A stretch of 64,000 nucleotides of DNA, taken from assembly GCA_017631315.1 (NCBI GenBank), contig JAGBTN010000005.1, forward strand, positions 124,001 through 188,000, written 5' to 3'. The translations under genes and the position numbers were made by a program. The notes below the pieces were generated by a model that did no database searches, was not told where the DNA came from, and was given only the letters and a program-made list of their open reading frames with translations. The stretch is from Bacteroidaceae bacterium. GTDB lineage: Bacteria > Bacteroidota > Bacteroidia > Bacteroidales > Bacteroidaceae. Shown in pieces: positions 1 through 64,000 of the stretch (its first letter is position 1; every line of letters starts with the position of its first letter).

Positions 1-3000
1 GTAGTGGCCAGGTCGAATTTGGCATAGCCGGTGTAGGAACGCGCCACGCCAGTGCCGACACCGCCGGAGTACAAGATAAACTCAAACTTATAGCAGCTGC
101 CGATACCATAAGTGGCGTTGTTTGTCAACCGCTTGTAGGTTTCGCTAAAAGCAATGGGGAAATTAACATTATTGCCGAAATTAACGCCGGCGTCCTGTTT
201 TTCACGGTTATATGTGATGGAGGTGCCGCCGAAGCCAGCACCGTAGTACTCGCCGAAGGTGCTGCCCTTGGCGTGGGTGGTCACCGTCTTGCCTGCCGCC
301 ATGTCGCCGAACTCCGGGCCGCCGCAGTAGAAGTCGACGAAGCTGTTGTTCATCGTGATATCGATGTTGCCCGTGATGCGCGCCGAGGCCGACGTGCCGC
401 CGCCGAAGAACTTGTAGATGCGCGCATGGTCAATCTTCGCCGTGACGTTGACGCCGTTGGTGTTGGGGTTCTCCATGTAGGCGCCCAGCCATTTGTGGAT
501 TCTGCCGCCGGCACCCCAGAAATAGATGTTGGCGCCCGTGGCCGTGGCTCCCGCGCAGTAGCCCGTCATGTAGCATTCCTCTATCTCGCCGCCGGTGACA
601 ACAATTGGGCGGATGGTGGTCACGTAGGCTTTGTCGGTGTGAGAACCGGGATAGAGTTCCTCCACGTAGGCGTTGCCGCCAATCTGCTGGTAGCTCAGCT
701 TGTAGGCATTGTTGTTTCGTGCACGGACAATCTGGATGAAGTAGCCGCTGTTGGCTATCCAGCGATTGTTGCCGTAGCCGTTGTCACCGGCACTGAAGTC
801 ACTGTCGTTGATCTCGCACTCGCTCATGAAGCTGACGCAGGTTTCGGTCAGCTCGAACCAACCACGGCCGTGCCAGATGCCGATGGTGGGATAAGGCGTA
901 CTGCCGGTGACGCGCTCTGCCATACCCATGCCGATGTTTGGCACGAAGTCGAAGCGTATGGGCGGTATCGGGGAGCGGTCTGTTCTATGATAGGAATACC
1001 AGCCATAATCAGGCTCCTGATTGTTGTCCTCGTCCACACTCATGACGGTGCAGGCTTTGGCGGTATTGAAGATTACCGCGTCTTTCCCCTGGTTATAGTG
1101 GTAGTTGCCTACCAGCACGATGGCCTGCGAGTGCGGGTTGGTGCTGTTGGCCATGTCACGGACCAAATCGCTGAGGTTGGTATAGACGGTCCGTCCGTGG
1201 TAGGTGGTAGGAACTTGATAGGCAAGGTCGGTCTGTCCTTCGTAGTTGGTGTTGTAGCCGAAGTCGGCGCGCGCGTCGCTCAGATAGAAAGCATTGGCAA
1301 AGTTGGCCTCGATGCTGATGGCCGTCACGCCGTAGGGCACGATGTAGTTGCCGCCCTGGGCAAAGATATAGGGGTTGGTGGTGGCGTTGTAGATGTCCTT
1401 GGCCGTGCAGTCGCGGTCGGCAAAGTTGTAGTTTGTCAGCGAGCCTGCCGTGCCGCCGGAGACGGAGGTTATCTTCCAGCCGGTGCAAATCTTACTGTAG
1501 TCGCGCGTCCAGCCTTCAAACTCGTTGGCAAAAGGCAGGACCACCTTTCCCCAGGTGAAGTCGTAGCGCAGGGTGTCCATGTCGGTGATGGGCAGGTCGC
1601 AAGAGTAGCTGCTGCCATTGATGCTGACATTGACTCTGAGGTTGCCGCCGTTGCCCATCTCGGTGAGCTTCTTGCCGGCGAAGTCTTCGGAAGTGGTGGG
1701 CAGGTTGGACGCTATTTCTTCTGTGGTCTTCTTCGTGTCGGTCTCCCACGGCTCGATGATGGGATAAGGCGCCACCTCAGGCTTCAGCACCCAGTGGCCT
1801 ATCTCGGCCACCTGGACTGCCAACGGTGCATTGGTGCCGGTGCCGAAGAGGAAGTAGGCGGCCAGCTCGCGATGCGTGTTCTGGATGTGGCGGTAGAAGG
1901 GGAAGCGCGTCAGGAACACGTCCTTGTCGATGGCCAGCTGGTCGTTGTAGGCCGTGTACGTGAGGTTCGCACGAGAGCGGTAGTAGTTGTATTCGGTCAG
2001 CTTCTGCTGGTTGTCGGTGTGGTTGCCGCCATAGACGGGCGAGCGGTTGGTGCCGGAGGTGAGGTCACCGTACATCATGCAGTTGGTGATGCGCACACCC
2101 GTGGTGTTGACGGTCGTGGTGCCGCTGATGGTGCCTTGGTTGCGGCCCACGATGCCGGCGGCATAGTTACCGCCGCTGACGCTGGCATAGTTGTAGCAAT
2201 TCACCACGCGGACGTTGGAGTCCCAATCAATCAGTCCCACCAGTCCGCCGGCATTGGTCGAGCCGCTGACGCTGCCGCTCAGCACGCCGCAGTTATAGAT
2301 CTTTGCTGACCCCGTGGCAGTGCCGCATACGGCGCCCACCGTCTCACCGGAGATGCTGATGTCCTTGAACCGGACGTTCTTCACCGTGCCGCCGTTCAAG
2401 GTCGTGAAGAGCGGCGCCCTAAGGCGGCTGATGGTGTAGTAGCCGCCGTCGAGTGTGCCGCGGAAGGTGGTGACGCCGGGAGTGCCTGTGGCATCACCCG
2501 TCAGACGGTAGTTGCCGTCGGGATTCGTGATTTCTGAGAGTGAGGATATCTCCTGGAGGACAGCTCCCGTTGTAACTTCATATTCATATGGTCGCGCACA
2601 TGTACCGCTTTCTGTCTCAGCACGAGCTACGCCATTGGCAAGATTTATATAATAGGAGGTGTTATTATTATAGCGATTATAAACATAAGTGCCGTTTGTA
2701 CGCCAGCGATAATTATTATTATTATTATTATTGTTAGGAACATTGGTGGCCAGAGCTAAATCAGCATCGGGAGCACCAAGGAAATACCTCGTGCCGTTTA
2801 CTGTCTGGAACAGATAACCATACGTATTGTTATTATTCAGAGTTCCTGCTGTTGTACCAGCCGTATTCGAGGCACAACTCCAAATACATGTTGTTGGATC
2901 AAAAGTTGTAACGCGCTGTACAGCGGTTGTACCATTACGTGCGAGGTAATATGTCGTACCACCATTGACGTATGCCAATACATAGTCGGCAGCCCTGGCT

Positions 3001-3095
3001 CCTGCTGCTGCAAGCAGGAGTGCAAGCGTGAAGAAAAACTTGGTTGATATTCTTCTGAGCATTGTATGTTGTTTTCCCATATCGTTGATTTTCAT
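1..3095 (-). CDS. very large secreted surface protein, 3' part outside the window
   Basis: An open frame of about 1,031 codons runs on the minus strand from an ATG at 3095 to the window edge with no stop. The 3095 start is preceded by AAGGA; in-frame ATGs at 3080 and 3062 are alternatives. A signal peptide follows (MLRRISTKFFFTLALLLAAA, then GARA before ADYVLA), without a lipobox. The first ~200 residues are Asn/Tyr/Thr rich and carry a run of eight Asn. After this comes a GLUG-like stretch (DGGYYTISRL, then VKNVRF and YNCGVLSG type strands), as in bacterial beta-helical adhesins. Near the window edge FGGG and GAGFGG motifs resemble the repeats of the 3,850-residue protein just upstream. It lies 120 bp downstream of that gene on the same strand, so it is probably the last or next gene of the fibre operon. 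Adhesive or structural surface role is inferred; no enzyme motif is seen. Confidence 0.75.
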   Translation of the reverse strand, partial: MKINDMGKQHTMLRRISTKFFFTLALLLAAAGARAADYVLAYVNGGTTYYLARNGTTAVQRVTTFDPTTCIWSCASNTAGTTAGTLNNNNTYGYLFQTVNGTRYFLGAPDADLALATNVPNNNNNNNNYRWRTNGTYVYNRYNNNTSYYINLANGVARAETESGTCARPYEYEVTTGAVLQEISSLSEITNPDGNYRLTGDATGTPGVTTFRGTLDGGYYTISRLRAPLFTTLNGGTVKNVRFKDISISGETVGAVCGTATGSAKIYNCGVLSGSVSGSTNAGGLVGLIDWDSNVRVVNCYNYASVSGGNYAAGIVGRNQGTISGTTTVNTTGVRITNCMMYGDLTSGTNRSPVYGGNHTDNQQKLTEYNYYRSRANLTYTAYNDQLAIDKDVFLTRFPFYRHIQNTHRELAAYFLFGTGTNAPLAVQVAEIGHWVLKPEVAPYPIIEPWETDTKKTTEEIASNLPTTSEDFAGKKLTEMGNGGNLRVNVSINGSSYSCDLPITDMDTLRYDFTWGKVVLPFANEFEGWTRDYSKICTGWKITSVSGGTAGSLTNYNFADRDCTAKDIYNATTNPYIFAQGGNYIVPYGVTAISIEANFANAFYLSDARADFGYNTNYEGQTDLAYQVPTTYHGRTVYTNLSDLVRDMANSTNPHSQAIVLVGNYHYNQGKDAVIFNTAKACTVMSVDEDNNQEPDYGWYSYHRTDRSPIPPIRFDFVPNIGMGMAERVTGSTPYPTIGIWHGRGWFELTETCVSFMSECEINDSDFSAGDNGYGNNRWIANSGYFIQIVRARNNNAYKLSYQQIGGNAYVEELYPGSHTDKAYVTTIRPIVVTGGEIEECYMTGYCAGATATGANIYFWGAGGRIHKWLGAYMENPNTNGVNVTAKIDHARIYKFFGGGTSASARITGNIDITMNNSFVDFYCGGPEFGDMAAGKTVTTHAKGSTFGEYYGAGFGGTSITYNREKQDAGVNFGNNVNFPIAFSETYKRLTNNATYGIGSCYKFEFILYSGGVGTGVARSYTGYAKFDLAT
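2712..2735 (-). repeat. AAC(AAT)7 trinucleotide run coding for eight asparagines
   Basis: Seven uninterrupted AAT codons follow one AAC codon inside the partial giant gene. Length change by slippage would stay in frame, adding or removing Asn residues in the exported N-terminal region. Confidence 0.9.
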
Positions 3096-3137
3096 TGTTT
3101 CCTTGTTGTCTGTGTGTCGTTAGGAAATCACTATAGA

Positions 3138-3203
3138 GAACTTTGTGAACTTCTCTGCAGAACTTTGCAAAGTTCTCTGCAGAAGTTTACGAAGTTCACT
3201 GGT
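3138..3203. repeat. three tandem 22-bp palindromic units
   Basis: The gap between the two giant genes holds three head-to-tail 22-bp units at 3138-3159, 3160-3181 and 3182-3203. The middle unit contains the perfect palindrome GAACTTTGCAAAGTTC. The first (GAACTTTGTGAACTTC) and third (GAAGTTTACGAAGTTC) are degraded copies of it. Units are separated by TCTCTGCA-like spacers. The array could fold as stacked hairpins in the transcript (terminator or mRNA stabiliser) or act as a protein-binding site. There is no T run after it on the minus strand, so simple intrinsic termination is not obvious. Confidence 0.8.
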
Positions 3204-3215
3204 GATGTTTTTCGA

Positions 3216-6200
3216 CTATGCATTTCTTCCTACTGATAGTTTCTTCTTGTTGACGATGTAGATGCCCGGTTCGGTCTGTGTCTCGATGGTTTGTCCGGGT
3301 TGGATGGTGAAGACACGGACTACGGAGCCGGCTGTGTTGACGATGCGTACTTCTGTTGCCTCGAGGAGTCCGGACTTGACATAGATGCAGCCACGGCGTG
3401 CGAAGATATGGAGTTGGCCCTTGAGTTCTTCGCCGGGTTCTGTCTGCTCTTCGTCGAGTCCTGTCTCTACGCTGTTGAAGGTAATGGCACGGGTTGCTCT
3501 CGGTGCGCCGTGTTCCTTGACTCCGCTACCTGCTGCGGCGAAGTACGGACGGAAGGGCACTGCCGGTGTCTGGGCGTCGGTCAACTCGTAACTGCTGCCT
3601 TCGGCATTGAGCACATACGCGCCTGCGTCTATTGTAGCGTTCAGATAGTTCGGTGTAAAGACGTAGCCGTTGTGTGTGCTTGCTGCAATGCCGCTGTTCA
3701 TCTCCTGGTCGCTCACGCCGATGATGCCACCGGCGGGCGATGCGAAGGTGATGATTTGTGCATCGAGTGCTTCGACATCGACCAAAGAGTGAGCAGGCAC
3801 GAAGGAGCCGCTGAGGTCGAACTCGTAGTAGGACGAGCCTGGCAGGCCGACGATATAGGGCATGCCTCCCTGTGAATAGGGATAGTCCGTATAGGTCTTG
3901 CTTGCGGCATAGTACTTCTGCTGATAGTCGTCGGTATTCTCGTCCTGACGGTCTGCACCGGAATACTGGTAATAGTAATCCCAGAGGAAGGTGTTGGTGT
4001 ACTGCTTCTCGTTGGCTGCTGCCTCGGGATAGCCGAAGGTGGCCTCGTAGATGTTGGCATTGCCCTCCTTGTATGCGCCGCCTTCGTAGCGACGGAGCCA
4101 GTACTCGTGGCCGGACTCATAGCCTCTGTCGAACTTGGTCGTATCCTTGTCGTAGAAGTGTGTGAGTTCGCCCTTTGTCTGTGTGGTAACCAGTTCTGCA
4201 TCGAACGGCAGGCTGATGCCTATCCAGCCCTTGCTGGTGCGTACAGGTGTCGGGTCGTTGCTCCACTCTATCTCGACGTAGTTTTCGGGTTCACGCTGAT
4301 ACCACATTCTCTTGTCGGCAGCAAAGCCGTATGCAATGGGTGCGTTGAAGTCCTGCTTGTCCACGAGGAAGTGATCGACATCTGTGGCATAGGTATAGTC
4401 TGTCTCGCCATCGGCAATGCTTGTTGTTGCCTGCAAGACGGCGTGACCCTTGATGGCATCGATGTCGGCCTGCTTCTGTATGGCAACCGTACGGTAGTCG
4501 GCATTGTCCTCGGCATAAGCGAGGTCGCGGAAGTAGCCTACAAGCACATCGTGCGTCTGTGTGTTCTTCGTATTGGCAATATCGACAGACGGTGTGTAGG
4601 CCAACAGGTTCTGCGTGAGGCCACTTGTGCGGATGGCATCGAGACGCTCGTAGTCGAGCAGCGGTGCATATTGGTTGCTGCGGTCCTTGAAGTCGGCAGG
4701 CAGACCTGCCACTGCACCCTGATAGCCCTTGGTGTCGCCATTGGCACCTGTGAAGTCGATGGCTGTCATCTGTGCATGCGGCTGAGTAGTGTAGTCGACA
4801 CCATTGATGTTGAAGTTGAAGTTGCTGGTGAAGACTGCATGAGCATTGAACATTGCGCTGCGTCCGTAAGTGCCGTTGCGGAAGTATGCCGGTGCACGGT
4901 AAACGCGATTCGCACTGGTGTTGGCAATATCGTTGATGAGCAAACCATTCTTGCTGTTGTCCACCAAGTCGCCATTCTGTGTGCTGTAGGTCTTGGCTAT
5001 TGCAGCGGGATGCCATTCGTGGGCAATATCGTTACCAGCATTGTTGGTCAGGAGTCCGTAGGTCAACTTCTGTCCGAAGAAGAGATAGTCATCCGGGTAA
5101 AGTGGCAGATAGCCTGCAGTGGCATTGTAGCGCAAGTCGTCGGTAGTAGGCTTGAGCCCCTGGGCAAAACGGAAGTCGCCATCGCTGTAATACTTCGTTA
5201 CATAGTCGTTGTAGGCTTTCGGATAACTGATTTCGTGTATAACGTCCTCGAGATACTTGTCGCCCGTTTCTTCGTCTGTTTTCTCTACACTCTGCTTCGT
5301 GCCATCGGGCAAACGATAGAGCGTGCGGGCTGTGTCTGCTGTGGCAACGTTGCCAAACAGACGATAGCGTGCCTCGAGATAGTAGCGGTTGAGGTCGTAG
5401 GCAACACCACCATTGACGAAGTCTTCGACCGTGCGAGGCTTTATCTCCTCGTTGATGCTTGCAGCAAAGCCATTGGTTGCGGGATAGTAACTGTTGAGTA
5501 TGACAGCATCGGGTTCAGGCTCGGCATAGACAGCCTTCTTTCCGTTGGGTGTGCCGGTTGTCCATATCCAGCAGTTCTCTACTCTGCCCTCGCCAGTATT
5601 GGCAATACCACCGGCAGTGAACGTACCCATAACACCTGTGTTGTAAACCTCGCCACAAAGCTTGCCGAAGATTGAGTTGTCGAGGCCACTGATGGTACGG
5701 CCATTGCCATGGAAACGACCACCGAAGCAACCGTCGGTATCGTTGCCGATGGGGGTCCAAGTCTTTTCCCATGATGCAACACCACCGCCATACTCAATGT
5801 CGGACGACAGATAGAAGTCGAGATTCTTGGCTCCGGTGATGTCACGACCAGGAATGCCATTCACCTCAAACATATATTCTTTGCCATACGAAGTGTTCGT
5901 GATGTTGAACACCTCATGCAGAGCATCGAGTTCGGAAGAATATGTGTCAGTACCTGTCTCGAAGATGTTGTTGCCAATGTAAATCTTCGGGTCGCGGTCG
6001 TTGTCGCGATGGTTGATATACATGTGGTTCGGGTCGGTAATGACGTCGCTCATGCGTTGATAGTTGGCAACCTTGACCTGAACAGGGTCGGAGAAGGTTT
6101 TGCCCAAACGTGTCTCTGCGTAGTATGCTACCCAATAACCGTTCTCGTAGAAATAGAGAGGCTCAATATTATTGAGGAACTTATGTCCGTTGCGATGACG

Positions 6201-9200
6201 GTTGGCATCCGACTCGTTGGCATAAATCTCCCATCCACCAGAGAGGATTGGGAATGCACCCTCCTGCACGGGAGGTACTTCGAGAGCCAAAGGTTCGAGA
6301 GGCAAGATGAGGTCGGGCTCCTCGAGTTGGCCAATGATAGGATTACCACTGAGGAACTTCACACGCAAATTGATGATATGCTTCTCTACACGGGTCTCGT
6401 AGTCGGAACCATCGTCGTCGCACTCGGTATAAGTGTATTCGTAGATTGCTGTCAGGTAACGGTCCTTCTGCAAGGCATTGATGTCGGCACTGACAGGAAC
6501 ATAGAGTGTTGCCTCCTCGATAGGCGTCTCACCCTGGACGTCGAAATCGACCTGACAGTTGGGAATACTAATGATGGCAGAAGAATTGATGATAGTGCCC
6601 AACTCGACAGAAGAGCCCTTTTCATATTTATTTCCTTTAAGGTCATGGAATGTACTCAACTCTTTGTCGTCAACACTCTGCACACCCTCATATACCGTAT
6701 AAGGATTGATGCAGAAATAGAACTTGTTGTTATCTGTCGGATGATACTGCTCCTTTGTGATAATAACCTCCTGAACATTCTTTTGCAACAATTCTGACAG
6801 TTCGGAATAATCTTTAGCCGTGATAGACTTACCTGCATTGTACATCACACCAGCTACGTCGAAGGTCTCCTTCACTATAAACGTGTGATAATTGCCATCC
6901 GCATACACTTCATCGTCTGCACCCTTAAGATGAGCATCGCTGATAGAGAACTGTGCATAGTTCTTGCGGTCGTTAGGCAGACTCTCAAATTCAACGTTCT
7001 TCAATTCATCGGCTGTGCTGATGGTGTGTATAGTTCCCTTATCATCGACATACTTAAATCCGCTGCCATGGTAGGTAGCTGTGTAGTCGAGCGATGTCGG
7101 ACGCGAATACTGAGGCAGAGAGTGCTCGGCATCGTAGTTGTCGTACACTGAAATGGCCGGGTTGCGATTGGTGCCGCCTGCAGTGTTGACGTAGTTCTCG
7201 ATTTCCGAACGGTTGTTGTATGTATAGCCATTTTTGCTATCGTATTTTTTGTAGAGCAAGGCGTCTAATGCATCGAAGTTGTAAGAGAAGTGCTTACGCT
7301 CCTCTGGCAAGAGTTGACAGAAATCTACACCATTGTAGTTGTTGCCTTTTTTATAATATCTTCCTCCCCAGGAACCCTCCTCAACACAATAGTAAGCTGG
7401 CTGGAATTTATCCTTCAGCGAAGCATCCCAACTATTCCATTCTGCATAAGGAACCAATTCGTCGAGAACTCGATAATCGCCCTCCGCTACAAGCACTGTA
7501 CTTACGCAGATGTATGCCTCATCGAAAAGGGCCTTGTCTGTATTCTTTTCATCGTTCACGAAACTCTTGTAGTCTGCCTGACATATCGGCATTCCCTTCG
7601 ATACTGAAACAAGCATGCCGTTGATATAAACCTCGCAGTCCTCCTTCGCAATATAGGTACTATCGAATTTCGCTTGCGTTGCTAGTGTTCCACCTTTCAC
7701 CTCTTCTGTCTGCATATCGAAGACACTCTTGGAGATGATGGCCTCCTTCTTAAAGTAACGTTGTCCGTATGTACCGTCAGCATTACATGTGAATGTGGCA
7801 CTCTTGACGTATGTCTCCTTTTCGGAGTCTGAAAGTTTTTCCCAATCACTCTTCTTTTTAGGAGTGGCTGACGTTGAACTGATAAGCGTATAGTAGTCGT
7901 CCCACTTTGAGGGGTTAGAATAGTCGATGGAAAGCACATAACCGTTAGCACCATCCACTTCATTGAGCAAACTGAATGCTTCGCTGACATTCAGCGCGCC
8001 ACCAACTTCGCCTAAGGCGCCAAGGTCGTCCGTACCAACCAAATCCTTGATACGATTGTAAACCTCTGTGGTCACGGCCTGACCTGGATAGAAGGTTTCA
8101 CTGCCTACAGTAATCTGATAGTTACAGTAGTAACCATCGGTTATGAACTTCTTACGGTCGGTCGTGCTGGCCATATACCAATCCCAATAACTGATGGGGT
8201 CGCCCTGACCATAGGTCTTAATGATGCTGTTGTTGATAAGTGACAACGAATCGGAACGAACATTGTCGGGGTTGGCAGCATCGAAGGAATACTCCAACTC
8301 GCTGGGATCGGCATAGAGTCCGGGTACTATGTTGAGCAAACGCAACTTCGCATTGCCTTGAACAGACAGAGTGAGCGGAATACTGATTTCAGTACTGTAG
8401 GCTTCTGCAGCACCGGTATATGCAGACACAAGTTGTTCGTAAATATAGAACTCACCACGGATGTACCAATAGTGTGCGGGAGATGCATTCTTTCCTACAT
8501 ATTCTTCGGACCTCGGATAACAATCATCGACAATGCGCTTCATGGAATGGATGAAGTTACCAGATGTCTGCATCTTATCCTTGGCAGTTGCTGCAGCGTA
8601 TTCGAAAGCACGATTGGTAATAACATTCTTGTTTGCAGAAGACAGCACATGAGCATAGGTTTTTGTATAATGTGGTTCGCCATGAATGTTCTGGGCATAG
8701 ACATAGCCACCACCTTCACCCGGGCTGACATTGAGCAAGTCTAGTTCGATGACACCAGTAACAGGACCATAAATCTTGTTGCCATTGTTGTCGAAGCCTT
8801 TTACCAATTCCAGGAACACACCCGATGCAAGTGCAATCTTGTTGGGAGATGTTCCGTTGTTACGATTACTTTCATTTATATGCTCTTGCTTCCACTCATA
8901 GTAAGTAGTCGTTCCGTCGGCTTTATCTTCTTCACTACCTGTTATACGTATGGCAGCATCTTCGCCTGCGAAATGCACATCGGAGGTAACACTTCCGAGA
9001 AGCTTTACCACATTGTACATGCCAAAATAACATCCGTGAGTACCGTTCTGATTGAGCGAAAGTTCACCGACACGGTTGATAGTATAATGGGTATAGTCGG
9101 CTTCCGTTTCATCCTGAGCACGGTCAATGGCACCACGCAAGACAAGGCGGCTACCCTTGATGCCACAGAAGTCGCATCGCTGTACAGTGTTGATACAGCG

Positions 9201-12200
9201 ACCTTCGTTGATAATATAGTTCATGGCCTCCCAGTTGCTACGCTCGTCCTCGGGAAGACGATTATATTCTTCGCTCAAGATGACATCGCCCTTCGTATAA
9301 CTACCTTCCTTGTAGTCTTCCTTACATGTGTATTTGGTTACATAAAACGACTTCTGACGTTCTGTCAACTGATTATAATAGTCTGCATCTGCGTTCATTT
9401 GCAGATTGTAAAAGTCTGTACCGTAATTGGTAATGTTCAACTCGCGATAACCATCAACAAAGGTAAGGTTGCCATCACCATAAAGACCACCTACACCATC
9501 GTCACCAATAGTGACAAGGTCTCGACTAAAGGCATCGACTACAGAAGCCGTAGCATTGCCATAAACCGTATTGGCAAATGCCATTACCTTGTCGGTACCT
9601 GCCGAAACGTTACCACCGGCAAAGACAGCATTGTGAATGGTGACACCTATCTGGTCTATTTTCTTCCATGTATCCTTGTCTGTATCATTACCCGTCAGTT
9701 GGTTAAGAGCCTCGGTTTCGATGTATGAACCTGCCGCATAAGTCTTACCACCTACTTCAACATCTTCAAGGGCCTTACCCCATACCTTTACTTCGACATG
9801 AGTATCTTCACTTAAAGTCTTATTCGTCACATCGGTGTAGTACCAACCCTCATATTCTCCGTCGCCTCGCACACCTTGCTTGACGCCGTTGACACTATAG
9901 ACAAAACCGATATTGCCTCCGCCAAAGACATTGCCTACTCCTTCGGCAACACCTTCTGCAGTACCGATTTCACCTCGGTGGATTCGGACATCTGTAGTAC
10001 CGAAGATATAGCCATTCGTGTTGTCGTCGGGAACTTCTTCTGTTCCCCAGTTATTGAAACCACGACCACCACCGAAGACATCTTTCTCTACATGGCCGCC
10101 ATACATTATTACATGTGTCTCGCCAGCCTTGTATTTTTCTATAGTCTCACCTTCTTCGCCTATGATACGGCTACCGCGTCCGACAGCACCAATCTCGCCA
10201 CCACCATAAAGGCTGTTGCGCACATGGCCACCATACATTTTGACGTTTGTGGTATCTACATCACTGTATCTGGCAAAGCCGGCGCCAAAGATGTTACCGG
10301 CACGCTTGAACAAAATCTCATAGTTCGGATCTGTCATGTCGAGGTCTGGAACATATGCTCCATCTTCGTAACGATAGCCCACATAACCATTATATAGAGA
10401 TATGTTTGAAGTACCAAATACAGGACCGCCTTCGCCACCACCATATGCGTTTCTTCTTACAACAGGAATGCCATTATAGAAATCGGCATCGGCTGTGCCC
10501 TCCGGCAGACCAATAACAACGTTTGTGACACCAAGGATGTCGTTCTCTGTGTCGGTACCCGCAGGATGATAACCTACAGGACCTTCCCAACCACCACCAT
10601 AGACATTACGTGCTGTACCGCCCTTGATATAGGCTGTAGCAGATGCCGTAAATTCCGGAATGTCACTATACTTGTGTTTCAAGTTTTTGACTGCACCTGT
10701 CGTACCGGCAGCATAAAGGTCTTTTTCGACCGTGCCGCCAAGAAGGTCTATGTAGCATGTGCCGCTTACTGTGGCAGAAGTAGTAGCCTCGCCATCGACA
10801 GTGATATGCTGTCCGTAACCACCACCATATGCATAATTCTTAACGATTGCTCCCTTGTGAATGTGAACATTGGCATTGCTCTTTTCTGCATAAGCAGAAC
10901 CATAGTCTTTGTACAACTGATTGACATGCGCCAAAGGATTATCCAGTCCGCCATGGTCTGTCGTGGTGTCTGCATCATAGCCGCCACCAAGGAGCAGGCT
11001 CCAATCTTTTGCCTTTGCCTTTTCTGTGATACTCTCTTTGTTGAGTACGTCACCACCATAGCCACCACCAAAGACTTCCCAAACTTCTGCGCCATCGTTC
11101 AGGTTTACCTCTGTATATTGCGACCATGAGTTCTGGCCATAACCACCACCATAGACAGAACCTGTTGTCAGTCCATGTACTTCGTGCATGTACTGTACTG
11201 GCTTCGTCACATTAACAAAGCCATAAAGCGTACGACGATAGTTATTGTTACCACCATATATATAATGTAGGCGAGCGTCCTCACTATGATAGTTTACATT
11301 TGCTTCATATACGTCGCAGACATCAGTATTGGACTGTCCATAAGCACCACCATAGAGGCTATTCATGGCAATAGTGGAACCTTTGGGTACATTGACAATC
11401 GTACGACGCGTTACACCTGCTCGGAAACTGCCACCATAAGCACCACTGTTCTGACCGCCAATCTGGCCACGTACCAAATCGACTACAGCGGCAGCAACAA
11501 CACCTGAACTATTCTCACTTGCGTCTGCCACAGCGACTCCCATGCCAAGACCACTGGCATCGCCAGAGCCAAAGACTTCCATTGCCTGGAAATAGGTCAT
11601 GTCCTGTGGGATGTCAATAAGAACGTAACTCTGGTCCTGGAACTCGTTCTGCTTCTGGAAAGAAACAGAGGTGGCGGCATAGCCTTGACCTGCACCATAG
11701 ACACGAGCAACCTTGTTTGAGGCGTTATAACTGGATGGTTTGAAATTGACAAAAGCATTACCTACATGAGGATATTCCGACACATGATCCTTGTACGATT
11801 CGGAATTATAGTCGTAAGATGCTTTTGCGCCGCCAAAGATGTAATTCACACTTCCCTGATTGTACTCAATATATGCTGATGCCTTCAGGGTGTTGTTATT
11901 ATACACCATGCCATTTGCCTCGGGACTAACCTTCGAGGAGAAATCGGTTGGGGTTTGTATCCTGCCACCAAAGTCATTGGCTCCATATACATTATTTATA
12001 ACTGTGGGGAAGCCATTTGTACCAATATATACTTCTGTATGACCAACCACATCGGCATTACATGCACCGCCAATGACATCATAAGCCGTACCACCATCGA
12101 GGTTCACTGTCGTATTGCCACTAACCGGACCTTCAAAACCACCGCCATAAAGTTTACCGGCATTACTGTTGTCCGAGAAATTGACCGTTGTATGGCCATT

Positions 12201-14768
12201 GACAGAACCACCATAACCACCACCAAAGACCTTCAGGGCACCGCCTTCTGCAGAGAAATCGACAGTTGTATTGCCTTCGATAGTTGCTTCTTTGCCATAG
12301 CCACCACCAAAGACAGTGAGCGGAGTAGCAAATACGTTGCCAGCATTAGCCGGAATACTATAGTCTAAATAACTTTCCTTTGTGGGGTTGCCATCAGCAA
12401 AAAAGTTATCAGGTATCAGATTCTTCTGTACGCTAATACCTACATTGCCATTGACTATACCACTCTCGAAGCAGCCGCCAAATATGTTACCCTGATTGCC
12501 TGCACCAACATTAGACAATTCTTCTGGGGCAGGATTTACATCAAATATAATACCATTGGCATCGATGAAAATCTTGTTCGATGTGACAGACTCTCCTGTA
12601 ACGCCACCAATATGCTTAACATTATTGTCCGATGCTGCTACATTTGCTGCATTACAACCGCCAACTAACTTCTTTGTGATGATGATGGGTTTATCGAAAG
12701 CAATCTCTAGCGCATCGGCAGATGTCATACTACCTACATTACCACCACCGAAGAACGAGCCAATGCGTGCCAGACTGTCTACTTCTTCCGCTTTATAGTA
12801 GTTGCTGTCGAATGCACAAGTCGGCATACAATCCACTGCGGCTCCCAACATATAGGTATCGAAAGTGGCTTGGTCTGTAAAATCCATCGTATTGACGGGT
12901 TCTGACGCTTCACCTACGGTTACCGTTCCGTTCTTATACATGTCGAGCGTTAATGTATCCACCATATTGGCACCATTACTACCCAAGAATACGTCTTCTA
13001 CTGTTACATTTTCGCCTATTTGCAAGTGAATTGCATCGGTAACAGTAGCACTATTGCCGCCACCAAAGACCTTGGGAATGGTTGTTCTGGCTTTGGGTGT
13101 ACCTGCCACATGGATGTAGGATTTCTCTGTCTGCGGACGGAAAGCATTCAGCGACTCAACACTGGAACTGCCTGCTGCATAATAAAGATCGCCATAAGTC
13201 AAGTGGTTTGACAAATTGGCATTGTCCGTATAAACATATGAGCCGTTGCCACCTCCGTAAACCTCTCCGTCGATGCTGCCAAGAATCTGCAAATCCGTAC
13301 CATGATATACGGTTCCTGAGACGTCGTTGCCACCATAGACATTCTTTATTTTACCTGCTGTAATCAAAACACGGGCAGCATAGTCTGCCTGGAATTCGTG
13401 TCCGTTCAGCGTTTCTGCTTTTGGTGCTGTTGTTCCTGGGTTTACATCTGCCTTACGGCAACCGCCATAAACATTCTCAACCACCATGTCGGCACTTTCG
13501 ATAGGAAGGAAAATACCATTGGGGCTGGTCATTCCGCCTTCATTGCCTCCGCTGTAGAGGTCGTAGACAGAACCTTTGGTAAGATGCCAAACAGGACGTA
13601 TGGCCATATCTACCTTATTATTACCACCAAAGACACGATTGAATTGGATGTTGCCCTTGAAGGTTTCCGGATTCAAACCCATTGCCATCAGCCTATCATT
13701 GCTCAACACGGCTGGGTTAATCGACATGGGAGTTGATGCGTTGTTCAGCGAAATCTCTGTGTTTTTGGTTACTGTTGCAAAGTTGCCACCGCCAAAGACA
13801 TAGCCAAAAGTACCGCCCTGTATATCAATATAGCCTTTGGGAAGTTCAGGCTTACTCAAACCACTGAAAGATATGGTTGTCTCCTTATTATCACCAACAG
13901 CAGGGACATCGACCATTGTCAATTCGCCGCCGGTGTAAACATTATCTTCTGAATTATGATAGTCGCCGTTGCCACCTGCATAGAGTTGACCTACGAAGAT
14001 ATGCTTGTCAGCCGATTCGTTTTCTGCACTTGTATGAACATAGGTATTCGTGCTTATGCCATTTATAGTTTGTTCGCCATTTATGGAACCAGAAATATCG
14101 TTGCCACCATAAATGTAGTTCACAACAAGATCTGTCTTTATATTAGTGGCATCGACAAACACATCGCTGTATCCCTGAATGTCTGCCATTCTGGCTCCAC
14201 CAAAGATACTGCCACGCAGATCACCGCCTCGCAGTACGACAGATGTGTTGCCACCTAACTTGGCCTGGTTGCCGCCGCCATAGATGTTTTGATAAATTGT
14301 GCCAGCCTCAACAGTAACCGAACTATTACCAAACACATAGGCAGATTCACCATCGCCGGCACCAAACAAGCCACCATGAATTGTTCCTGTCCAGTTAACA
14401 TTACCCACGGTTCCGCCAATATGAGCAGAATCGACTTCTGTGCTATTCACCGCAACACTCGTACTACCATAGGTGCGACCATTCCTGCCACCACCAAATA
14501 CGGTACGAACGGTTCCGCCATTGATGGTCACACTTGTGGTTAACGAATCCTTGTCTGCGGTGAAAACAACATTTTCGGGAGTAGTTTCGTTTGTTATGCC
14601 ATTGGCCAGATTTCCTGTACCTACAGCACCTTTATTACCGCCACCATAGATGTCACCGCCAATGGTAATTTGGGCATGAAGGTTATGAGAACAGATTTGC
14701 ATCCCCATGAGGAGCAATATCATCAGAATCTTATTTGGTTTGATAACCATATTAAGCTTATTAGGCAT
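3216..14768 (-). CDS. giant secreted repeat protein (3,850 aa), putative fimbria-associated adhesin
   Basis: The start at 14768 (MPNKLN) lies 11 bp after the stop of the upstream fimbrillin-like gene; Met7 is an alternative. The signal peptide ends near SHNLHAQ and has no lipobox, so the protein is exported by signal peptidase I. Residues ~40-1760 hold about forty [VIL][YF]GG(G/N/A) motifs, such as IYGGGNKG, VFGGGYGG and VYGGGWEGP, spaced roughly 25-50 residues with alternating beta-strand patches; this suggests a long beta-solenoid. Residues ~1760-2700 carry a different repeat of about 50-60 residues (YYCVEEGSWGGRYYKKGN type, with LPEDERSNW-like turns). A Pro-rich sandwich-like segment lies near 2735-2830. 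A GLUG-like segment (FHGNGRTISGLDNSIFGKL) lies near 3000-3070. The last ~75 residues (VRIVNTAGSVVRVF, PGIYIVNKKKL) resemble a type IX secretion sorting domain without the usual PNP motif. Frame and export are clear; the adhesin role and secretion route are inferred. Confidence 0.85.
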   Translation of the reverse strand: MPNKLNMVIKPNKILMILLLMGMQICSHNLHAQITIGGDIYGGGNKGAVGTGNLANGITNETTPENVVFTADKDSLTTSVTINGGTVRTVFGGGRNGRTYGSTSVAVNSTEVDSAHIGGTVGNVNWTGTIHGGLFGAGDGESAYVFGNSSVTVEAGTIYQNIYGGGNQAKLGGNTSVVLRGGDLRGSIFGGARMADIQGYSDVFVDATNIKTDLVVNYIYGGNDISGSINGEQTINGISTNTYVHTSAENESADKHIFVGQLYAGGNGDYHNSEDNVYTGGELTMVDVPAVGDNKETTISFSGLSKPELPKGYIDIQGGTFGYVFGGGNFATVTKNTEISLNNASTPMSINPAVLSNDRLMAMGLNPETFKGNIQFNRVFGGNNKVDMAIRPVWHLTKGSVYDLYSGGNEGGMTSPNGIFLPIESADMVVENVYGGCRKADVNPGTTAPKAETLNGHEFQADYAARVLITAGKIKNVYGGNDVSGTVYHGTDLQILGSIDGEVYGGGNGSYVYTDNANLSNHLTYGDLYYAAGSSSVESLNAFRPQTEKSYIHVAGTPKARTTIPKVFGGGNSATVTDAIHLQIGENVTVEDVFLGSNGANMVDTLTLDMYKNGTVTVGEASEPVNTMDFTDQATFDTYMLGAAVDCMPTCAFDSNYYKAEEVDSLARIGSFFGGGNVGSMTSADALEIAFDKPIIITKKLVGGCNAANVAASDNNVKHIGGVTGESVTSNKIFIDANGIIFDVNPAPEELSNVGAGNQGNIFGGCFESGIVNGNVGISVQKNLIPDNFFADGNPTKESYLDYSIPANAGNVFATPLTVFGGGYGKEATIEGNTTVDFSAEGGALKVFGGGYGGSVNGHTTVNFSDNSNAGKLYGGGFEGPVSGNTTVNLDGGTAYDVIGGACNADVVGHTEVYIGTNGFPTVINNVYGANDFGGRIQTPTDFSSKVSPEANGMVYNNNTLKASAYIEYNQGSVNYIFGGAKASYDYNSESYKDHVSEYPHVGNAFVNFKPSSYNASNKVARVYGAGQGYAATSVSFQKQNEFQDQSYVLIDIPQDMTYFQAMEVFGSGDASGLGMGVAVADASENSSGVVAAAVVDLVRGQIGGQNSGAYGGSFRAGVTRRTIVNVPKGSTIAMNSLYGGAYGQSNTDVCDVYEANVNYHSEDARLHYIYGGNNNYRRTLYGFVNVTKPVQYMHEVHGLTTGSVYGGGYGQNSWSQYTEVNLNDGAEVWEVFGGGYGGDVLNKESITEKAKAKDWSLLLGGGYDADTTTDHGGLDNPLAHVNQLYKDYGSAYAEKSNANVHIHKGAIVKNYAYGGGYGQHITVDGEATTSATVSGTCYIDLLGGTVEKDLYAAGTTGAVKNLKHKYSDIPEFTASATAYIKGGTARNVYGGGWEGPVGYHPAGTDTENDILGVTNVVIGLPEGTADADFYNGIPVVRRNAYGGGEGGPVFGTSNISLYNGYVGYRYEDGAYVPDLDMTDPNYEILFKRAGNIFGAGFARYSDVDTTNVKMYGGHVRNSLYGGGEIGAVGRGSRIIGEEGETIEKYKAGETHVIMYGGHVEKDVFGGGRGFNNWGTEEVPDDNTNGYIFGTTDVRIHRGEIGTAEGVAEGVGNVFGGGNIGFVYSVNGVKQGVRGDGEYEGWYYTDVTNKTLSEDTHVEVKVWGKALEDVEVGGKTYAAGSYIETEALNQLTGNDTDKDTWKKIDQIGVTIHNAVFAGGNVSAGTDKVMAFANTVYGNATASVVDAFSRDLVTIGDDGVGGLYGDGNLTFVDGYRELNITNYGTDFYNLQMNADADYYNQLTERQKSFYVTKYTCKEDYKEGSYTKGDVILSEEYNRLPEDERSNWEAMNYIINEGRCINTVQRCDFCGIKGSRLVLRGAIDRAQDETEADYTHYTINRVGELSLNQNGTHGCYFGMYNVVKLLGSVTSDVHFAGEDAAIRITGSEEDKADGTTTYYEWKQEHINESNRNNGTSPNKIALASGVFLELVKGFDNNGNKIYGPVTGVIELDLLNVSPGEGGGYVYAQNIHGEPHYTKTYAHVLSSANKNVITNRAFEYAAATAKDKMQTSGNFIHSMKRIVDDCYPRSEEYVGKNASPAHYWYIRGEFYIYEQLVSAYTGAAEAYSTEISIPLTLSVQGNAKLRLLNIVPGLYADPSELEYSFDAANPDNVRSDSLSLINNSIIKTYGQGDPISYWDWYMASTTDRKKFITDGYYCNYQITVGSETFYPGQAVTTEVYNRIKDLVGTDDLGALGEVGGALNVSEAFSLLNEVDGANGYVLSIDYSNPSKWDDYYTLISSTSATPKKKSDWEKLSDSEKETYVKSATFTCNADGTYGQRYFKKEAIISKSVFDMQTEEVKGGTLATQAKFDSTYIAKEDCEVYINGMLVSVSKGMPICQADYKSFVNDEKNTDKALFDEAYICVSTVLVAEGDYRVLDELVPYAEWNSWDASLKDKFQPAYYCVEEGSWGGRYYKKGNNYNGVDFCQLLPEERKHFSYNFDALDALLYKKYDSKNGYTYNNRSEIENYVNTAGGTNRNPAISVYDNYDAEHSLPQYSRPTSLDYTATYHGSGFKYVDDKGTIHTISTADELKNVEFESLPNDRKNYAQFSISDAHLKGADDEVYADGNYHTFIVKETFDVAGVMYNAGKSITAKDYSELSELLQKNVQEVIITKEQYHPTDNNKFYFCINPYTVYEGVQSVDDKELSTFHDLKGNKYEKGSSVELGTIINSSAIISIPNCQVDFDVQGETPIEEATLYVPVSADINALQKDRYLTAIYEYTYTECDDDGSDYETRVEKHIINLRVKFLSGNPIIGQLEEPDLILPLEPLALEVPPVQEGAFPILSGGWEIYANESDANRHRNGHKFLNNIEPLYFYENGYWVAYYAETRLGKTFSDPVQVKVANYQRMSDVITDPNHMYINHRDNDRDPKIYIGNNIFETGTDTYSSELDALHEVFNITNTSYGKEYMFEVNGIPGRDITGAKNLDFYLSSDIEYGGGVASWEKTWTPIGNDTDGCFGGRFHGNGRTISGLDNSIFGKLCGEVYNTGVMGTFTAGGIANTGEGRVENCWIWTTGTPNGKKAVYAEPEPDAVILNSYYPATNGFAASINEEIKPRTVEDFVNGGVAYDLNRYYLEARYRLFGNVATADTARTLYRLPDGTKQSVEKTDEETGDKYLEDVIHEISYPKAYNDYVTKYYSDGDFRFAQGLKPTTDDLRYNATAGYLPLYPDDYLFFGQKLTYGLLTNNAGNDIAHEWHPAAIAKTYSTQNGDLVDNSKNGLLINDIANTSANRVYRAPAYFRNGTYGRSAMFNAHAVFTSNFNFNINGVDYTTQPHAQMTAIDFTGANGDTKGYQGAVAGLPADFKDRSNQYAPLLDYERLDAIRTSGLTQNLLAYTPSVDIANTKNTQTHDVLVGYFRDLAYAEDNADYRTVAIQKQADIDAIKGHAVLQATTSIADGETDYTYATDVDHFLVDKQDFNAPIAYGFAADKRMWYQREPENYVEIEWSNDPTPVRTSKGWIGISLPFDAELVTTQTKGELTHFYDKDTTKFDRGYESGHEYWLRRYEGGAYKEGNANIYEATFGYPEAAANEKQYTNTFLWDYYYQYSGADRQDENTDDYQQKYYAASKTYTDYPYSQGGMPYIVGLPGSSYYEFDLSGSFVPAHSLVDVEALDAQIITFASPAGGIIGVSDQEMNSGIAASTHNGYVFTPNYLNATIDAGAYVLNAEGSSYELTDAQTPAVPFRPYFAAAGSGVKEHGAPRATRAITFNSVETGLDEEQTEPGEELKGQLHIFARRGCIYVKSGLLEATEVRIVNTAGSVVRVFTIQPGQTIETQTEPGIYIVNKKKLSVGRNA

Positions 14769-14779
14769 ATATTTGCTAA

Positions 14780-15982
14780 TTATGGATTCGTGGTTAAGCT
14801 GATGGTTGGATTATCAAGGTCTGTACCTGACAACTGATAGAGATAGTCGGGGGCAACGTGCATGTTGACACTGACTATTTCGCCAGCACCGATTTCTTTC
14901 AATTTGGGAATCAGAGTCGTATTGATTTTGTTTTCTATCACATTGTCCTTTCGGATGAGATTGTCTTTCTTGTCATAAACGTTGTATGTTGTACGAAGCA
15001 CAAATTCACTGACCAGATTAGGCACGAAGCAACCCAAGAAGCTTTCCGGAATTGTTTCGGGGACCTCGAATTCTTCAGGACTGCCTTCGTAGGGGAAGAG
15101 GATTGTGGATGTGGTTTCCGGCTCACCTACTGCCGTATATGATGTGTATGTTACGGAGTCGGGGGCAACAGGATCTTTTCCTTGATCGTTTGCTACAAAC
15201 TTCACTGTCAAATCAACCTTTGCAGAGATTTCTTTTGCAATGAGTTCCAGTTTGGTAACTCTGATGCAACGCAACTTGTGGTATGCTGGGTCGATACTGC
15301 ATCGGAAGTGAATACCCGCATAGATGTGTTTCAGCAGAACAAAAATGCGATTCTCGCCATTAGCCATGCCCTTGTACCCGAAATTGCCCAACTTGATGTC
15401 TGACTGCGGACCTGTAATTTTCTCTTCTGCCGTAGCATTGCGAACACCGACAAGGACACAAACGTCGGCCGATGTCAACGATTCGTAGTTCTTAATCGTC
15501 AGTTGGGCACCTTTTGCATATCCTTTGTCTGGACCTGAGGTGTCGGCATCTGGCAAAGGACTGATGACTGCTCTGTCGGCGTCTCCACGTGGCATAAATC
15601 CATAAATATAATATTGTGTGCCCTCTTTAACGGTGACTGTTGACTTCCATACACTTATACCATTCTCTATGCCCTGATAAATGAAGTCGCCCAAAGAGGA
15701 TTCCTTCTCTGGTGTCATGAACACACCAATCGTCTTATTTGGCGGTGTGGTGGTAGGATAGAGTTGGTCGTACGGAATATAGTCCTTTGGAAGAAAATTC
15801 TCATAGTCGGCACGCGTTGTTCCCTGTTTCTGCACATCGAGGAAAGGAGCGGTAAGAGATACCAACTCCATTGTATGATGCTTCTGCTCCCCGGCAGGTG
15901 GTTCGGGTTCGTTCTGACAGGCTGCCAGCAGCATCATGCCAACAAAGCATGACAATAATCTTATGTCCTTTATATGAATCAT
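14780..15982 (-). CDS. fimbrillin-like lipoprotein (400 aa)
   Basis: The N-terminus has a lipobox (MMLLAAC, Cys22), so it is a lipoprotein. TTRADY places an Arg-Ala bond at residues 57-58, like the maturation site of type V fimbrillins. The C-terminal third (TYNVYDKKDNLIRKDNVIEN, then APDYLYQLSGTDLDNP) matches the pattern of Bacteroidales fimbrillin-family/Mfa-like proteins, in which C-terminal strands take part in donor-strand polymerisation or anchoring. It lies 36 bp downstream of a second fimbrillin gene and 11 bp upstream of the 3,850-residue protein, consistent with co-transcription. It could be a minor, anchor or tip subunit; sequence reading alone does not decide. Confidence 0.75.
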   Translation of the reverse strand: MIHIKDIRLLSCFVGMMLLAACQNEPEPPAGEQKHHTMELVSLTAPFLDVQKQGTTRADYENFLPKDYIPYDQLYPTTTPPNKTIGVFMTPEKESSLGDFIYQGIENGISVWKSTVTVKEGTQYYIYGFMPRGDADRAVISPLPDADTSGPDKGYAKGAQLTIKNYESLTSADVCVLVGVRNATAEEKITGPQSDIKLGNFGYKGMANGENRIFVLLKHIYAGIHFRCSIDPAYHKLRCIRVTKLELIAKEISAKVDLTVKFVANDQGKDPVAPDSVTYTSYTAVGEPETTSTILFPYEGSPEEFEVPETIPESFLGCFVPNLVSEFVLRTTYNVYDKKDNLIRKDNVIENKINTTLIPKLKEIGAGEIVSVNMHVAPDYLYQLSGTDLDNPTISLTTNP

Positions 15983-16018
15983 TCTGTTTCTTTGCTTGTT
16001 TGTTCCACTTCTCTTTCC

Positions 16019-17185
16019 TTACCAATTGAATACCGGATGGTCAACGGGTGGCATGACCTGTACCCAGCCCTTGACTGCGACCTGTATGACATCGATGGTT
16101 ACGCCGCCCTTCTCGTTGATCTTGAACACGTAGGTATATTCGTGACCGGCCTTCCAGGTCATGTATGAAGCAGGAACTGTGGCAGTCTTAATCTCTGGAG
16201 ACGAAACAGCCACCTCGAGTATGTAACTGCCTTGCTTTTCCGTAGGGAGTACGTTGTACCACTTCTCCACCGTATTGGGCCATGTTGTTGGTTCTCCATC
16301 GGCAGGTACGTCTTCGGGGATTTCGGTAGGAGTGGGATACCAGTCGATGGTAAAGGCATCGATGCCTCCTGTTGGTTCAACAGACCATGTCTCCTTTGTG
16401 CCTGTGCCTGTCAGAGGATAGGTAATGGTTACGTTGCCCACGGCTGGAATCTTGGGGCTGCCTGCATCGGAATCTGGTATAGGATAAAACCTGATTTTGT
16501 GGAGTGATTCGCGACCGAAGTCAAGACCGTCGACGAACGTAAACATAAAACGTACGCGCGCGAAGGGTTTCAGGAAACTCAGGGTTACAGGCTTTCCGTA
16601 GGTTGCTTCCTTGTCGTTGCTGAACCACAACTCGGAGAAATAGGGGGCAGCATCGGCTTTGGCATCTGTGGTTGCATCTACGGCTGCTGTGAAGGAGATC
16701 TTTGTGTCGTCGGAGGTATCTACTGTTACTTCCGACGGATCTACTGCTGGCACATCAGAGGCATTACCCTGGGCATAAGCCATGAAGCGATAGGCAGAAG
16801 CCGAGTAATCCCAATACTTGACGTACTGATTGTCTATTCCTACATACTCCCAGTCGTTGGTGTTGGAGGTTGTAGTGTTTGCAGTGCCGTTGCCCCACAT
16901 GACGGTATATCCGGGCATCACCGCCTGGCTGCCAGTATAGTTGGCACCACTAACGGCTGTGTTCTTGTACGACCAGACCTTGAAGGCCTTGCTGTCGAGC
17001 ACTTCCTCCAGCCCTCTGTCGGCACGCGATACTACTTCTCCGTCTTGTAAATTGCCGGAGAAGCAGATGGGCTTCTGCTGTCCCTGTTCCGGATCGACCA
17101 CCTCGCTATTGGTGCAGGCGGAGAAACCGAGGGCGAGCAGGAGCAAAAGACTCGCACTGAAGTTTATATTTCTTTTCTTCTTCAT
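16019..17185 (-). CDS. fimbrillin-family lipoprotein (388 aa)
   Basis: MKKKRNINF is followed by a hydrophobic stretch and the lipobox GFSAC (Cys24). VVSRAD gives an Arg-Ala candidate processing site at residues 54-55. The block FKVWSYKNTA ... YVKYWDYSASAYRFMAYA is the typical N-terminal-domain signature of Bacteroidales FimA-like proteins, and the paralogue just upstream has the equivalent IKYWDYSTTDYRFVAG. The C-terminus (YTYVFKINEKGGVTIDVIQV, VKGWVQVMPPV) is the usual fimbrillin end. Two strong hairpins lie immediately upstream of the start (17196-17228 and 17266-17296) and may set its expression relative to the upstream subunit. It is probably a structural or accessory pilin of a type V pilus. 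Confidence 0.8.
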   Translation of the reverse strand: MKKKRNINFSASLLLLLALGFSACTNSEVVDPEQGQQKPICFSGNLQDGEVVSRADRGLEEVLDSKAFKVWSYKNTAVSGANYTGSQAVMPGYTVMWGNGTANTTTSNTNDWEYVGIDNQYVKYWDYSASAYRFMAYAQGNASDVPAVDPSEVTVDTSDDTKISFTAAVDATTDAKADAAPYFSELWFSNDKEATYGKPVTLSFLKPFARVRFMFTFVDGLDFGRESLHKIRFYPIPDSDAGSPKIPAVGNVTITYPLTGTGTKETWSVEPTGGIDAFTIDWYPTPTEIPEDVPADGEPTTWPNTVEKWYNVLPTEKQGSYILEVAVSSPEIKTATVPASYMTWKAGHEYTYVFKINEKGGVTIDVIQVAVKGWVQVMPPVDHPVFNW

Positions 17186-17195
17186 CTTTCTGCGC

Positions 17196-17228
17196 TCGTA
17201 GCAATGACGACCGTCGCCATTGCTACGA
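17196..17228. promoter_or_regulatory. perfect 11-bp stem hairpin upstream of a fimbrillin start
   Basis: TCGTAGCAATG and CATTGCTACGA form a perfect 11-bp stem with an 11-nt loop. It ends 10 nt before the ATG at 17185, so in the polycistronic transcript it could limit ribosome access or protect a processed 5' end. No T run follows it. Confidence 0.6.
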
Positions 17229-17265
17229 AATTGTTACCATTTTCATGGCGTGGTTAAAGTATAGT

Positions 17266-17296
17266 TGCCAAGCAGGGAGTCGAACCCTACTTGGCA
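17266..17296 (-). other. tRNA-like minihelix hairpin (acceptor plus T-arm look-alike)
   Basis: On the minus strand TGCCAAG pairs with CTTGGCA. Inside it AGGG-TTCGACT-CCCT is a textbook T stem and T loop. The layout is that of a tRNA acceptor stem stacked directly on the T arm, with D and anticodon arms absent. It lies 19 bp after the stop of the 519-residue fimbrillin. It may be a degraded tRNA, an attachment-site remnant, or a 3'-end stabilising hairpin. Confidence 0.55.
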
Positions 17297-17314
17297 TAAA
17301 AGAGGATGAGTGAA

Positions 17315-18874
17315 TTAAGAGTTAGCGGGACCTGCTTCAGCAGCACCTACTACGAGTACGAAGTAAGCGGTGGTGGTAACAGGATTTGCAGGTTCTGTCG
17401 AGTCGGTGTAGACAGCCTTAATCACATAAGTATTCTTTTCAGTAACACTTGTGAGAGCTCCTGGTGTCCAAGGTGTATCATCGCCATCTTCACCGAGCTT
17501 CTCATAGTCCTTAGTGTAGTCATATGTTGTGCCAGTGAGCTCAACATAAGACCAAGTGGGAGTAACCTCTGTTGTACCTACCATAGCCTTAACCTCAACA
17601 GCACCAGCCACGTATGTGATACCGTTCTCGTCCTTTACTACGTTACCATCCTGATAAACAGTGATGCTGAGAGTGTTGAGAGTTGTCTCTGTGCCAACTT
17701 CCTGAGTAGCATCTTCTACGTTAACAATAGCAGCGTCGAAAGTGATGGGGAACAAACCTTCGGGACCATCACCTGTTGTACCATTGGTGTTTTCGGTAAT
17801 CTTGAAGATGTAGGTGTAAGCTGTGTTAGCTGCCCACTTTGTGTAATCTGCAGGAATGGTAGCTTTGGCACCCTTCACGTTGATAGTCTCTTTACTATCC
17901 AGTGCAGTCAGAGTGTAGTCGCAAGTAAGGGTGAGAGGAACTTCTACGGTAGCAGAAGGAGTAGGCATTACATTGAAGTAGCCTGTCTCGCCCATGCTGC
18001 CTTCTGTACCATACAGATTTTCGTCTGCAGAAGTGGTAGCAGGAACACCAGAGGAAAACTGACCACCTTCCCAATACTTACCAGCGGTAAGACCTGTTGC
18101 ATCATAAGCGAAGGTGTAGGAAGCAGGAGTTGTTGTCCAGTCGTAAGTTACAGTACCTGTACCAGCAGAAGCGCCCTGGAAGTAACCTTCGGTTTCACTG
18201 TTCAGAGTGATGTAGTTGCTTGCAACAGGAGTATCGGCGTTGTTGTAGAACTTAATAGCAGTGATCTTGTAACCGGGGATGGTCTCGTAGATACCAACGC
18301 GAACCTTAGACTGCATGGTCTTGAAGGAGAAGGTCACAGGCTGATTGTAGTCTTTCTTTGCTACGACAACGGGGTCAGCGATGTAAACAGGAGCTGCATC
18401 GGCAGCAACGGTAGTGGTGTGGTTCAGACGGCCGCCCAGACCTGTCACTGCAGCAGATGTCACGCCAGTGAATGTGAAATTAGCGACGGGGCTACCTGCT
18501 ACGAAACGGTAGTCGGTGGTGCTATAGTCCCAGTACTTGATGGTCTGGATTCCTTCTGCACCTACATAGTACCAACCAGCGTTGTACTCGTCGTTGTCTG
18601 TCATTTTGTTGTCATACTTCACAACATAGTCTACAAATACATTGGTGTAATCAGTGCCATCACCCTTCACACCAAACACCTTCATTTCGTTGCCGAGCTT
18701 TGTAGCAGCATCTACACCGCCGATAGTGGCGCGGGTCATCTTGCCTGTGCCGCCACCGAATGAGATTGCGTTGTTCTCTGCAGTCTGAACGTTTTCACCT
18801 ACGAACTCGCTCTGTGTGCAACTTACTAGCACTGTCCCAGACAATGCCAGCAACATAACTAATGATTTCTTCAT
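17315..18874 (-). CDS. fimbrillin-family lipoprotein with extra C-terminal domain (519 aa)
   Basis: The lipobox is LVSC (Cys19) and KMTRAT gives an Arg-Ala candidate processing site at residues 48-49. The FimA-like core includes YYVGAEGIQTIKYWDYSTTD and YTYIFKITEN. Where most fimbrillins end, this one goes on from about residue 385 with an extra ~130-residue, beta-rich, Thr/Val-rich stretch (ITVYQDGNVVKDENGITYVA, NTYVIKAVYTDSTEP) that looks like an Ig-like domain. The 5' leader is AT rich and has no clear Shine-Dalgarno, as is common for well-expressed Bacteroidales genes. It lies upstream of the 388-residue paralogue in the same orientation. It is likely the main or first pilin of the operon. 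Confidence 0.8.
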   Translation of the reverse strand: MKKSLVMLLALSGTVLVSCTQSEFVGENVQTAENNAISFGGGTGKMTRATIGGVDAATKLGNEMKVFGVKGDGTDYTNVFVDYVVKYDNKMTDNDEYNAGWYYVGAEGIQTIKYWDYSTTDYRFVAGSPVANFTFTGVTSAAVTGLGGRLNHTTTVAADAAPVYIADPVVVAKKDYNQPVTFSFKTMQSKVRVGIYETIPGYKITAIKFYNNADTPVASNYITLNSETEGYFQGASAGTGTVTYDWTTTPASYTFAYDATGLTAGKYWEGGQFSSGVPATTSADENLYGTEGSMGETGYFNVMPTPSATVEVPLTLTCDYTLTALDSKETINVKGAKATIPADYTKWAANTAYTYIFKITENTNGTTGDGPEGLFPITFDAAIVNVEDATQEVGTETTLNTLSITVYQDGNVVKDENGITYVAGAVEVKAMVGTTEVTPTWSYVELTGTTYDYTKDYEKLGEDGDDTPWTPGALTSVTEKNTYVIKAVYTDSTEPANPVTTTAYFVLVVGAAEAGPANS

Positions 18875-18977
18875 AGATTTAATAAATAAAGATTAAGTTA
18901 ATAAATAAAATAATTTGTTTTTAATGTTTGTTTCTTCTTGTTTGATGTTTATAAGTTTATAATGTAATAGGTAATGG

Positions 18978-19014
18978 TTATAGTTATAGTTATAGTTCTA
19001 GTTATAGTTCTATT
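18978..19014. repeat. TATAGT hexanucleotide repeat at a stop codon
   Basis: The plus strand reads TTATAGTTATAGTTATAGTT then CTAGTTATAGTTC, about five to six units of a 6-bp repeat. On the minus strand it contains the TAA stop of the DUF5119-type gene and runs into the leader of the 519-residue fimbrillin. Length change would alter spacing but not the protein before the stop. Confidence 0.8.
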
Positions 19015-20177
19015 TCATGTCTTTCTTGGTCATACTCTTTTACCACTGCGTCGAAGCCAGAGCCGCCGGGTCGCTTGGGAATGGGCACGGTGTCCATGTC
19101 GAGTTCTACGGTAATGACACCTCCCTTATAACGTTCGCGCACCTGGTCGGTGACGTCGAAGACGAAGGTAGAGTCCATACCGTTGTAGAACTGCATCTGC
19201 ACGTCGATGTAGTGGCGCTCGCTGTCTTTGTTCTCGTCAGCGCGCGACACGCGGTTGGCGTTCTGTCCGCAGATGCCGAAGGTCATAAGGCGTCCGCCTA
19301 CGATATCCACTAGCTCGCCATCCTTGTATTCCATCTCCTGCTTCATGCGCACACCAAAGTTGACGGCGATGGCGTCTGTGCCTGAGATACCTGTGTTGAG
19401 GGTTGTGGAGCGTGCCATACCAGAGAGGTTGGCCGAACCTGGTACGGAGGTGATTCGATCCACCATTCTTGTGGCATCATAATTGTGGCGCAGAATGATT
19501 TGCGGCAGATAGATGTATGTGATTGGTTCGAGGTACATCTTCAGTCTCTTTACCCACATGTTGGTCTCTTCCTCGAAGACGAAGCCATCCAGGTTCTTGT
19601 TTATCTCTATTCCCTTTTCGCAAACGGAAAAGAGTTGTTCGGGTTCGTAGAAGGAATTCTCGTAGCGGGGCGCATGATAGCGCGTTCTGTACATTGTGGG
19701 GTTGGTGTAAGCCACGATGGGTTCGTCGAGTGACGATTTCTCATCGAAGTTAAGACTCTGGATACCATCGACTGTCTTGACGTCGTTCCATGCGAGGATA
19801 TCCCAGTAACCCCAGTTGTAGGGTGCCCTGAAGGTGCGGCCCTGGATGTATGCTTCCTTTTTGCTGAGGCGCTTGCCATTGCCTACGTCGCCTGTAAAGT
19901 AGCGATAGATGAAGAAGTGTGTAGGCTCTACGTATTCGAGCTCACCGAAGATACGACGGTCTTCATCGTCCCATCCGCCGGGCAGTCCGTGGTTGCCATA
20001 GTACCATTCTGACCTCCAATCGTTGTCGTAATACGTCCAATAGAGGTCGAGTTGTACTTCTGCCATAGATATGTCGATAGCTGGGTTCTCCGAATCATAG
20101 AGATGGAGGTCGGGCAGACGATAACAACTGGAGAATGCCAGCAAAGTCAGCAGGCAAACAATAACTATCTTTCTCAT
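19002..20177 (-). CDS. DUF5119-like lipoprotein of the fimbrial operon (391 aa)
   Basis: The N-terminus MRKIVIVCLLTLLAFSSC has a lipobox with Cys18. The body is Trp/Tyr rich (VQLDLYWTYYDND, THFFIYRYFTG), then has a long beta-rich region ending in EYDQERHEIEL. This matches my memory of DUF5119 proteins, found next to DUF3575 and fimbrillin genes in Bacteroidales; no biochemical role is firmly known to me. Its start overlaps the stop of the upstream gene by 4 bp (ATGA), so the two are translationally coupled. Its stop lies in a hexanucleotide repeat. It may be an assembly or anchoring factor for the pilus. Confidence 0.65.
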   Translation of the reverse strand: MRKIVIVCLLTLLAFSSCYRLPDLHLYDSENPAIDISMAEVQLDLYWTYYDNDWRSEWYYGNHGLPGGWDDEDRRIFGELEYVEPTHFFIYRYFTGDVGNGKRLSKKEAYIQGRTFRAPYNWGYWDILAWNDVKTVDGIQSLNFDEKSSLDEPIVAYTNPTMYRTRYHAPRYENSFYEPEQLFSVCEKGIEINKNLDGFVFEEETNMWVKRLKMYLEPITYIYLPQIILRHNYDATRMVDRITSVPGSANLSGMARSTTLNTGISGTDAIAVNFGVRMKQEMEYKDGELVDIVGGRLMTFGICGQNANRVSRADENKDSERHYIDVQMQFYNGMDSTFVFDVTDQVRERYKGGVITVELDMDTVPIPKRPGGSGFDAVVKEYDQERHEIEL

Positions 20178-21901
20178 GGGCGGCCTCCCTTCTCGTATGG
20201 AACAAGGGGGTTATAGCGCTTGGTAGGCTCTGTTCCCGCTGGAAGTCTCACGCCATCGGTCTTCTTGCGAGCCTTGCGATAGAGAAGGTCGTAACTCAAA
20301 GTGATGCCGATTCTGGTGGGACCGAACCATGAGAATCTGTACTGGCGCTTCTTGAAGAGCGAAGGACTTCCTGTCCAGTCGTAATAATATAGATGATCTC
20401 TGTAGGCTGGATTGACCGGGTTCTCGAACTGATATGGGTCGTAGCGGCCAAAGAGTACGCCGGCCTGAAGCTGGAACTCCAGACGCCAATGTCCCTTTTT
20501 CGAGAGGGGCAGCACGTAGCCGATGCCAAGGCCTCCGCCTATGGCCTCGCCTTCCCAGCCGCGTCTCTCGTCGAAACAGATGCCGAAGACGCCGACATTG
20601 CCATACGCCTGAAGGTAGAATCCCTTGAAGGCTGCCCCTTTTCCTTCGGGACGAAGTTCTATGTCGCCCTTGCGGAAGTAATAGCGTGCCTCCACCTGAT
20701 AGTTGCGAATCTGGAAATACTTGTGGGCATCGTAGCTCTGCCACCAGGGGCAGTCGAACGATGCACCATAGGTGAAATGGCCACGAAGCGGATAATACTC
20801 GACAGCAATGTTGGGAATAGGACACCACCTGTCGTAACCTCCGGGCATGTAGGCTCCGTAGAAGAGTAAGTTTGTCTTCACCGAAAGCAACTCACGACGC
20901 GGATAGCGCTCTACCCACTGCTCTGGTTCTGCAGGAGGGAGCGGAGCGATTGGCGTGTCGGGGATAACGGGAGGTTCGGGGGTGACAACAGAGTCCTCTG
21001 GCAGAGGCTTCGGCTCTAATTCCGGAACAGGCAAGGGAGGAACGGGGGTGACAACAGAGTCCTCTGGCAGAGGCTTCGGCTCTAATCCCGGAACAGACAA
21101 GGGAGGAACGGGCTTACGCTGACAAACGATGATCATGCGGGCTGCACGCAAAGAGGGGTAGTACGTGACAAGCATACGACGCCAAAGTCTTCCGCCGTCG
21201 ATGGCCTTCAACGCATTCTCCAACTGCGCATACTGCTGCTTGGGCATATAAGTGTCGAAGAGTTGTTTGACGCGCTCGCTGTCGGGGTCGCCGTCCTGCA
21301 TCATACGCTTGTAGAGATAGGTGTAGTCCTCTGTTTCCGTTTCGAGTACGAGACTGTCGCCTTCTGGAATATCGATGTAGTTCTTCACAAAGTTATACAG
21401 TGCCTTCTGACGCCCCAGACTGAGTCTTTGGTTGAGCGCCACCGAGCCTTCGGGCGATGCTGCACCTCGCATCTTGACACGAACCACCTTCAGACTATCG
21501 CGATTGATTCTCGGGAAAACCGTTTCGCGAAGTTCCTTCACGGTCTTGTCGTCGGCAGGGATGGTCGTCTTCGACACCTTGAAAATCACCGATGCTGCAT
21601 ACTGATAGAAGTACTCGTCGTCGATTTCTACATCCTCGCCCTCGTCAATTATAACTACATAGGGGTAGCGAGAATAGAATGCCGAGTCGCCGACCTCCTC
21701 GTCTGCAACAGGCAGATACTCTATATTCATTTCCGGAAAGGGAGCGACAGGCAGAGCGCGGGCCTCGAAAACAAGGCAACACACAAGCAAAAGAGTAGTC
21801 ATAAGTCCGCGCGATGCACAGAACAGCAGGGCTAATCCTTGCCAGGCCAATGCTCTCTTCCCTCTAATGTTTTTCGAACTTTTATAGAAAAGCTTCCACA
21901 T
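20174..21901 (-). CDS. DUF3575-type outer-membrane protein with N-terminal OmpA-like region (575 aa)
   Basis: The start at 21901 is preceded by GAGG, but Met34 (21802) begins a better signal sequence (MTTLLLVCCLVFEARA). Residues ~80-240 contain RVKMRGAASPEGSVALNQRL followed by LGRQKALYNFVKNY, an OmpA-like peptidoglycan-binding pattern. A Pro-rich linker with two 22-residue repeats (PLPVPxLEPKPLPEDSVVTP) follows at ~265-310. The C-terminal ~230 residues (VKTNLLFYGAYMPGGYDRW, VEYYPLRGHFTYG, YFRKGDIELRPEGKG) have the pattern of DUF3575 outer-membrane barrels. It is the first gene of the fimbrial operon. A role in tethering the fibre machinery between cell wall and outer membrane is inferred. Confidence 0.7.
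   Translation of the reverse strand: MWKLFYKSSKNIRGKRALAWQGLALLFCASRGLMTTLLLVCCLVFEARALPVAPFPEMNIEYLPVADEEVGDSAFYSRYPYVVIIDEGEDVEIDDEYFYQYAASVIFKVSKTTIPADDKTVKELRETVFPRINRDSLKVVRVKMRGAASPEGSVALNQRLSLGRQKALYNFVKNYIDIPEGDSLVLETETEDYTYLYKRMMQDGDPDSERVKQLFDTYMPKQQYAQLENALKAIDGGRLWRRMLVTYYPSLRAARMIIVCQRKPVPPLSVPGLEPKPLPEDSVVTPVPPLPVPELEPKPLPEDSVVTPEPPVIPDTPIAPLPPAEPEQWVERYPRRELLSVKTNLLFYGAYMPGGYDRWCPIPNIAVEYYPLRGHFTYGASFDCPWWQSYDAHKYFQIRNYQVEARYYFRKGDIELRPEGKGAAFKGFYLQAYGNVGVFGICFDERRGWEGEAIGGGLGIGYVLPLSKKGHWRLEFQLQAGVLFGRYDPYQFENPVNPAYRDHLYYYDWTGSPSLFKKRQYRFSWFGPTRIGITLSYDLLYRKARKKTDGVRLPAGTEPTKRYNPLVPYEKGGRP
20981..21112. repeat. 66-bp tandem repeat coding for a Pro-rich linker
   Basis: Two almost identical 66-bp units (22 codons each) repeat in phase with the reading frame and differ at only a few bases. 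Copy-number change would lengthen or shorten the linker between the OmpA-like and barrel regions without a frameshift. Confidence 0.85.
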
Positions 21902-22364
21902 TCATTACTTTACCTCAAACTAAATAACCTTTGTGAGCCAAATCCTTCTTAATAATGAATTGGGCTCGTGCGTGCGAATCCTATTACTCAGTGAGGATTT
22001 TTTTCACCAGTCACAAAATTACAACGAATACATGCATACATGAAATAATTTAGTATGTATTTTTTTATTCACCCCTCCCTGTTTAACATTATTTAACAAG
22101 CATGGTATTTTTATTGCACACTGCAAGAAAAAGTGTGCATATATTTAAAAATGGTAGTGACAAATTTTTGCCTTTTTACCCATTTTTTTGATGCTCTGAC
22201 GAGATTTTATACCTGCGAGGAAGATAATTTCTGCTACTCAAAAAAGATAAAACGTCCTCAAAAAATTAAAATAAACAAAAAAGAGATTAAAGAGTAATTC
22301 TTGTAAGTTTTTTTCTGAAAAAGCAGACCATTATGTAAAACCACACTTTGCCGCAAGAGAAAAT
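21902..22364. other. AT-rich gene-free region upstream of the fimbrial operon
   Basis: No convincing gene is seen. On the minus strand TAATTTTG (near 22014-22021) fits the -7 element of a Bacteroidetes promoter for the operon, but I found no clear -33 TTG at the right distance. That would leave a leader of about 100 nt. The rest is A/T rich. Confidence 0.4.
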
Positions 22365-22444
22365 AGGTTAACCTTTATGGGCAATTAGGCACGTTGAAAT
22401 GGGCAAAAAGGTTAACCATTATACTCAAAAAGATTAACCTTTCC
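22365..22444. repeat. cluster of GGTTAACC-family repeats upstream of gyrB
   Basis: Three copies lie here: AGGTTAACCTTTATGGGCA at 22365, AAGGTTAACCATTATACTCA near 22407, and a decayed GATTAACCTTTCC at 22432. They belong to the same dispersed family seen near 26.2, 36.2, 42.2, 45.8 and 51.3 kb. The stretch from 22445 to 22737 shows nothing else I can support. Confidence 0.8.
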
Positions 22445-22737
22445 AAAAGGACTTCCGCTGCACCTTATAAAAGAATTCATCGCAGTTCTGGACATCTGCT
22501 TTACTGAATGATACGAAAAACACTTTTTTGCCCATTTCATCGGCAAAAACAAGACATCGAGAGTGGACAGGTTTGGACAGCAGAAGTGCTGTCAGTAAGA
22601 GTTTTTTAATCAAAATGCAAACCGTCTGCATACCTACACAGCTAACTGGAAAATTTGCAGTTCATAAGCCCATAGGACTTATGAGACGCCCGAAAGTCAC
22701 ATACAAGAACCACTGCTCATTTTTCTCTACCTTTCGC

Positions 22738-22768
22738 TTGCAAAAACAAAGAAAAAGTTGTAACTTTG
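22738..22768 (+). promoter_or_regulatory. gyrB promoter
   Basis: TTG at 22738 and TAACTTTG at 22761, with 20 bp between, match the Bacteroidetes -33/-7 consensus. Transcription would begin near 22775, which favours the second ATG (22799) as the gyrB start. Confidence 0.7.
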
Positions 22769-22771
22769 TAG

Positions 22772-24772
<2,001 letters not shown>

Positions 24773-24779
24773 AAACAAC

Positions 24780-24832
24780 AGGGCTTAATGAGGATGCCTG
24801 GAGGCAGATTGCCTGCAACTTCCCATTAAGCC
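24780..24832 (+). terminator. gyrB terminator
   Basis: AGGGCTTAATG and CATTAAGCCCT form an 11-bp stem around a partly paired loop, followed by TATTATTTTTG. Confidence 0.75.
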
Positions 24833-24855
24833 CTTATTATTTTTGTTGGTTAATG

Positions 24856-24888
24856 TATAAAAAAAGGTCACTCGATTGAGTGACCTTT
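24856..24888 (-). terminator. rpsT terminator
   Basis: On the minus strand AAAGGTCACTC-AATC-GAGTGACCTTT is a perfect 11-bp hairpin followed by a T run, ending the rpsT transcript. Confidence 0.85.
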
Positions 24889-24915
24889 GTACGTTATAGC
24901 AAATTATGCGCTTTG

Positions 24916-25170
24916 TTAGCCAAGCTTCTGGATGTACTGTGCCAACTTTGACTTCAGGTTAGAAGCCTTATTCTTATGAATAACGTTGATCTTGGCAAGC
25001 TTGTCGAGAGCCTTCTGTACGCTGGGGTACATCTCTACTGCTGCAGCCTTGTCGGTTGTAGCGCGGAGCTTGCGCACAGCATTACGCATGGTCTTTGCGT
25101 AATATCTATTGTGGAGCCTTCTCTTCTCCTCTTGGCGAATGCGCTTAATTGATGATTTGTGATTAGCCAT
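24916..25170 (-). CDS. rpsT: 30S ribosomal protein bS20
   Basis: The 84-residue, strongly basic, helical protein begins [21 protein letters not shown], the classic S20 opening, with [12 protein letters not shown] near the end. It binds 16S rRNA early in 30S assembly. It lies 30 bp downstream of the tRNA-Glu gene on the same strand and has its own terminator. Confidence 0.97.
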
Positions 25171-25200
25171 CTGTTTTTCTTATTTTATTACTTTTTGTTG

Positions 25201-25272
25201 TAGTCCCTAGGAGAGTCGAACTCCTCTTTAGAGAATGAAAATCTCTCGTCCTAACCGATAGACGAAGGGACC
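25201..25272 (-). tRNA. tRNA-Glu (anticodon TTC)
   Basis: The minus strand reads GGTCCCTTCGTCTATCGGTT at the 5' end. The acceptor pairs GGTCCCT with AGGGACT, the anticodon loop TTTTCAT gives TTC, and the T arm is AGGAG-TTCGACT-CTCCT. CCA is not encoded. Position next to rpsT and recO is usual in this phylum. Confidence 0.95.
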
Positions 25273-25459
25273 TTACCTTCGGCGTTCAGCCTGTGCTTTT
25301 GAGTGTATCGCCTCAATTGCGGGTGCAAAGTTATGACTTTTTCTAATACTGTCAAAATATTTTGAAAGAAATTTTGCTTTTTTCTGCAATTTTTTTGCCC
25401 TTTTGGTCGAAAATGCCTGTTTTTGCGTATCTTTACATAGTATTAATACGATTTTGGAG

Positions 25460-26188
25460 ATGCTCGAAAAGACCAGTGGAATAGTGCTGCATTATAACAG
25501 ATATAACGATGATAGCGCCATCGTGGATATCTATACTCTCTCGCGAGGCAGTGTGTCTTTTCTGGTACGTGACCGCCGCAGGCAGCGCAAAAGTGGCACT
25601 CAGACGATGTTGCTTCGGCCGCTCAACATCATTGAACTTGTTTTTGACTATCGTCCTTCTGCTTCGTTGCAAAGGATTCAGGAGCTCCATATTGGCCACT
25701 GCTATACTTCGTTGCCGTATAACCCTATTAAGGAGACGATTGCTCTTTTCCTTTCGGAGTTTCTCCACAATGCTCTTCGTCGAGAGGTGCAGAACCCGGA
25801 TCTATACCATTATATATTATATAACCTGCAATGGCTTGATGCGGCTCACGAGGGACTGGCGAACTTTCATGTGGTCTTCCTGACGCGTATGACTTTCTAT
25901 TTGGGTTTCTGGCCTAACATCGACAGGAGAAGGATGCTGCCTTTCTTTGATATGAAAGACAGTATTGCTACCGACACGGAGCCAGAGCACAATTTCTTTA
26001 TCAAAGGCGAGGAGGCTGCGCTGCTGCCCAAACTGCTGCGGATGAATCTTCACAATATGCACCGTTTCCGCCTGACGCGAGAGCAGCGAGGCCGGGTGCT
26101 GGATTTGCTGACGGTCTATTACCGCCTGCATGTGCCTGAGTTTCGCGAACTTCGCTCGCTTGCCGTACTGAGAGAAGTTTTGGCCTGA
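25460..26188 (+). CDS. recO: DNA repair protein RecO
   Basis: The 242-residue product starts MLEKTSGIVLHYNRYNDDSA and carries VDIYTLSRGSVSFLVR, matching the N-terminal OB fold of Bacteroidetes RecO. The C-terminal helical part ends ELRSLAVLREVLA. RecO works with RecR to load RecA onto SSB-coated DNA in gap repair. The frame is open upstream to 25403 but lacks an ATG there; GGAG just before 25460 and homology to the family opening support this start. It is convergent with ftsZ. Confidence 0.9.
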   Translation: MLEKTSGIVLHYNRYNDDSAIVDIYTLSRGSVSFLVRDRRRQRKSGTQTMLLRPLNIIELVFDYRPSASLQRIQELHIGHCYTSLPYNPIKETIALFLSEFLHNALRREVQNPDLYHYILYNLQWLDAAHEGLANFHVVFLTRMTFYLGFWPNIDRRRMLPFFDMKDSIATDTEPEHNFFIKGEEAALLPKLLRMNLHNMHRFRLTREQRGRVLDLLTVYYRLHVPEFRELRSLAVLREVLA

Positions 26189-26212
26189 AGGCCGAGAAGA
26201 GACATCCTATGG

Positions 26213-26272
26213 CTTGTTGGCAATAATGGTTAACCTTTACGCCCGAAATGGTTAACCATTTCGGGCGTAAAG
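26213..26272. repeat. GGTTAACC-family repeat containing a 38-bp perfect palindrome
   Basis: The segment begins GGCTTGTTGGCAATAATGGT, identical to the unit repeated inside the M16 gene near 45.8 kb. From 26235 to 26272 it is a perfect 38-bp palindrome: CTTTACGCCCGAAATGGTT followed by its exact reverse complement. Lying between convergent recO and ftsZ, it could serve as a two-way terminator. Confidence 0.85.
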
Positions 26273-26331
26273 GCAGTAGATGTTGGCCACTTTAACATGG
26301 CGTGTGTTCAAAGGTTCTGAAAGGAAGGGGC

Positions 26332-27639
26332 TCAAACCTCGAAGGCAACGCCCATCATGGGTGTGTCGGACACCTGTACGGGATTGCTCTTTTCCTTTAT
26401 TTTGTTCAGTTCTTCTTTCGTGCGATTATATGCCGGACGTGCATCGACCATAGAGATGATGTCGTCGTTGTCGAGGTCCTCGTCGGTGAAGATATAGACA
26501 TTGTGACGGCGACGGCGGAAGGAACCACCGGACGAGGGACCATAGAAGTCCTCGGCACGCGCTGTCTGATATTCCTCAAGTTCCTGGTCTATGGCCGACT
26601 TCTCCTGCTCCTTCTGTTCCACAATACCACGAACGCCCGGAACATTCTGCAGGCCAAAACCGGTGGCGAGCAACGTAATCTTCACCTTGTCGCCAAGTGA
26701 ACTGTCGGTGGCAAGACCCCATTTTGTCTCCACATCCTTGCGGAAGCGGCTCATGAAGTCGTTCACCTCGTTCATCTCCTCCATCATCAGGTTGCCCGAC
26801 TCACTCTCGCTGCAGAAATTGATGTTGAGCAATACCTTGCGGGAATTGAAGATGTCGTTGTTGTTGAGCAGCGGACTGTTCAGTGCTTCCTGAATAGCCT
26901 TGGTGACACGGTTCTCGCCTTCGCCATAACCGGTGCTCATGATGGCAACACCTCCATCCTTGAGAACGGTGGTGACGTCCTGGAAGTCGAGGTTGATGGT
27001 GCCGTGCATCGTAATAATCTCTGCAATGCTCTTGGCAGCCACGCTCAGCGTGTCGTCGGCCTTTGCAAAGGCATTGATGACGGTCAGCTCGGGATATATC
27101 TCGCGCAGACGCTCATTGTTGATGACAAGCAAAGCATCGACGTGCTTGGCAATCTCTTCAACACCATCGAGAGCCTGATTGATTTTTTTGTTACCCTCGA
27201 ACTTAAAGGGTATGGTAACAATACCTACGGTCAAAATACCCGCATCCTTGGCACACTGTGCAATGATTGGAGCCGCACCGGTACCAGTGCCGCCACCCAT
27301 TCCGGCCGTAATGAACACCATGCGGGTGCCGTCGTTGAGCATCGCACGTATCTCTTCTATACTTGCCTCAGCCTGCTGCCTGCCAAGAACAGGATTATTG
27401 CCGGCACCCAGACCGGGACCCAGTTGAAGACGATTGGGGACAGGCGAGTCCATCAGAGCCTTCTTGTCTGTGTTGCACACCACGTATGTCACGTCGTGTA
27501 TTCCCTCTCGGTACATGTGGTTGACAGCATTGCCGCCGCCACCGCCAACACCTACCACCTTGATGATACAAGGGTTCTCGGACTTCTTGAAATCAAACTT
27601 AATGCCACCCATTGGCTGTATGTTATTCTCTTCTGCCAT
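26332..27639 (-). CDS. ftsZ: cell division protein FtsZ
   Basis: This is the tubulin-like GTPase that forms the division ring. The nucleotide-binding core is intact: VVGVGGGGGNAVNHMYREGI near the N-terminus, the tubulin signature GMGGGTGTGAAP near residue 115, and NNERLREIYPEL. The C-terminal linker (EYQTARAEDFYG onward) leads to a tail ending DTPMMGVAFEV; I do not see the usual IPxFLR-type FtsA-binding peptide. The start is taken at MAEENN; an in-frame ATG six codons upstream (27657) is also possible and neither has a clear Shine-Dalgarno. It is the last gene of the dcw cluster. Confidence 0.95.
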   Translation of the reverse strand: MAEENNIQPMGGIKFDFKKSENPCIIKVVGVGGGGGNAVNHMYREGIHDVTYVVCNTDKKALMDSPVPNRLQLGPGLGAGNNPVLGRQQAEASIEEIRAMLNDGTRMVFITAGMGGGTGTGAAPIIAQCAKDAGILTVGIVTIPFKFEGNKKINQALDGVEEIAKHVDALLVINNERLREIYPELTVINAFAKADDTLSVAAKSIAEIITMHGTINLDFQDVTTVLKDGGVAIMSTGYGEGENRVTKAIQEALNSPLLNNNDIFNSRKVLLNINFCSESESGNLMMEEMNEVNDFMSRFRKDVETKWGLATDSSLGDKVKITLLATGFGLQNVPGVRGIVEQKEQEKSAIDQELEEYQTARAEDFYGPSSGGSFRRRRHNVYIFTDEDLDNDDIISMVDARPAYNRTKEELNKIKEKSNPVQVSDTPMMGVAFEV

Positions 27640-27670
27640 AATTCTATCTATTATCATTCAAGGTAATACT

Positions 27671-29014
27671 CTACGAATTCTCTTCACCGTCTGACTCATC
27701 AGAGAACAACTCCACTATTTTATCCCAAAGGCGTGAGAAGAACGACGGCTCCTTCTTCTTGGGAACATCCTGCTCCTCAGGCTGAGGTTCCGGAGTTTCG
27801 GGCTCCACGGGAGCCTCCTCTTCCTCCTTGCCAAAGTCGAACGTATCCTGAGTATGCTCCTTGGCCAGTTCGCCTACACAGTTCTCCTTTCCGGCAAGCA
27901 ACAAAGAGTAGAGCGTATACAGACGGTCGGGTTCGCCTATCTGCACACCATGGGAAACAGTGATATTTTCCGGCATACCCTTTACTATGCGTACATTCAA
28001 ATCGCTCGCACGGCCAAAAGCCTCGGTAAGATCGGGAATTCGTGCCGCACCACCAGTAACAACAATGCCGGAAAGCATCTTCTCCTTGAATGGAGAAATG
28101 CGCTGACAAACATTGGCAATGATTTCCTCATATCGTGCCTCAACTATCTCCTGAAGCGTTTCTTCCTTCTCCGTACGGTCAAAACTCAACGTGATTTTCT
28201 TCTCCGTCTTGTCCTCCTTGTCCGGACGGAAAGCCGTGCCATATTTCTTCTTCAACTCTTCTGCCTCTTCCGCCTCAACCTTGAGGTTTGTAATATCACT
28301 GGTCACATTAGAGCCACCAAGCGGAATCACACAAAGGTGACGCAGAATGTTGTTGGAGTAGACACTGACCGTCGTCGTATCGGCTCCCATATCAACCAAA
28401 GTACAACCGGAACGCTTCTCGTTGGCAGTAAGCAACGTATTGGCCACACACAACGGAGAGATAAACACATCCTGCACCTCCAAGCCAGCACCATTGACAC
28501 ATCTGCGGATGTTCTCTTCCAAAGTAGAACGAGCAATGATGTTAATGAAGTTTGCCTCAAGCATCTCGGCCTGCATGCCAACCGGGTCGACAACACTGCG
28601 ACTGCCTATGGTAAACTCCTGCGGAATAACCTCCTTAATCTCAGCATTGGAATAAACAACACCGCTGTTCGTGTCGTGCATCTTGTCGATAGTCTTATGC
28701 GAAAGAAGCTCCACACCATCGAATTGCAACAACACGCGGTTGTGCACAGAACGCAAAGACTGGCCGCCCAAACCAACATATATACTGTTGATGCGACTAC
28801 CCAGCTTGTCACTCAGCTTTGCAACAACACGCGACAACGCCAAAGTCGTCTTGTCAATGTTGTCGATAATTCCCTTGCGAATCGTGTTCGACGACTCTTC
28901 CTGAGCAAAGGCTAAAACCTGCATACTGCCGTCAGGTTCTCTCTTGCCTGCGATGGCTCGTATAGCTGTCGAAGCCAGCTCTACAGCAATGATGATGTCT
29001 TTTTCTGCTCCCAT
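27671..29014 (-). CDS. ftsA: cell division protein FtsA
   Basis: This is the actin-like protein that tethers FtsZ to the membrane. The actin-fold ATPase motifs include IIIAVELASTAIRAIAGKRE at the N-terminus, TLVDMGADTTTVSVYSNN in the middle, and GIVVTGGAARIPDLTEAFGR. An acidic/Pro-rich linker (EEEEAPVEPETPEPQPEEQD) is followed by an amphipathic tail, SFFSRLWDKIVELF, the expected membrane-targeting helix. It is 447 aa long. It lies 1 bp after ftsQ and 31 bp before the chosen ftsZ start. Confidence 0.95.
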   Translation of the reverse strand: MGAEKDIIIAVELASTAIRAIAGKREPDGSMQVLAFAQEESSNTIRKGIIDNIDKTTLALSRVVAKLSDKLGSRINSIYVGLGGQSLRSVHNRVLLQFDGVELLSHKTIDKMHDTNSGVVYSNAEIKEVIPQEFTIGSRSVVDPVGMQAEMLEANFINIIARSTLEENIRRCVNGAGLEVQDVFISPLCVANTLLTANEKRSGCTLVDMGADTTTVSVYSNNILRHLCVIPLGGSNVTSDITNLKVEAEEAEELKKKYGTAFRPDKEDKTEKKITLSFDRTEKEETLQEIVEARYEEIIANVCQRISPFKEKMLSGIVVTGGAARIPDLTEAFGRASDLNVRIVKGMPENITVSHGVQIGEPDRLYTLYSLLLAGKENCVGELAKEHTQDTFDFGKEEEEAPVEPETPEPQPEEQDVPKKKEPSFFSRLWDKIVELFSDESDGEENS

Positions 29015-29015
29015 A

Positions 29016-29762
29016 TTATTTAGTTTTTTTGTTGTGTACTTTTGTGCAAACTATTTGATCGTCATAAGCAAGACTGATTGTCTTGTATTTATTCCAACCT
29101 ACGCGCTCCAATCCCTCCTGATAGAAGATGCGCAATCTGTTGAGTTTGTTCCTGAAATTCTCTGTACTGCCCAATTCTATGACATGTTTGCCTATACGCG
29201 GATAAAGTTCTATCTGCTCTGGAGCCGCAACATGTATCTGCTCTATCTGCTCGCTCCAGAACAAATCGTTGCGAATATATCTGGCAAGTTCCAAAAGCTG
29301 CTCCGATGCAAACTCCTTCGTAACATTACCTGTTGCTACACACAAATCCACATTAAAATTGGCCGTCGGCATTGTCAAGCCATTGCTCGCCAAATAATAG
29401 TCTTCTCCCTTCTGACTGATTACATGCAGTATAGGCTGCTGAGGTTGCACCTCTATACAAAGCCTGCTTGCTGCATCATAATAACAAGAAGCACCTTCGA
29501 TGTGCGACTCCTTAAGCAGCAACTCCTCTATCTGTTCTAGCCTCACGTCGCATATCTTCATCCCTATGGGCGAAATCTTATTGCGAGTCAGTATGGAGCG
29601 AACATATTCGTCGGTAATGAAACCATCTGGAATACTGTCGATGATTTCAACTCGAATACCTTCACAAATCCTCTCCTCTGCCTGCCCACTGAATCGCCAG
29701 ACAGCCATCACAAGGTAACCCAATACGGCTACAAGCAGAAATAACTTCAATACTGTTTTCAT
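29016..29762 (-). CDS. ftsQ: cell division protein FtsQ/DivIB
   Basis: The 248-residue product has one N-terminal membrane segment (LKLFLLVAVLGYLVMAVWRF) and a periplasmic body. The first ~80 periplasmic residues (VEIIDSIPDGFITDEYVRSI ... ESHIEGASCYYDAASRLCIE) fit a POTRA-like domain. Identification rests mainly on topology and on position between murC and ftsA. Its start overlaps the murC stop by 4 bp. Confidence 0.85.
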   Translation of the reverse strand: MKTVLKLFLLVAVLGYLVMAVWRFSGQAEERICEGIRVEIIDSIPDGFITDEYVRSILTRNKISPIGMKICDVRLEQIEELLLKESHIEGASCYYDAASRLCIEVQPQQPILHVISQKGEDYYLASNGLTMPTANFNVDLCVATGNVTKEFASEQLLELARYIRNDLFWSEQIEQIHVAAPEQIELYPRIGKHVIELGSTENFRNKLNRLRIFYQEGLERVGWNKYKTISLAYDDQIVCTKVHNKKTK

Positions 29763-31138
29763 GATAATGGTTGCAGAATCTTGGTTATTTGTAATACATA
29801 ATCTTCAATGTCGCCAGCGCCAAGGGTTATCAAGACATCAAAGCCGCCTTGTCGCACCACATCGAGAATTTCATTCTTCATGCACATCTGGCTTTTAATG
29901 CCAGATTTAAGATTGTCATATATCAGCTTACTCGTCACTCCAGGAATCGGTTCCTCTCTCGCCGGATAAATATCCACAACACAGACATCATCAACCAAGG
30001 ATAGAGCATCGGCAAACTCACGATAAAAGTCGCGAGTACGAGTATACAAATGAGGCTGGAAGATAACCTTTATGCGACGACCGGAATACAATTCCTTCAT
30101 ACTCTCAAGACAATGTCGAATCTCTTCCGGATGGTGGGCATAATCACTTACATAAACCATTCGATCTGTTTTTACATGAAAATCAAAACGACGATCCACT
30201 CCACCAAAAGAAGCCATACCCTTGCGAATCTCTTCTGCTGATGCTCCCGCAATCTGCGCTAACGCAATAGCCGCAATGCCATTCTCTATATTGACACTTA
30301 CAGGAACTCCGAGTTCTATGTCGGAGATGTTTCCAAACGGCGAAACAAGGTCAAAGACAATACGTCCATCTCCTATGCGAACATTTTCTGCATGAAAGTC
30401 TCCTTCCGCACGACTATATGTATAGAGAGATACACCATCCTGCACATTGGGCTTCATCTTCAACCCTGTGTGCATGACAAGATAACCTCCCGGCAAAATT
30501 AAATTACTATACTTAGTGAAACTTTCCAGATAAGCCTCCTCCGTACCATAAATATCAAGATGATCGGCATCAGTTGCAGTAATTACACTGGCAAAAGGTG
30601 TAAGCCAATGGAAAGAACGGTCAAACTCGTCTGCCTCAATGACAACGTAAGGACTTGAAGAACTCAAGATATAGTTTGTCCTATAATTCTTTGTTATTCC
30701 ACCAAGAAATGCATTACAATCCACATGACTCTGATGAAGCAGATGGGCAGCCATGCTCGATGTTGTTGTCTTTCCATGAGTACCCGCCACACAAAGTCCC
30801 TTGAGAGTTCGTGTCAAAGTACCAAGCACCTGAGCACGCTTCTGTATTACAAAGCACTGCTCGCGAAAGAATGTTAACTCGCAATGGTCAGAAGGAATTG
30901 CCGGCGTATAAACTACAAGAGTATTCTCCTTATTTCGGCACTGCACGGGAATTAGTTCCACATTATCCTCATAATGAACCAAGGCTCCCTCCTTGCAAAG
31001 TTGTTCCGTAAGTTCTGTCTGTGTTCTGTCATAGCCCGCAACAACTACGCCACGGCTTATGAAGTAACGCGCAATGGCACTCATACCAATGCCGCCTATG
31101 CCCACGAAATATACGGCCTTTATTTGTTCTAACTTCAT
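29759..31138 (-). CDS. murC: UDP-N-acetylmuramate--L-alanine ligase
   Basis: MurC adds L-Ala to UDP-MurNAc. The N-terminal Rossmann region has VYFVGIGGIGMSAIARYFI, the ATP-binding loop is VAGTHGKTTTSSM, and the C-terminal part has DYAHHPEEI and FQPHLYTRTRDFYREFADAL, all typical of MurC. Length (459 aa) is usual. It overlaps murG upstream and ftsQ downstream by 4 bp each, so translation is coupled along the cluster. Confidence 0.96.
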   Translation of the reverse strand: MKLEQIKAVYFVGIGGIGMSAIARYFISRGVVVAGYDRTQTELTEQLCKEGALVHYEDNVELIPVQCRNKENTLVVYTPAIPSDHCELTFFREQCFVIQKRAQVLGTLTRTLKGLCVAGTHGKTTTSSMAAHLLHQSHVDCNAFLGGITKNYRTNYILSSSSPYVVIEADEFDRSFHWLTPFASVITATDADHLDIYGTEEAYLESFTKYSNLILPGGYLVMHTGLKMKPNVQDGVSLYTYSRAEGDFHAENVRIGDGRIVFDLVSPFGNISDIELGVPVSVNIENGIAAIALAQIAGASAEEIRKGMASFGGVDRRFDFHVKTDRMVYVSDYAHHPEEIRHCLESMKELYSGRRIKVIFQPHLYTRTRDFYREFADALSLVDDVCVVDIYPAREEPIPGVTSKLIYDNLKSGIKSQMCMKNEILDVVRQGGFDVLITLGAGDIEDYVLQITKILQPLS

Positions 31139-32259
31139 GGTAATTTCTGTTGTGCAAGTTTAATTACTTCTTGAGCTATAATGTGTGCAGAGTCTCGCAA
31201 TGCCATAGCCGCAGCATTCTGACCAAGTTGTTGGAGTCTTTCTGTATCAGCAACCGTATCCAATGCTAGCGGTATTATTGTTTCTGCAGCATCTTCATCA
31301 CGAACCAGTATTGCTGCGTCCTTGTTGACAAGAGCCATTGCATTGTGCGTTTGATGGTCTTCTGCCACGTTGGGACTTGGAACAAGGATACTTGGCTTAC
31401 CCAATAGGCATAATTCGCTAATGCTTCCTGCTCCTGCACGGCTGATGACAAGGTCTGCCAAGCAATAGGCCTGATCCATTCTGCTTATGAAATCAGTAAC
31501 GATAAGATTTCCCGGTTTACCTTTCACATCAAGCAGTTGCTCGATTTGTTTTTTATAGTAGCTGCCCGTCTGCCATATAAATTGAGCTGGAGATGCGGCT
31601 ATACGGGAGAGGTTTCGCATGACGCTCTCGTTTAATGTACGTGCGCCCAAACTACCACCAATAAGCAGTATCGTGGGTTTTGTTGGGTGTAGGCCAAAGG
31701 CTGCAGCACACTCCTGACGCGTCAGCGATTCATTGAGCAGATTTTGTCGAACAGGATTGCCTGTGAGCAAAATCCGATCTTTAGGAAAGAAACGTTCCAT
31801 TCCTTCGTAGGCAACACATATCTTGCTGGCCTTCTTTGCCAGAGTCTTATTTGTTAGGCCTGCATAACTGTTTTGCTCTTGTATTAGACAAGGAATGCCC
31901 AATTCATAGGCAGCATTAAGGGTTGCAGAACTGGCATAGCCACCAACTCCTACAGCAACGTGAGGTTGAAACTCTCGTAATGTCTGTTTTACCATGCGCT
32001 TACTGCGCAAGAAATCCATCAGTATGCTGATGTTACCCAATTTCCATAGGGGGCGAAGCAAGCCACGCACAGGCAATCCCATTATTTGGTATCCGGCGGC
32101 CGGCACACGCTGCATCTCCATTCTGCCTTCGGCGCCAACAAAGAGGATTTCCGTTTCGGGATTTATTTCACGCAAGGCATTGGCAATACTTATTGCAGGG
32201 AAGATGTGTCCCCCCGTACCACCGCCGCTTATTATGATTCTTAGTTTTTCCATATACAT
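31135..32259 (-). CDS. murG: undecaprenyldiphospho-muramoylpentapeptide beta-N-acetylglucosaminyltransferase
   Basis: MurG adds GlcNAc to lipid I to make lipid II on the inner membrane face. The signature IISGGGTGGHIFPAISIANA is at the N-terminus, with LIQEQNSYAGLTNK and the donor-binding ISRAGAGSISELCLLGKPSI in the C-terminal lobe. The product is 374 aa. It lies 11 bp downstream of ftsW and overlaps murC by 4 bp. Confidence 0.96.
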   Translation of the reverse strand: MYMEKLRIIISGGGTGGHIFPAISIANALREINPETEILFVGAEGRMEMQRVPAAGYQIMGLPVRGLLRPLWKLGNISILMDFLRSKRMVKQTLREFQPHVAVGVGGYASSATLNAAYELGIPCLIQEQNSYAGLTNKTLAKKASKICVAYEGMERFFPKDRILLTGNPVRQNLLNESLTRQECAAAFGLHPTKPTILLIGGSLGARTLNESVMRNLSRIAASPAQFIWQTGSYYKKQIEQLLDVKGKPGNLIVTDFISRMDQAYCLADLVISRAGAGSISELCLLGKPSILVPSPNVAEDHQTHNAMALVNKDAAILVRDEDAAETIIPLALDTVADTERLQQLGQNAAAMALRDSAHIIAQEVIKLAQQKLP

Positions 32260-32270
32260 TATATATTACA

Positions 32271-33491
32271 TTACGCCTCTGCTGTCGCCTGCGTGTTTTC
32301 CTCGTATTCCGGTTTGCGCTTTGCTGTATGGCTCACGCTCAGTATCATTCCTATGTATGTGCAGGTAATGAACAGACTTGTTCCTCCTCGGCTTACGAGT
32401 GGCAAAGGTTGTCCCGTGACGGGGAATGCGCCCACTGCAACGGCCATATTCATCATTGCCTGCACGACAATCATCAACGCCAGGCCCATTACCAAATATG
32501 ACGGGAATAATGCTTTGCACTTACGTGCTATTTGCATAGAGCGATACATGAGTATCAAATATAGCGAAAGGACCAGTAATGCTCCGGGGAAACCCAATTC
32601 CTCGATGATGATTGCGTATATGAAGTCGGAAAAAGCCTGGGGAATGAAATCGCGCTGTCTGCTGTTGCCCGGGCCACGGCCAATGACATTACTTGTGGCA
32701 ATGGCTACTTTGGCGTAAGCCTTTTGAGGGTTTTCGTGCGGTTTGAATTTGCTGGGATCTTCCGGACGTTCTTGTTTGTCGGTAATGCGATGAATCCATG
32801 TAGGCAAACGGTGTAACGGTCCGTCGGACATTTGCCACTCGGTGAGTGTTTCCTCCGGTATGGAGTGAGCTACGCTGAAGATGCCGCCTATGCCTAAAAA
32901 GCCTAAACAGAGGGCACCGATGATTATCTTCTTGCGTATCTGAGCATAGAAACAGATGCCAAACATTACAATGGCAATGATGAAAGCGGTGGATGCATTC
33001 TCCGTAAAGATGAGGAGGATTGTGATGAATGCTGTAAGTGCTACTATCTTGAAGCCTGTGGGACTGGCTCCCTTTTCGTCGCGCAGAGAAGACAGGATGA
33101 AGCAACTGAAGCCCACAAGACTCAGTTTGGCTATCTCGCTGGGCTGGAAACGGATGAACCCTATCTCTATCCAACGTCCGGCATCGTTTGTCTTTTGGCC
33201 GATGACAAGTACTGCGATGAGCAGGAAGAGCGACAAGAACATACCTGCGGTGCATGCTATCTTGAAATAGTTGCAAGGTATGATGTGTACAAGCCATGCA
33301 ATGAAGATGCCCATCAGCATAAAGGAGCCATGCTGCATTATGGGATCCCAATATGCTCCGGAGACAAACGTCATGCGTGAACTTGCGCTATATACCTCTA
33401 TCAGCGATATGGCGCAAAGCAACAGGAACACTGTCCAGACGCCTAAATCGCCGTTTATGAGGCTTCCTTTCTTTAGCTTGTTTATTATCAT
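32271..33491 (-). CDS. ftsW: peptidoglycan glycosyltransferase FtsW
   Basis: A SEDS-family polytopic protein of 406 residues with about ten membrane segments. The conserved RWIEIGFIRFQPSEIAKLSL and the C-terminal MNMAVAVGAFPVTGQPLPLV followed by SRGGTS are diagnostic. It polymerises lipid II at the septum with FtsI. The frame extends upstream into murD, but MIINKLKKGS at 33491, just after the murD stop and preceded by a weak AAGA, is the likely start. Confidence 0.95.
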   Translation of the reverse strand: MIINKLKKGSLINGDLGVWTVFLLLCAISLIEVYSASSRMTFVSGAYWDPIMQHGSFMLMGIFIAWLVHIIPCNYFKIACTAGMFLSLFLLIAVLVIGQKTNDAGRWIEIGFIRFQPSEIAKLSLVGFSCFILSSLRDEKGASPTGFKIVALTAFITILLIFTENASTAFIIAIVMFGICFYAQIRKKIIIGALCLGFLGIGGIFSVAHSIPEETLTEWQMSDGPLHRLPTWIHRITDKQERPEDPSKFKPHENPQKAYAKVAIATSNVIGRGPGNSRQRDFIPQAFSDFIYAIIIEELGFPGALLVLSLYLILMYRSMQIARKCKALFPSYLVMGLALMIVVQAMMNMAVAVGAFPVTGQPLPLVSRGGTSLFITCTYIGMILSVSHTAKRKPEYEENTQATAEA

Positions 33492-33511
33492 GGTTTCTTG
33501 TTTTGCTTTTC

Positions 33512-34846
33512 TTATAGGTTCTTCACTTGTTCGCAGAACTGCTCGCCACGATCTTCCATGTTTTTGAAGAGGTCGAAGCTGGCGCAGCATGGGCTGAGCA
33601 ATACGGTGTAGCCGGGTTTTGCCATGCGGTAGCAGGCTGCCACGCAGTCTTTCATGTTATTGGTGTCGGCAACGGGGATGCCCATGCCGTCGAAGAAGTT
33701 GTGGAGTTTGGTGTTGTCGGCTCCGAGGTAGACCAGTCCGGCACATTTCTTCTGCACAAGGTCTTTGATGGCATTATAGTCGTTGCCCTTGTCGAGGCCA
33801 CCTATGATGAGGATGGTGGGGGTGGTCATGCTTTCGAGGGCATACCAGCATGCGTCCACATTGGTAGCCTTTGAGTCGTTGACATACTGTACGCCGCCCA
33901 CGCGAGCCACCTTCTGCAGGCGGTGTTCTACGCCTTCGAAGTCGCTCAGGCTCTGGCGGAGCGACTCGTCGTCGATGCCGCTGATGCGGGCTGCTATGCC
34001 GGCTGCCAGGCTGTTGTACATGTTGTGTTTGCCACGCAGACTGAGACTTTCCTGCTCCATGTTGAATGGTGTTGGGTTCTCGATGACGTACTTTCCGTCT
34101 GCGATGTAGCCTATCATGCCTTTCTTTTCGATGATGCTGAAGGGGCACATTCTTGCCTTGATGCCATACTTCTTGAGTTCTGCGGAGATGACGGGGTCGT
34201 CGTTCCAGTAGATGAAGGCATCTTCTTCTGTCTGGTTCTGCAGGATGCGCATCTTGGAGTCTGTGTAGTTCTGCATGGAGCCTTCGTAGCGATCCAGGTG
34301 GTCGGGGGTGATGTTCAGGAGGACGGCAATGTTGGCTCGGAAGTCGTACATGTTGTCGAGTTGGAAACTGCTGAGCTCGATGATGTAGTATTCGTAGGTC
34401 TGTCCTTCTGCTATCTGGAGTGCGAGGCTTCGGCCGATGTTGCCTGCCAGTCCGACATTATAGCCTGCTTTCTTGAAGATATGGTAGATAAGGCTTGTTG
34501 TGGTAGTCTTTCCGTTGGAGCCTGTGATGCAAATCATTTTGGCATTGGTGTATCGTCCGGCGAATTCTATTTCGCTGATGATGGGTATGCCTGCTTCTTT
34601 GGCTTTGCAAACCATGGGGGCGTTGTCGGGTATGCCGGGGCTTTTTACGATTTCGTCGGCATTCAGTATGAGTTGCTCCGTGTGCGTGCCTTCTTCCCAG
34701 GGCACGTCGTACTGCTGGAGTATCTGCTTGTAGTTCTCCTTTATCTTGCCCATGTCGCTGACAAAGACTTCGAAGCCTTTCACTTTCGCCAGTGCTGCGG
34801 CTCCGACGCCGCTTTCGGCTGCGCCAAGTATTACGATTCTTTTCAT
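33512..34846 (-). CDS. murD: UDP-N-acetylmuramoylalanine--D-glutamate ligase
   Basis: MurD adds D-Glu to UDP-MurNAc-L-Ala. The N-terminal part (RIVILGAAESGVGAAALAK), the ATP loop ITGSNGKTTTTSLIYHIF, LNITPDHLDRYEGSM and VNDSKATNVDACWYAL are all MurD-specific. It has 444 residues. It starts 3 bp after the mraY stop. Confidence 0.96.
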   Translation of the reverse strand: MKRIVILGAAESGVGAAALAKVKGFEVFVSDMGKIKENYKQILQQYDVPWEEGTHTEQLILNADEIVKSPGIPDNAPMVCKAKEAGIPIISEIEFAGRYTNAKMICITGSNGKTTTTSLIYHIFKKAGYNVGLAGNIGRSLALQIAEGQTYEYYIIELSSFQLDNMYDFRANIAVLLNITPDHLDRYEGSMQNYTDSKMRILQNQTEEDAFIYWNDDPVISAELKKYGIKARMCPFSIIEKKGMIGYIADGKYVIENPTPFNMEQESLSLRGKHNMYNSLAAGIAARISGIDDESLRQSLSDFEGVEHRLQKVARVGGVQYVNDSKATNVDACWYALESMTTPTILIIGGLDKGNDYNAIKDLVQKKCAGLVYLGADNTKLHNFFDGMGIPVADTNNMKDCVAACYRMAKPGYTVLLSPCCASFDLFKNMEDRGEQFCEQVKNL

Positions 34847-34849
34847 CTC

Positions 34850-36115
34850 TTATCTTATCTTCAGTGTTACGATGGCGAGTGCTGCCATGATGATTGTTAC
34901 TATCCAGAAGCGGGCGGTTATCTTTGATTCCAGCCAGCATCCGCTGGGCCATTTGATGAGCACCTTGAAGTCGGGGGGCAGTTGTCCCGGTTTTACGCGG
35001 AAGGTGTCGTGCAGGGGGGCTCGTTTGATGACGCGCCATTTCTGTCCGCGGCGGTTGCCCATCCTGGCATAATTGGTCTGCAGGATGACGCTCAGGCTCT
35101 CCATGAGGAAGACGAAGCATAGCAGTGGCAGGAGGAGTTCCTTGTGCATGATGATGGCTGTGACGCCGATGATGCCGCCGATGGCCAGACTGCCTGTGTC
35201 GCCCATGAACACTTGTGCGGGATAGGCGTTGTACCAGAGGAAGCCGATGAGTGCGCCCACGAAGGCACAGATGAAGATGACGAGTTCCTCCGAGCCTGGG
35301 ATGTACATGATGTTAAGATAGGCTGCCATGTGAATGTGGCTGCTGACGTATGCCAGGATGCCCAGGGCGACGCCCATGATGGCGGCATTGCCTGCGCACA
35401 AACCGTCCATTCCATCGTTCAAATTGGAGCCGTTGCTGACTGCCATCACAATGAATGTGGTGACGAAAACGAAGAACACCCAGCCGGCTGCGGTCTTGTA
35501 TTTTCCGAGGAAGGAGAAGATGTCGGCATAGTTGAGGTTGTTGTTCTTGACGAAGGGGATGGTGGTGATGGTGCTCTTCACTTCTTCGCTGCGGTGCGTC
35601 ACTACCTGTTCTGTGCCTTGCCTCTCGCCCTGAATGTTCTCGCAGATAACGGCATCGGGGCTCAGCCACAGCGTCAGGCCTATCACAAGGCCGAGCACTG
35701 CCTGTCCCACCAGCTTGTAGATGGGGCGAAGCCCGTCCTTCGTCACCTTCATCTTGATGTAGTCGTCGGCAAAACCGAGCGCTCCGAGCCACACCGTGGT
35801 GAAGAGCATCATGAGCATATAGATGTTGCGCAAGCGGCCCAGCAGCAGGCAGGGCAGCAGGGTGGCAACGATGATGATGATGCCGCCCATGGTGGGCACG
35901 CCCTTCTTCTCCACGCCGTAGGGGTCGATGCTGGCATCGCGTTGAGCCTCGCTGCCATTGTGATTCTTCATCCACTTAATGAAGTACTGGCCGAACCACA
36001 TGGAGATGAGCAGGCTCAGCACCAGCGTAAGCACGGCACGAAACGAGACATAGTGCCACAGATTGGCTCCCGAAACGCCATATTCGCCTAAATATCTGAA
36101 CAGATAGTATAGCAT
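34850..36115 (-). CDS. mraY: phospho-N-acetylmuramoyl-pentapeptide transferase
   Basis: MraY makes lipid I at the inner membrane. Its 421 residues have about ten membrane segments and the family motifs GFADDYIKMKVTKDG, SNLNDGMDGLCAGNAAI and QVFMGDTGSLAIGG. The loop around residues 150-205 (ENIQGERQGTEQVVTHRSEE) is longer than in E. coli, as is usual for Bacteroidetes. A 240-bp gap of dispersed repeats separates it from murE, unlike the tight spacing elsewhere in the cluster. Confidence 0.96.
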   Translation of the reverse strand: MLYYLFRYLGEYGVSGANLWHYVSFRAVLTLVLSLLISMWFGQYFIKWMKNHNGSEAQRDASIDPYGVEKKGVPTMGGIIIIVATLLPCLLLGRLRNIYMLMMLFTTVWLGALGFADDYIKMKVTKDGLRPIYKLVGQAVLGLVIGLTLWLSPDAVICENIQGERQGTEQVVTHRSEEVKSTITTIPFVKNNNLNYADIFSFLGKYKTAAGWVFFVFVTTFIVMAVSNGSNLNDGMDGLCAGNAAIMGVALGILAYVSSHIHMAAYLNIMYIPGSEELVIFICAFVGALIGFLWYNAYPAQVFMGDTGSLAIGGIIGVTAIIMHKELLLPLLCFVFLMESLSVILQTNYARMGNRRGQKWRVIKRAPLHDTFRVKPGQLPPDFKVLIKWPSGCWLESKITARFWIVTIIMAALAIVTLKIR

Positions 36116-36195
36116 TGAATGTATGTTTTGTTATATCTTTCTTTCTCTAACTCTTTTCCCCTCTCTGCATCCTCGCATTGCTCCTCCGCCAAAAC

Positions 36196-36276
36196 CCTTA
36201 ACCATTATTGGCAGAAAGGTTAACCATTACGGGCGGAAAGGTTAACCATTATTGGCAAAAGCCTTAACCTTTCTGA
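36196..36276. repeat. four GGTTAACC-family repeats between murE and mraY
   Basis: Four copies follow each other with a period of about 22-24 bp: CCCTTAACCATTATTGGCAG, AAGGTTAACCATTACGGGCG, AAGGTTAACCATTATTGGCA and AGCCTTAACCTTTCTGAG. They fill most of the only long gap inside the dcw cluster. No promoter was recognised in the gap. Confidence 0.85.
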
Positions 36277-36355
36277 GCATCGTGCCTTTTTGCCCGATGA
36301 AATGGGGCTTTTTTGCTTCGTTGTGTCGATGCAGGAGACGCCTCTCCTCCGCCGT

Positions 36356-37816
36356 TCAGCCAAGAGACAAGCCGAAGGCTTCGCGTATGACTTCGTGGTC
36401 GTCAAAGTGGTGCTTCACGCCCTGGATGATCTGATAATCCTCATGGCCCTTGCCGGCAACCAGGATGACATCGCCCGGCTGCGCCATGGTGCAGGCAGTG
36501 CGTATAGCCTCGCGGCGATCCACAATGCAGATGACACTGCGTCGCTGGCCTGCATCAAGGCCGGCCAACATATCGTTTATAATCTCCTGCGGGTCCTCGT
36601 TGCGGGGATTGTCGCTCGTGAGGATGACACGGTCGCTGTTCTTCGCAGCTTCCTGCGCCATGAGCGGACGCTTGCCCTTGTCGCGGTTGCCACCGGCACC
36701 GCACACCGTCCAGCACTGGCCACGCCCTTGAAGAACCTCGTTGATGGTGTCGAGAACATTGACCAAGGCATCGGGCGTGTGGGCATAATCCACAATGGCC
36801 GTCACGCCCTCCTTAGAGCAAATGGCCTCGAAGCGACCGTTCACCGGCTTCTGCGCACTGAGCAACACCAATGCCTGCTGCGGCTCAACGCCCAACATCA
36901 CCGTCGCACCATAGACAGCAAGCAGATTGCTGGCATTGAAACGCCCCACAAACTGCACACTCACCTCCTGTGCGTCCACCTCCAGGTCCATACCCTCGAA
37001 GCTCTCGTCCATGATGCGAGCCTTGAAATCTGCCGCCGAACGCAGCGAATAGGTCTTCACCTTCGCCTTGCAATTCTGCACCATCACCATGCCATTGCGG
37101 TCGTCGGCATTCACCACAGCAAAAGCATCCTCCGGCAAAGCATCAAAGAAAGCCTTCTTGGCATCGCGATAATTCTCGAACGTGCCATGATAGTCCAGAT
37201 GGTCGCGTGTAAGATTCGTGAAAATACCCCCGCTGAAACAAAGGCCACCAATGCGCTTCTGGCTCACGCTATGGCTGCTGACCTCCATGAAAGCATAGGC
37301 ACAACCCTCGTCGGCCATCTGCCCCAAAAGGCGGTTCAGCGTTATGGGATCGGGCGTAGTGCACTCCGTAGGAATCGCCTCGCCATCAATATAATTGCAA
37401 ACAGTGCTGCATAAGCCGCACTTATAGCCAAACTGACGGAACATATTATAAAGCACCGTGGCAATCGTCGTCTTGCCATTCGTGCCGGTCACACCAATAA
37501 GATGCATCCGGCGGCTCGGGTCGCCAAAGAAATGCGTAGCCAACGTTCCCACCACATCATCAGTGTTGGGATAGACAAGATACGTAACATCGTCCGACAA
37601 CGACTCGGGAAGCCTCTCGCACACCACAACAGCGGCACCAAGTCCGATGGCCTTGCCAATGAAAGAGTGACCGTCCACCTGCGTACCACGCATGGCCACG
37701 AAGACAGCACCCTCCTTGATGAGACGACTGTCAATCTCGATACCTGTCACATCACGGTCAACATTGCCCACCACCTGCTGCGGCTTGCAATCCCCTATCA
37801 ACTGCTGTAGTTTCAT
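36356..37816 (-). CDS. murE: UDP-N-acetylmuramoyl-L-alanyl-D-glutamate--2,6-diaminopimelate ligase
   Basis: MurE adds the third stem-peptide residue. The ATP loop is [19 protein letters not shown], followed by [15 protein letters not shown] and [24 protein letters not shown] near residue 402 is the motif that selects meso-diaminopimelate over lysine, so the cell wall should be of the DAP type. The product has 486 residues. It is downstream of ftsI by 61 bp. Confidence 0.96.
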
Positions 37817-37877
37817 ATCTCTTCGTATCTAAACTTAAAAAAGAACTTCTCGTCGAACTCACTGTGCTTCTTCTATT

Positions 37878-39995
37878 CTATAACTTCTCTGCCGATGCCG
37901 TCAGAGTGATTTTCCTTCCCTTGACCGCAAGCGTGCCGGCAGGCAAGTCCTGCTTCACAACCTGTCCGCAACCATTCACGCGAACACGCAGACCTCGTTG
38001 TTGCAAGACATACACAGCGTCCTTCACACCCATGCCCGTAACATCGGGCACCTTGTTCAAAGACACCGTATCCGCCTCTACAACGTCAAGACGCTTGCCC
38101 GACAGGCCCATGCCCTCCACAATCGCTTCAGCACGTTCACGGCTGCCCCTCGTCACCGCAGGAACAAAAACCGAACTCGTGTCGGCGGCAGCAACAGCAC
38201 TGCGCATCGAGTCGCGCGACATAATATACTGAGATATCTCGCTGAAAACAGGACCACACTGGCCACCACCCGAAGCAGGCAAACCCTGCTTCTTGATGCA
38301 GACAATACAACTGTACTTCGGTTCGTCACTTGGGAAATAACCACAGAAACTCACCATATACTTGCGACCGGCATACGAACCATTCTCGCTGAACTGCGCC
38401 GTTCCCGTCTTACCGCTCACCTTGAAAAGCTTGCCGCCATTGCCGGCCTTCTTACCCAAACCGCCACTCACAACATGCTCCAAGCAATACTGAATGTCAC
38501 GCAAAGTAGAAGGCTTGCAAATACGTTCCTTTATCACCTCAGTCGGGAACTCACGTAAAACCATACCGTCCTTCAGTTCCGCCTTCACAAAACGCGGACG
38601 GACCATCTTGCCGCCATTGGCAATAGCATTGTAGAAAGTAAGAGTGCTGATAGGAGGAAGCATTGTAACATAGCCGATACTCATCCATGGAAGGTCCGGC
38701 TTACTCCAAAAACGTTCCTTGTTCCTGGGGTGTGGCACATAAGGCTCACCCTTACCAACAAACGGAAGATTGAGAGGAATGCCAACACCAATACGGTGAA
38801 GTCCGTCAACGTATGCCGAAGGATTGCCACTGTAAGCCTCATCAATGATTTTGCTGACGCCAATGTTACTGCTCTGCCCAAGAATATCTTCCACCTTGAG
38901 TTCCTTGTAACCACCTTTATGCCAGTTATGGTCCTTCATGTTTCTTCCATACATCTTGACAATGCCTGGAGCACAATCCACAACCTTGTTCACATCAATC
39001 TTACCATCCTCGAGAGCAATCATGATACTGGCAGTCTTGAAAGTAGAACCTGGTTCCCAAAGATCGCTCACAGCATTGTTCTTCATCTCATAATATTCAC
39101 CGTCTGCACCACGAGTAAGGTTGACGATTGCCTTCACATCGCCCGTCTTAACCTCCATCACCACAACAACACCTATCTCTCCGTTGACACCTTCTTCCTT
39201 CATCTTGCTGCGAAGAGTTCGGTCTGCAAAGTCCTGTATGTTAATGTCGATAGTGGTAAGCAAGTCATGACCATTCTCTGCCGGAACATCGATGATGGGA
39301 ACTCTTCTGTTACGCACTATGGTATAATGCTTCTTGCCTGGTTTGCCACGAAGGATGCTGTCGAAACTCAGTTCCAACCCACATTTTGGCAAACTTGTTG
39401 TGTCGTTGTAGAGTTCGCCTATGGTGCGGCTGGCCAATCCTCCATATGGTTTAAGGCGGAGTAACATTTCGTCTGCATGAAAACCGCTGCGGTACATGCT
39501 CTCCCTAAGGAAGGGGAGTTCCTTGCAAGCACGGTATTGTACATAGCTGGCAAGTTTTGGATAGATTCGCCAGGAGTACTTCCCTCGTTGTTTTCCTTTC
39601 AGCAGTCGTTTGCGGAACCAGTCTGCATCGTAGTCGGGAAAGATGCGTGCCAGGCCTTTTGCCATGCTATCGAGGTTCTCACGAAATGCTTCTTCGCGGT
39701 ATGCTATGGTTTTGGCTTTGCTGATAGAGTCTGGGTCTGAAACGGCAAAGTCCATATAAAGTGCGTACTTTGGCACTGTGCCGGAGAGGACTTGGCGGTC
39801 GCAGGAGAGGATGTTGCCTCGGCTGGCTGGTATTGTGGCAGTCTTGTTGTTGCGTCCGACTTCTTTCCAGTAGTCGCTTTCGGGCGGCAGCATCGTGTAG
39901 AGTGCTTTTCCGAGGATATAGATTCCTATCAGGCACATCAGCACGAAGATGACGATGTAGCGCTTGGGTGCTTTATCTTTGTTGGTTTGCTTCAT
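37878..39995 (-). CDS. ftsI: division-specific penicillin-binding protein (FtsI/PBP3) with PASTA domain
   Basis: This is the septal transpeptidase. One N-terminal membrane helix (YIVIFVLMCLIGIYILGKAL) precedes a dimerisation domain and a transpeptidase domain with EPGSTFKTASI (SxxK near residue 315), GQSSNIGVS (SxN near 373) and VSGKTGTAQF (KTG near 528). The last ~60 residues (VPDVTGMGVKDAVYVLQQRG ... LPAGTLAVKG) are one PASTA domain, usual in Bacteroidetes FtsI. It starts 6 bp after the ftsL-like gene. Confidence 0.95.
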   Translation of the reverse strand: MKQTNKDKAPKRYIVIFVLMCLIGIYILGKALYTMLPPESDYWKEVGRNNKTATIPASRGNILSCDRQVLSGTVPKYALYMDFAVSDPDSISKAKTIAYREEAFRENLDSMAKGLARIFPDYDADWFRKRLLKGKQRGKYSWRIYPKLASYVQYRACKELPFLRESMYRSGFHADEMLLRLKPYGGLASRTIGELYNDTTSLPKCGLELSFDSILRGKPGKKHYTIVRNRRVPIIDVPAENGHDLLTTIDINIQDFADRTLRSKMKEEGVNGEIGVVVVMEVKTGDVKAIVNLTRGADGEYYEMKNNAVSDLWEPGSTFKTASIMIALEDGKIDVNKVVDCAPGIVKMYGRNMKDHNWHKGGYKELKVEDILGQSSNIGVSKIIDEAYSGNPSAYVDGLHRIGVGIPLNLPFVGKGEPYVPHPRNKERFWSKPDLPWMSIGYVTMLPPISTLTFYNAIANGGKMVRPRFVKAELKDGMVLREFPTEVIKERICKPSTLRDIQYCLEHVVSGGLGKKAGNGGKLFKVSGKTGTAQFSENGSYAGRKYMVSFCGYFPSDEPKYSCIVCIKKQGLPASGGGQCGPVFSEISQYIMSRDSMRSAVAAADTSSVFVPAVTRGSRERAEAIVEGMGLSGKRLDVVEADTVSLNKVPDVTGMGVKDAVYVLQQRGLRVRVNGCGQVVKQDLPAGTLAVKGRKITLTASAEKL

Positions 39996-40001
39996 CGTGT
40001 T

Positions 40002-40442
40002 TTAGTCCTTGATGTTAATGGTGTATGGTGCAACTTTGCTTGGTGTGAGTGTGCTGTCGCCTTGTTCGCGGAGTTTTTGTTCGAGTTGGCTTTGGCGGCA
40101 TAGGCGTGTGAGTTCGCTGACGCGGGTGATGCTGCGGTATCGCCAGTCTTTCAGTTCTGTTTCGAGTTCTGTTTCTTTCATCATCTCGACTTGTGCCTGA
40201 TAGCCGTTTGTTATGTAGAGGATGATGCCTGCAAGGCAGAGTAGCAGTAGTTTCCACTGGCTGAGGAACCATCGTGGGATGGCATCCAGCATCTGACGAA
40301 GGCTGGCAACTGTCAGTTCGTCGACGTCGTCGTCGTCGCTGACCAAAGAGTGCATCAGTTTTTCTTTGTTGCTGATGGTCTCTTGGGCTTCTTGTGCTTC
40401 GAGTTGTTGCTCTTCCTGTTTGTCGTGTTCTATCTCTGCCAT
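40002..40442 (-). CDS. ftsL: FtsL-like division protein
   Basis: The 146-residue protein has a ~60-residue acidic cytoplasmic N-terminus, one membrane helix (WKLLLLCLAGIILYITNGYQ), and a periplasmic helical, probably coiled-coil stretch (VEMMKETELETELKDWRYRS). This topology and the position between rsmH and ftsI fit FtsL of Bacteroidetes. Direct sequence similarity in this family is always weak, so the call is mainly from context. Confidence 0.75.
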   Translation of the reverse strand: MAEIEHDKQEEQQLEAQEAQETISNKEKLMHSLVSDDDDVDELTVASLRQMLDAIPRWFLSQWKLLLLCLAGIILYITNGYQAQVEMMKETELETELKDWRYRSITRVSELTRLCRQSQLEQKLREQGDSTLTPSKVAPYTINIKD

Positions 40443-40452
40443 GGTGGTTTTT

Positions 40453-41382
40453 CTATTGTTCTTTTTTCTTTGCCACGCGGAGTTTTGCCGAGCGGCTGCG
40501 TGGGTTGCTGTTCTGCTCTTCTGCGCTTGGGATGATGACGCTTCGGTTGACGGCTTCGAGTGGTGCGTTGCTGCGTCCGAAGAGGTCGGTTACGACTTTT
40601 CCTTCGATGTTGCCGGCTTTGATGATGTTCTTGACCATTCGGTCTTCGAGCGAGTGGTATGTGAGGACGCTCAGTCTTCCTCCCGGGCGAAGTACTTCTG
40701 TTGTTGCGGCGAGCATCTGCCTGAGGGCGAGCATTTCGCCGTTGACTTCGATGCGGAGGGCTTGGAAGACTCGGGCCAGATCCTTCTTTTCGCGGTCGTA
40801 TCCCATGAGGGGGCGTAGGACTTCTACGAGTTCTTTTGTTGTGGTTACGGGTTGCTGTTGTCGTGCTTTGACGATGGCTGATGCTATGCGTCGGCTGTTC
40901 TTCAGTTCTCCGTAGAGGTAGAGTATGTCGGAGAGTGCTTCTTCGCTGTAGTCGGCGATGATGCGTTGTGCTGTGAGGTTGGCTCTCTGGTTCATCCGCA
41001 TGTCGAGTGGTGCGTCGAATCGGAAGCTGAAGCCTCGTCCTTCTTCGTCGAGGTGGTGGCTGCTTACTCCCAGGTCTGCCAGTATGCCGTCCACTTGTTC
41101 GTGCCCGTAGTAGAGCATCCAGTTGCGGAGGAATCGGAAGTTGCTGCGGATGAAGGTGAAGTTTCCTTCGCTTTCCATGCTGTGTGCTCCTTGCTGTGCG
41201 TCCTGGTCTTGGTCGAAGCTGTAGAGGTGGCCTGTGCCTTGCAGGCGTCGGAGTATTTCGCGACTGTGTCCGCCTCCGCCGAATGTGAGGTCCACATATA
41301 TGCCACCGGGCTTGATGTCTAGGCCGTCGACTGTCTCTTTCAGCAGCACCGGCACATGGTATTCCTCACACTTCGCGTACAT
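40453..41382 (-). CDS. rsmH: 16S rRNA (cytosine(1402)-N(4))-methyltransferase
   Basis: RsmH (MraW) methylates C1402 of 16S rRNA. EEYHVPVLLKETVDGL opens the protein and is followed by the SAM-binding YVDLTFGGGGHSREIL. DGILADLGVSSHHLD, PLDMRMNQ and SVLTYHSLEDRMVK are family motifs. The product has 309 residues. It lies between mraZ and ftsL as usual. Confidence 0.96.
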   Translation of the reverse strand: MYAKCEEYHVPVLLKETVDGLDIKPGGIYVDLTFGGGGHSREILRRLQGTGHLYSFDQDQDAQQGAHSMESEGNFTFIRSNFRFLRNWMLYYGHEQVDGILADLGVSSHHLDEEGRGFSFRFDAPLDMRMNQRANLTAQRIIADYSEEALSDILYLYGELKNSRRIASAIVKARQQQPVTTTKELVEVLRPLMGYDREKKDLARVFQALRIEVNGEMLALRQMLAATTEVLRPGGRLSVLTYHSLEDRMVKNIIKAGNIEGKVVTDLFGRSNAPLEAVNRSVIIPSAEEQNSNPRSRSAKLRVAKKKEQ

Positions 41383-41472
41383 ATATATTATATATTATTA
41401 TAAACTTTTACAGACCTCCCCGTATGGTGAAGGCCTTTGTTGTCTCTGTTTTTCCCCTCTGATGATGAGGGG

Positions 41473-41922
41473 TTAGAGGGGATCTTTCATCATCTCTTCC
41501 AGGACGTTGGCCACTTCTTCGGGGTCGCTCAGCAGTGCTTCGGCTGCTTGTCGGCTCCAGATTTCGATGGTATTGTCAACGCCTATGAAACGCACATCGC
41601 TTTTGATGCCGGCGTGTTCCATGTATCGACGCGGGATGAGCATGCGTCCGCCGCTGTCGAGGGTGATGTTTTCGGCATCGGATGTAAAGAGTCGCATTCC
41701 CTGACGCTGGCGGCGGTCGAAGGGATTGGTGCGGGCACGAACGGCATCGACCTGGGCGTCCCACACGCTTTTGGGGTAGAGGACGAGGCAGTTCTCGAAG
41801 ATGTCGCGGCGCAGAACGAGACTTTCTTCCTCCTCCTTCTGCAGGATTTTACGGAAGACGCTGGGCACGAAAACTCGTCCCTTCTCGTCCGTCTTGGCGT
41901 CTATGCTGCCTGTGAATCTCAT
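41473..41922 (-). CDS. mraZ: transcriptional regulator MraZ
   Basis: MraZ is the AbrB-like regulator at the head of dcw clusters. The 149-residue protein has two repeats, seen as GSIDAKTDEKGRVFVPSVFR and later ITLDSGGRMLIPRRYMEHAG. It starts after AAGGAG. The promoter upstream contains two TGGGG boxes with 10-bp period, the known MraZ target arrangement, so the cluster is likely autoregulated. Confidence 0.95.
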   Translation of the reverse strand: MRFTGSIDAKTDEKGRVFVPSVFRKILQKEEEESLVLRRDIFENCLVLYPKSVWDAQVDAVRARTNPFDRRQRQGMRLFTSDAENITLDSGGRMLIPRRYMEHAGIKSDVRFIGVDNTIEIWSRQAAEALLSDPEEVANVLEEMMKDPL

Positions 41923-41955
41923 TGCTCCTTACGTTTCGTTTTCAGGTTTCTGCTG

Positions 41956-41988
41956 CAAAGATATATATTTCCCCACAATTCCCCACAA
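41956..41988 (-). promoter_or_regulatory. mraZ promoter with MraZ boxes
   Basis: On the minus strand TATCTTTG (41963-41956) is the -7 element and TTG (41988-41986) the -33 element, 22 bp apart. Between them TGGGGAATTGTGGGG holds two TGGGN boxes with a 5-nt spacer, matching the direct-repeat operator known for MraZ. A bound MraZ would cover the promoter core. Confidence 0.7.
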
Positions 41989-42209
41989 ATTCTTCAAACT
42001 TTTTTTTCTTAGCCCCTTACGATATCCTGTTGATAACCTTATCCCGTGTTCGTGCTCCACTCTCCAAAAATGCCGTAAACAAAGGGCTTTCAGCGCATTA
42101 TCGATTGGAGAAAAGGTGTGTTGAAAACTTTTTTCGGCGCATTGCAAAACAGGTGGGGAGAAATCTTCCTTTACCTGAGAAATTGACACCTTTTGCCACG
42201 CCTGCAAAC
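41989..42209. other. gene-free stretch upstream of the mraZ promoter
   Basis: No gene, RNA or repeat could be supported here. It is bounded by the mraZ promoter on one side and a GGTTAACC repeat cluster on the other. Confidence 0.5.
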
Positions 42210-42290
42210 AAGGTTAACCTATTTGGCAAGAATGGTTAACCATTATTGGCATAATGGTGTGGCTTGTTGCAAAGAAAGGTTAACCATTCC
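42210..42290. repeat. GGTTAACC-family repeat cluster
   Basis: AAGGTTAACCTATTTGGCAA, AATGGTTAACCATTATTGGC, ATAATGGTGTGGCTTGTTGC and AAAGGTTAACCATTCC follow each other. This cluster contains both sub-motifs of the family (GGTTAACCATTATTGGC and TGGTGTGGCTTGTTGC), linking the plain intergenic copies to the expanded array in the M16 gene. Confidence 0.85.
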
Positions 42291-42333
42291 TGCACACTTT
42301 GCAAACCCTGGTCATTTTAATTTGCCCTCAACC

Positions 42334-42363
42334 TTGTATAATGCACAAAATTTATTAATTTTG
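42334..42363 (+). promoter_or_regulatory. promoter of the GH127 operon
   Basis: TTG at 42334 and TAATTTTG at 42356 are 19 bp apart and fit the Bacteroidetes consensus. The first ATG of the downstream gene lies about 33 bp further on. Confidence 0.7.
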
Positions 42364-42395
42364 TCTCCACAACAAACAAAAAAATACAGTACTCT

Positions 42396-43106
42396 ATGAC
42401 TCTCAAAAAACTTCTTTTGCCCTTGCTCTTCGCCACCACGAGTGTGGGAAATGCTGCCGACACGGTGACGGAATATTTGCTCCACACCGTCGATAGTAAA
42501 GAAGGCGGCTGGCCATGCCTCTACTACGAACTCAACTACAACACCGACATTGCACAGGCAGAAAGAGCCAAATGGTACGGTCGCGACGAAGACGAAACCT
42601 ACTGGCGCGAAGGGATGGGACCCTTCAGCATCGACGGCGAAAAATTCCTCGTCACACACTGGCAAAGCACCGTCCACCCCATTCTCATACGGCGCCACTT
42701 CACGCTTACAGCCGACGACCTGGCAAAAATCGCCATCGGAACTGTCACACTCACATACAGTTACGACGAGAACCCAAAATTCTGGCTCAACGGAACACAA
42801 CTTGCCACCGCAACAGGATGGAACGACAACAACTACGCAACCTACCAACTCGCCTCCCCCAAGAAGCGACTGCTGGTGGAAGGCGACAACATACTCTGCG
42901 TATCACTGCAACAAGGAAGCGGCGGCGGACACATCGACTACGGCCTCACCGTGAAATACGACCCCATGCACACCGACATCATCCTCACCCCCGAAGAAGA
43001 AGAAAACAACACAGCCTACAATCTGCTGGGGCAAAAAATCTCCCACACCAGCAAATACCAAGGCATCATCATCAGCAACGGCAAAAAAATACTCCACAAA
43101 AAATAA
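42396..43106 (+). CDS. secreted beta-sandwich (galactose-binding-like) protein, 236 aa
   Basis: A signal peptide (LLLPLLFATTSVGNAA) is followed by WREGMGPFSIDGEKF and ILIRRHFTLTADDL. Then comes a strand-rich body with YDENPKFWLNGTQLATATGW and LVEGDNILCVSLQQGSGGGH. That series of motifs resembles the jelly-roll accessory domain often fused to Bacteroidales glycosidases. The C-terminal ~30 residues (YNLLGQKISHTSKYQGIIIS, NGKKILHKK) resemble a short sorting-tail module. It lies 18 bp upstream of the GH127 gene and is probably co-transcribed. A carbohydrate-binding partner role is inferred; no catalytic motif is seen. Confidence 0.7.
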   Translation: MTLKKLLLPLLFATTSVGNAADTVTEYLLHTVDSKEGGWPCLYYELNYNTDIAQAERAKWYGRDEDETYWREGMGPFSIDGEKFLVTHWQSTVHPILIRRHFTLTADDLAKIAIGTVTLTYSYDENPKFWLNGTQLATATGWNDNNYATYQLASPKKRLLVEGDNILCVSLQQGSGGGHIDYGLTVKYDPMHTDIILTPEEEENNTAYNLLGQKISHTSKYQGIIISNGKKILHKK

Positions 43107-43124
43107 CCACCCACACCAACACAC

Positions 43125-45176
43125 ATGAGACAAACACACCTCACACTCATCACCCTGCTGCTCCTGATACCCACCATCATCACTCAGGCACAGACCACAA
43201 CCACCATCGTCGACAGCCCCAACCGACAGGAAGTCAGCACAAACTATACAAACTTCCGCGCACCACTGCAGCAAGCACCACTCCTGAAACTGCCCGTCGG
43301 CAGCGTACAACCCAAAGGATGGCTGCGCAAAAACCTCGAACTGCAACGCGACGGACTCAACGGACAACTCGGAACCGTCAGCGCATGGCTCGACAAAAAC
43401 AACAACCAATGGCTCTCCAACCAAGGCGACCACGGATGGGAAGAAGTACCCTACTGGCTCAGAGGATACACCAGCCTGGCATACATCCTCAAAGACGAAG
43501 CCATGATAAAAGAAGTGGAAGTCTGGATAAAAGCCATACTGAACAACCAAAGCACCAACGGAAGACTCGGTCCCGACGGCTACGACGGCTCAAGCCCCGA
43601 CCTTTGGGCAAAAATGCCCATGCTCTGGGCACTCCAAACATACTACGAAGCCACAGGCACATCACGCATCCTCACAGCCATGAACCGACACTTCAAATGG
43701 GAACTCACCATAGCCGACGACAAATTCCTAAAAGGACTATGGCAAGAAAAACGCGGCGGCGACAACCTCTGGAGCGTACTCTGGCTCTACAACCGCAACG
43801 GCGACAAGTCCATCCTCCCACTCATCGACAAACTACACCGCGCCACCTCCGACTGGACAATGCAAGGCAACCTGCCAAACTTCCACGGCGTAAACGTAGC
43901 GCAAGGCTTCCGTGAACCCGCCACATACTACATGTACACTGGCAACAAGGAAATGCTTGATGCCACATATCGCGCTCACAACGAGATGCGCAACCGCTTC
44001 GGGCAGATGCCGGGCGGCATGTATGCGGCCGACGAGAACGCACGAGCCGGATACTACGACCCGCGAAACGGTGCAGAAACCTGTGCCATCGTAGAACAAA
44101 TGGCAAGCGACGAAATACTCATGGGCATTACGGGCGACGTCTTCTGGGCAGACCATTGCGAAAACGTCGCCTTCAATTCCCTGCCCGCAGCCCTCATGCC
44201 CGACATGCGCTCCCTGAGATACATCACTTCGGCCAATATGGCCATCAGCGACGAAAAGAACCATGCTCCCAGCATAGACAATGCTCTGCGTGGCATGCTC
44301 TCAATGAGTCCGTTCAGTTCCCGCTGCTGCCAGCACAATCACGGCATGGGGTGGCCCTACTTTGCCGAGCACCTTGTCATGGCAACAGCCGACAATGGGC
44401 TTGCCACAATGCTTTATGCCGCCAACGAAACGACTGCCCGAGTGGGCAACGGCGTATTGCTCCGCATGGAAGAAGACACGCATTATCCCTTCGACGAAAC
44501 CATTACGCTGACCTTGCACCCCGAGCAAAGTGTTGCATTCCCTCTTTATCTGCGCATCCCTGCCTGGGCAGAAGGCGCAACTGTCTGCGTGAATGGTGAA
44601 GACCAAGCCGTAGGGGGTGCTGCCGGACGCTATGTCTGCATCAACAGGGAGTGGAAGGAAGGCGATGTTGTACAAATACGTTTCCCCATGACGGTGCGCT
44701 CCACTGTTTGGCAACAGAACAAGGCATGTGTCAGTGTGGACTACGGACCGCTCACACTTTCGCTGAAAATTGATGAGGAATACGAGCAGCACGACAGTCG
44801 CGACCCTGAGTTTGTTCAGGACGATTCGCATTGGCAAGCCGGTGTTGACGCATCGCTTTGGCCGTGTTATGTGCTGCGTGCAAAAAGTGAATGGAACTAC
44901 GGACTGGTGGTTGACGAGCAGAATCTTCCCGTCAACTTCAGTGTGCAACGTAAGCCTTACCCGGAAAACAACTTGCCCTTCACACTCGAAAACGTGCCAC
45001 TTGAATTTACTGCTGTCGGCCGACAGATACCCTCTTGGGGTTTCGACGCCACGGGTATGACCGATTTTCTGCCTACAAAGTATGCCCGCCGGGCAACGGA
45101 GACGACTCCCATCACCCTTGTACCGATGGGGGCAGCCCGTTTGCGAATCTCGGCTTTCCCAAGAGAAAAAGAGTAA
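43125..45176 (+). CDS. GH127-like (DUF1680) glycoside hydrolase, putative beta-L-arabinofuranosidase
   Basis: The 683-residue protein has a signal peptide (TLLLLIPTIITQAQ) and then LPVGSVQPKGWLRKNLELQR, VPYWLRGYTSLAY and GQMPGGMYAADENARAGY. The Zn-Cys centre of this family is visible: GAETCAIVEQ near residue 317 supplies the Glu and first Cys, and SSRCCQHNHGMGWPYF near residue 400 supplies the two adjacent Cys, one of which is the catalytic nucleophile in characterised members. The C-terminal part is a beta-sandwich (LYLRIPAWAEGATVCVNGED). Substrate cannot be fixed from sequence; related families cleave beta-L-arabinofuranose. It ends 2 bp before the convergent M16 stop. Confidence 0.85.
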   Translation: MRQTHLTLITLLLLIPTIITQAQTTTTIVDSPNRQEVSTNYTNFRAPLQQAPLLKLPVGSVQPKGWLRKNLELQRDGLNGQLGTVSAWLDKNNNQWLSNQGDHGWEEVPYWLRGYTSLAYILKDEAMIKEVEVWIKAILNNQSTNGRLGPDGYDGSSPDLWAKMPMLWALQTYYEATGTSRILTAMNRHFKWELTIADDKFLKGLWQEKRGGDNLWSVLWLYNRNGDKSILPLIDKLHRATSDWTMQGNLPNFHGVNVAQGFREPATYYMYTGNKEMLDATYRAHNEMRNRFGQMPGGMYAADENARAGYYDPRNGAETCAIVEQMASDEILMGITGDVFWADHCENVAFNSLPAALMPDMRSLRYITSANMAISDEKNHAPSIDNALRGMLSMSPFSSRCCQHNHGMGWPYFAEHLVMATADNGLATMLYAANETTARVGNGVLLRMEEDTHYPFDETITLTLHPEQSVAFPLYLRIPAWAEGATVCVNGEDQAVGGAAGRYVCINREWKEGDVVQIRFPMTVRSTVWQQNKACVSVDYGPLTLSLKIDEEYEQHDSRDPEFVQDDSHWQAGVDASLWPCYVLRAKSEWNYGLVVDEQNLPVNFSVQRKPYPENNLPFTLENVPLEFTAVGRQIPSWGFDATGMTDFLPTKYARRATETTPITLVPMGAARLRISAFPREKE

Positions 45177-45178
45177 GC

Positions 45179-46459
45179 CTACACGTATTCGAGCGTGAGA
45201 AGCCTTTCGGGAGAGAAGACAGCCTGTGCCGTCTGAAGCAAATCCTCTGGCGTAATGGCATCGAGCCGCTCAAAGATTTGCTCTTTGGAGAGTGTGCGTC
45301 CGTAGTGAAGATAACGCTTTGCCATGCCAATAGCCACATTCTCGAAGTTATCGTAGGAGATGCCTATCTGCCCCTTCAAGCGGCGGCGAGCACCATCGAG
45401 TGTGCGCTGCGACATAGGTTTCTGCGTCAGGCGGTCCAACTCATGAGTAACAAGTCGACGGCAACGGGCTCGGTCCTTCACATCGCAACCATAATATACC
45501 GACCACAATCCAGTGTCGGAGTAGGCAACACTATTGCTCTCCACCGTATAAACCAAGCCGTTACGCTCGCGCAAGGCAAGGTTCAAGCGGCTGCTCATAG
45601 CCGGTCCGCCCAGCAAATTGCTCAGGAAATAGAGATGCAAATGCTGCGGGTCGGTGGCACCGAATGCCTGTGCTCCGATGATGACGTGCGCCTGGTGTGT
45701 GTCCTTCTTACGAGTGATGCAGGAAACCTCCCGTGGCTTGTCGGAAATAATGCTGTGGCTTGTTGGCAATAATGGTGTGGCTTGTTGGCAATAATGGTGT
45801 GGCTTGTTGCCGATAATGGTGTGGCATGTTTTTTCAGCCATACGCACTATCTTCTCAGGATCCACATTGCCCAGGACGTAGAGCAACATGTTCTCTGGGT
45901 GATACAAGCGCTGGGCAAAGCCTTTCATGTCGGCAGTGCGGAACGTTCGGAGCGTCTCCGCATCGCCCAAGATATTCCTTCCCAGCGGATGTTCCGGGAA
46001 TATCAGGCTCTCAAACTCATCGTAGATATGTTCCGCAGGCAAGTCGCGATAACTTTCTATCTCATCAATGACAACCTCAACCTCGCGCGACATCTCCTCT
46101 TGTGGATAGGTACTGCACAAGGCAAGGTCGAGCAAAAGGTCGATGGCACGAGCCACATGTTGTTTCGGAGAAGTGCAATAATAGACCGTTTCCTCTTTGC
46201 CCGTATAGGCATTCAGTTCTCCGCCCACATTTTCCATACAGGAGATAACCTGTCGGGACGAACGGTGCAGGGTTCCCTTGAACGACATATGTTCCGTGAA
46301 ATGCGCCATACCGCTCTCGGTTGCCAGTTCGTGGCGTGTGCCGGCCCTGACGGCAATGCCCATATAGACAGCATCCGTCTGCCCGGGAGCGCAGATGATA
46401 CGCAGGCCTTGGGGCAAAGTGTGGGTAAAAAAAGGTTGACTTGAAATCGCCATTGCCAT
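45179..46459 (-). CDS. M16 family zinc peptidase with an internal repeat-coded insert
   Basis: The 426-residue protein has the inverted zinc motif HFTEH (His53-His57) after AGTRHELATESGMA, then EVEVVIDEIESYRD with the downstream Glu. The C-terminal domain has DTHQAHVIIGAQAF, LNLALRERNGLVYTVES and RLKGQIGISYDNFEN, typical of pitrilysin-like M16B enzymes. No signal peptide is seen. Residues ~210-242, at the linker between the N- and C-terminal halves, are encoded by four 22-bp tandem repeats read in all three frames. The protein stays in frame but the linker looks unlike family members. Met3 (46453) is an alternative start. Confidence 0.88.
   Translation of the reverse strand: MAMAISSQPFFTHTLPQGLRIICAPGQTDAVYMGIAVRAGTRHELATESGMAHFTEHMSFKGTLHRSSRQVISCMENVGGELNAYTGKEETVYYCTSPKQHVARAIDLLLDLALCSTYPQEEMSREVEVVIDEIESYRDLPAEHIYDEFESLIFPEHPLGRNILGDAETLRTFRTADMKGFAQRLYHPENMLLYVLGNVDPEKIVRMAEKTCHTIIGNKPHHYCQQATPLLPTSHSIISDKPREVSCITRKKDTHQAHVIIGAQAFGATDPQHLHLYFLSNLLGGPAMSSRLNLALRERNGLVYTVESNSVAYSDTGLWSVYYGCDVKDRARCRRLVTHELDRLTQKPMSQRTLDGARRRLKGQIGISYDNFENVAIGMAKRYLHYGRTLSKEQIFERLDAITPEDLLQTAQAVFSPERLLTLEYV
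45733..45828. repeat. 22-bp tandem repeat inside the M16 gene
   Basis: Four 22-bp units begin at 45733, 45755, 45777 and 45799, with a partial fifth at 45821. Each begins GTGGCTTGT and ends AATAATG(G/C)T; two are identical. The unit equals the dispersed intergenic element at 26213. As 22 is not a multiple of three, gain or loss of one unit would shift the peptidase frame. Confidence 0.92.
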
Positions 46460-46517
46460 AAAACATTACTGCTTACTCCCTGCATTCTGCAACATGCCGA
46501 TGCAGGAAACTGAAAAA

Positions 46518-46543
46518 GGCGGGAAGCAACAATGCTACCCGCC
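46518..46543 (-). terminator. terminator after the rpmB-rpmG block
   Basis: On the minus strand GGCGGGTAGC-ATTGTT-GCTTCCCGCC forms a stem with one mismatch, followed by TTTTTCAG. Confidence 0.8.
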
Positions 46544-46565
46544 TTCCTCTTATCTTGTTTGAAAC

Positions 46566-46724
46566 TTAGTTCTGGAAGAATTCCTTAACCGAGTCATTAT
46601 GGACCATTTTCTCTTCGAAAGAGTATGAGCCATTCACGGGGTTCTTCAACATCTTGATAACCTTGGTATATGTACGGCCGTCGGTTTTACCCGATTGAAG
46701 GGTCGCAACTGCTTTTTTTGCCAT
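46566..46724 (-). CDS. DUF4295-type small protein (52 aa)
   Basis: The short frame starts MAKKAVATLQSGKTDGRTYT and ends VHNDSVKEFFQN. It matches the DUF4295 proteins that follow rpmG in Bacteroidetes, probably ribosome-associated although no function is established to my knowledge. It lies 16 bp after rpmG and just before the terminator. Confidence 0.88.
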   Translation of the reverse strand: MAKKAVATLQSGKTDGRTYTKVIKMLKNPVNGSYSFEEKMVHNDSVKEFFQN

Positions 46725-46740
46725 AGTATTGCTTTTTTAT

Positions 46741-46929
46741 TTACTTGATTTCCTTATGAACAGTCACCTTCTTTAAGATAGGATTGTACTTCTTGAGCTC
46801 GAGGCGCTCGGGAGTATTCTTTCTGTTCTTCGTGGTGATGTAGCGAGATGTACCGGGCAGACCGCTCTGCTTCATCTCTGTGCATTCCAGAATCACCTGA
46901 ATTCTGTTGCCTTTTACTTTCTTTGCCAT
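46741..46929 (-). CDS. rpmG: 50S ribosomal protein bL33
   Basis: The 62-residue basic protein has [20 protein letters not shown] and [20 protein letters not shown], the L33 pattern. The zinc-binding Cys pairs of the C+ form are missing, so this is the zinc-free type. It sits between rpmB and the DUF4295 gene. Confidence 0.96.
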
Positions 46930-46948
46930 TTCGTTACTCCTTCGTTCT

Positions 46949-47209
46949 TTAACCGATTACACGAATATCCTTCCAATCACAATAACCCTTGGCCACGGCG
47001 TTCTTCAGGGCAGCATCGAGTCCTACCTTATTGATATAGCGCAGACCAGAAGCACTGATGCTCAGGCTAATCCAGCAGTCCTCTTCAACATAGAAGAACT
47101 TCTTGGAGAACAGGTTCACGTTGAAGTGACGCTTGGTGCGACGCTTGGAGTGCGACACGTTATTGCCAATCATGGCTTTCTTACCGGTAATTTGACAAAT
47201 CTTAGACAT
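46949..47209 (-). CDS. rpmB: 50S ribosomal protein bL28
   Basis: The 86-residue protein starts [20 protein letters not shown] and continues [14 protein letters not shown], typical of L28. It is the first gene of the rpmB-rpmG-DUF4295 operon and has its own promoter upstream. Confidence 0.96.
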
Positions 47210-47264
47210 TTCTCTCTTTTCCTTTTTAGTCTATTCCAATAGACGACTTTTTCCAAACCGGCTG

Positions 47265-47294
47265 CAAAGGTACGACATTTTTTCTTTTCGCCAA
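47265..47294 (-). promoter_or_regulatory. rpmB promoter
   Basis: On the minus strand TTG (47294-47292) and TACCTTTG (47272-47265) are 19 bp apart, a full Bacteroidetes-type promoter. Confidence 0.7.
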
Positions 47295-47408
47295 GCATTT
47301 TCTGCTTTTTTCTTATTTATTTATGTGATTTTGTGCATAATGTGGCGAGCAAAGGGGTGAGGTTTTAGTATCTCCGGGTGTGTTGTGTGGTAAAAGCAGG
47401 AGTTTGAG

Positions 47409-49574
47409 TTACTTGTATGAGGGTGGCGCAACCCGTGTTCCCCACTTACTATTTGGCTTGTCGGAGGTGTTGTATTTAAGATACGCACCCTCGGAAAGTT
47501 GTTCCCAAGGTATCCATGTTCCATTGACAGGCTTGCCATCGAGACGCATAGAGGTGATGTATGGCTTGCCGTCTTGCGTGCTTTCCGAGACGATTTCCTT
47601 GCCGTTGGGCAGATGTATACGAATATAGGGGAACGAGGGTGTGCTTAGGGCGAAACCTGCCACACCAGGTATTTCAGGATAAAGTCCGAGGCTTACCCAA
47701 ACATACCATGCACCCATTGCACCAAGATCGTCATTGCCCGGCAAACCATCTGACACGTCAAGATAGATTTCCTTCAGTACGCGTTTTATGACTTCCTGCG
47801 TTTTCCAGGGCTGACCTAACCAGTTATACAACCAGGGAAAGCCGAAGCACGGTTCGTTTCCAGAAGCGTACCAATCCTCGTGGTAATCTGCGTCGAGCCG
47901 GCGGAAGTACTCTGCAAGACGCAATTCGGCAGAGTCGCGGCCACCTATTATCTGTATGAGTCCGTCTATATCGTAGGGGACCATCCAGAAGAAGTCTTTG
48001 TATGTTGCCTCTCGGAATCCTTGTGACAGTGGCTTCCAACTGCCGTTGGCATTGCGCGACTGTATCCATTTTACTTCGGGATTATAGAGTCGTTTCCAGA
48101 ATCGGGTGCGCTTCATGTATTCTTCGGAGAGTTCTCTGTCGCCAAGTGCATCATGGGCAAATCGGGAGATGGCAAAGTCTGCCGACATATACTCTAGTTG
48201 GACGGATGCATCCATGTTGCCTGTTTCTAGATAGACTTGCAGTCCGGGTCGTGTTTCGTAGTTCTGGCATCTGGCTCCAGGCACTTCTGCTCCGCGCCGC
48301 ATCACTTGGATGGCGGTTTGTGTGTCGAAGTTTTTGGCTCCCCATATCCATGTATTTGCGACAATGATGCTCGAGGGGTCGCCTTCCATGATGCCGGTTT
48401 CCCAATTGGCAACCACCCATCGGGGGAAGGAGCCCCCGCCCTGCACTGCGAAGTCGATGTGCGACTGGGCGATGTCGGCTGCGACATCTGGTTCGAGCAT
48501 GGCGAGCAGTTGTGTTTGTGTGCGATAGGTGTCCCAGTTGCTGAAGCCGGTATACTGGCGTGAACGAGACTTGTGTATGCGTTCGTCGGCTCCCATGTAT
48601 TCGCCATTTGCATCGCTTGCGAGGCTTGGATGTATGAGTGCATGGTAGAGATGTGTGTAGAATTGTTCCTTACGGCTTTGGTTTGTTCCGTCCACTTCGA
48701 TGCGTCCAAGACATTCGTTCCATTTGCTTTCTGCTCGTGTTACCACGTCGTTGAAGTCCCATCCGAGTTTGTCGGCTTTGAGGTTTTCCTTTGCATTTTC
48801 TATGGAGACATAAGAGAGGGCGAAGCGGTAGAGTAGTGTTTTCTCCTGTTCGGCATTGAAGGTGAACCAGAATCCCGAGTTGGGTCCTTCTACGAAGTTG
48901 GAGCCGGTGAGGATTTTGTCTTGTCGCCAGATGCCACGTTCGCATGAGGGGCGGCTGAATTCGCCTGCAATGTAGACTTTATAGGGTGTGGGATATGCTT
49001 CGCCGCAGAAGCTTCCTCCTGTGGCATAGCCTTCGAAGTGGCTGTCGTCCGTCATGCAGACGGCAGCTTGGCTGATGCGTGTCGATGCGATGCCCGAACC
49101 GATGATGACAGTGCCGTGGCGGGCGTCGGAAGGGAAGGTGAAGCGTCCCATGCCTGAACGTTCGGCTACTGTGAGTTCTGCCAACACGTCGCCGTTCACT
49201 TTCGCGCGGTAATAGCCTGCGTGCCCCTGTTCGTCGGTTACGGTGTAGCCGGGTGTACGCATGTTGCCGGGCGAGGCTGTGAGTTTGCCTTTCAGGGGAA
49301 ACATGGGGAAGTTTCCCAAGTTTCCGCAGCCGCCTCCGCTGTACTGGTTTGCCACGAAGCCGGCATTCTTTTCGAAGTAGGTAGGCGTGAACTGCACCAT
49401 GCCATGCGGATATGTGGCACCCGGGCAGATATAACCGGAAGCCAGGCCGTTGGTCGTTCCCGAGCCGATGAGTGTGTTGACAAGGCGGGCATAGTTCGTA
49501 GAGGCATGGACAGAAGCCATTGTGAGGGCATGGAGCAACATGATGGCAAGCCCTCGGAGGTGTATTTTTTTCAT
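47409..49574 (-). CDS. GH92 family alpha-mannosidase, secreted
   Basis: The 721-residue protein has a signal peptide (IMLLHALTMASVHA) and the N-terminal beta-sandwich of GH92 (VNTLIGSGTTNG, PGATYPHGMVQFTP). The (alpha/alpha)6 catalytic region shows YTGFSNWDTYRTQ, NWETGIMEGDPSSIIVANTW, SGNEPCFGFPWLYNWLGQPW and LPGNDDLGAMGAWYVWVSLG (near residue 610). GH92 enzymes are calcium-dependent exo-alpha-mannosidases that usually trim N-glycans or mannans. It is 69 bp downstream of the GH43 gene on the same strand, so probably co-transcribed. Confidence 0.92.
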   Translation of the reverse strand: MKKIHLRGLAIMLLHALTMASVHASTNYARLVNTLIGSGTTNGLASGYICPGATYPHGMVQFTPTYFEKNAGFVANQYSGGGCGNLGNFPMFPLKGKLTASPGNMRTPGYTVTDEQGHAGYYRAKVNGDVLAELTVAERSGMGRFTFPSDARHGTVIIGSGIASTRISQAAVCMTDDSHFEGYATGGSFCGEAYPTPYKVYIAGEFSRPSCERGIWRQDKILTGSNFVEGPNSGFWFTFNAEQEKTLLYRFALSYVSIENAKENLKADKLGWDFNDVVTRAESKWNECLGRIEVDGTNQSRKEQFYTHLYHALIHPSLASDANGEYMGADERIHKSRSRQYTGFSNWDTYRTQTQLLAMLEPDVAADIAQSHIDFAVQGGGSFPRWVVANWETGIMEGDPSSIIVANTWIWGAKNFDTQTAIQVMRRGAEVPGARCQNYETRPGLQVYLETGNMDASVQLEYMSADFAISRFAHDALGDRELSEEYMKRTRFWKRLYNPEVKWIQSRNANGSWKPLSQGFREATYKDFFWMVPYDIDGLIQIIGGRDSAELRLAEYFRRLDADYHEDWYASGNEPCFGFPWLYNWLGQPWKTQEVIKRVLKEIYLDVSDGLPGNDDLGAMGAWYVWVSLGLYPEIPGVAGFALSTPSFPYIRIHLPNGKEIVSESTQDGKPYITSMRLDGKPVNGTWIPWEQLSEGAYLKYNTSDKPNSKWGTRVAPPSYK

Positions 49575-49643
49575 AGTATTATTGTTTGTTGTTTCGATTG
49601 TTGTTCTTCCCCTTTCTTGTCCATAGGATATGGTGAGGTGTGA

Positions 49644-51224
49644 TTACTCGAGTATGTTGTATCGGAAGTAGTCTGTCTGGACTTTTCCGCCTTGTGATTC
49701 TGTCGTGTTGTAGGCATAGAGTCCCACGTGTGCGCCTTTCCAGTGTCCGTTGTGCATGGAGAATGGCTGCCCGGCCGGTGTGTAGTGTTTGCCGTCGGTG
49801 CTGTAGGAGAATTGGTGTATGTTCTGCTTGCTGTCGATTGTGATTCGCAGATAGACGATTTTTCTGCATGGTTCCAGTATGGTTCGCTTGCCGTTGTCTT
49901 CTATGTAGATGTGTCTGTTGCCATTTTTGCAGATGCCTATGCCTTTGAATTCTTGCCCGATGCAGAGTAATCCTGTGTGGTCTCCGTCGCGAAGTTGTGA
50001 GCAATCGATGCGTGTTGTTGCTTCGCTTTTGTATCCCATTGTTTTTTGGCAGAGTGTTCCGCGGGCGTTTTTGATATTGGTGGCGGGGAGTATGTGGCGG
50101 GTGAGCCATCCTTGTCGTTCGGTGAGGTTCCATGCAGTGTCCACTGGGTTGTGGTTCCACTGCCATTGTGGCCCGAGGAGGCGTTGTTTTGGGCCTGCCC
50201 AGTAGGGTTGTTCTGCCGAGAATTCGTCGCTGGTTGCCGGCAGGAATGTTGTTGTTGTCTGTGTGGGTGCGGTCCATACCGGTACCGGTTCGCCTATGCC
50301 GTTGCCGTCGATGTCTGTTCCGACGAGTGGCCAGTCATCTTTCCAGCGAGCGGGTTGCAGGTGTACGACTCTGCCCAGGGGCTGTGTGTCCTGGAAGTGC
50401 ATGAACCACCATGTGTCGTCGTTGTGCTGGAGGAGTGCTCCCTGGTGTGGTCCGTTGATGGTTGTTGTGCCTTGTTCCAGTACGATGCGCCGTTCGTAGG
50501 GGCCGTAGATGTTTTTTGAGCGGAGCACGGTTTGCCAGCCTTTGCTGACGCCTCCTTCGGGGATGACGAGGTAGTAGTATCCGTTTCGCTTGAGGAATTT
50601 TGTGCCTTCGGCTACGGGGCCTTCATAGACGGTCACGCCGTCGTCGAGGAGTCTGGTGCCGTCGGGGCTCATTTTGTGTATGATGATGGGGCCTGCGCCC
50701 AGTTGGCTGCGCCCGAGATAGGCTTGCCCATCCTCGTCCCAGAAGGGGCATGGGTCTTCCCAGTACTTTACATCTTTCACGCAGTGCAAGGGTGTCCAGG
50801 GGCCTTCGGGCTTTTCGGCTGTCGACATGAAGAGGCCTTCGTAGGGTGTGCAGAAATAGATGTAGAAGCGGCCGTTATGGTGGCGTATGGCCGGAGCCCA
50901 CGAGCCGCCACCATATTGGTTGCTCGTGTCGTAGCCGGGCAGTTCGATGCGGTCGTACACTTGGCTGATGATACGCCAGTTCATCAGGTCGGACGACTCG
51001 AGCACTTGCATTCCCATGAAGTGGAAGTCGCTCGCCACCATGTAGTATTTGTTGTTCGCGCGCACCACATCGGGGTCGCTGTAGTCGGCATTGAGAATGG
51101 GGTTCTTGTACGTATTGTTCTTCTGGTTGCCCCACCGGAGCGGCTGCTGTGCCACCGAAGCGGCTGCCGCAGAGGCAACAAGCAAGAGCATGGAGGAGAG
51201 CCTCCTTAGAGTTGTTTTTCTCAT
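49644..51224 (-). CDS. GH43-family glycosidase with C-terminal concanavalin-like domain, secreted
   Basis: From MRKTTLRRLS at 51224 the protein has a signal peptide and then NPILNADYSDPDVVR, holding the Asp base typical of GH43 five-bladed propellers, followed by WEDPCPFWDEDGQAYLGRSQ and GPVAEGTKFLKRNGYYYLVI with the catalytic Glu region. The C-terminal ~200 residues (EFSAEQPYWAGPKQRLLGPQ, GIGICKNGNRHIYIEDNG, AHVGLYAYNT) are a beta-sandwich as in family beta-xylosidases. Arabinose or xylose side chains are likely substrates, not provable here. The frame is open to 51269 but without an ATG. The -7-like TATCTTTG at 51274-51267 lies upstream. Confidence 0.88.
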   Translation of the reverse strand: MRKTTLRRLSSMLLLVASAAAASVAQQPLRWGNQKNNTYKNPILNADYSDPDVVRANNKYYMVASDFHFMGMQVLESSDLMNWRIISQVYDRIELPGYDTSNQYGGGSWAPAIRHHNGRFYIYFCTPYEGLFMSTAEKPEGPWTPLHCVKDVKYWEDPCPFWDEDGQAYLGRSQLGAGPIIIHKMSPDGTRLLDDGVTVYEGPVAEGTKFLKRNGYYYLVIPEGGVSKGWQTVLRSKNIYGPYERRIVLEQGTTTINGPHQGALLQHNDDTWWFMHFQDTQPLGRVVHLQPARWKDDWPLVGTDIDGNGIGEPVPVWTAPTQTTTTFLPATSDEFSAEQPYWAGPKQRLLGPQWQWNHNPVDTAWNLTERQGWLTRHILPATNIKNARGTLCQKTMGYKSEATTRIDCSQLRDGDHTGLLCIGQEFKGIGICKNGNRHIYIEDNGKRTILEPCRKIVYLRITIDSKQNIHQFSYSTDGKHYTPAGQPFSMHNGHWKGAHVGLYAYNTTESQGGKVQTDYFRYNILE

Positions 51225-51266
51225 AACATTATCCTTTTCGTCTGCCACATTATGGCCTGCTGTCTG

Positions 51267-51274
51267 CAAAGATA
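51267..51274 (-). promoter_or_regulatory. -7 element upstream of the GH43-GH92 operon
   Basis: TATCTTTG on the minus strand, about 43 bp before the ATG at 51224. No clear -33 TTG was found, so confidence is moderate. Confidence 0.5.
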
Positions 51275-51311
51275 TGATTTTCCTCCGACACTGCCTAATC
51301 TTTCGCCCAAA

Positions 51312-51392
51312 ATAGGTTAACCATTATGAACAGAAAGGTTAAGCATTATGGGCAGAAAGGTTAACCTTGTGGGCAAAATAGGTTAACCTTTC
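51312..51392. repeat. GGTTAACC-family repeat cluster between divergent CAZyme operons
   Basis: Four copies: ATAGGTTAACCATTATGAAC, AAAGGTTAAGCATTATGGGC, AAAGGTTAACCTTGTGGGCA and ATAGGTTAACCTTTCC. Period is about 22-24 bp. The second has a G for C in the HpaI core. Confidence 0.88.
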
Positions 51393-51436
51393 CGGAGCAA
51401 CAGGCTGGCATGGGCGATAAATTAGGTCGGCGGAGG

Positions 51437-51467
51437 TTGACTATTCCACGATTTTTTCGTAGATTTG
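51437..51467 (+). promoter_or_regulatory. promoter of the GH97-dipeptidase operon
   Basis: TTG at 51437 and TAGATTTG at 51460 are 20 bp apart, matching the Bacteroidetes consensus and placing the start of transcription about 16 bp before the first ATG. Confidence 0.75.
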
Positions 51468-51489
51468 CAGCAGTTTGAACCCACAGACC

Positions 51490-53991
51490 ATGCAAATGAA
51501 AAAACTCCTACTTGGCCTTGCCCTGATGCAAGTTGCCGTTTTGTGTGCCGAAGATTTCGTTGCCACATCGCCCGACGGAAGCCTGAAGGCAACCGTTTCT
51601 CTCACCGATGGCAAACTCTCCTACTCTGTCAGCCGAGACGGCAGAATGCTCGTCTCCAAGTCGCCTCTCGGGCTGAAACTTTCCACCAGCAACCTCACGG
51701 AAAGTCTGGAACTGGTGGAGGTGGATTCCGGCACCGTTGACGACAGCTACATCCTGCCAGTCGGCAAACGCAGTCAGTATCGCGACCATTGCAACACCCT
51801 CACACTTACAATGAAGAGGAACACCTGGACAATGAATGTCGTGTTCCGCCTCTACGACGACGGCTTTGCTTTCCGGTATATTCTCCCAAAGTATGGCGGA
51901 CACGCTTCCGCTACACTTATCGACGAGGCGAGCCGCATTCGTGTGGCAAACATCAAGAGCACGACGGCCTGCCGCTTCTTGGGAAACTCAGGTGGCAACG
52001 ACCCAAACTACCCCAACGAAGGACTCTATACACAATACGACAACTGGCAAACACTCCTCCAGACAGGCGACGCACGATACAACTCCCCTACCCTCGTCCA
52101 TAACGGCAACGACTATCTCCTCATCTCCGAAGCCGACTGCCGAGGCACCTTCTGCACTTCGCTCACCAAAGCCGAGGAAACGGAAGGCGAGTTCTCATAC
52201 AGCTGGACAGGTCAGACAAAGGATTATGCCGAGGACAAGATGCATCGCATCACCTGCACACTGCCATTCAACACACCATGGCGCATGGTGGTGTGCGGCT
52301 CGCCAAAGACTATCTTCGAGACCACAATGACCGAGAATCTCTGTCCACCTACCGAGATGACCGACCTAAGCTGGATTAAGCCAGGCGTCTCTGCTTGGTA
52401 CTGGGGAGGCTCCGACGGCGGGAAAAGCGAAATAACAAACACCTATGGCAGCCTGCACAAAGGCGAGTGGGCTCACTGCGAACTGGCAGCCGACATGGGA
52501 TGGAACTACTATCTCATCGATGCAGGCTGGAACAACTCCTGGTTCCCAACCTTCGTCAACAACGCCAACGCCAAGGGCGTGGACTGCCTGCTCTGGGGAG
52601 ACTCCAGACTCATCTATAGCAAAGCCTTCTCAAACGAGAACATGGATGCAACACTGAAACAGTGGAAAGACTGGGGCATCAAAGGCATCAAAGTCGACTT
52701 CTGGGAAGACGAATCGAAAGAAGCCATGGCACGAATGGAAAAACTCTACCAGACAGCAGCCAAACACCACATGCTCGTCAACCTCCACGGCTGCACACGT
52801 CCTTCTGGCCTACGCCGCACCTATCCGCACATCATGACCCAAGAAGGCATCTACGGCGGAGAACAACAATTCTGGAACCCAAAGTTGAACACCGCACAAC
52901 ACCACCTCGACGTCCTCTTCACCCGCAACGTAGTAGGCGCCATGGACTTCACGCCTGGCGACTTCGCCACCTGGCGAGGCAGCCTCCTCACACAAAGAAG
53001 CCAAGGACACCACCTCGCTCTGACAACACTCTTCGAGAGCAGCATCGTACACATCGCCGAAAGCGCAGAAAACCTCAAATACTTCATCGGAAAAGACATC
53101 ATGAAACGCCTGCCCGCCGCCTGGGACGAAAGTCTGCTCGTCGAAGGCAATCCCACCTCCTTCGCCACTGTTGCCCGCCGCAAAGGCAACGACTGGTGGG
53201 TGTCCGGCATCAGTGTCAACGAACGCACCTGCCATCTGAATCTGAACTTCCTCAAAGAGGGAACAACCTACACAGCATACATCTACCGCGATGGCTCCTG
53301 CCGCACCGACCTCAAGTTCGAGAAGAGACAAGTAACGAAGGACAAGACCCTCAGCCTGAAGGAACTGAGCGAGGGCGGCTTCCTCGTGCAGATATCTCCC
53401 GACGCCAACCTCGATGTTCCGCTTGCTCGCACCACATACGAGGCCGAATCCAATAAAAACACACTGACAGGCAACCCCCAAAGAAAAACATACTCTGCAC
53501 TCCATGCCTCGGGAGGCAGCTTTGTCGGCGATCTCGGAAACGGCGGCAAGATACAGTTCAACCGCATCAAGGCCACTCACGACGGCGAGTACATCCTTAC
53601 CTTATATTATATGTCGCGAGACACGCGCCCGGCCAAGCTCTTCGTCAACAGCGAACAGATTGGCGACACCATCATCTTCAAGGACAATGGCGACTGCACC
53701 AGCTCGTGGGAACCCGATGGCATGGGATGGAAAATGATACCCATTCAACTGAAGAAAGGCTCCGCCAACACCATCACCATACAAGCCTTCGACAACCTGT
53801 GGGCACCCAACTTCGACCGCATCACCATACATCCTGTCCTCTCCGACGAAGAGGTGACAGCCATCAAAGACCCTAAAAACCCTAAAGTCCTTAAAAACCC
53901 TAACTACTTCGCCCTCGACGGCCGCAAGCTGGCAGGCACTCCTGCGCGGGGCATTTACATTCACGACGGAAAAAAACTCTTGAAACAATGA
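51490..53991 (+). CDS. GH97-family glycosidase of the retaining (alpha-galactosidase-like) type
   Basis: The protein starts at MQMKKLL or two codons later, with a signal peptide ending VAVLCA. The N-terminal beta-supersandwich (SPDGSLKATVSLTDGKLSYS) leads to the TIM barrel with WYWGGSDGG and MGWNYYLIDAGWNNSWF. GIKVDFWEDE (Asp near residue 402) fits the nucleophile position of the retaining subgroup, and TQEGIYGGEQ (near 450) supplies the acid/base Glu. The inverting SusB-type Glu pattern is not seen. Residues ~645-790 (TYEAESNKNTLTG, ILTLYYMSRDTRPAKLFVNS) form a CBM35/CBM6-like domain. The tail FALDGRKLAGTPARGIYIHD resembles a short sorting module. It overlaps the next gene by 4 bp. Confidence 0.88.
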   Translation: MQMKKLLLGLALMQVAVLCAEDFVATSPDGSLKATVSLTDGKLSYSVSRDGRMLVSKSPLGLKLSTSNLTESLELVEVDSGTVDDSYILPVGKRSQYRDHCNTLTLTMKRNTWTMNVVFRLYDDGFAFRYILPKYGGHASATLIDEASRIRVANIKSTTACRFLGNSGGNDPNYPNEGLYTQYDNWQTLLQTGDARYNSPTLVHNGNDYLLISEADCRGTFCTSLTKAEETEGEFSYSWTGQTKDYAEDKMHRITCTLPFNTPWRMVVCGSPKTIFETTMTENLCPPTEMTDLSWIKPGVSAWYWGGSDGGKSEITNTYGSLHKGEWAHCELAADMGWNYYLIDAGWNNSWFPTFVNNANAKGVDCLLWGDSRLIYSKAFSNENMDATLKQWKDWGIKGIKVDFWEDESKEAMARMEKLYQTAAKHHMLVNLHGCTRPSGLRRTYPHIMTQEGIYGGEQQFWNPKLNTAQHHLDVLFTRNVVGAMDFTPGDFATWRGSLLTQRSQGHHLALTTLFESSIVHIAESAENLKYFIGKDIMKRLPAAWDESLLVEGNPTSFATVARRKGNDWWVSGISVNERTCHLNLNFLKEGTTYTAYIYRDGSCRTDLKFEKRQVTKDKTLSLKELSEGGFLVQISPDANLDVPLARTTYEAESNKNTLTGNPQRKTYSALHASGGSFVGDLGNGGKIQFNRIKATHDGEYILTLYYMSRDTRPAKLFVNSEQIGDTIIFKDNGDCTSSWEPDGMGWKMIPIQLKKGSANTITIQAFDNLWAPNFDRITIHPVLSDEEVTAIKDPKNPKVLKNPNYFALDGRKLAGTPARGIYIHDGKKLLKQ
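53870..53904. repeat. CCCTAAA-type repeat inside the GH97 gene
   Basis: ACCCTAAAAACCCTAAAG is followed by TCCTTAAAAACCCTAA, a set of short CCCTAAA/CCTTAAA units. They code for the Lys/Pro/Asn-rich linker DPKNPKVLKNPNY between the CBM-like domain and the C-terminal tail. Confidence 0.75.
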
Positions 53992-55559
53992 GACACACAA
54001 CACTCCTGACATTCCTTGCCTGGGCTCTCTTCTGCTCGGCACAGACCGCCCAAGACGCCTGCACCAGCATCATGGTAGGCAAACAAGCATCGACCGACGG
54101 CTCGGTCATGACCAGCCACACCTGCGACTCGTGGTATCGCACATGGATGAGCATCGAACCCGCCAAGGACTATCCGCGCGACACCATCATGAGCATCTAC
54201 GAAGGCCTGATGCACACAGAACACCCGAAAGACATGACCGGCGTCAAGGAAAAAGGCACCATTCCACAGGTACGCCACACCTATCGCTTCCTCAATACCG
54301 CCTATCCCTGTCTGAACGAAAAGCAACTGGCCATGGGCGAAACGACCATCAGCGGTCGCGACACCCTGCAAAACAAAAAGGGGCTCTTCTTCATCGAGGA
54401 GTTGCAACGCGTCGCCTTGCAACGCTGCACAACCGCCCGCGACGCCATTCGCCTGATGGGCAGCCTCATTAAAGAATACGGCTATGCCGACAGCGGCGAA
54501 TGTCTCACCATTGCAGACCAACACGAAGTCTGGATATTCGAAGTCTTCGGCGAAGGTCCCAAGAACATCGGCGGCGTATGGGCGGCACAACGCATCCCCG
54601 ACGACGAAGTAGCCGTCAGTGCAAACATCTCACGCATCGGCAAACTGAATCTCGACGACACAGACTACTTCATGGCCTCGGACAACGTCTTTTCCGTAGC
54701 AAAAGAACTGGGACTGTGGGACGGAAAGAGTGAGTTCTCCTTCTGGAAAGCCTATTCCGGCGGCAACTACTTCAACGAACCGAAGAACTACAGCGTGCGC
54801 GAACTCTTCATCATGCAACAACTGGCTCCCGATGCCAACTTTACCAACGACATGGAAGAACTGCCGCTCTCGGTGAAGCCAAAAGAAAAAGTCTCCGTCG
54901 AGAGGGTCTCAAAACTCCTAGGGTCCTATTACGAAGGAACAGAACAAAGCCTTTCATGCCGTATCGACTCCCTGGCCAAAGGCAACGGAGAGGTGAAACT
55001 CAAAGGCGGCAAGCCCCTGATAAGCAACCCCTGGATGCGTCCCGACGAGATACGCCGCTATGCCGGACTGCTCAACGACTCCACGATGCAGAACATCCGC
55101 ACCGTCAGCGTGTCGTGGTGCGCCTACAGCACCGTCATCCAACTTCGCTCGTGGATGCCCGACGACATCGGTGGCGTGGCATGGGTCGCACTCGACAATC
55201 CCGGCCAGTCGCCTCGCTTCCCCGTCTTCTCCGGCAACACAGAATTGCCAATGATGCTTGGCGTATGCGGACAACATCGCAAACGTGAAGATGCAGCACT
55301 CTGGCACTACCGCGAAGCCAACCGCATCTCCTCCATGAGATGGGGACAGACACGCAACTCCATCCGGTCGGGCCAGCAATACTTCCTCGACAAGGCAGAG
55401 CGCGAACAATCCTTCGTGGAGCAGACCTGGTGGAACACCGACGAAAAGGAACGGACAGCCTTCCTCAACGGCTACACCGCCGACTTCTTCAATGCCACCA
55501 TCGGCCGCTGGGACGAACTCGCCAAGAAATACTGGCGACAGTTCTGGTCCGGCTTCTGA
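53988..55559 (+). CDS. C69-family dipeptidase (PepD-like), exported
   Basis: A signal/propeptide (TLLTFLAWALFCSAQTAQDA) ends right before Cys25 in ACTSIMVGKQASTDGS. In this N-terminal nucleophile family the Cys becomes the first residue of the active enzyme. Further family motifs are GYADSGECLTIADQHEVWIF and AVSANISRIGKLNLDD. The 523-residue enzyme should cleave dipeptides, probably in the periplasm. Its ATG overlaps the GH97 stop (ATGA). The last 33 bp recur at 56699. A strong terminator follows. Confidence 0.88.
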   Translation: MRHTTLLTFLAWALFCSAQTAQDACTSIMVGKQASTDGSVMTSHTCDSWYRTWMSIEPAKDYPRDTIMSIYEGLMHTEHPKDMTGVKEKGTIPQVRHTYRFLNTAYPCLNEKQLAMGETTISGRDTLQNKKGLFFIEELQRVALQRCTTARDAIRLMGSLIKEYGYADSGECLTIADQHEVWIFEVFGEGPKNIGGVWAAQRIPDDEVAVSANISRIGKLNLDDTDYFMASDNVFSVAKELGLWDGKSEFSFWKAYSGGNYFNEPKNYSVRELFIMQQLAPDANFTNDMEELPLSVKPKEKVSVERVSKLLGSYYEGTEQSLSCRIDSLAKGNGEVKLKGGKPLISNPWMRPDEIRRYAGLLNDSTMQNIRTVSVSWCAYSTVIQLRSWMPDDIGGVAWVALDNPGQSPRFPVFSGNTELPMMLGVCGQHRKREDAALWHYREANRISSMRWGQTRNSIRSGQQYFLDKAEREQSFVEQTWWNTDEKERTAFLNGYTADFFNATIGRWDELAKKYWRQFWSGF

Positions 55560-55564
55560 AGACA
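55532..55564 (+). repeat. left copy of a 33-bp direct repeat (3' end of the dipeptidase gene)
   Basis: It covers the codons for QFWSGF and the stop, ending GAAGACA. It matches 56699-56731 at 31 of 33 positions. The pair bounds three small genes on the opposite strand. Confidence 0.85.
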
Positions 55565-55597
55565 TCTTTCGTAAGCATACAACAATCAAAAATAGAA

Positions 55598-55625
55598 AGC
55601 CGCAGACGTTGTCATGTCTGCGGCT
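55598..55625 (+). terminator. terminator after the C69 dipeptidase gene
   Basis: AGCCGCAGAC and GTCTGCGGCT form a perfect 10-bp stem with an 8-nt loop, followed by TTTTCTTG. It can also work on the opposite strand for the small-gene cluster (AAAG-rich flank). Confidence 0.85.
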
Positions 55626-55691
55626 TTTCTTGTTGTTTGTCTTGGCTAAACATCATTGAGAACAAAGCCAGAAAGCCTCCCCCGACAGGGA

Positions 55692-56018
55692 TCATATTTT
55701 GCCATAATACTCAAAATATGATGTGTCGGCCATCGGGGAATGATATATTATATCGTCAATGAAGAACGCTGCCATTCCGCGAACCTCAATAGGCAAAGTC
55801 TTGTCTTCTGTGATGTGCCGAATTTCTGGGGAACAGTCGGACATCATGGATATATATTCCTCGTTGATAAAATATGATTTATTACTATGAATACAAAAGC
55901 GCATCTCGGCTTCCCAAAAATGTGCGATATATCTTTCCTCTTCGGTTTTATTGTGTCTGTAGGGATTGGTCTCTTCGCCTTTATAATAGCGGCAATACTT
56001 TATAAATTCATTTTCCAT
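55692..56018 (-). CDS. hypothetical protein, paralogue of its upstream neighbour (108 aa)
   Basis: I do not recognise the family. It starts MENEFIKYCRYYKGEETNPY, very like the upstream protein (MEKKKYLKYCKYYKGEDKPP). Both continue with a hydrophobic/acidic helical body and end in SPMADTSYFEYYGK versus VPLLNADFIFDYGK. No signal peptide or membrane helix is seen. Its start lies inside the end of the neighbour (11-bp overlap). Base composition is AT-richer than nearby genes. Small tandem paralogues of this kind are often immunity-type proteins, which is only a suggestion here. Confidence 0.65.
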   Translation of the reverse strand: MENEFIKYCRYYKGEETNPYRHNKTEEERYIAHFWEAEMRFCIHSNKSYFINEEYISMMSDCSPEIRHITEDKTLPIEVRGMAAFFIDDIIYHSPMADTSYFEYYGKI

Positions 56019-56316
56019 AGTCAAAAATAAAATCTGCATTGAGTAGTGGGACGTGTGAAAGAGTATAGATTACAAAAGTAGCAAGCATTTTTCGCACGAA
56101 CTCATCTTCAAAACTGTTAATAAACTCTTTCGTTTCTGGAAATTTCTCGAAGCACATTGCCAAAAAGTCCAGGTTTTTCCTGTCTACCTTTGTAATGTCA
56201 TAGGAAGTAATATAGTTACGCTCAAGAATCCAAAAGTCTTTATACTGCATTTCTGTTGGTGGTTTATCTTCTCCCTTGTAATACTTGCAGTATTTGAGAT
56301 ATTTTTTCTTCTCCAT
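56008..56316 (-). CDS. hypothetical protein, paralogue of its downstream neighbour (102 aa)
   Basis: The family is unknown to me. The sequence KYLKYCKYYKGEDKPPTEMQ recurs in the next gene. The middle (DFLAMCFEKFPETKEFINSF) looks helical and cytosolic. Its start lies 53 bp inside the preceding small gene in another frame, giving tight translational coupling. Confidence 0.65.
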   Translation of the reverse strand: MEKKKYLKYCKYYKGEDKPPTEMQYKDFWILERNYITSYDITKVDRKNLDFLAMCFEKFPETKEFINSFEDEFVRKMLATFVIYTLSHVPLLNADFIFDYGK

Positions 56317-56551
56317 CGTCGGGTAGTTTAGAAAGGATTAGTAATGATTTGTCAAACGAAAGTTGAACGGGTTTATCTTTATCAATGTAATAAATGATAG
56401 GCAGACCTGTTGGCTGCGGTTCTCCATTCTCGCTGACATATGACAGGAAATAGTAGGTCTTTCCTTCGTAGTCAAATGTCTCGCAATAGTTAAGGCCTTC
56501 GCGAGACATTATAAGCTGGATTTGTTTAGGAATTGATTTGTTCATAATCAT
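56264..56551 (-). CDS. hypothetical small protein (95 aa)
   Basis: The start at 56551 (MIMNKSIPKQIQ) is chosen because GGAGGGAG lies just upstream; a longer frame to 56641 lacks such a site. CETFDYEGKTYYFLSYV and LPIIYYIDKDKPVQLSFDKS suggest a small alpha/beta fold. No export signal is seen. TAACTTTG at 56570-56563 on the minus strand could be its -7 element, giving a very short leader. It is the first of three overlapping genes. Function is not recognised. Confidence 0.6.
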   Translation of the reverse strand: MIMNKSIPKQIQLIMSREGLNYCETFDYEGKTYYFLSYVSENGEPQPTGLPIIYYIDKDKPVQLSFDKSLLILSKLPDDGEEKISQILQVLQGRR

Positions 56552-56698
56552 AAAGCTCCCTCCAAAGTTACAAACTATTTTTTTCTCTTTGTCAGTAACG
56601 GCAATGTTTTCTGTAAAAGAACATAAGATTTTCAACAGCACTTGTCAATTTGTCTTCGGCAATAGCCAGTCGAAGAATTTTGTAAGGGGCAAGAATGG

Positions 56699-56731
56699 CT
56701 GGCAACAGTTCTGGTCTGGCTTCTGAAGACA
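56699..56731 (+). repeat. right copy of the 33-bp direct repeat
   Basis: It repeats the last codons and stop of the C69 gene (QFWSGF-stop, then GAAGACA) with two mismatches. In frame before it stands KNGWQ, similar to KKYWR in the intact gene. So it is either the last trace of a second dipeptidase gene or one arm of an insertion that used the 3' end of that gene. Confidence 0.8.
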
Positions 56732-56830
56732 GCGGCAGAGCCTTTTCCACGACTCGCCACGAATATGGATAATGCGAATGCTCCTTTTTTGATTTTTCTT
56801 CGTATCTTTGTAGCGAAAACAAGCAATACA

Positions 56831-59566
56831 ATGAAGACAGAGAAGCAGATACAAGCATCCGCCGCCCAGTTCGCCGAGCGTTGGAAAGGCAAAGGAGACG
56901 AGAAGAGCGAGTCGCAGATGTTCTGGACCGATCTTTTGCAGAACGTCTTTGGTGTGGAGGACATCACACAGTTCATCCGCTACGAGGAGCGTGTGAAGGT
57001 GGACAACACCAACTTCATAGACGGACACATCCCTTCCACAAAGGTGCTTATTGAGCAGAAATCCATCAGCAAGGACCTGCGCAAAGGCATCCTGCAAAGC
57101 GATGGCTCCGTGCTCAACCCCTTTCTGCAAGCCAAGAAGTACGTCTCGGGCTTGCCTCTGTCGGAGCATCCCCGATGGATTGTAACGTGCAACTTCCAGG
57201 AGTTCCTCGTCTATGACATGGAGCAGCCCAACAGCGAACCGGCACAGATTTTCTTGAAAGACCTGGGCAAGGAGTACTACCGACTGATGTTCCTCGTCGA
57301 TACGAAAAGCCAACATCTGTCGAAGGAAATGGAGGTTTCTACGAAAGCAAGCAAGATAATTGGAGAAATACACGATGCTCTGCAAAAGCAGTACTGCGAC
57401 GACAGCCCCGAGGCTCTGCGCTGGCTCAACATTCTGTGCGTCCGCATTGTCTTCTGTCTCTATGCCGAAGATGCCGGAGCCTTCCAGCACGACCAGTTTC
57501 ATTCCTATCTTACCCGCTACGAAGCCGATGAGATGCGCAATGCTCTCCTGAGCCTTTTCGATGTTCTGAACACTCCCCTCGACCAGCGAAGCCGTTATCT
57601 GAAAGACGACCTGAAAGCCTTTCCCTACACCAACGGCGGACTGTTCGAGGAAAAGATAGAGATACCACAATTCACCGAAGAACTGAAGCAGACACTTCTC
57701 AAGAATGCCAGTCTCGACTTCGACTGGAGCGAAATCTCTCCCACCATCTTCGGTGCAATGTTCGAGAGCACACTCAACCCGAACACACGCCGCTCCGGAG
57801 GCATGCACTACACCAGCATCGAGAACATCCACAAGGTCATCGACCCGCTTTTCCTCAACGACCTGCGTCAAGAACTCGACACCATCCTCGAGGAGAAAGT
57901 GGAACGCCAGCGACAGAAGAAACTCGACGCCTATCAGGACAAACTGGCCTCACTCACCTTCCTCGACCCAGCCTGTGGCTCAGGCAACTTCCTCACCGAG
58001 ACATATCTTTCGCTCAGAAGACTGGAAAACGAAGTCATCCGCGAACGCCATCACGGGCAATCGTTCTTCAGCTTCGATGCCGAAAACATCATCAAGGTGA
58101 GCATACAGCAGTTCTATGGCATCGAGATAAACGACTTTGCCGTAGCCGTAGCCACCACAGCCCTCTGGATAAGCGAGGCACAAATGCTACGCGAGACAGA
58201 GCGCATCATCAAGCACGAGATAGAGTTCCTGCCCCTGAAGAGCTATACCAACATCGCCGAAGGCAACGCCCTGCGCATGGATTGGATGAGCCTCGCGCCC
58301 GCGAACCTTAATTATATTATGGGTAATCCGCCATTTAGTGGACGAAGATATAGGACTCCCGAACAAATTGAAGATGTTGCAAAGTTTTTTGATTATAAGG
58401 ATATAGACTATGTGGCATGTTGGTATAAAAAAGCCGCAGACTTTATTCAAGGCACATCAGCAAAGTGTGCTTTTGTATCAACAAACTCTTTATGCCAAGG
58501 AGAACAAGTTCCAGCGTTATGGAAAGACCTTAAAGTAAAGATTATCTTTGCGTATAGAACTTTCAGATGGGATAGTGAAGTTACTTTGAAAGCCCACGTT
58601 CATTGCATTATAATTGGTTTTACAGCAGCAAACAATTTAACATCAATACCTGTTATATATGATGGTGAACGTATGATTAAAGCAAACAATATCAATGGCT
58701 ACCTAATGGATGCTTCTGATGTCTATATCAGTCTTCGTACTAAACCTTTATTTGATGTGCCATTAATGCGGAACGGGAATGTTCCTCTTGATGGTGATGC
58801 GCTTAAAGTGGAAGCAAAAGATGTGCATTTGTTCTCAAATTGTCAGCATTTGCTAAAAAAATTAATAGGTGGCCGAGAACTATTGCATAATGAACCAAGA
58901 TATGTTTTATGGCTTGTTGGAGTTAGTCCAACAGAAATAAGAAGATACCCACAAGTTTACAAACGTATTGAAAAATGCAGAGAGAATCGTTTGTCCATGA
59001 AGGATGCTGGCACACGTCGTTTGGCAGAATCCCCCACATTGTTCCGTGACATTCTCAATCCTGATAATTATATTGCACTTCCAATGGTATCGTCCGAACG
59101 CCGTCGTTATATTCCAATGGCTTACTTCCATGGTGATACGATTCCAACAAATCAAGTTCAAATCATCCCCGATGCCACGCTTTACCACTTTGGCATCTTA
59201 GAGAGCAACGTCCACATGGCATGGATGCGAGCAGTGTGTGGAAGATTGAAGAGCGACTATAGATATTCAAAGGATGTTGTCTATAACAACTTCCCTTGGC
59301 CCAATCCTACTGACGAGCAGAAGGCAAAGATAGAAGAGACGGCTCAGGCCATACTCGATGCCCGTGCTCTCTATCTCGATTCTTCGCTGGCAGACCTCTA
59401 CGACGAACTGACAATGCCCTCGGAACTCCGCACTGCCCACCAGAACAACGACAGAGCCGTGATGCGCGCCTATGGTTTCGATGTCAAGACAATGACAGAA
59501 AGCACCTGCGTGGCAGAACTGTTCAAGAGGTATCAGGAAATAATAGAAACGTCTCAGAAATCATAA
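56831..59566 (+). CDS. single-chain MmeI-like type II restriction-modification enzyme
   Basis: The start at MKTEKQIQASAAQF follows a TATCTTTG -7 element at 56803, so the upstream in-frame ATG (56765) is too early. At ~911 aa it is near MmeI length. Residues ~62-80 (FIDGHIPSTKVLIEQKS) give a D...ExK-type nuclease centre. A helical spacer follows. The N6-adenine methyltransferase has LDPACGSGNFL (motif I, near 378) and MGNPPFSG (NPPF, motif IV, near 499). Residues ~490-813 are the probable target-recognition region, and the DNA there (58300-59270) is clearly AT-richer than the flanks. The C-terminus (FPWPNPTDEQKAKIEE onward) is helical. It cuts and methylates with one specificity, so no separate partner is needed. 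A DISARM-type or orphan methylase is less likely because of the nuclease motif. Confidence 0.82.
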   Translation: MKTEKQIQASAAQFAERWKGKGDEKSESQMFWTDLLQNVFGVEDITQFIRYEERVKVDNTNFIDGHIPSTKVLIEQKSISKDLRKGILQSDGSVLNPFLQAKKYVSGLPLSEHPRWIVTCNFQEFLVYDMEQPNSEPAQIFLKDLGKEYYRLMFLVDTKSQHLSKEMEVSTKASKIIGEIHDALQKQYCDDSPEALRWLNILCVRIVFCLYAEDAGAFQHDQFHSYLTRYEADEMRNALLSLFDVLNTPLDQRSRYLKDDLKAFPYTNGGLFEEKIEIPQFTEELKQTLLKNASLDFDWSEISPTIFGAMFESTLNPNTRRSGGMHYTSIENIHKVIDPLFLNDLRQELDTILEEKVERQRQKKLDAYQDKLASLTFLDPACGSGNFLTETYLSLRRLENEVIRERHHGQSFFSFDAENIIKVSIQQFYGIEINDFAVAVATTALWISEAQMLRETERIIKHEIEFLPLKSYTNIAEGNALRMDWMSLAPANLNYIMGNPPFSGRRYRTPEQIEDVAKFFDYKDIDYVACWYKKAADFIQGTSAKCAFVSTNSLCQGEQVPALWKDLKVKIIFAYRTFRWDSEVTLKAHVHCIIIGFTAANNLTSIPVIYDGERMIKANNINGYLMDASDVYISLRTKPLFDVPLMRNGNVPLDGDALKVEAKDVHLFSNCQHLLKKLIGGRELLHNEPRYVLWLVGVSPTEIRRYPQVYKRIEKCRENRLSMKDAGTRRLAESPTLFRDILNPDNYIALPMVSSERRRYIPMAYFHGDTIPTNQVQIIPDATLYHFGILESNVHMAWMRAVCGRLKSDYRYSKDVVYNNFPWPNPTDEQKAKIEETAQAILDARALYLDSSLADLYDELTMPSELRTAHQNNDRAVMRAYGFDVKTMTESTCVAELFKRYQEIIETSQKS

Positions 59567-59602
59567 GGAAGTCTATCCGAGGGTTGCCTTTTGCTCCATT
59601 TC

Positions 59603-60069
59603 TTCCGAAAGTTCGCACCTCGTTTGGGGTTTTGTGCCGCCGAAAGACATCGTTCGGCTCAGATTTCGATACTCCCTGCCCTGCAAACACCGCCTCTACC
59701 CTACCCTTTTGCGCCAAAAACAACCCTTCTATGCGCCTGGTGCGAACTTTAGGAACTATTTGCACAACGCTTCATCTGCTAATAACCTACATTATTATAT
59801 ATGTGTGGTCTCTTGGTGCGAAGTTTGGGAACACACAACAGGCAGAGGTGCGGACTTCGTGTACATTTCTGCCTTCAAGTGCGAAGTTAAGGAACATTTC
59901 TCGGCCTTTTTACATCCACAACAGCCTCTTGGTGCGAACTTCACGAACATTTTTGGGGTATTTCTAGTGTCGTGCAATGAAAACGGGCAGCAGAAACAGA
60001 TTTCGTTCCCGAAGTCCGCACCTTGTGGAGACTCTACAAGGGTGCCGGTGCGAACTTTAGGTACATTTT
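59603..60069. repeat. eight degenerate GGTGCGAAC repeats
   Basis: Copies begin near 59603 (reverse), 59739, 59815, 59847, 59878, 59931, 60005 (reverse) and 60047. The approximate consensus is GGTGCGAACTTYACGAACAT, with the middle varying. No supported gene lies between 59567 and 60617; frames here only translate the repeat (GANFxN). The same motif occurs on the other side of parA at 62.4-62.8 kb. Confidence 0.88.
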
Positions 60070-60270
60070 CATGTCCGAGTGACGGCTTTTGCCGCAAAAT
60101 GTGCTTTTCTAAATTGAAAAATGGGGCCCAAAAGATGCGACCTTTTCATTACAAGAGAGACGATTTGCGAAAAATTCATACATTTCGCACTAATTTCTGC
60201 ACATAGAAAAGCATACTTCGTAAGTACCTGAAAACAAGCCTCTAAAATAGACGCGTCGAAATGGCAAAAT

Positions 60271-60346
60271 ACACGTGTGAAGTTTGCCATTTACACACGT
60301 GTGTTTGGCCATCTTCACGTGTGTAATTTGCAAACATAACGTGTAA
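60271..60346. repeat. CACGTGT array, candidate partition site
   Basis: Four CACGTGT/AACGTGT cores are centred near 60274, 60298, 60318 and 60340, about 20-24 bp apart. Two are extended palindromes (ACACGTGT and ACACACGTGTGT). Each is followed by AAGTTTGCC/TTTGGCC/AATTTGC-like bases. The regular spacing of about two helix turns, downstream of a parA-partner operon, fits a centromere-like site. Confidence 0.65.
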
Positions 60347-60487
60347 TGTTGGGAAACGACTCTGGAGATAGACTAAAACACATCGTGAAAAGCACGAAAA
60401 TACTGCGAAATTTCTTTACAACTTTTTTACGATGCATTGAAAAATGGTACTTTTTGAGGCTCAAAACATGCCCTGAAAGCACAAAAA

Positions 60488-60529
60488 CCGCTCCGTTTGG
60501 TGAAAAATGACACGCCAAACGGAAAGCGG
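60488..60529 (-). terminator. terminator of the parA operon
   Basis: On the minus strand CCGCTTTCCGTTTGG and CCAAACGGAGCGG form a long, nearly perfect stem followed by TTTTTG. Confidence 0.85.
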
Positions 60530-60617
60530 CTCTTGTATTATGGCTATGGAGTGTCGGCTCTCATGAACCAGACACTCCCCTACTCTGCCACGGAAGGCAC
60601 GAAGACAAGCGTGCCGT

Positions 60618-60989
60618 TCAGACCCACTGATAGACGCAGTCCTCGTACTGCTCGAGAATACGAACTGCTTCTGCATCAAGGCCTTGCCCCTCCTTATAGT
60701 GCTGTTTGAGGAACTGGTGGAGCGCTGCACGAACAATGTTCTGCTTCTCGTACTTCTGACGGAAAGCAATGTAGTCCAGGGCATTACGGTCGTCCTCGCC
60801 CGTAAAGAAAGTGAAGCCGCCCACCTTTTGAATGGTGCAAACACGGCGCAAAGGCTTTGGTGCAGGCGTCTCTTCAACGATCTTATGGCGCACTGCCTCG
60901 TTGCTTGCCAACGGTTTTGGAGCAACAAAGTTTTGCGTTGCCTCCTGTGCCACACGGCTGATATTCAAAGTTTTCTTCTTGATTGCCAT
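60618..60989 (-). CDS. putative ribbon-helix-helix partition partner (123 aa)
   Basis: I do not recognise a named family. The basic N-terminus (MAIKKKTLNISRVAQEA) is followed by a low-complexity Pro/Lys stretch. The C-terminal ~60 residues, GGFTFFTGEDDRNALDYIAF then RQKYEKQNIVRAALHQFL, fit strand-helix-turn-helix spacing of a ribbon-helix-helix DNA-binding domain. It is 98 bp downstream of parA on the same strand and before a terminator, the usual place for a centromere-binding partner. Confidence 0.6.
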   Translation of the reverse strand: MAIKKKTLNISRVAQEATQNFVAPKPLASNEAVRHKIVEETPAPKPLRRVCTIQKVGGFTFFTGEDDRNALDYIAFRQKYEKQNIVRAALHQFLKQHYKEGQGLDAEAVRILEQYEDCVYQWV

Positions 60990-61032
60990 AGTGTTATGTC
61001 TTTTTCTTATTGTTGGTTCAACCTTAAAAACA

Positions 61033-61074
61033 CAGATACATCAATACACAAACGTTCGAATACATCTGTATCTG
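61033..61074. promoter_or_regulatory. inverted repeat between parA and its partner gene
   Basis: CAGATACA and TGTATCTG face each other across 26 bp that contain AACGTTCGAATAC. It could be an operator or part of a partition site; the same CAGATA/TATCTG word recurs upstream of parA. Confidence 0.45.
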
Positions 61075-61087
61075 CATACGCAAATAT

Positions 61088-61975
61088 CTACATACTTCGC
61101 TCGGCCATAAACTTCTTGTAGGCCGCATTGGCTATTTGTCCCCAACGGGCTGGCGTCCAAGACTTGGGACGCGCTTTGCGCCCAATCATATACTCGGCAA
61201 CTCGCATATAGTCGTCTGCCACGGGGCTGTTGCTTGCATATTCAAACAAAGACATCTCGTAAGCAACTGATTCTGTGCAACGTATGCTGTCGCGAACACT
61301 CATGGGGAACAAGGGGGCCTTCACCTCCTCAATGTTACTATAGTAGTCCTTCACTTCACGGCTGATGCTACGATTGCGGTTCCAGCGTACAAGCAAATAA
61401 CCCATTATGCTGACAGGGCAACGAAGCTTGGTGTGAATCCTATTTATGTAGTCCAGAAGACGCGGCAGACCCTGCAAACTATATATGCCTGCCTCAGTCG
61501 GAACAATAACGAAGTCGCTGGCAACCAAAGCATTAGTATTCATCACCGTCTCACCACCAGGCGCACAGTCAATGAAGATATAGTCGTACATGTCACGGAT
61601 TCGCTGTCCGCTTTCCGGGTCAACGATATTGAGAAATTCAGCCAAACGATGCTCACGATTGTACATCAACTGCAACTCAGCATTGATGTTACTCATGCTA
61701 TGACTGCCCGGAACATAGTCGAGGCCATCGTAACGCGTATAAATAGGCAAAGGCAGAGATTCTCCGGGTTCTGCATCGTGCAGCCACTCGTAGATGGTGC
61801 TCTCAGCTTCCTGATGCACGGTTTTGTCCACTGTATCCGTCAAATTACACTGCGGATCGGTATCAATGAGCAAAACCTTCTTGCCTAAAAGCCAAAGAGC
61901 AAAGCCCAAATTAACACAGGTGGTGGTTTTTGCGCACCCACCTTTATCATGTAAAAGAGAAATAACTTGTGACAT
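61088..61975 (-). CDS. parA: ParA-family partition ATPase
   Basis: The deviant Walker A is visible as LLHDKGGCAKTTTCVNLGFA (signature Lys12, Lys17), followed by LLIDTDPQCNLTDTV and DYIFIDCAPGGETVMNTNAL. It lacks an N-terminal helix-turn-helix, so it is a short (type Ib-like) ParA of about 295 residues. Such proteins usually pair with small ribbon-helix-helix partners like the next gene. The start is the ATG at 61975; the frame is open to 61984 only from a TTG. A full promoter lies upstream. It segregates plasmids or chromosomes. Confidence 0.92.
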   Translation of the reverse strand: MSQVISLLHDKGGCAKTTTCVNLGFALWLLGKKVLLIDTDPQCNLTDTVDKTVHQEAESTIYEWLHDAEPGESLPLPIYTRYDGLDYVPGSHSMSNINAELQLMYNREHRLAEFLNIVDPESGQRIRDMYDYIFIDCAPGGETVMNTNALVASDFVIVPTEAGIYSLQGLPRLLDYINRIHTKLRCPVSIMGYLLVRWNRNRSISREVKDYYSNIEEVKAPLFPMSVRDSIRCTESVAYEMSLFEYASNSPVADDYMRVAEYMIGRKARPKSWTPARWGQIANAAYKKFMAERSM

Positions 61976-62007
61976 ATCGTTCAAGTATTATTAGTTGTTT
62001 TGCACGA

Positions 62008-62038
62008 CAAAGGTAAGAATATAAAACGAAACACACAA
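62008..62038 (-). promoter_or_regulatory. parA promoter
   Basis: On the minus strand TTG (62038-62036) and TACCTTTG (62015-62008) are 20 bp apart, an excellent Bacteroidetes-type promoter. Confidence 0.78.
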
Positions 62039-62044
62039 GAGAAT

Positions 62045-62335
62045 ACGCAGATATTTGCAGATATTTGGCTATTTTAATATGCATATACACCTAAATACCC
62101 ACATATAACTATTGATTTTGTGGCATATAGCAAGGAATACCTACAAATATGCCAAAATAGTTACTCGTATGCAGATATTTGGGTATTACATAGTACTTAC
62201 ATATATAAAAAGGCAAGTATGTAAAGATTTAACTATCTCAAAACCTAAGTATTTAGGTATATGGACACGCCCAGACAGGAGAACTTCTATATTTAGATAT
62301 TCAAATATGTGGATATACAGATGTCTGTGTAGACG
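62045..62335. other. AT-rich iteron-like region, candidate replication origin
   Basis: GCAGATATTTG occurs three times (62047, 62057, 62171). Related AAATACCCACATAT, CAAATATG, ATTTAGGTATATGG and CAAATATGTGGATAT words fill the rest. ACCTAAGTATTTAGGT (62243-62258) is a near palindrome. The region is rich in A and T and lies between parA and the Rep gene. These features fit a plasmid-type origin; function is inferred. Confidence 0.55.
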
Positions 62336-62409
62336 GGTATGTTTGTGAAAACAATAAATAGAGTAGGGGAGGATGACGCTCAAACAAGGTGAAAAGGACG
62401 AAACGGACT

Positions 62410-62522
62410 AATGTTCGTGAAGTCCGCACCAGGTGTATTGTTCGCAAAGTTCGCACCTAATGGTACCGAAATCCACATTAAATGTTCAAACAATTCGCAC
62501 CTAATGTTCCGGATGTTCGCAC
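62410..62522 (-). repeat. four reverse-oriented GGTGCGAAC repeats
   Basis: Copies at 62410-62430, 62437-62458, 62480-62502 and 62503-62522 read on the minus strand as GGTGCGGACTTCACGAACAT and variants. They are packed at 20-40 bp intervals. Confidence 0.85.
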
Positions 62523-62696
62523 GGAGAAGTATGTAAGGGGCTTGAAAACAAAGGGATACGGTACGTTATATATAATATAAGATATCAATAATTATAAATA
62601 GACGTTTATTTTTCTAATATCGGTTATCACTTTATCCGATTATTTTATTTATAGGTTGTCGTAATTTCTTGTTTATCAATGCTCTTGAGTTCATTT

Positions 62697-62785
62697 GGTG
62701 CGAAGTTTTGGAAGACTTGGTGCGGGCTTTGTGAAGTATTGATAGGGAGATGGGGAAGACTTGGTGCGAACTTCACGAACACATT
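62697..62785 (+). repeat. three forward GGTGCGAAC repeats
   Basis: Copies start at 62697, 62719 and 62763; the last, GGTGCGAACTTCACGAACAC, is almost identical to the copy at 59931. From 62786 to 63117 I see nothing else that I can support. Confidence 0.83.
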
Positions 62786-63456
62786 GCTAATATGTGGCTT
62801 TTACGGGAGAATTATGTGGCTATCTCTGTCTTGTCGGCTTGTTCTGCCGTTTTTGTTTGTTTTGGGCTGTGATGGATGTATTGTGGAGGAGCAGCGGCGT
62901 TTTTGTTTTATGGGCAGATGTCTTGTGGCAGCAATCACTGATATCCGTACCGCCACACTGTTGTTCTGCGATAGATGCAGATGGGTTTATTGTGTGGCGA
63001 GATATTGACACTACCTGACAAAAACAGGTGTTTCGAAGTCAATTCTGCAAGTTTAGCGAAAAAAATCGGGGTAGGGGGTTTACAAAACGCTGGGGGAGGA
63101 GTATATAATACGTGTAACACCTTACATGCCGACGTTGCGTTTCCTACTTCTTTTTCCATTGTTCGGCTTGCGTTTTTACCAATTCTTTTTTGCTAGCCAC
63201 ATGCGAATCGGCTGAAGATGTGCGTTGGATGCCTGGAACTTCCATAGCCGAAGATGTTGAAAACACTGGTAAGACAGGGCAGGAAGACATGTCGAGGAAC
63301 CTGCAGAAGACAGAGGTGCAAGATGTAAGGACGAGTCAAGAAAAGAAGTCAGGTAAACCTCGGTGCAGAGAAAGGCAAAAGCTTTGTGCGAAGATGCAGA
63401 ATAAACGAAGTGATAGAGTTTGGAACATTTTCTTTAATAAAAATTTGGATTATACG

Positions 63457-64000
63457 ATGGAATGGTTTAATTTTGCAGACGAATTCTTAGAAGAAAGCGA
63501 AGACATGGCAAAAAAGAAAGGCCCCTCAATCGTCAGTACGAAGAACGAGATGGTAAAGACCTTCTCGGGCAACAGGGATTTGGATTTTATTCTCAATCCC
63601 GTCAGTTATACGCAGATACGTGGTAACTTCTCGCTTGTGCAGACGAACCTGATGATAGCCATCATTGCACAGTTGCAGGACCGCATTCGTGAGCAGCTGA
63701 GCATGGGCGAAGGTACATTCCTCTTCAAGCCGGAGGATTTGTCCGGCAACCTGTTGAATTTCGAAATTCCACTGAAGGAGCTGGGCATCAGCCCCAAGAA
63801 GTATGGCGAACTGGAGGCGGCCTGCGAGGCATTGCTCCATGTCGATATGTCCTATAAGCGTTACGACGAGTACGAACGCGTGGAGTACAACGTGAAGCAA
63901 AACATCTTCCATAAGATAGAATTCCCAACGGCCGAACTCAATGCCGAAGGCGAACGTGTGGGCTACAAAAGCGGTCAGAGACGAAAAGGCGTCATCAAGA
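63457..64000 (+). CDS. RepB/Rep_3-like replication initiator, 3' part outside the window
   Basis: The frame is open from 63118 to the window end. MEWFNFADEF (63457) and MAKKKGPSIV (63505) are the likeliest starts; ATGs at 63229 and 63394 are in frame but the sequence before 63457 looks non-coding in character. The visible ~181 residues include QIRGNFSLVQTNLMIAIIAQ, LSGNLLNFEIPLKELGISPK and YGELEAACEALLHVDMSYKR, matching the first winged-helix domain of Rep_3 plasmid initiators. The product would bind iterons to start replication. It is divergent from parA across the AT-rich region. Confidence 0.75.
   Translation, partial: MEWFNFADEFLEESEDMAKKKGPSIVSTKNEMVKTFSGNRDLDFILNPVSYTQIRGNFSLVQTNLMIAIIAQLQDRIREQLSMGEGTFLFKPEDLSGNLLNFEIPLKELGISPKKYGELEAACEALLHVDMSYKRYDEYERVEYNVKQNIFHKIEFPTAELNAEGERVGYKSGQRRKGVIK

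Follow-up and report, generated by a model that had tools for sequence, protein, structure and literature searches.

The gene and its family

A gene for a protein of 3,850 amino acids, situated directly behind genes of fimbrillin-like lipoproteins, raises the question whether so large a protein is part of a pilus and, if so, which part. The gene was found in a stretch of 64,000 nucleotides (the window) of an uncultured gut bacterium, Bacteroidaceae bacterium (GCA_017631315.1, contig JAGBTN010000005.1, positions 124,001 to 188,000 of the forward strand). It occupies positions 3216..14768, stop codon included, as one open frame on the minus strand with its ATG at 14768, which bears out the protein length and extent given by an earlier sequence-only reading of this DNA. 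Searches with the whole protein, referred to here as the giant, found nothing significant in Pfam, NCBIfam or the PDB sequences. No description of such a protein was found in the literature, judged on titles and the starts of abstracts, with most subscription papers and all preprints outside the scope.

The giant belongs to a real and conserved family. A search with its N-terminal 1,760 residues covered 301 genomes of the taxonomic family from which the window comes; 50 of them, in 9 of 30 genera, gave a match, some of these matches being partial, at contig ends or weak (G267, G238). Across the order, a profile of residues 1120-2319 found the protein in 6 of 295 genomes, which include the window's own and represent three families. 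A scan of named genomes yielded 79 giant loci among the best 80 of 336 candidates. The carriers among these matches are uncultured Bacteroidales whose labels are in most cases Bacteroidaceae, Prevotellaceae or Prevotella; the sources named in the titles of the listed records are roe deer, water buffalo, sheep, goat, cattle, yak, red deer and horse, other records naming none, and the RUG records among them are presumably rumen genomes. The closest giant among the matches listed comes from roe deer colon and is 91% identical. Seventy listed copies, among them that of the window, are complete with a length of 3,300 aa or more; they range from 3,376 to 4,846 aa (median 3,925) and are 41-91% identical to the window giant.

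Ten loci fall outside this set of 70: seven are open-ended and three (L128, L138 and L143) have frames below 3,300 aa. Shortened or split frames were seen in L128 (2,397 aa), L138 (786 + 3,249 aa), L143 (1,427 + 2,655 aa) and L065 (2,316 + 897 aa), and represent either broken genes or assembly errors. One contig (G235:C10) holds two giants in one genome (L038, L039), each preceded by its own gene similar to FIM5, the fimbrillin-like gene described below. Locus L066, on G238:C50, has a frame that encodes 6,303 aa (4,586 aa within the locus as delimited here); it shows weak similarity to the giant and may encode a distant relative.

GGG repeats and predicted fold

The N-terminus resembles a signal peptide (residues 1-33, 14670..14768, minus strand, end set by eye) and carries no lipobox pattern. 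It is followed by the GGG-repeat region, approximately residues 34-1770 (9459..14669, minus strand), which is predicted to be a beta-solenoid on the basis of motif statistics, spacing in the family and an AlphaFold2 model of residues 1120-2319. About forty [VIL][YF]GGG motifs had been counted here initially. As written this number does not stand, since the strict form occurs at 15 sites in residues 1-1760, where [YF]GGG has 18 and [YF]GG 33 sites; it does hold for a loosened motif (one that also admits FGAG, YAGG, VGG and similar), of which 41 sites are found in residues 36-1770, 37 of them spaced by at least 15 residues. The enrichment lies far above chance expectation. In 1,000 composition shuffles the strict motif occurred 0.12 times on average (maximum 2), [YF]GG 4.1 times (maximum 12) and the 41-site loosened motif 8.9 times (maximum 18). 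Among the 70 complete giants listed, the spacing of GGG-type motifs peaks at 25-28 aa with many longer gaps, which is the pattern expected for beta-helix coils with loops.

Structure prediction had been proposed for residues 40-1760, and was performed for residues 1120-2319 with 66 family sequences (mean pLDDT 81.5, pTM 0.79). The GGG part within this segment consists mostly of strands in a strand-YGGG-strand rhythm, interrupted by a few short helices, and is thus predicted to be mostly beta and solenoid-like. By their motifs, the GGG residues outside the modelled segment would continue this solenoid; its handedness and an unbroken course through the region are likewise presumed from the model. 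The prediction for the part modelled is thus solenoid-like, as anticipated, but without a significant fold match in the PDB: neither this model nor that of the C-terminus described below had a PDB match in Foldseek that reached E 0.001. Sequence searches of the PDB were likewise without a significant result, both for a profile of residues 1120-2319 and for the N-terminal 1,760 residues. The weak Foldseek matches of the GGG model included the beta-helices 7jvi, 3sze (EspP) and 7kob (Ag43b) together with unrelated folds such as P450s. The best of them, 7jvi (E 0.014, TM 0.11/0.21), is a beta-helix domain from a capybara gut metagenome, but at 8% identity it offers no evidence of homology. The rise of a beta-helix is about 0.48 nm per coil. 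At one coil per GGG site, 37-41 coils, the solenoid of the giant would be approximately 18-20 nm long.

A second repeat and a GLUG-like segment

A different repeat had been noted in the roughly 900 residues that follow, and it proved to be real. Within residues 1655-2668 a unit of about 40 residues is repeated 7-8 times, and its copies are unevenly spread over residues 1664-2668 (6765..9779, minus strand). An HMM seeded with window units picked by eye, and iterated on matches within these same proteins, matched all 79 giant loci among the matches listed, no GGG2 protein (see below) and no shuffled sequence, with a mean of 4.9 units per giant at E 0.01. No significant relative of the unit was found in the PDB (best E 0.2).

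The GLUG-like part fared less clearly. The segment of approximately residues 2990-3100 (5469..5801, minus strand, boundaries by eye) matched the profile of 3n6z, a 'putative immunoglobulin A1 protease', with E 0.002 over only about 130 profile positions, but no Pfam match to GLUG was obtained in the window protein.

C-terminal sorting domain and predicted export

Residues 3783-3850 (3219..3422, minus strand) had been described as sorting-tail-like, a description well supported across the family and weakly for the window copy taken alone. Profiles of type A sorting domains were run against the C-terminal 91 residues of 60 giants, drawn from the 70 complete ones listed. With E no higher than 0.1 (best 7.3e-9), TIGR04183 was found in 55 of the 60 C-termini and in none of 60 control segments, taken from these giants with their end placed 110 residues earlier; PF18962 was found in 22 of the 60 C-termini, the window copy not among them. 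Alone, the window giant matched TIGR04183 with E 0.0011 and 18.8 bits, under the curated cut-off of 23 bits. A profile of the C-terminus retrieved the gingipain CTDs (E 0.067-0.28) and RemA (E 0.083) from the PDB, ranked below two designed proteins. An AlphaFold2 model of the C-terminal 1,161 residues reached a mean pLDDT of 81.0, and its CTD resembled that of RemA in a T9SS complex (8gl6) with a Foldseek probability of 0.99 and E 0.11. Judged by these profiles, the C-terminus of the giant is a type A T9SS sorting domain.

Components of the type IX system were found in the carriers. Both SprA and GldN were found in the window's genome (G000). SprA was detected in 49 of 50 giant genomes, but it is common in genomes lacking the giant as well (184 of 251; Fisher p 2.4e-5, with genomes counted regardless of kinship); the sole giant genome without an SprA match, G010, has GldN. 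GldN itself was present in six of eight genomes tested, and the two lacking it carry no giant. A lipobox pattern, sought within the first 45 residues of called ORFs, occurred in only 1 of 81 giant ORFs, the window copy not included, and in 40/42 FIM3, 50/71 FIM5, 11/13 DUF5119 and only 8/24 FIM4 ORFs of the genes located upstream.

The fimbrillin gene run

The giant is part of a run of genes on one strand (minus in the window), transcribed in the order DUF3575, DUF5119-like, FIM3, FIM4, FIM5, giant, GGG2. The first gene encodes a DUF3575 protein (20174..21901, PF12099 E 1.8e-13) and the second a DUF5119-like lipoprotein (19002..20177, PF17145 E 0.034, under the cut-off). FIM3 (17315..18874) is a lipoprotein homologous to FIM4 (hhalign E 2.4e-47), while FIM4 (16019..17185) and FIM5 (14780..15982) are fimbrillin-like lipoproteins. 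FIM5 is separated from the giant by 11 bp, and the giant from GGG2 by 120 bp. A 12-bp terminator-like hairpin between FIM3 and FIM4 (17266..17296, minus strand; 17 such sites found versus 15.7 expected in shuffles) is possibly an attenuator between major and accessory subunits. The counts of sigma-70-like and terminator-like sites were near shuffle levels, and no site with a Bacteroides-type promoter pattern was found directly before the run.

The assignment of the three lipoproteins as fimbrillins relies on family profiles and on conserved residues. The Pfam domain Mfa_like_1 was matched by 3 of 28 FIM5 members (best 1.2e-5) and 3 of 25 FIM4 members (best 2.9e-12); among the window proteins FIM3, FIM4 and FIM5 none has a Pfam fimbrillin match of its own, nor did any of the 21 FIM3 rows match a fimbrillin. 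Profile alignment of FIM5 with FIM4 gave 90% probability over only 42 columns. The sole PDB match of the FIM5 profile was the Bacteroides fimbrial protein 3sy6 (weak, E 0.033); the FIM3 profile gave one weak unrelated match and the FIM4 profile none. An invariant Cys and an invariant Arg are present in all 28 FIM5, all 21 FIM3 and all 25 FIM4 rows, at positions 22/57, 19/48 and 24/54, respectively, in the window proteins; in the relatives these positions depend on the ORF start chosen. Fimbrillins of P. gingivalis are reported to be lipidated mostly at positions 19-21 and cut by Arg-gingipain at 43-54 (PMC4789730). The invariant residues of FIM3-FIM5, as far as sequence can tell, are consistent with lipidated, Arg-cut type V pilins. 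The run thus combines two features of a type V (Fim/Mfa) cluster, namely fimbrillin (Mfa_like) subunits with a putative lipid-attachment Cys followed by a putative maturation Arg approximately 30-35 residues further on. The placement of the giant right after fimbrillin genes, on which its proposed link to a fibre had been based, is therefore supported by FIM5, FIM4 and FIM3 upstream.

FIM5 in particular accompanies the giant. Among the matches listed, 77 loci could be assessed for a FIM5-like gene directly upstream, defined by a BLAST score above 40 bits and a position on the giant's strand no more than 600 bp away; 72 of them have one, with a median gap of 16.5 bp. The misses are L092, L102, L108, L136 and L138, yet in L092 and L138 a FIM5-labelled ORF precedes the giant. 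Within the first 35 loci (L033-L067) the FIM5 label stands beside the giant in 32 and is absent in L054, L059 and L066, although in these three the FIM5 profile has a match on the contig that carries the giant (G190, G217 and G238). Among the 301 genomes the FIM5 profile matched 85 at E 0.001, and 46 of these are set apart at 5.4e-27 or better, the next being 2.2e-8. All 46 strong-FIM5 genomes carry a giant, a figure to be read with the cut picked post hoc from the list and with genomes that are not independent. The giant carriers without a strong FIM5 are G145, G263, G267 and G279, and in G145, G263 and G279 the giant starts at a contig end.

The second GGG-repeat protein

GGG2, the last gene of the run, lies partly in the window (3..3095, minus strand); the whole gene encodes 1,726 aa (L032:13918-19095, minus strand). 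Among the matches listed, a GGG2-like ORF follows the giant on the same strand within 6 kb in 60 of the 62 loci with at least 3 kb of downstream sequence, L092 and L129 being the exceptions; in 28 loci it lies within 650 bp, and in 32 at 1.1-5.8 kb with intervening ORFs. GGG2 thus belongs to the giant's gene run. Its similarity to the giant is limited to the coil repeats, with a best local match of 33% over 215 columns. The window GGG2 contains a Peptidase_M26_N segment (E 2.4e-9) and three relatives contain Fn3_assoc domains. A lipobox pattern was present in none of 74 GGG2 ORFs, and no sorting domain was found by NCBIfam (five proteins) or Pfam (four proteins).

Thirty-nine GGG2 ORFs are complete and reach 400 aa or more; 33 of them have a coil within the last 80 residues, and in 29 of these 33 it ends 1-9 residues before the stop (3 residues in the window GGG2). 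In 58 of 72 giants among the matches listed, a first-coil pattern was found inside the first 120 residues, and 48 of these 58 carry AQ or ADI just ahead of the first coil, usually at a distance of two residues. The first coil of the giant would therefore begin about two residues past the presumed cleavage site, and since it and the terminal coil of GGG2 are both apparently uncapped, the end of GGG2 could dock on the start of the giant. That the two dock in this way as halves of one non-covalent beta-helix, a continuous spike of 5,576 residues on a pilus tip with GGG2 exported together with its partner, is an unlikely possibility.

Proposed role of the giant

The best explanation, with a probability of about 0.6, is that the giant is exported by T9SS and serves a type V (Fim/Mfa-like) pilus as an ancillary subunit, most likely as its tip adhesin. 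Type V pili are widespread in the Bacteroidales, but most of what is known about their tip proteins comes from P. gingivalis. According to this proposal, the giant would be exported by Sec, its signal peptide would be cleaved, and the type A C-terminal domain recognized by the profiles would pass it to the type IX secretion translocon. Outside the cell, the N-terminal ~1,740 residues would fold as a beta-helix in which each coil has about one GGG turn, as predicted for the modelled part, and form a stiff spike. FIM5 may join the giant to the fimbrillin filament, as co-occurrence and adjacency suggest, and GGG2 may be a component of the giant's structure. We infer from these sequence relations that the giant is attached to the pilus. 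It would then work as Mfa5 of P. gingivalis does, with the beta-helix replacing the vWF head. The initial suggestion of the 'tip or stalk of a giant surface fibre' is in keeping with this as far as the tip or an ancillary position is concerned, which fits the layout, the part-modelled solenoid, the sorting tail and the place after the fimbrillins; a stalk is not supported, because a solenoid of only ~18-20 nm is likelier to be a tip spike than a shaft.

By role, Mfa5, an ancillary protein of the tip of P. gingivalis Mfa1 fimbriae, is the nearest known protein. As described in four reports (PMC7835359, PMC8313007, PMC4789730, PMC5954841), it is like the giant a large protein with a T9SS C-terminal domain and lipidated fimbrillins as neighbours, is not matured by Arg-gingipain and is encoded by the last mfa gene; some strains carry two tandem mfa5 genes, comparable to the tandem of giant and GGG2. 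The giant is about three times longer than Mfa5 with its 1,228 aa (PMC9409006), and has a predicted beta-helix and ~40-residue units where Mfa5 has vWF and Ig domains. No Pfam match to a vWF head or Ig-like domains was obtained in the window giant, and Mfa5 was not among the matches of its PDB sequence searches. Some Mfa5 genotypes are reported to lack vWF (PMC8313007), and mfa5 of P. gingivalis is reported to be transcribed separately (PMC5954841). As the giant has no vWF and mfa5 is reportedly transcribed alone, the giant would be Mfa5-like in function rather than an Mfa5 homologue, and the best reading is that of a type V pilus accessory protein from a family for which the literature listed gave no description.

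Somewhat unlikely, in our estimate, is a surface adhesin or spike that T9SS anchors in the outer membrane via its processed C-terminus and that would share only the gene run with the pilus. The type A sorting domain speaks for such a protein, as in known cargo this domain usually leads to cleavage and surface anchoring. The adjacency of FIM5 and its co-occurrence with the giant (all 46 strong-FIM5 genomes) argue against it, as does Mfa5, which carries the same kind of domain and is nevertheless described as a pilus protein (PMC7835359).

A secreted polysaccharide-active enzyme for plant fibre, with a beta-helix of the pectate-lyase type, would agree with the solenoid-like prediction and with the titled sources among the matches listed, usually ruminants or other herbivores. 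It is improbable, since the window giant has no match to an enzyme family in Pfam or NCBIfam and the family keeps a fixed position in the fimbrillin gene run. T9SS cargo proteins of Prevotella intermedia have beta-helical bodies, as predicted for the giant, but differ in carrying 1-3 pectin lyase domains per protein, and 'fimbri' is absent from the main text of the report on them (PMC11969387). The stalk of a contact-dependent toxin of the CDI or filamentous-haemagglutinin type, a long beta-helix with which the length and predicted beta-helical N-terminus of the giant would agree, is extremely improbable, because the C-terminus is, by its profiles, a sorting domain common to the family and not a variable tip, and because no immunity gene was noticed among ORFs of at least 150 aa or with a match, a search that a small one could escape.

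If the pilus-tip assignment is true, type V pili can bear exchangeable, very large tip modules, and the gene run of the giant offers a defined setting for the study of tip docking and of T9SS export of proteins of nearly 4,000 residues. Herbivore guts are the source of many of the named carriers, so that a role in attaching to plant fibre or mucus can be put forward as a speculation.

Neighbouring DNA

In 11 of the 79 loci among the matches listed (L074, L083, L093, L099, L106, L114, L132, L133, L135, L137 and L146) the giant is followed within 3 kb by an ORF that encodes 382-570 aa and contains an MPEHLH-type motif; L115 and L148 appear similar by eye. Two copies gave no Pfam match; the motif resembles that of REP-associated Y1 transposases. 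Further along the window, an MmeI-type restriction-modification enzyme is encoded at 56765-59566 on the plus strand. The genes scanned at 26332-39995 on the minus strand encode division and cell wall proteins, including FtsZ, FtsA, two Mur ligases, a family 28 glycosyltransferase and a PBP with PASTA.
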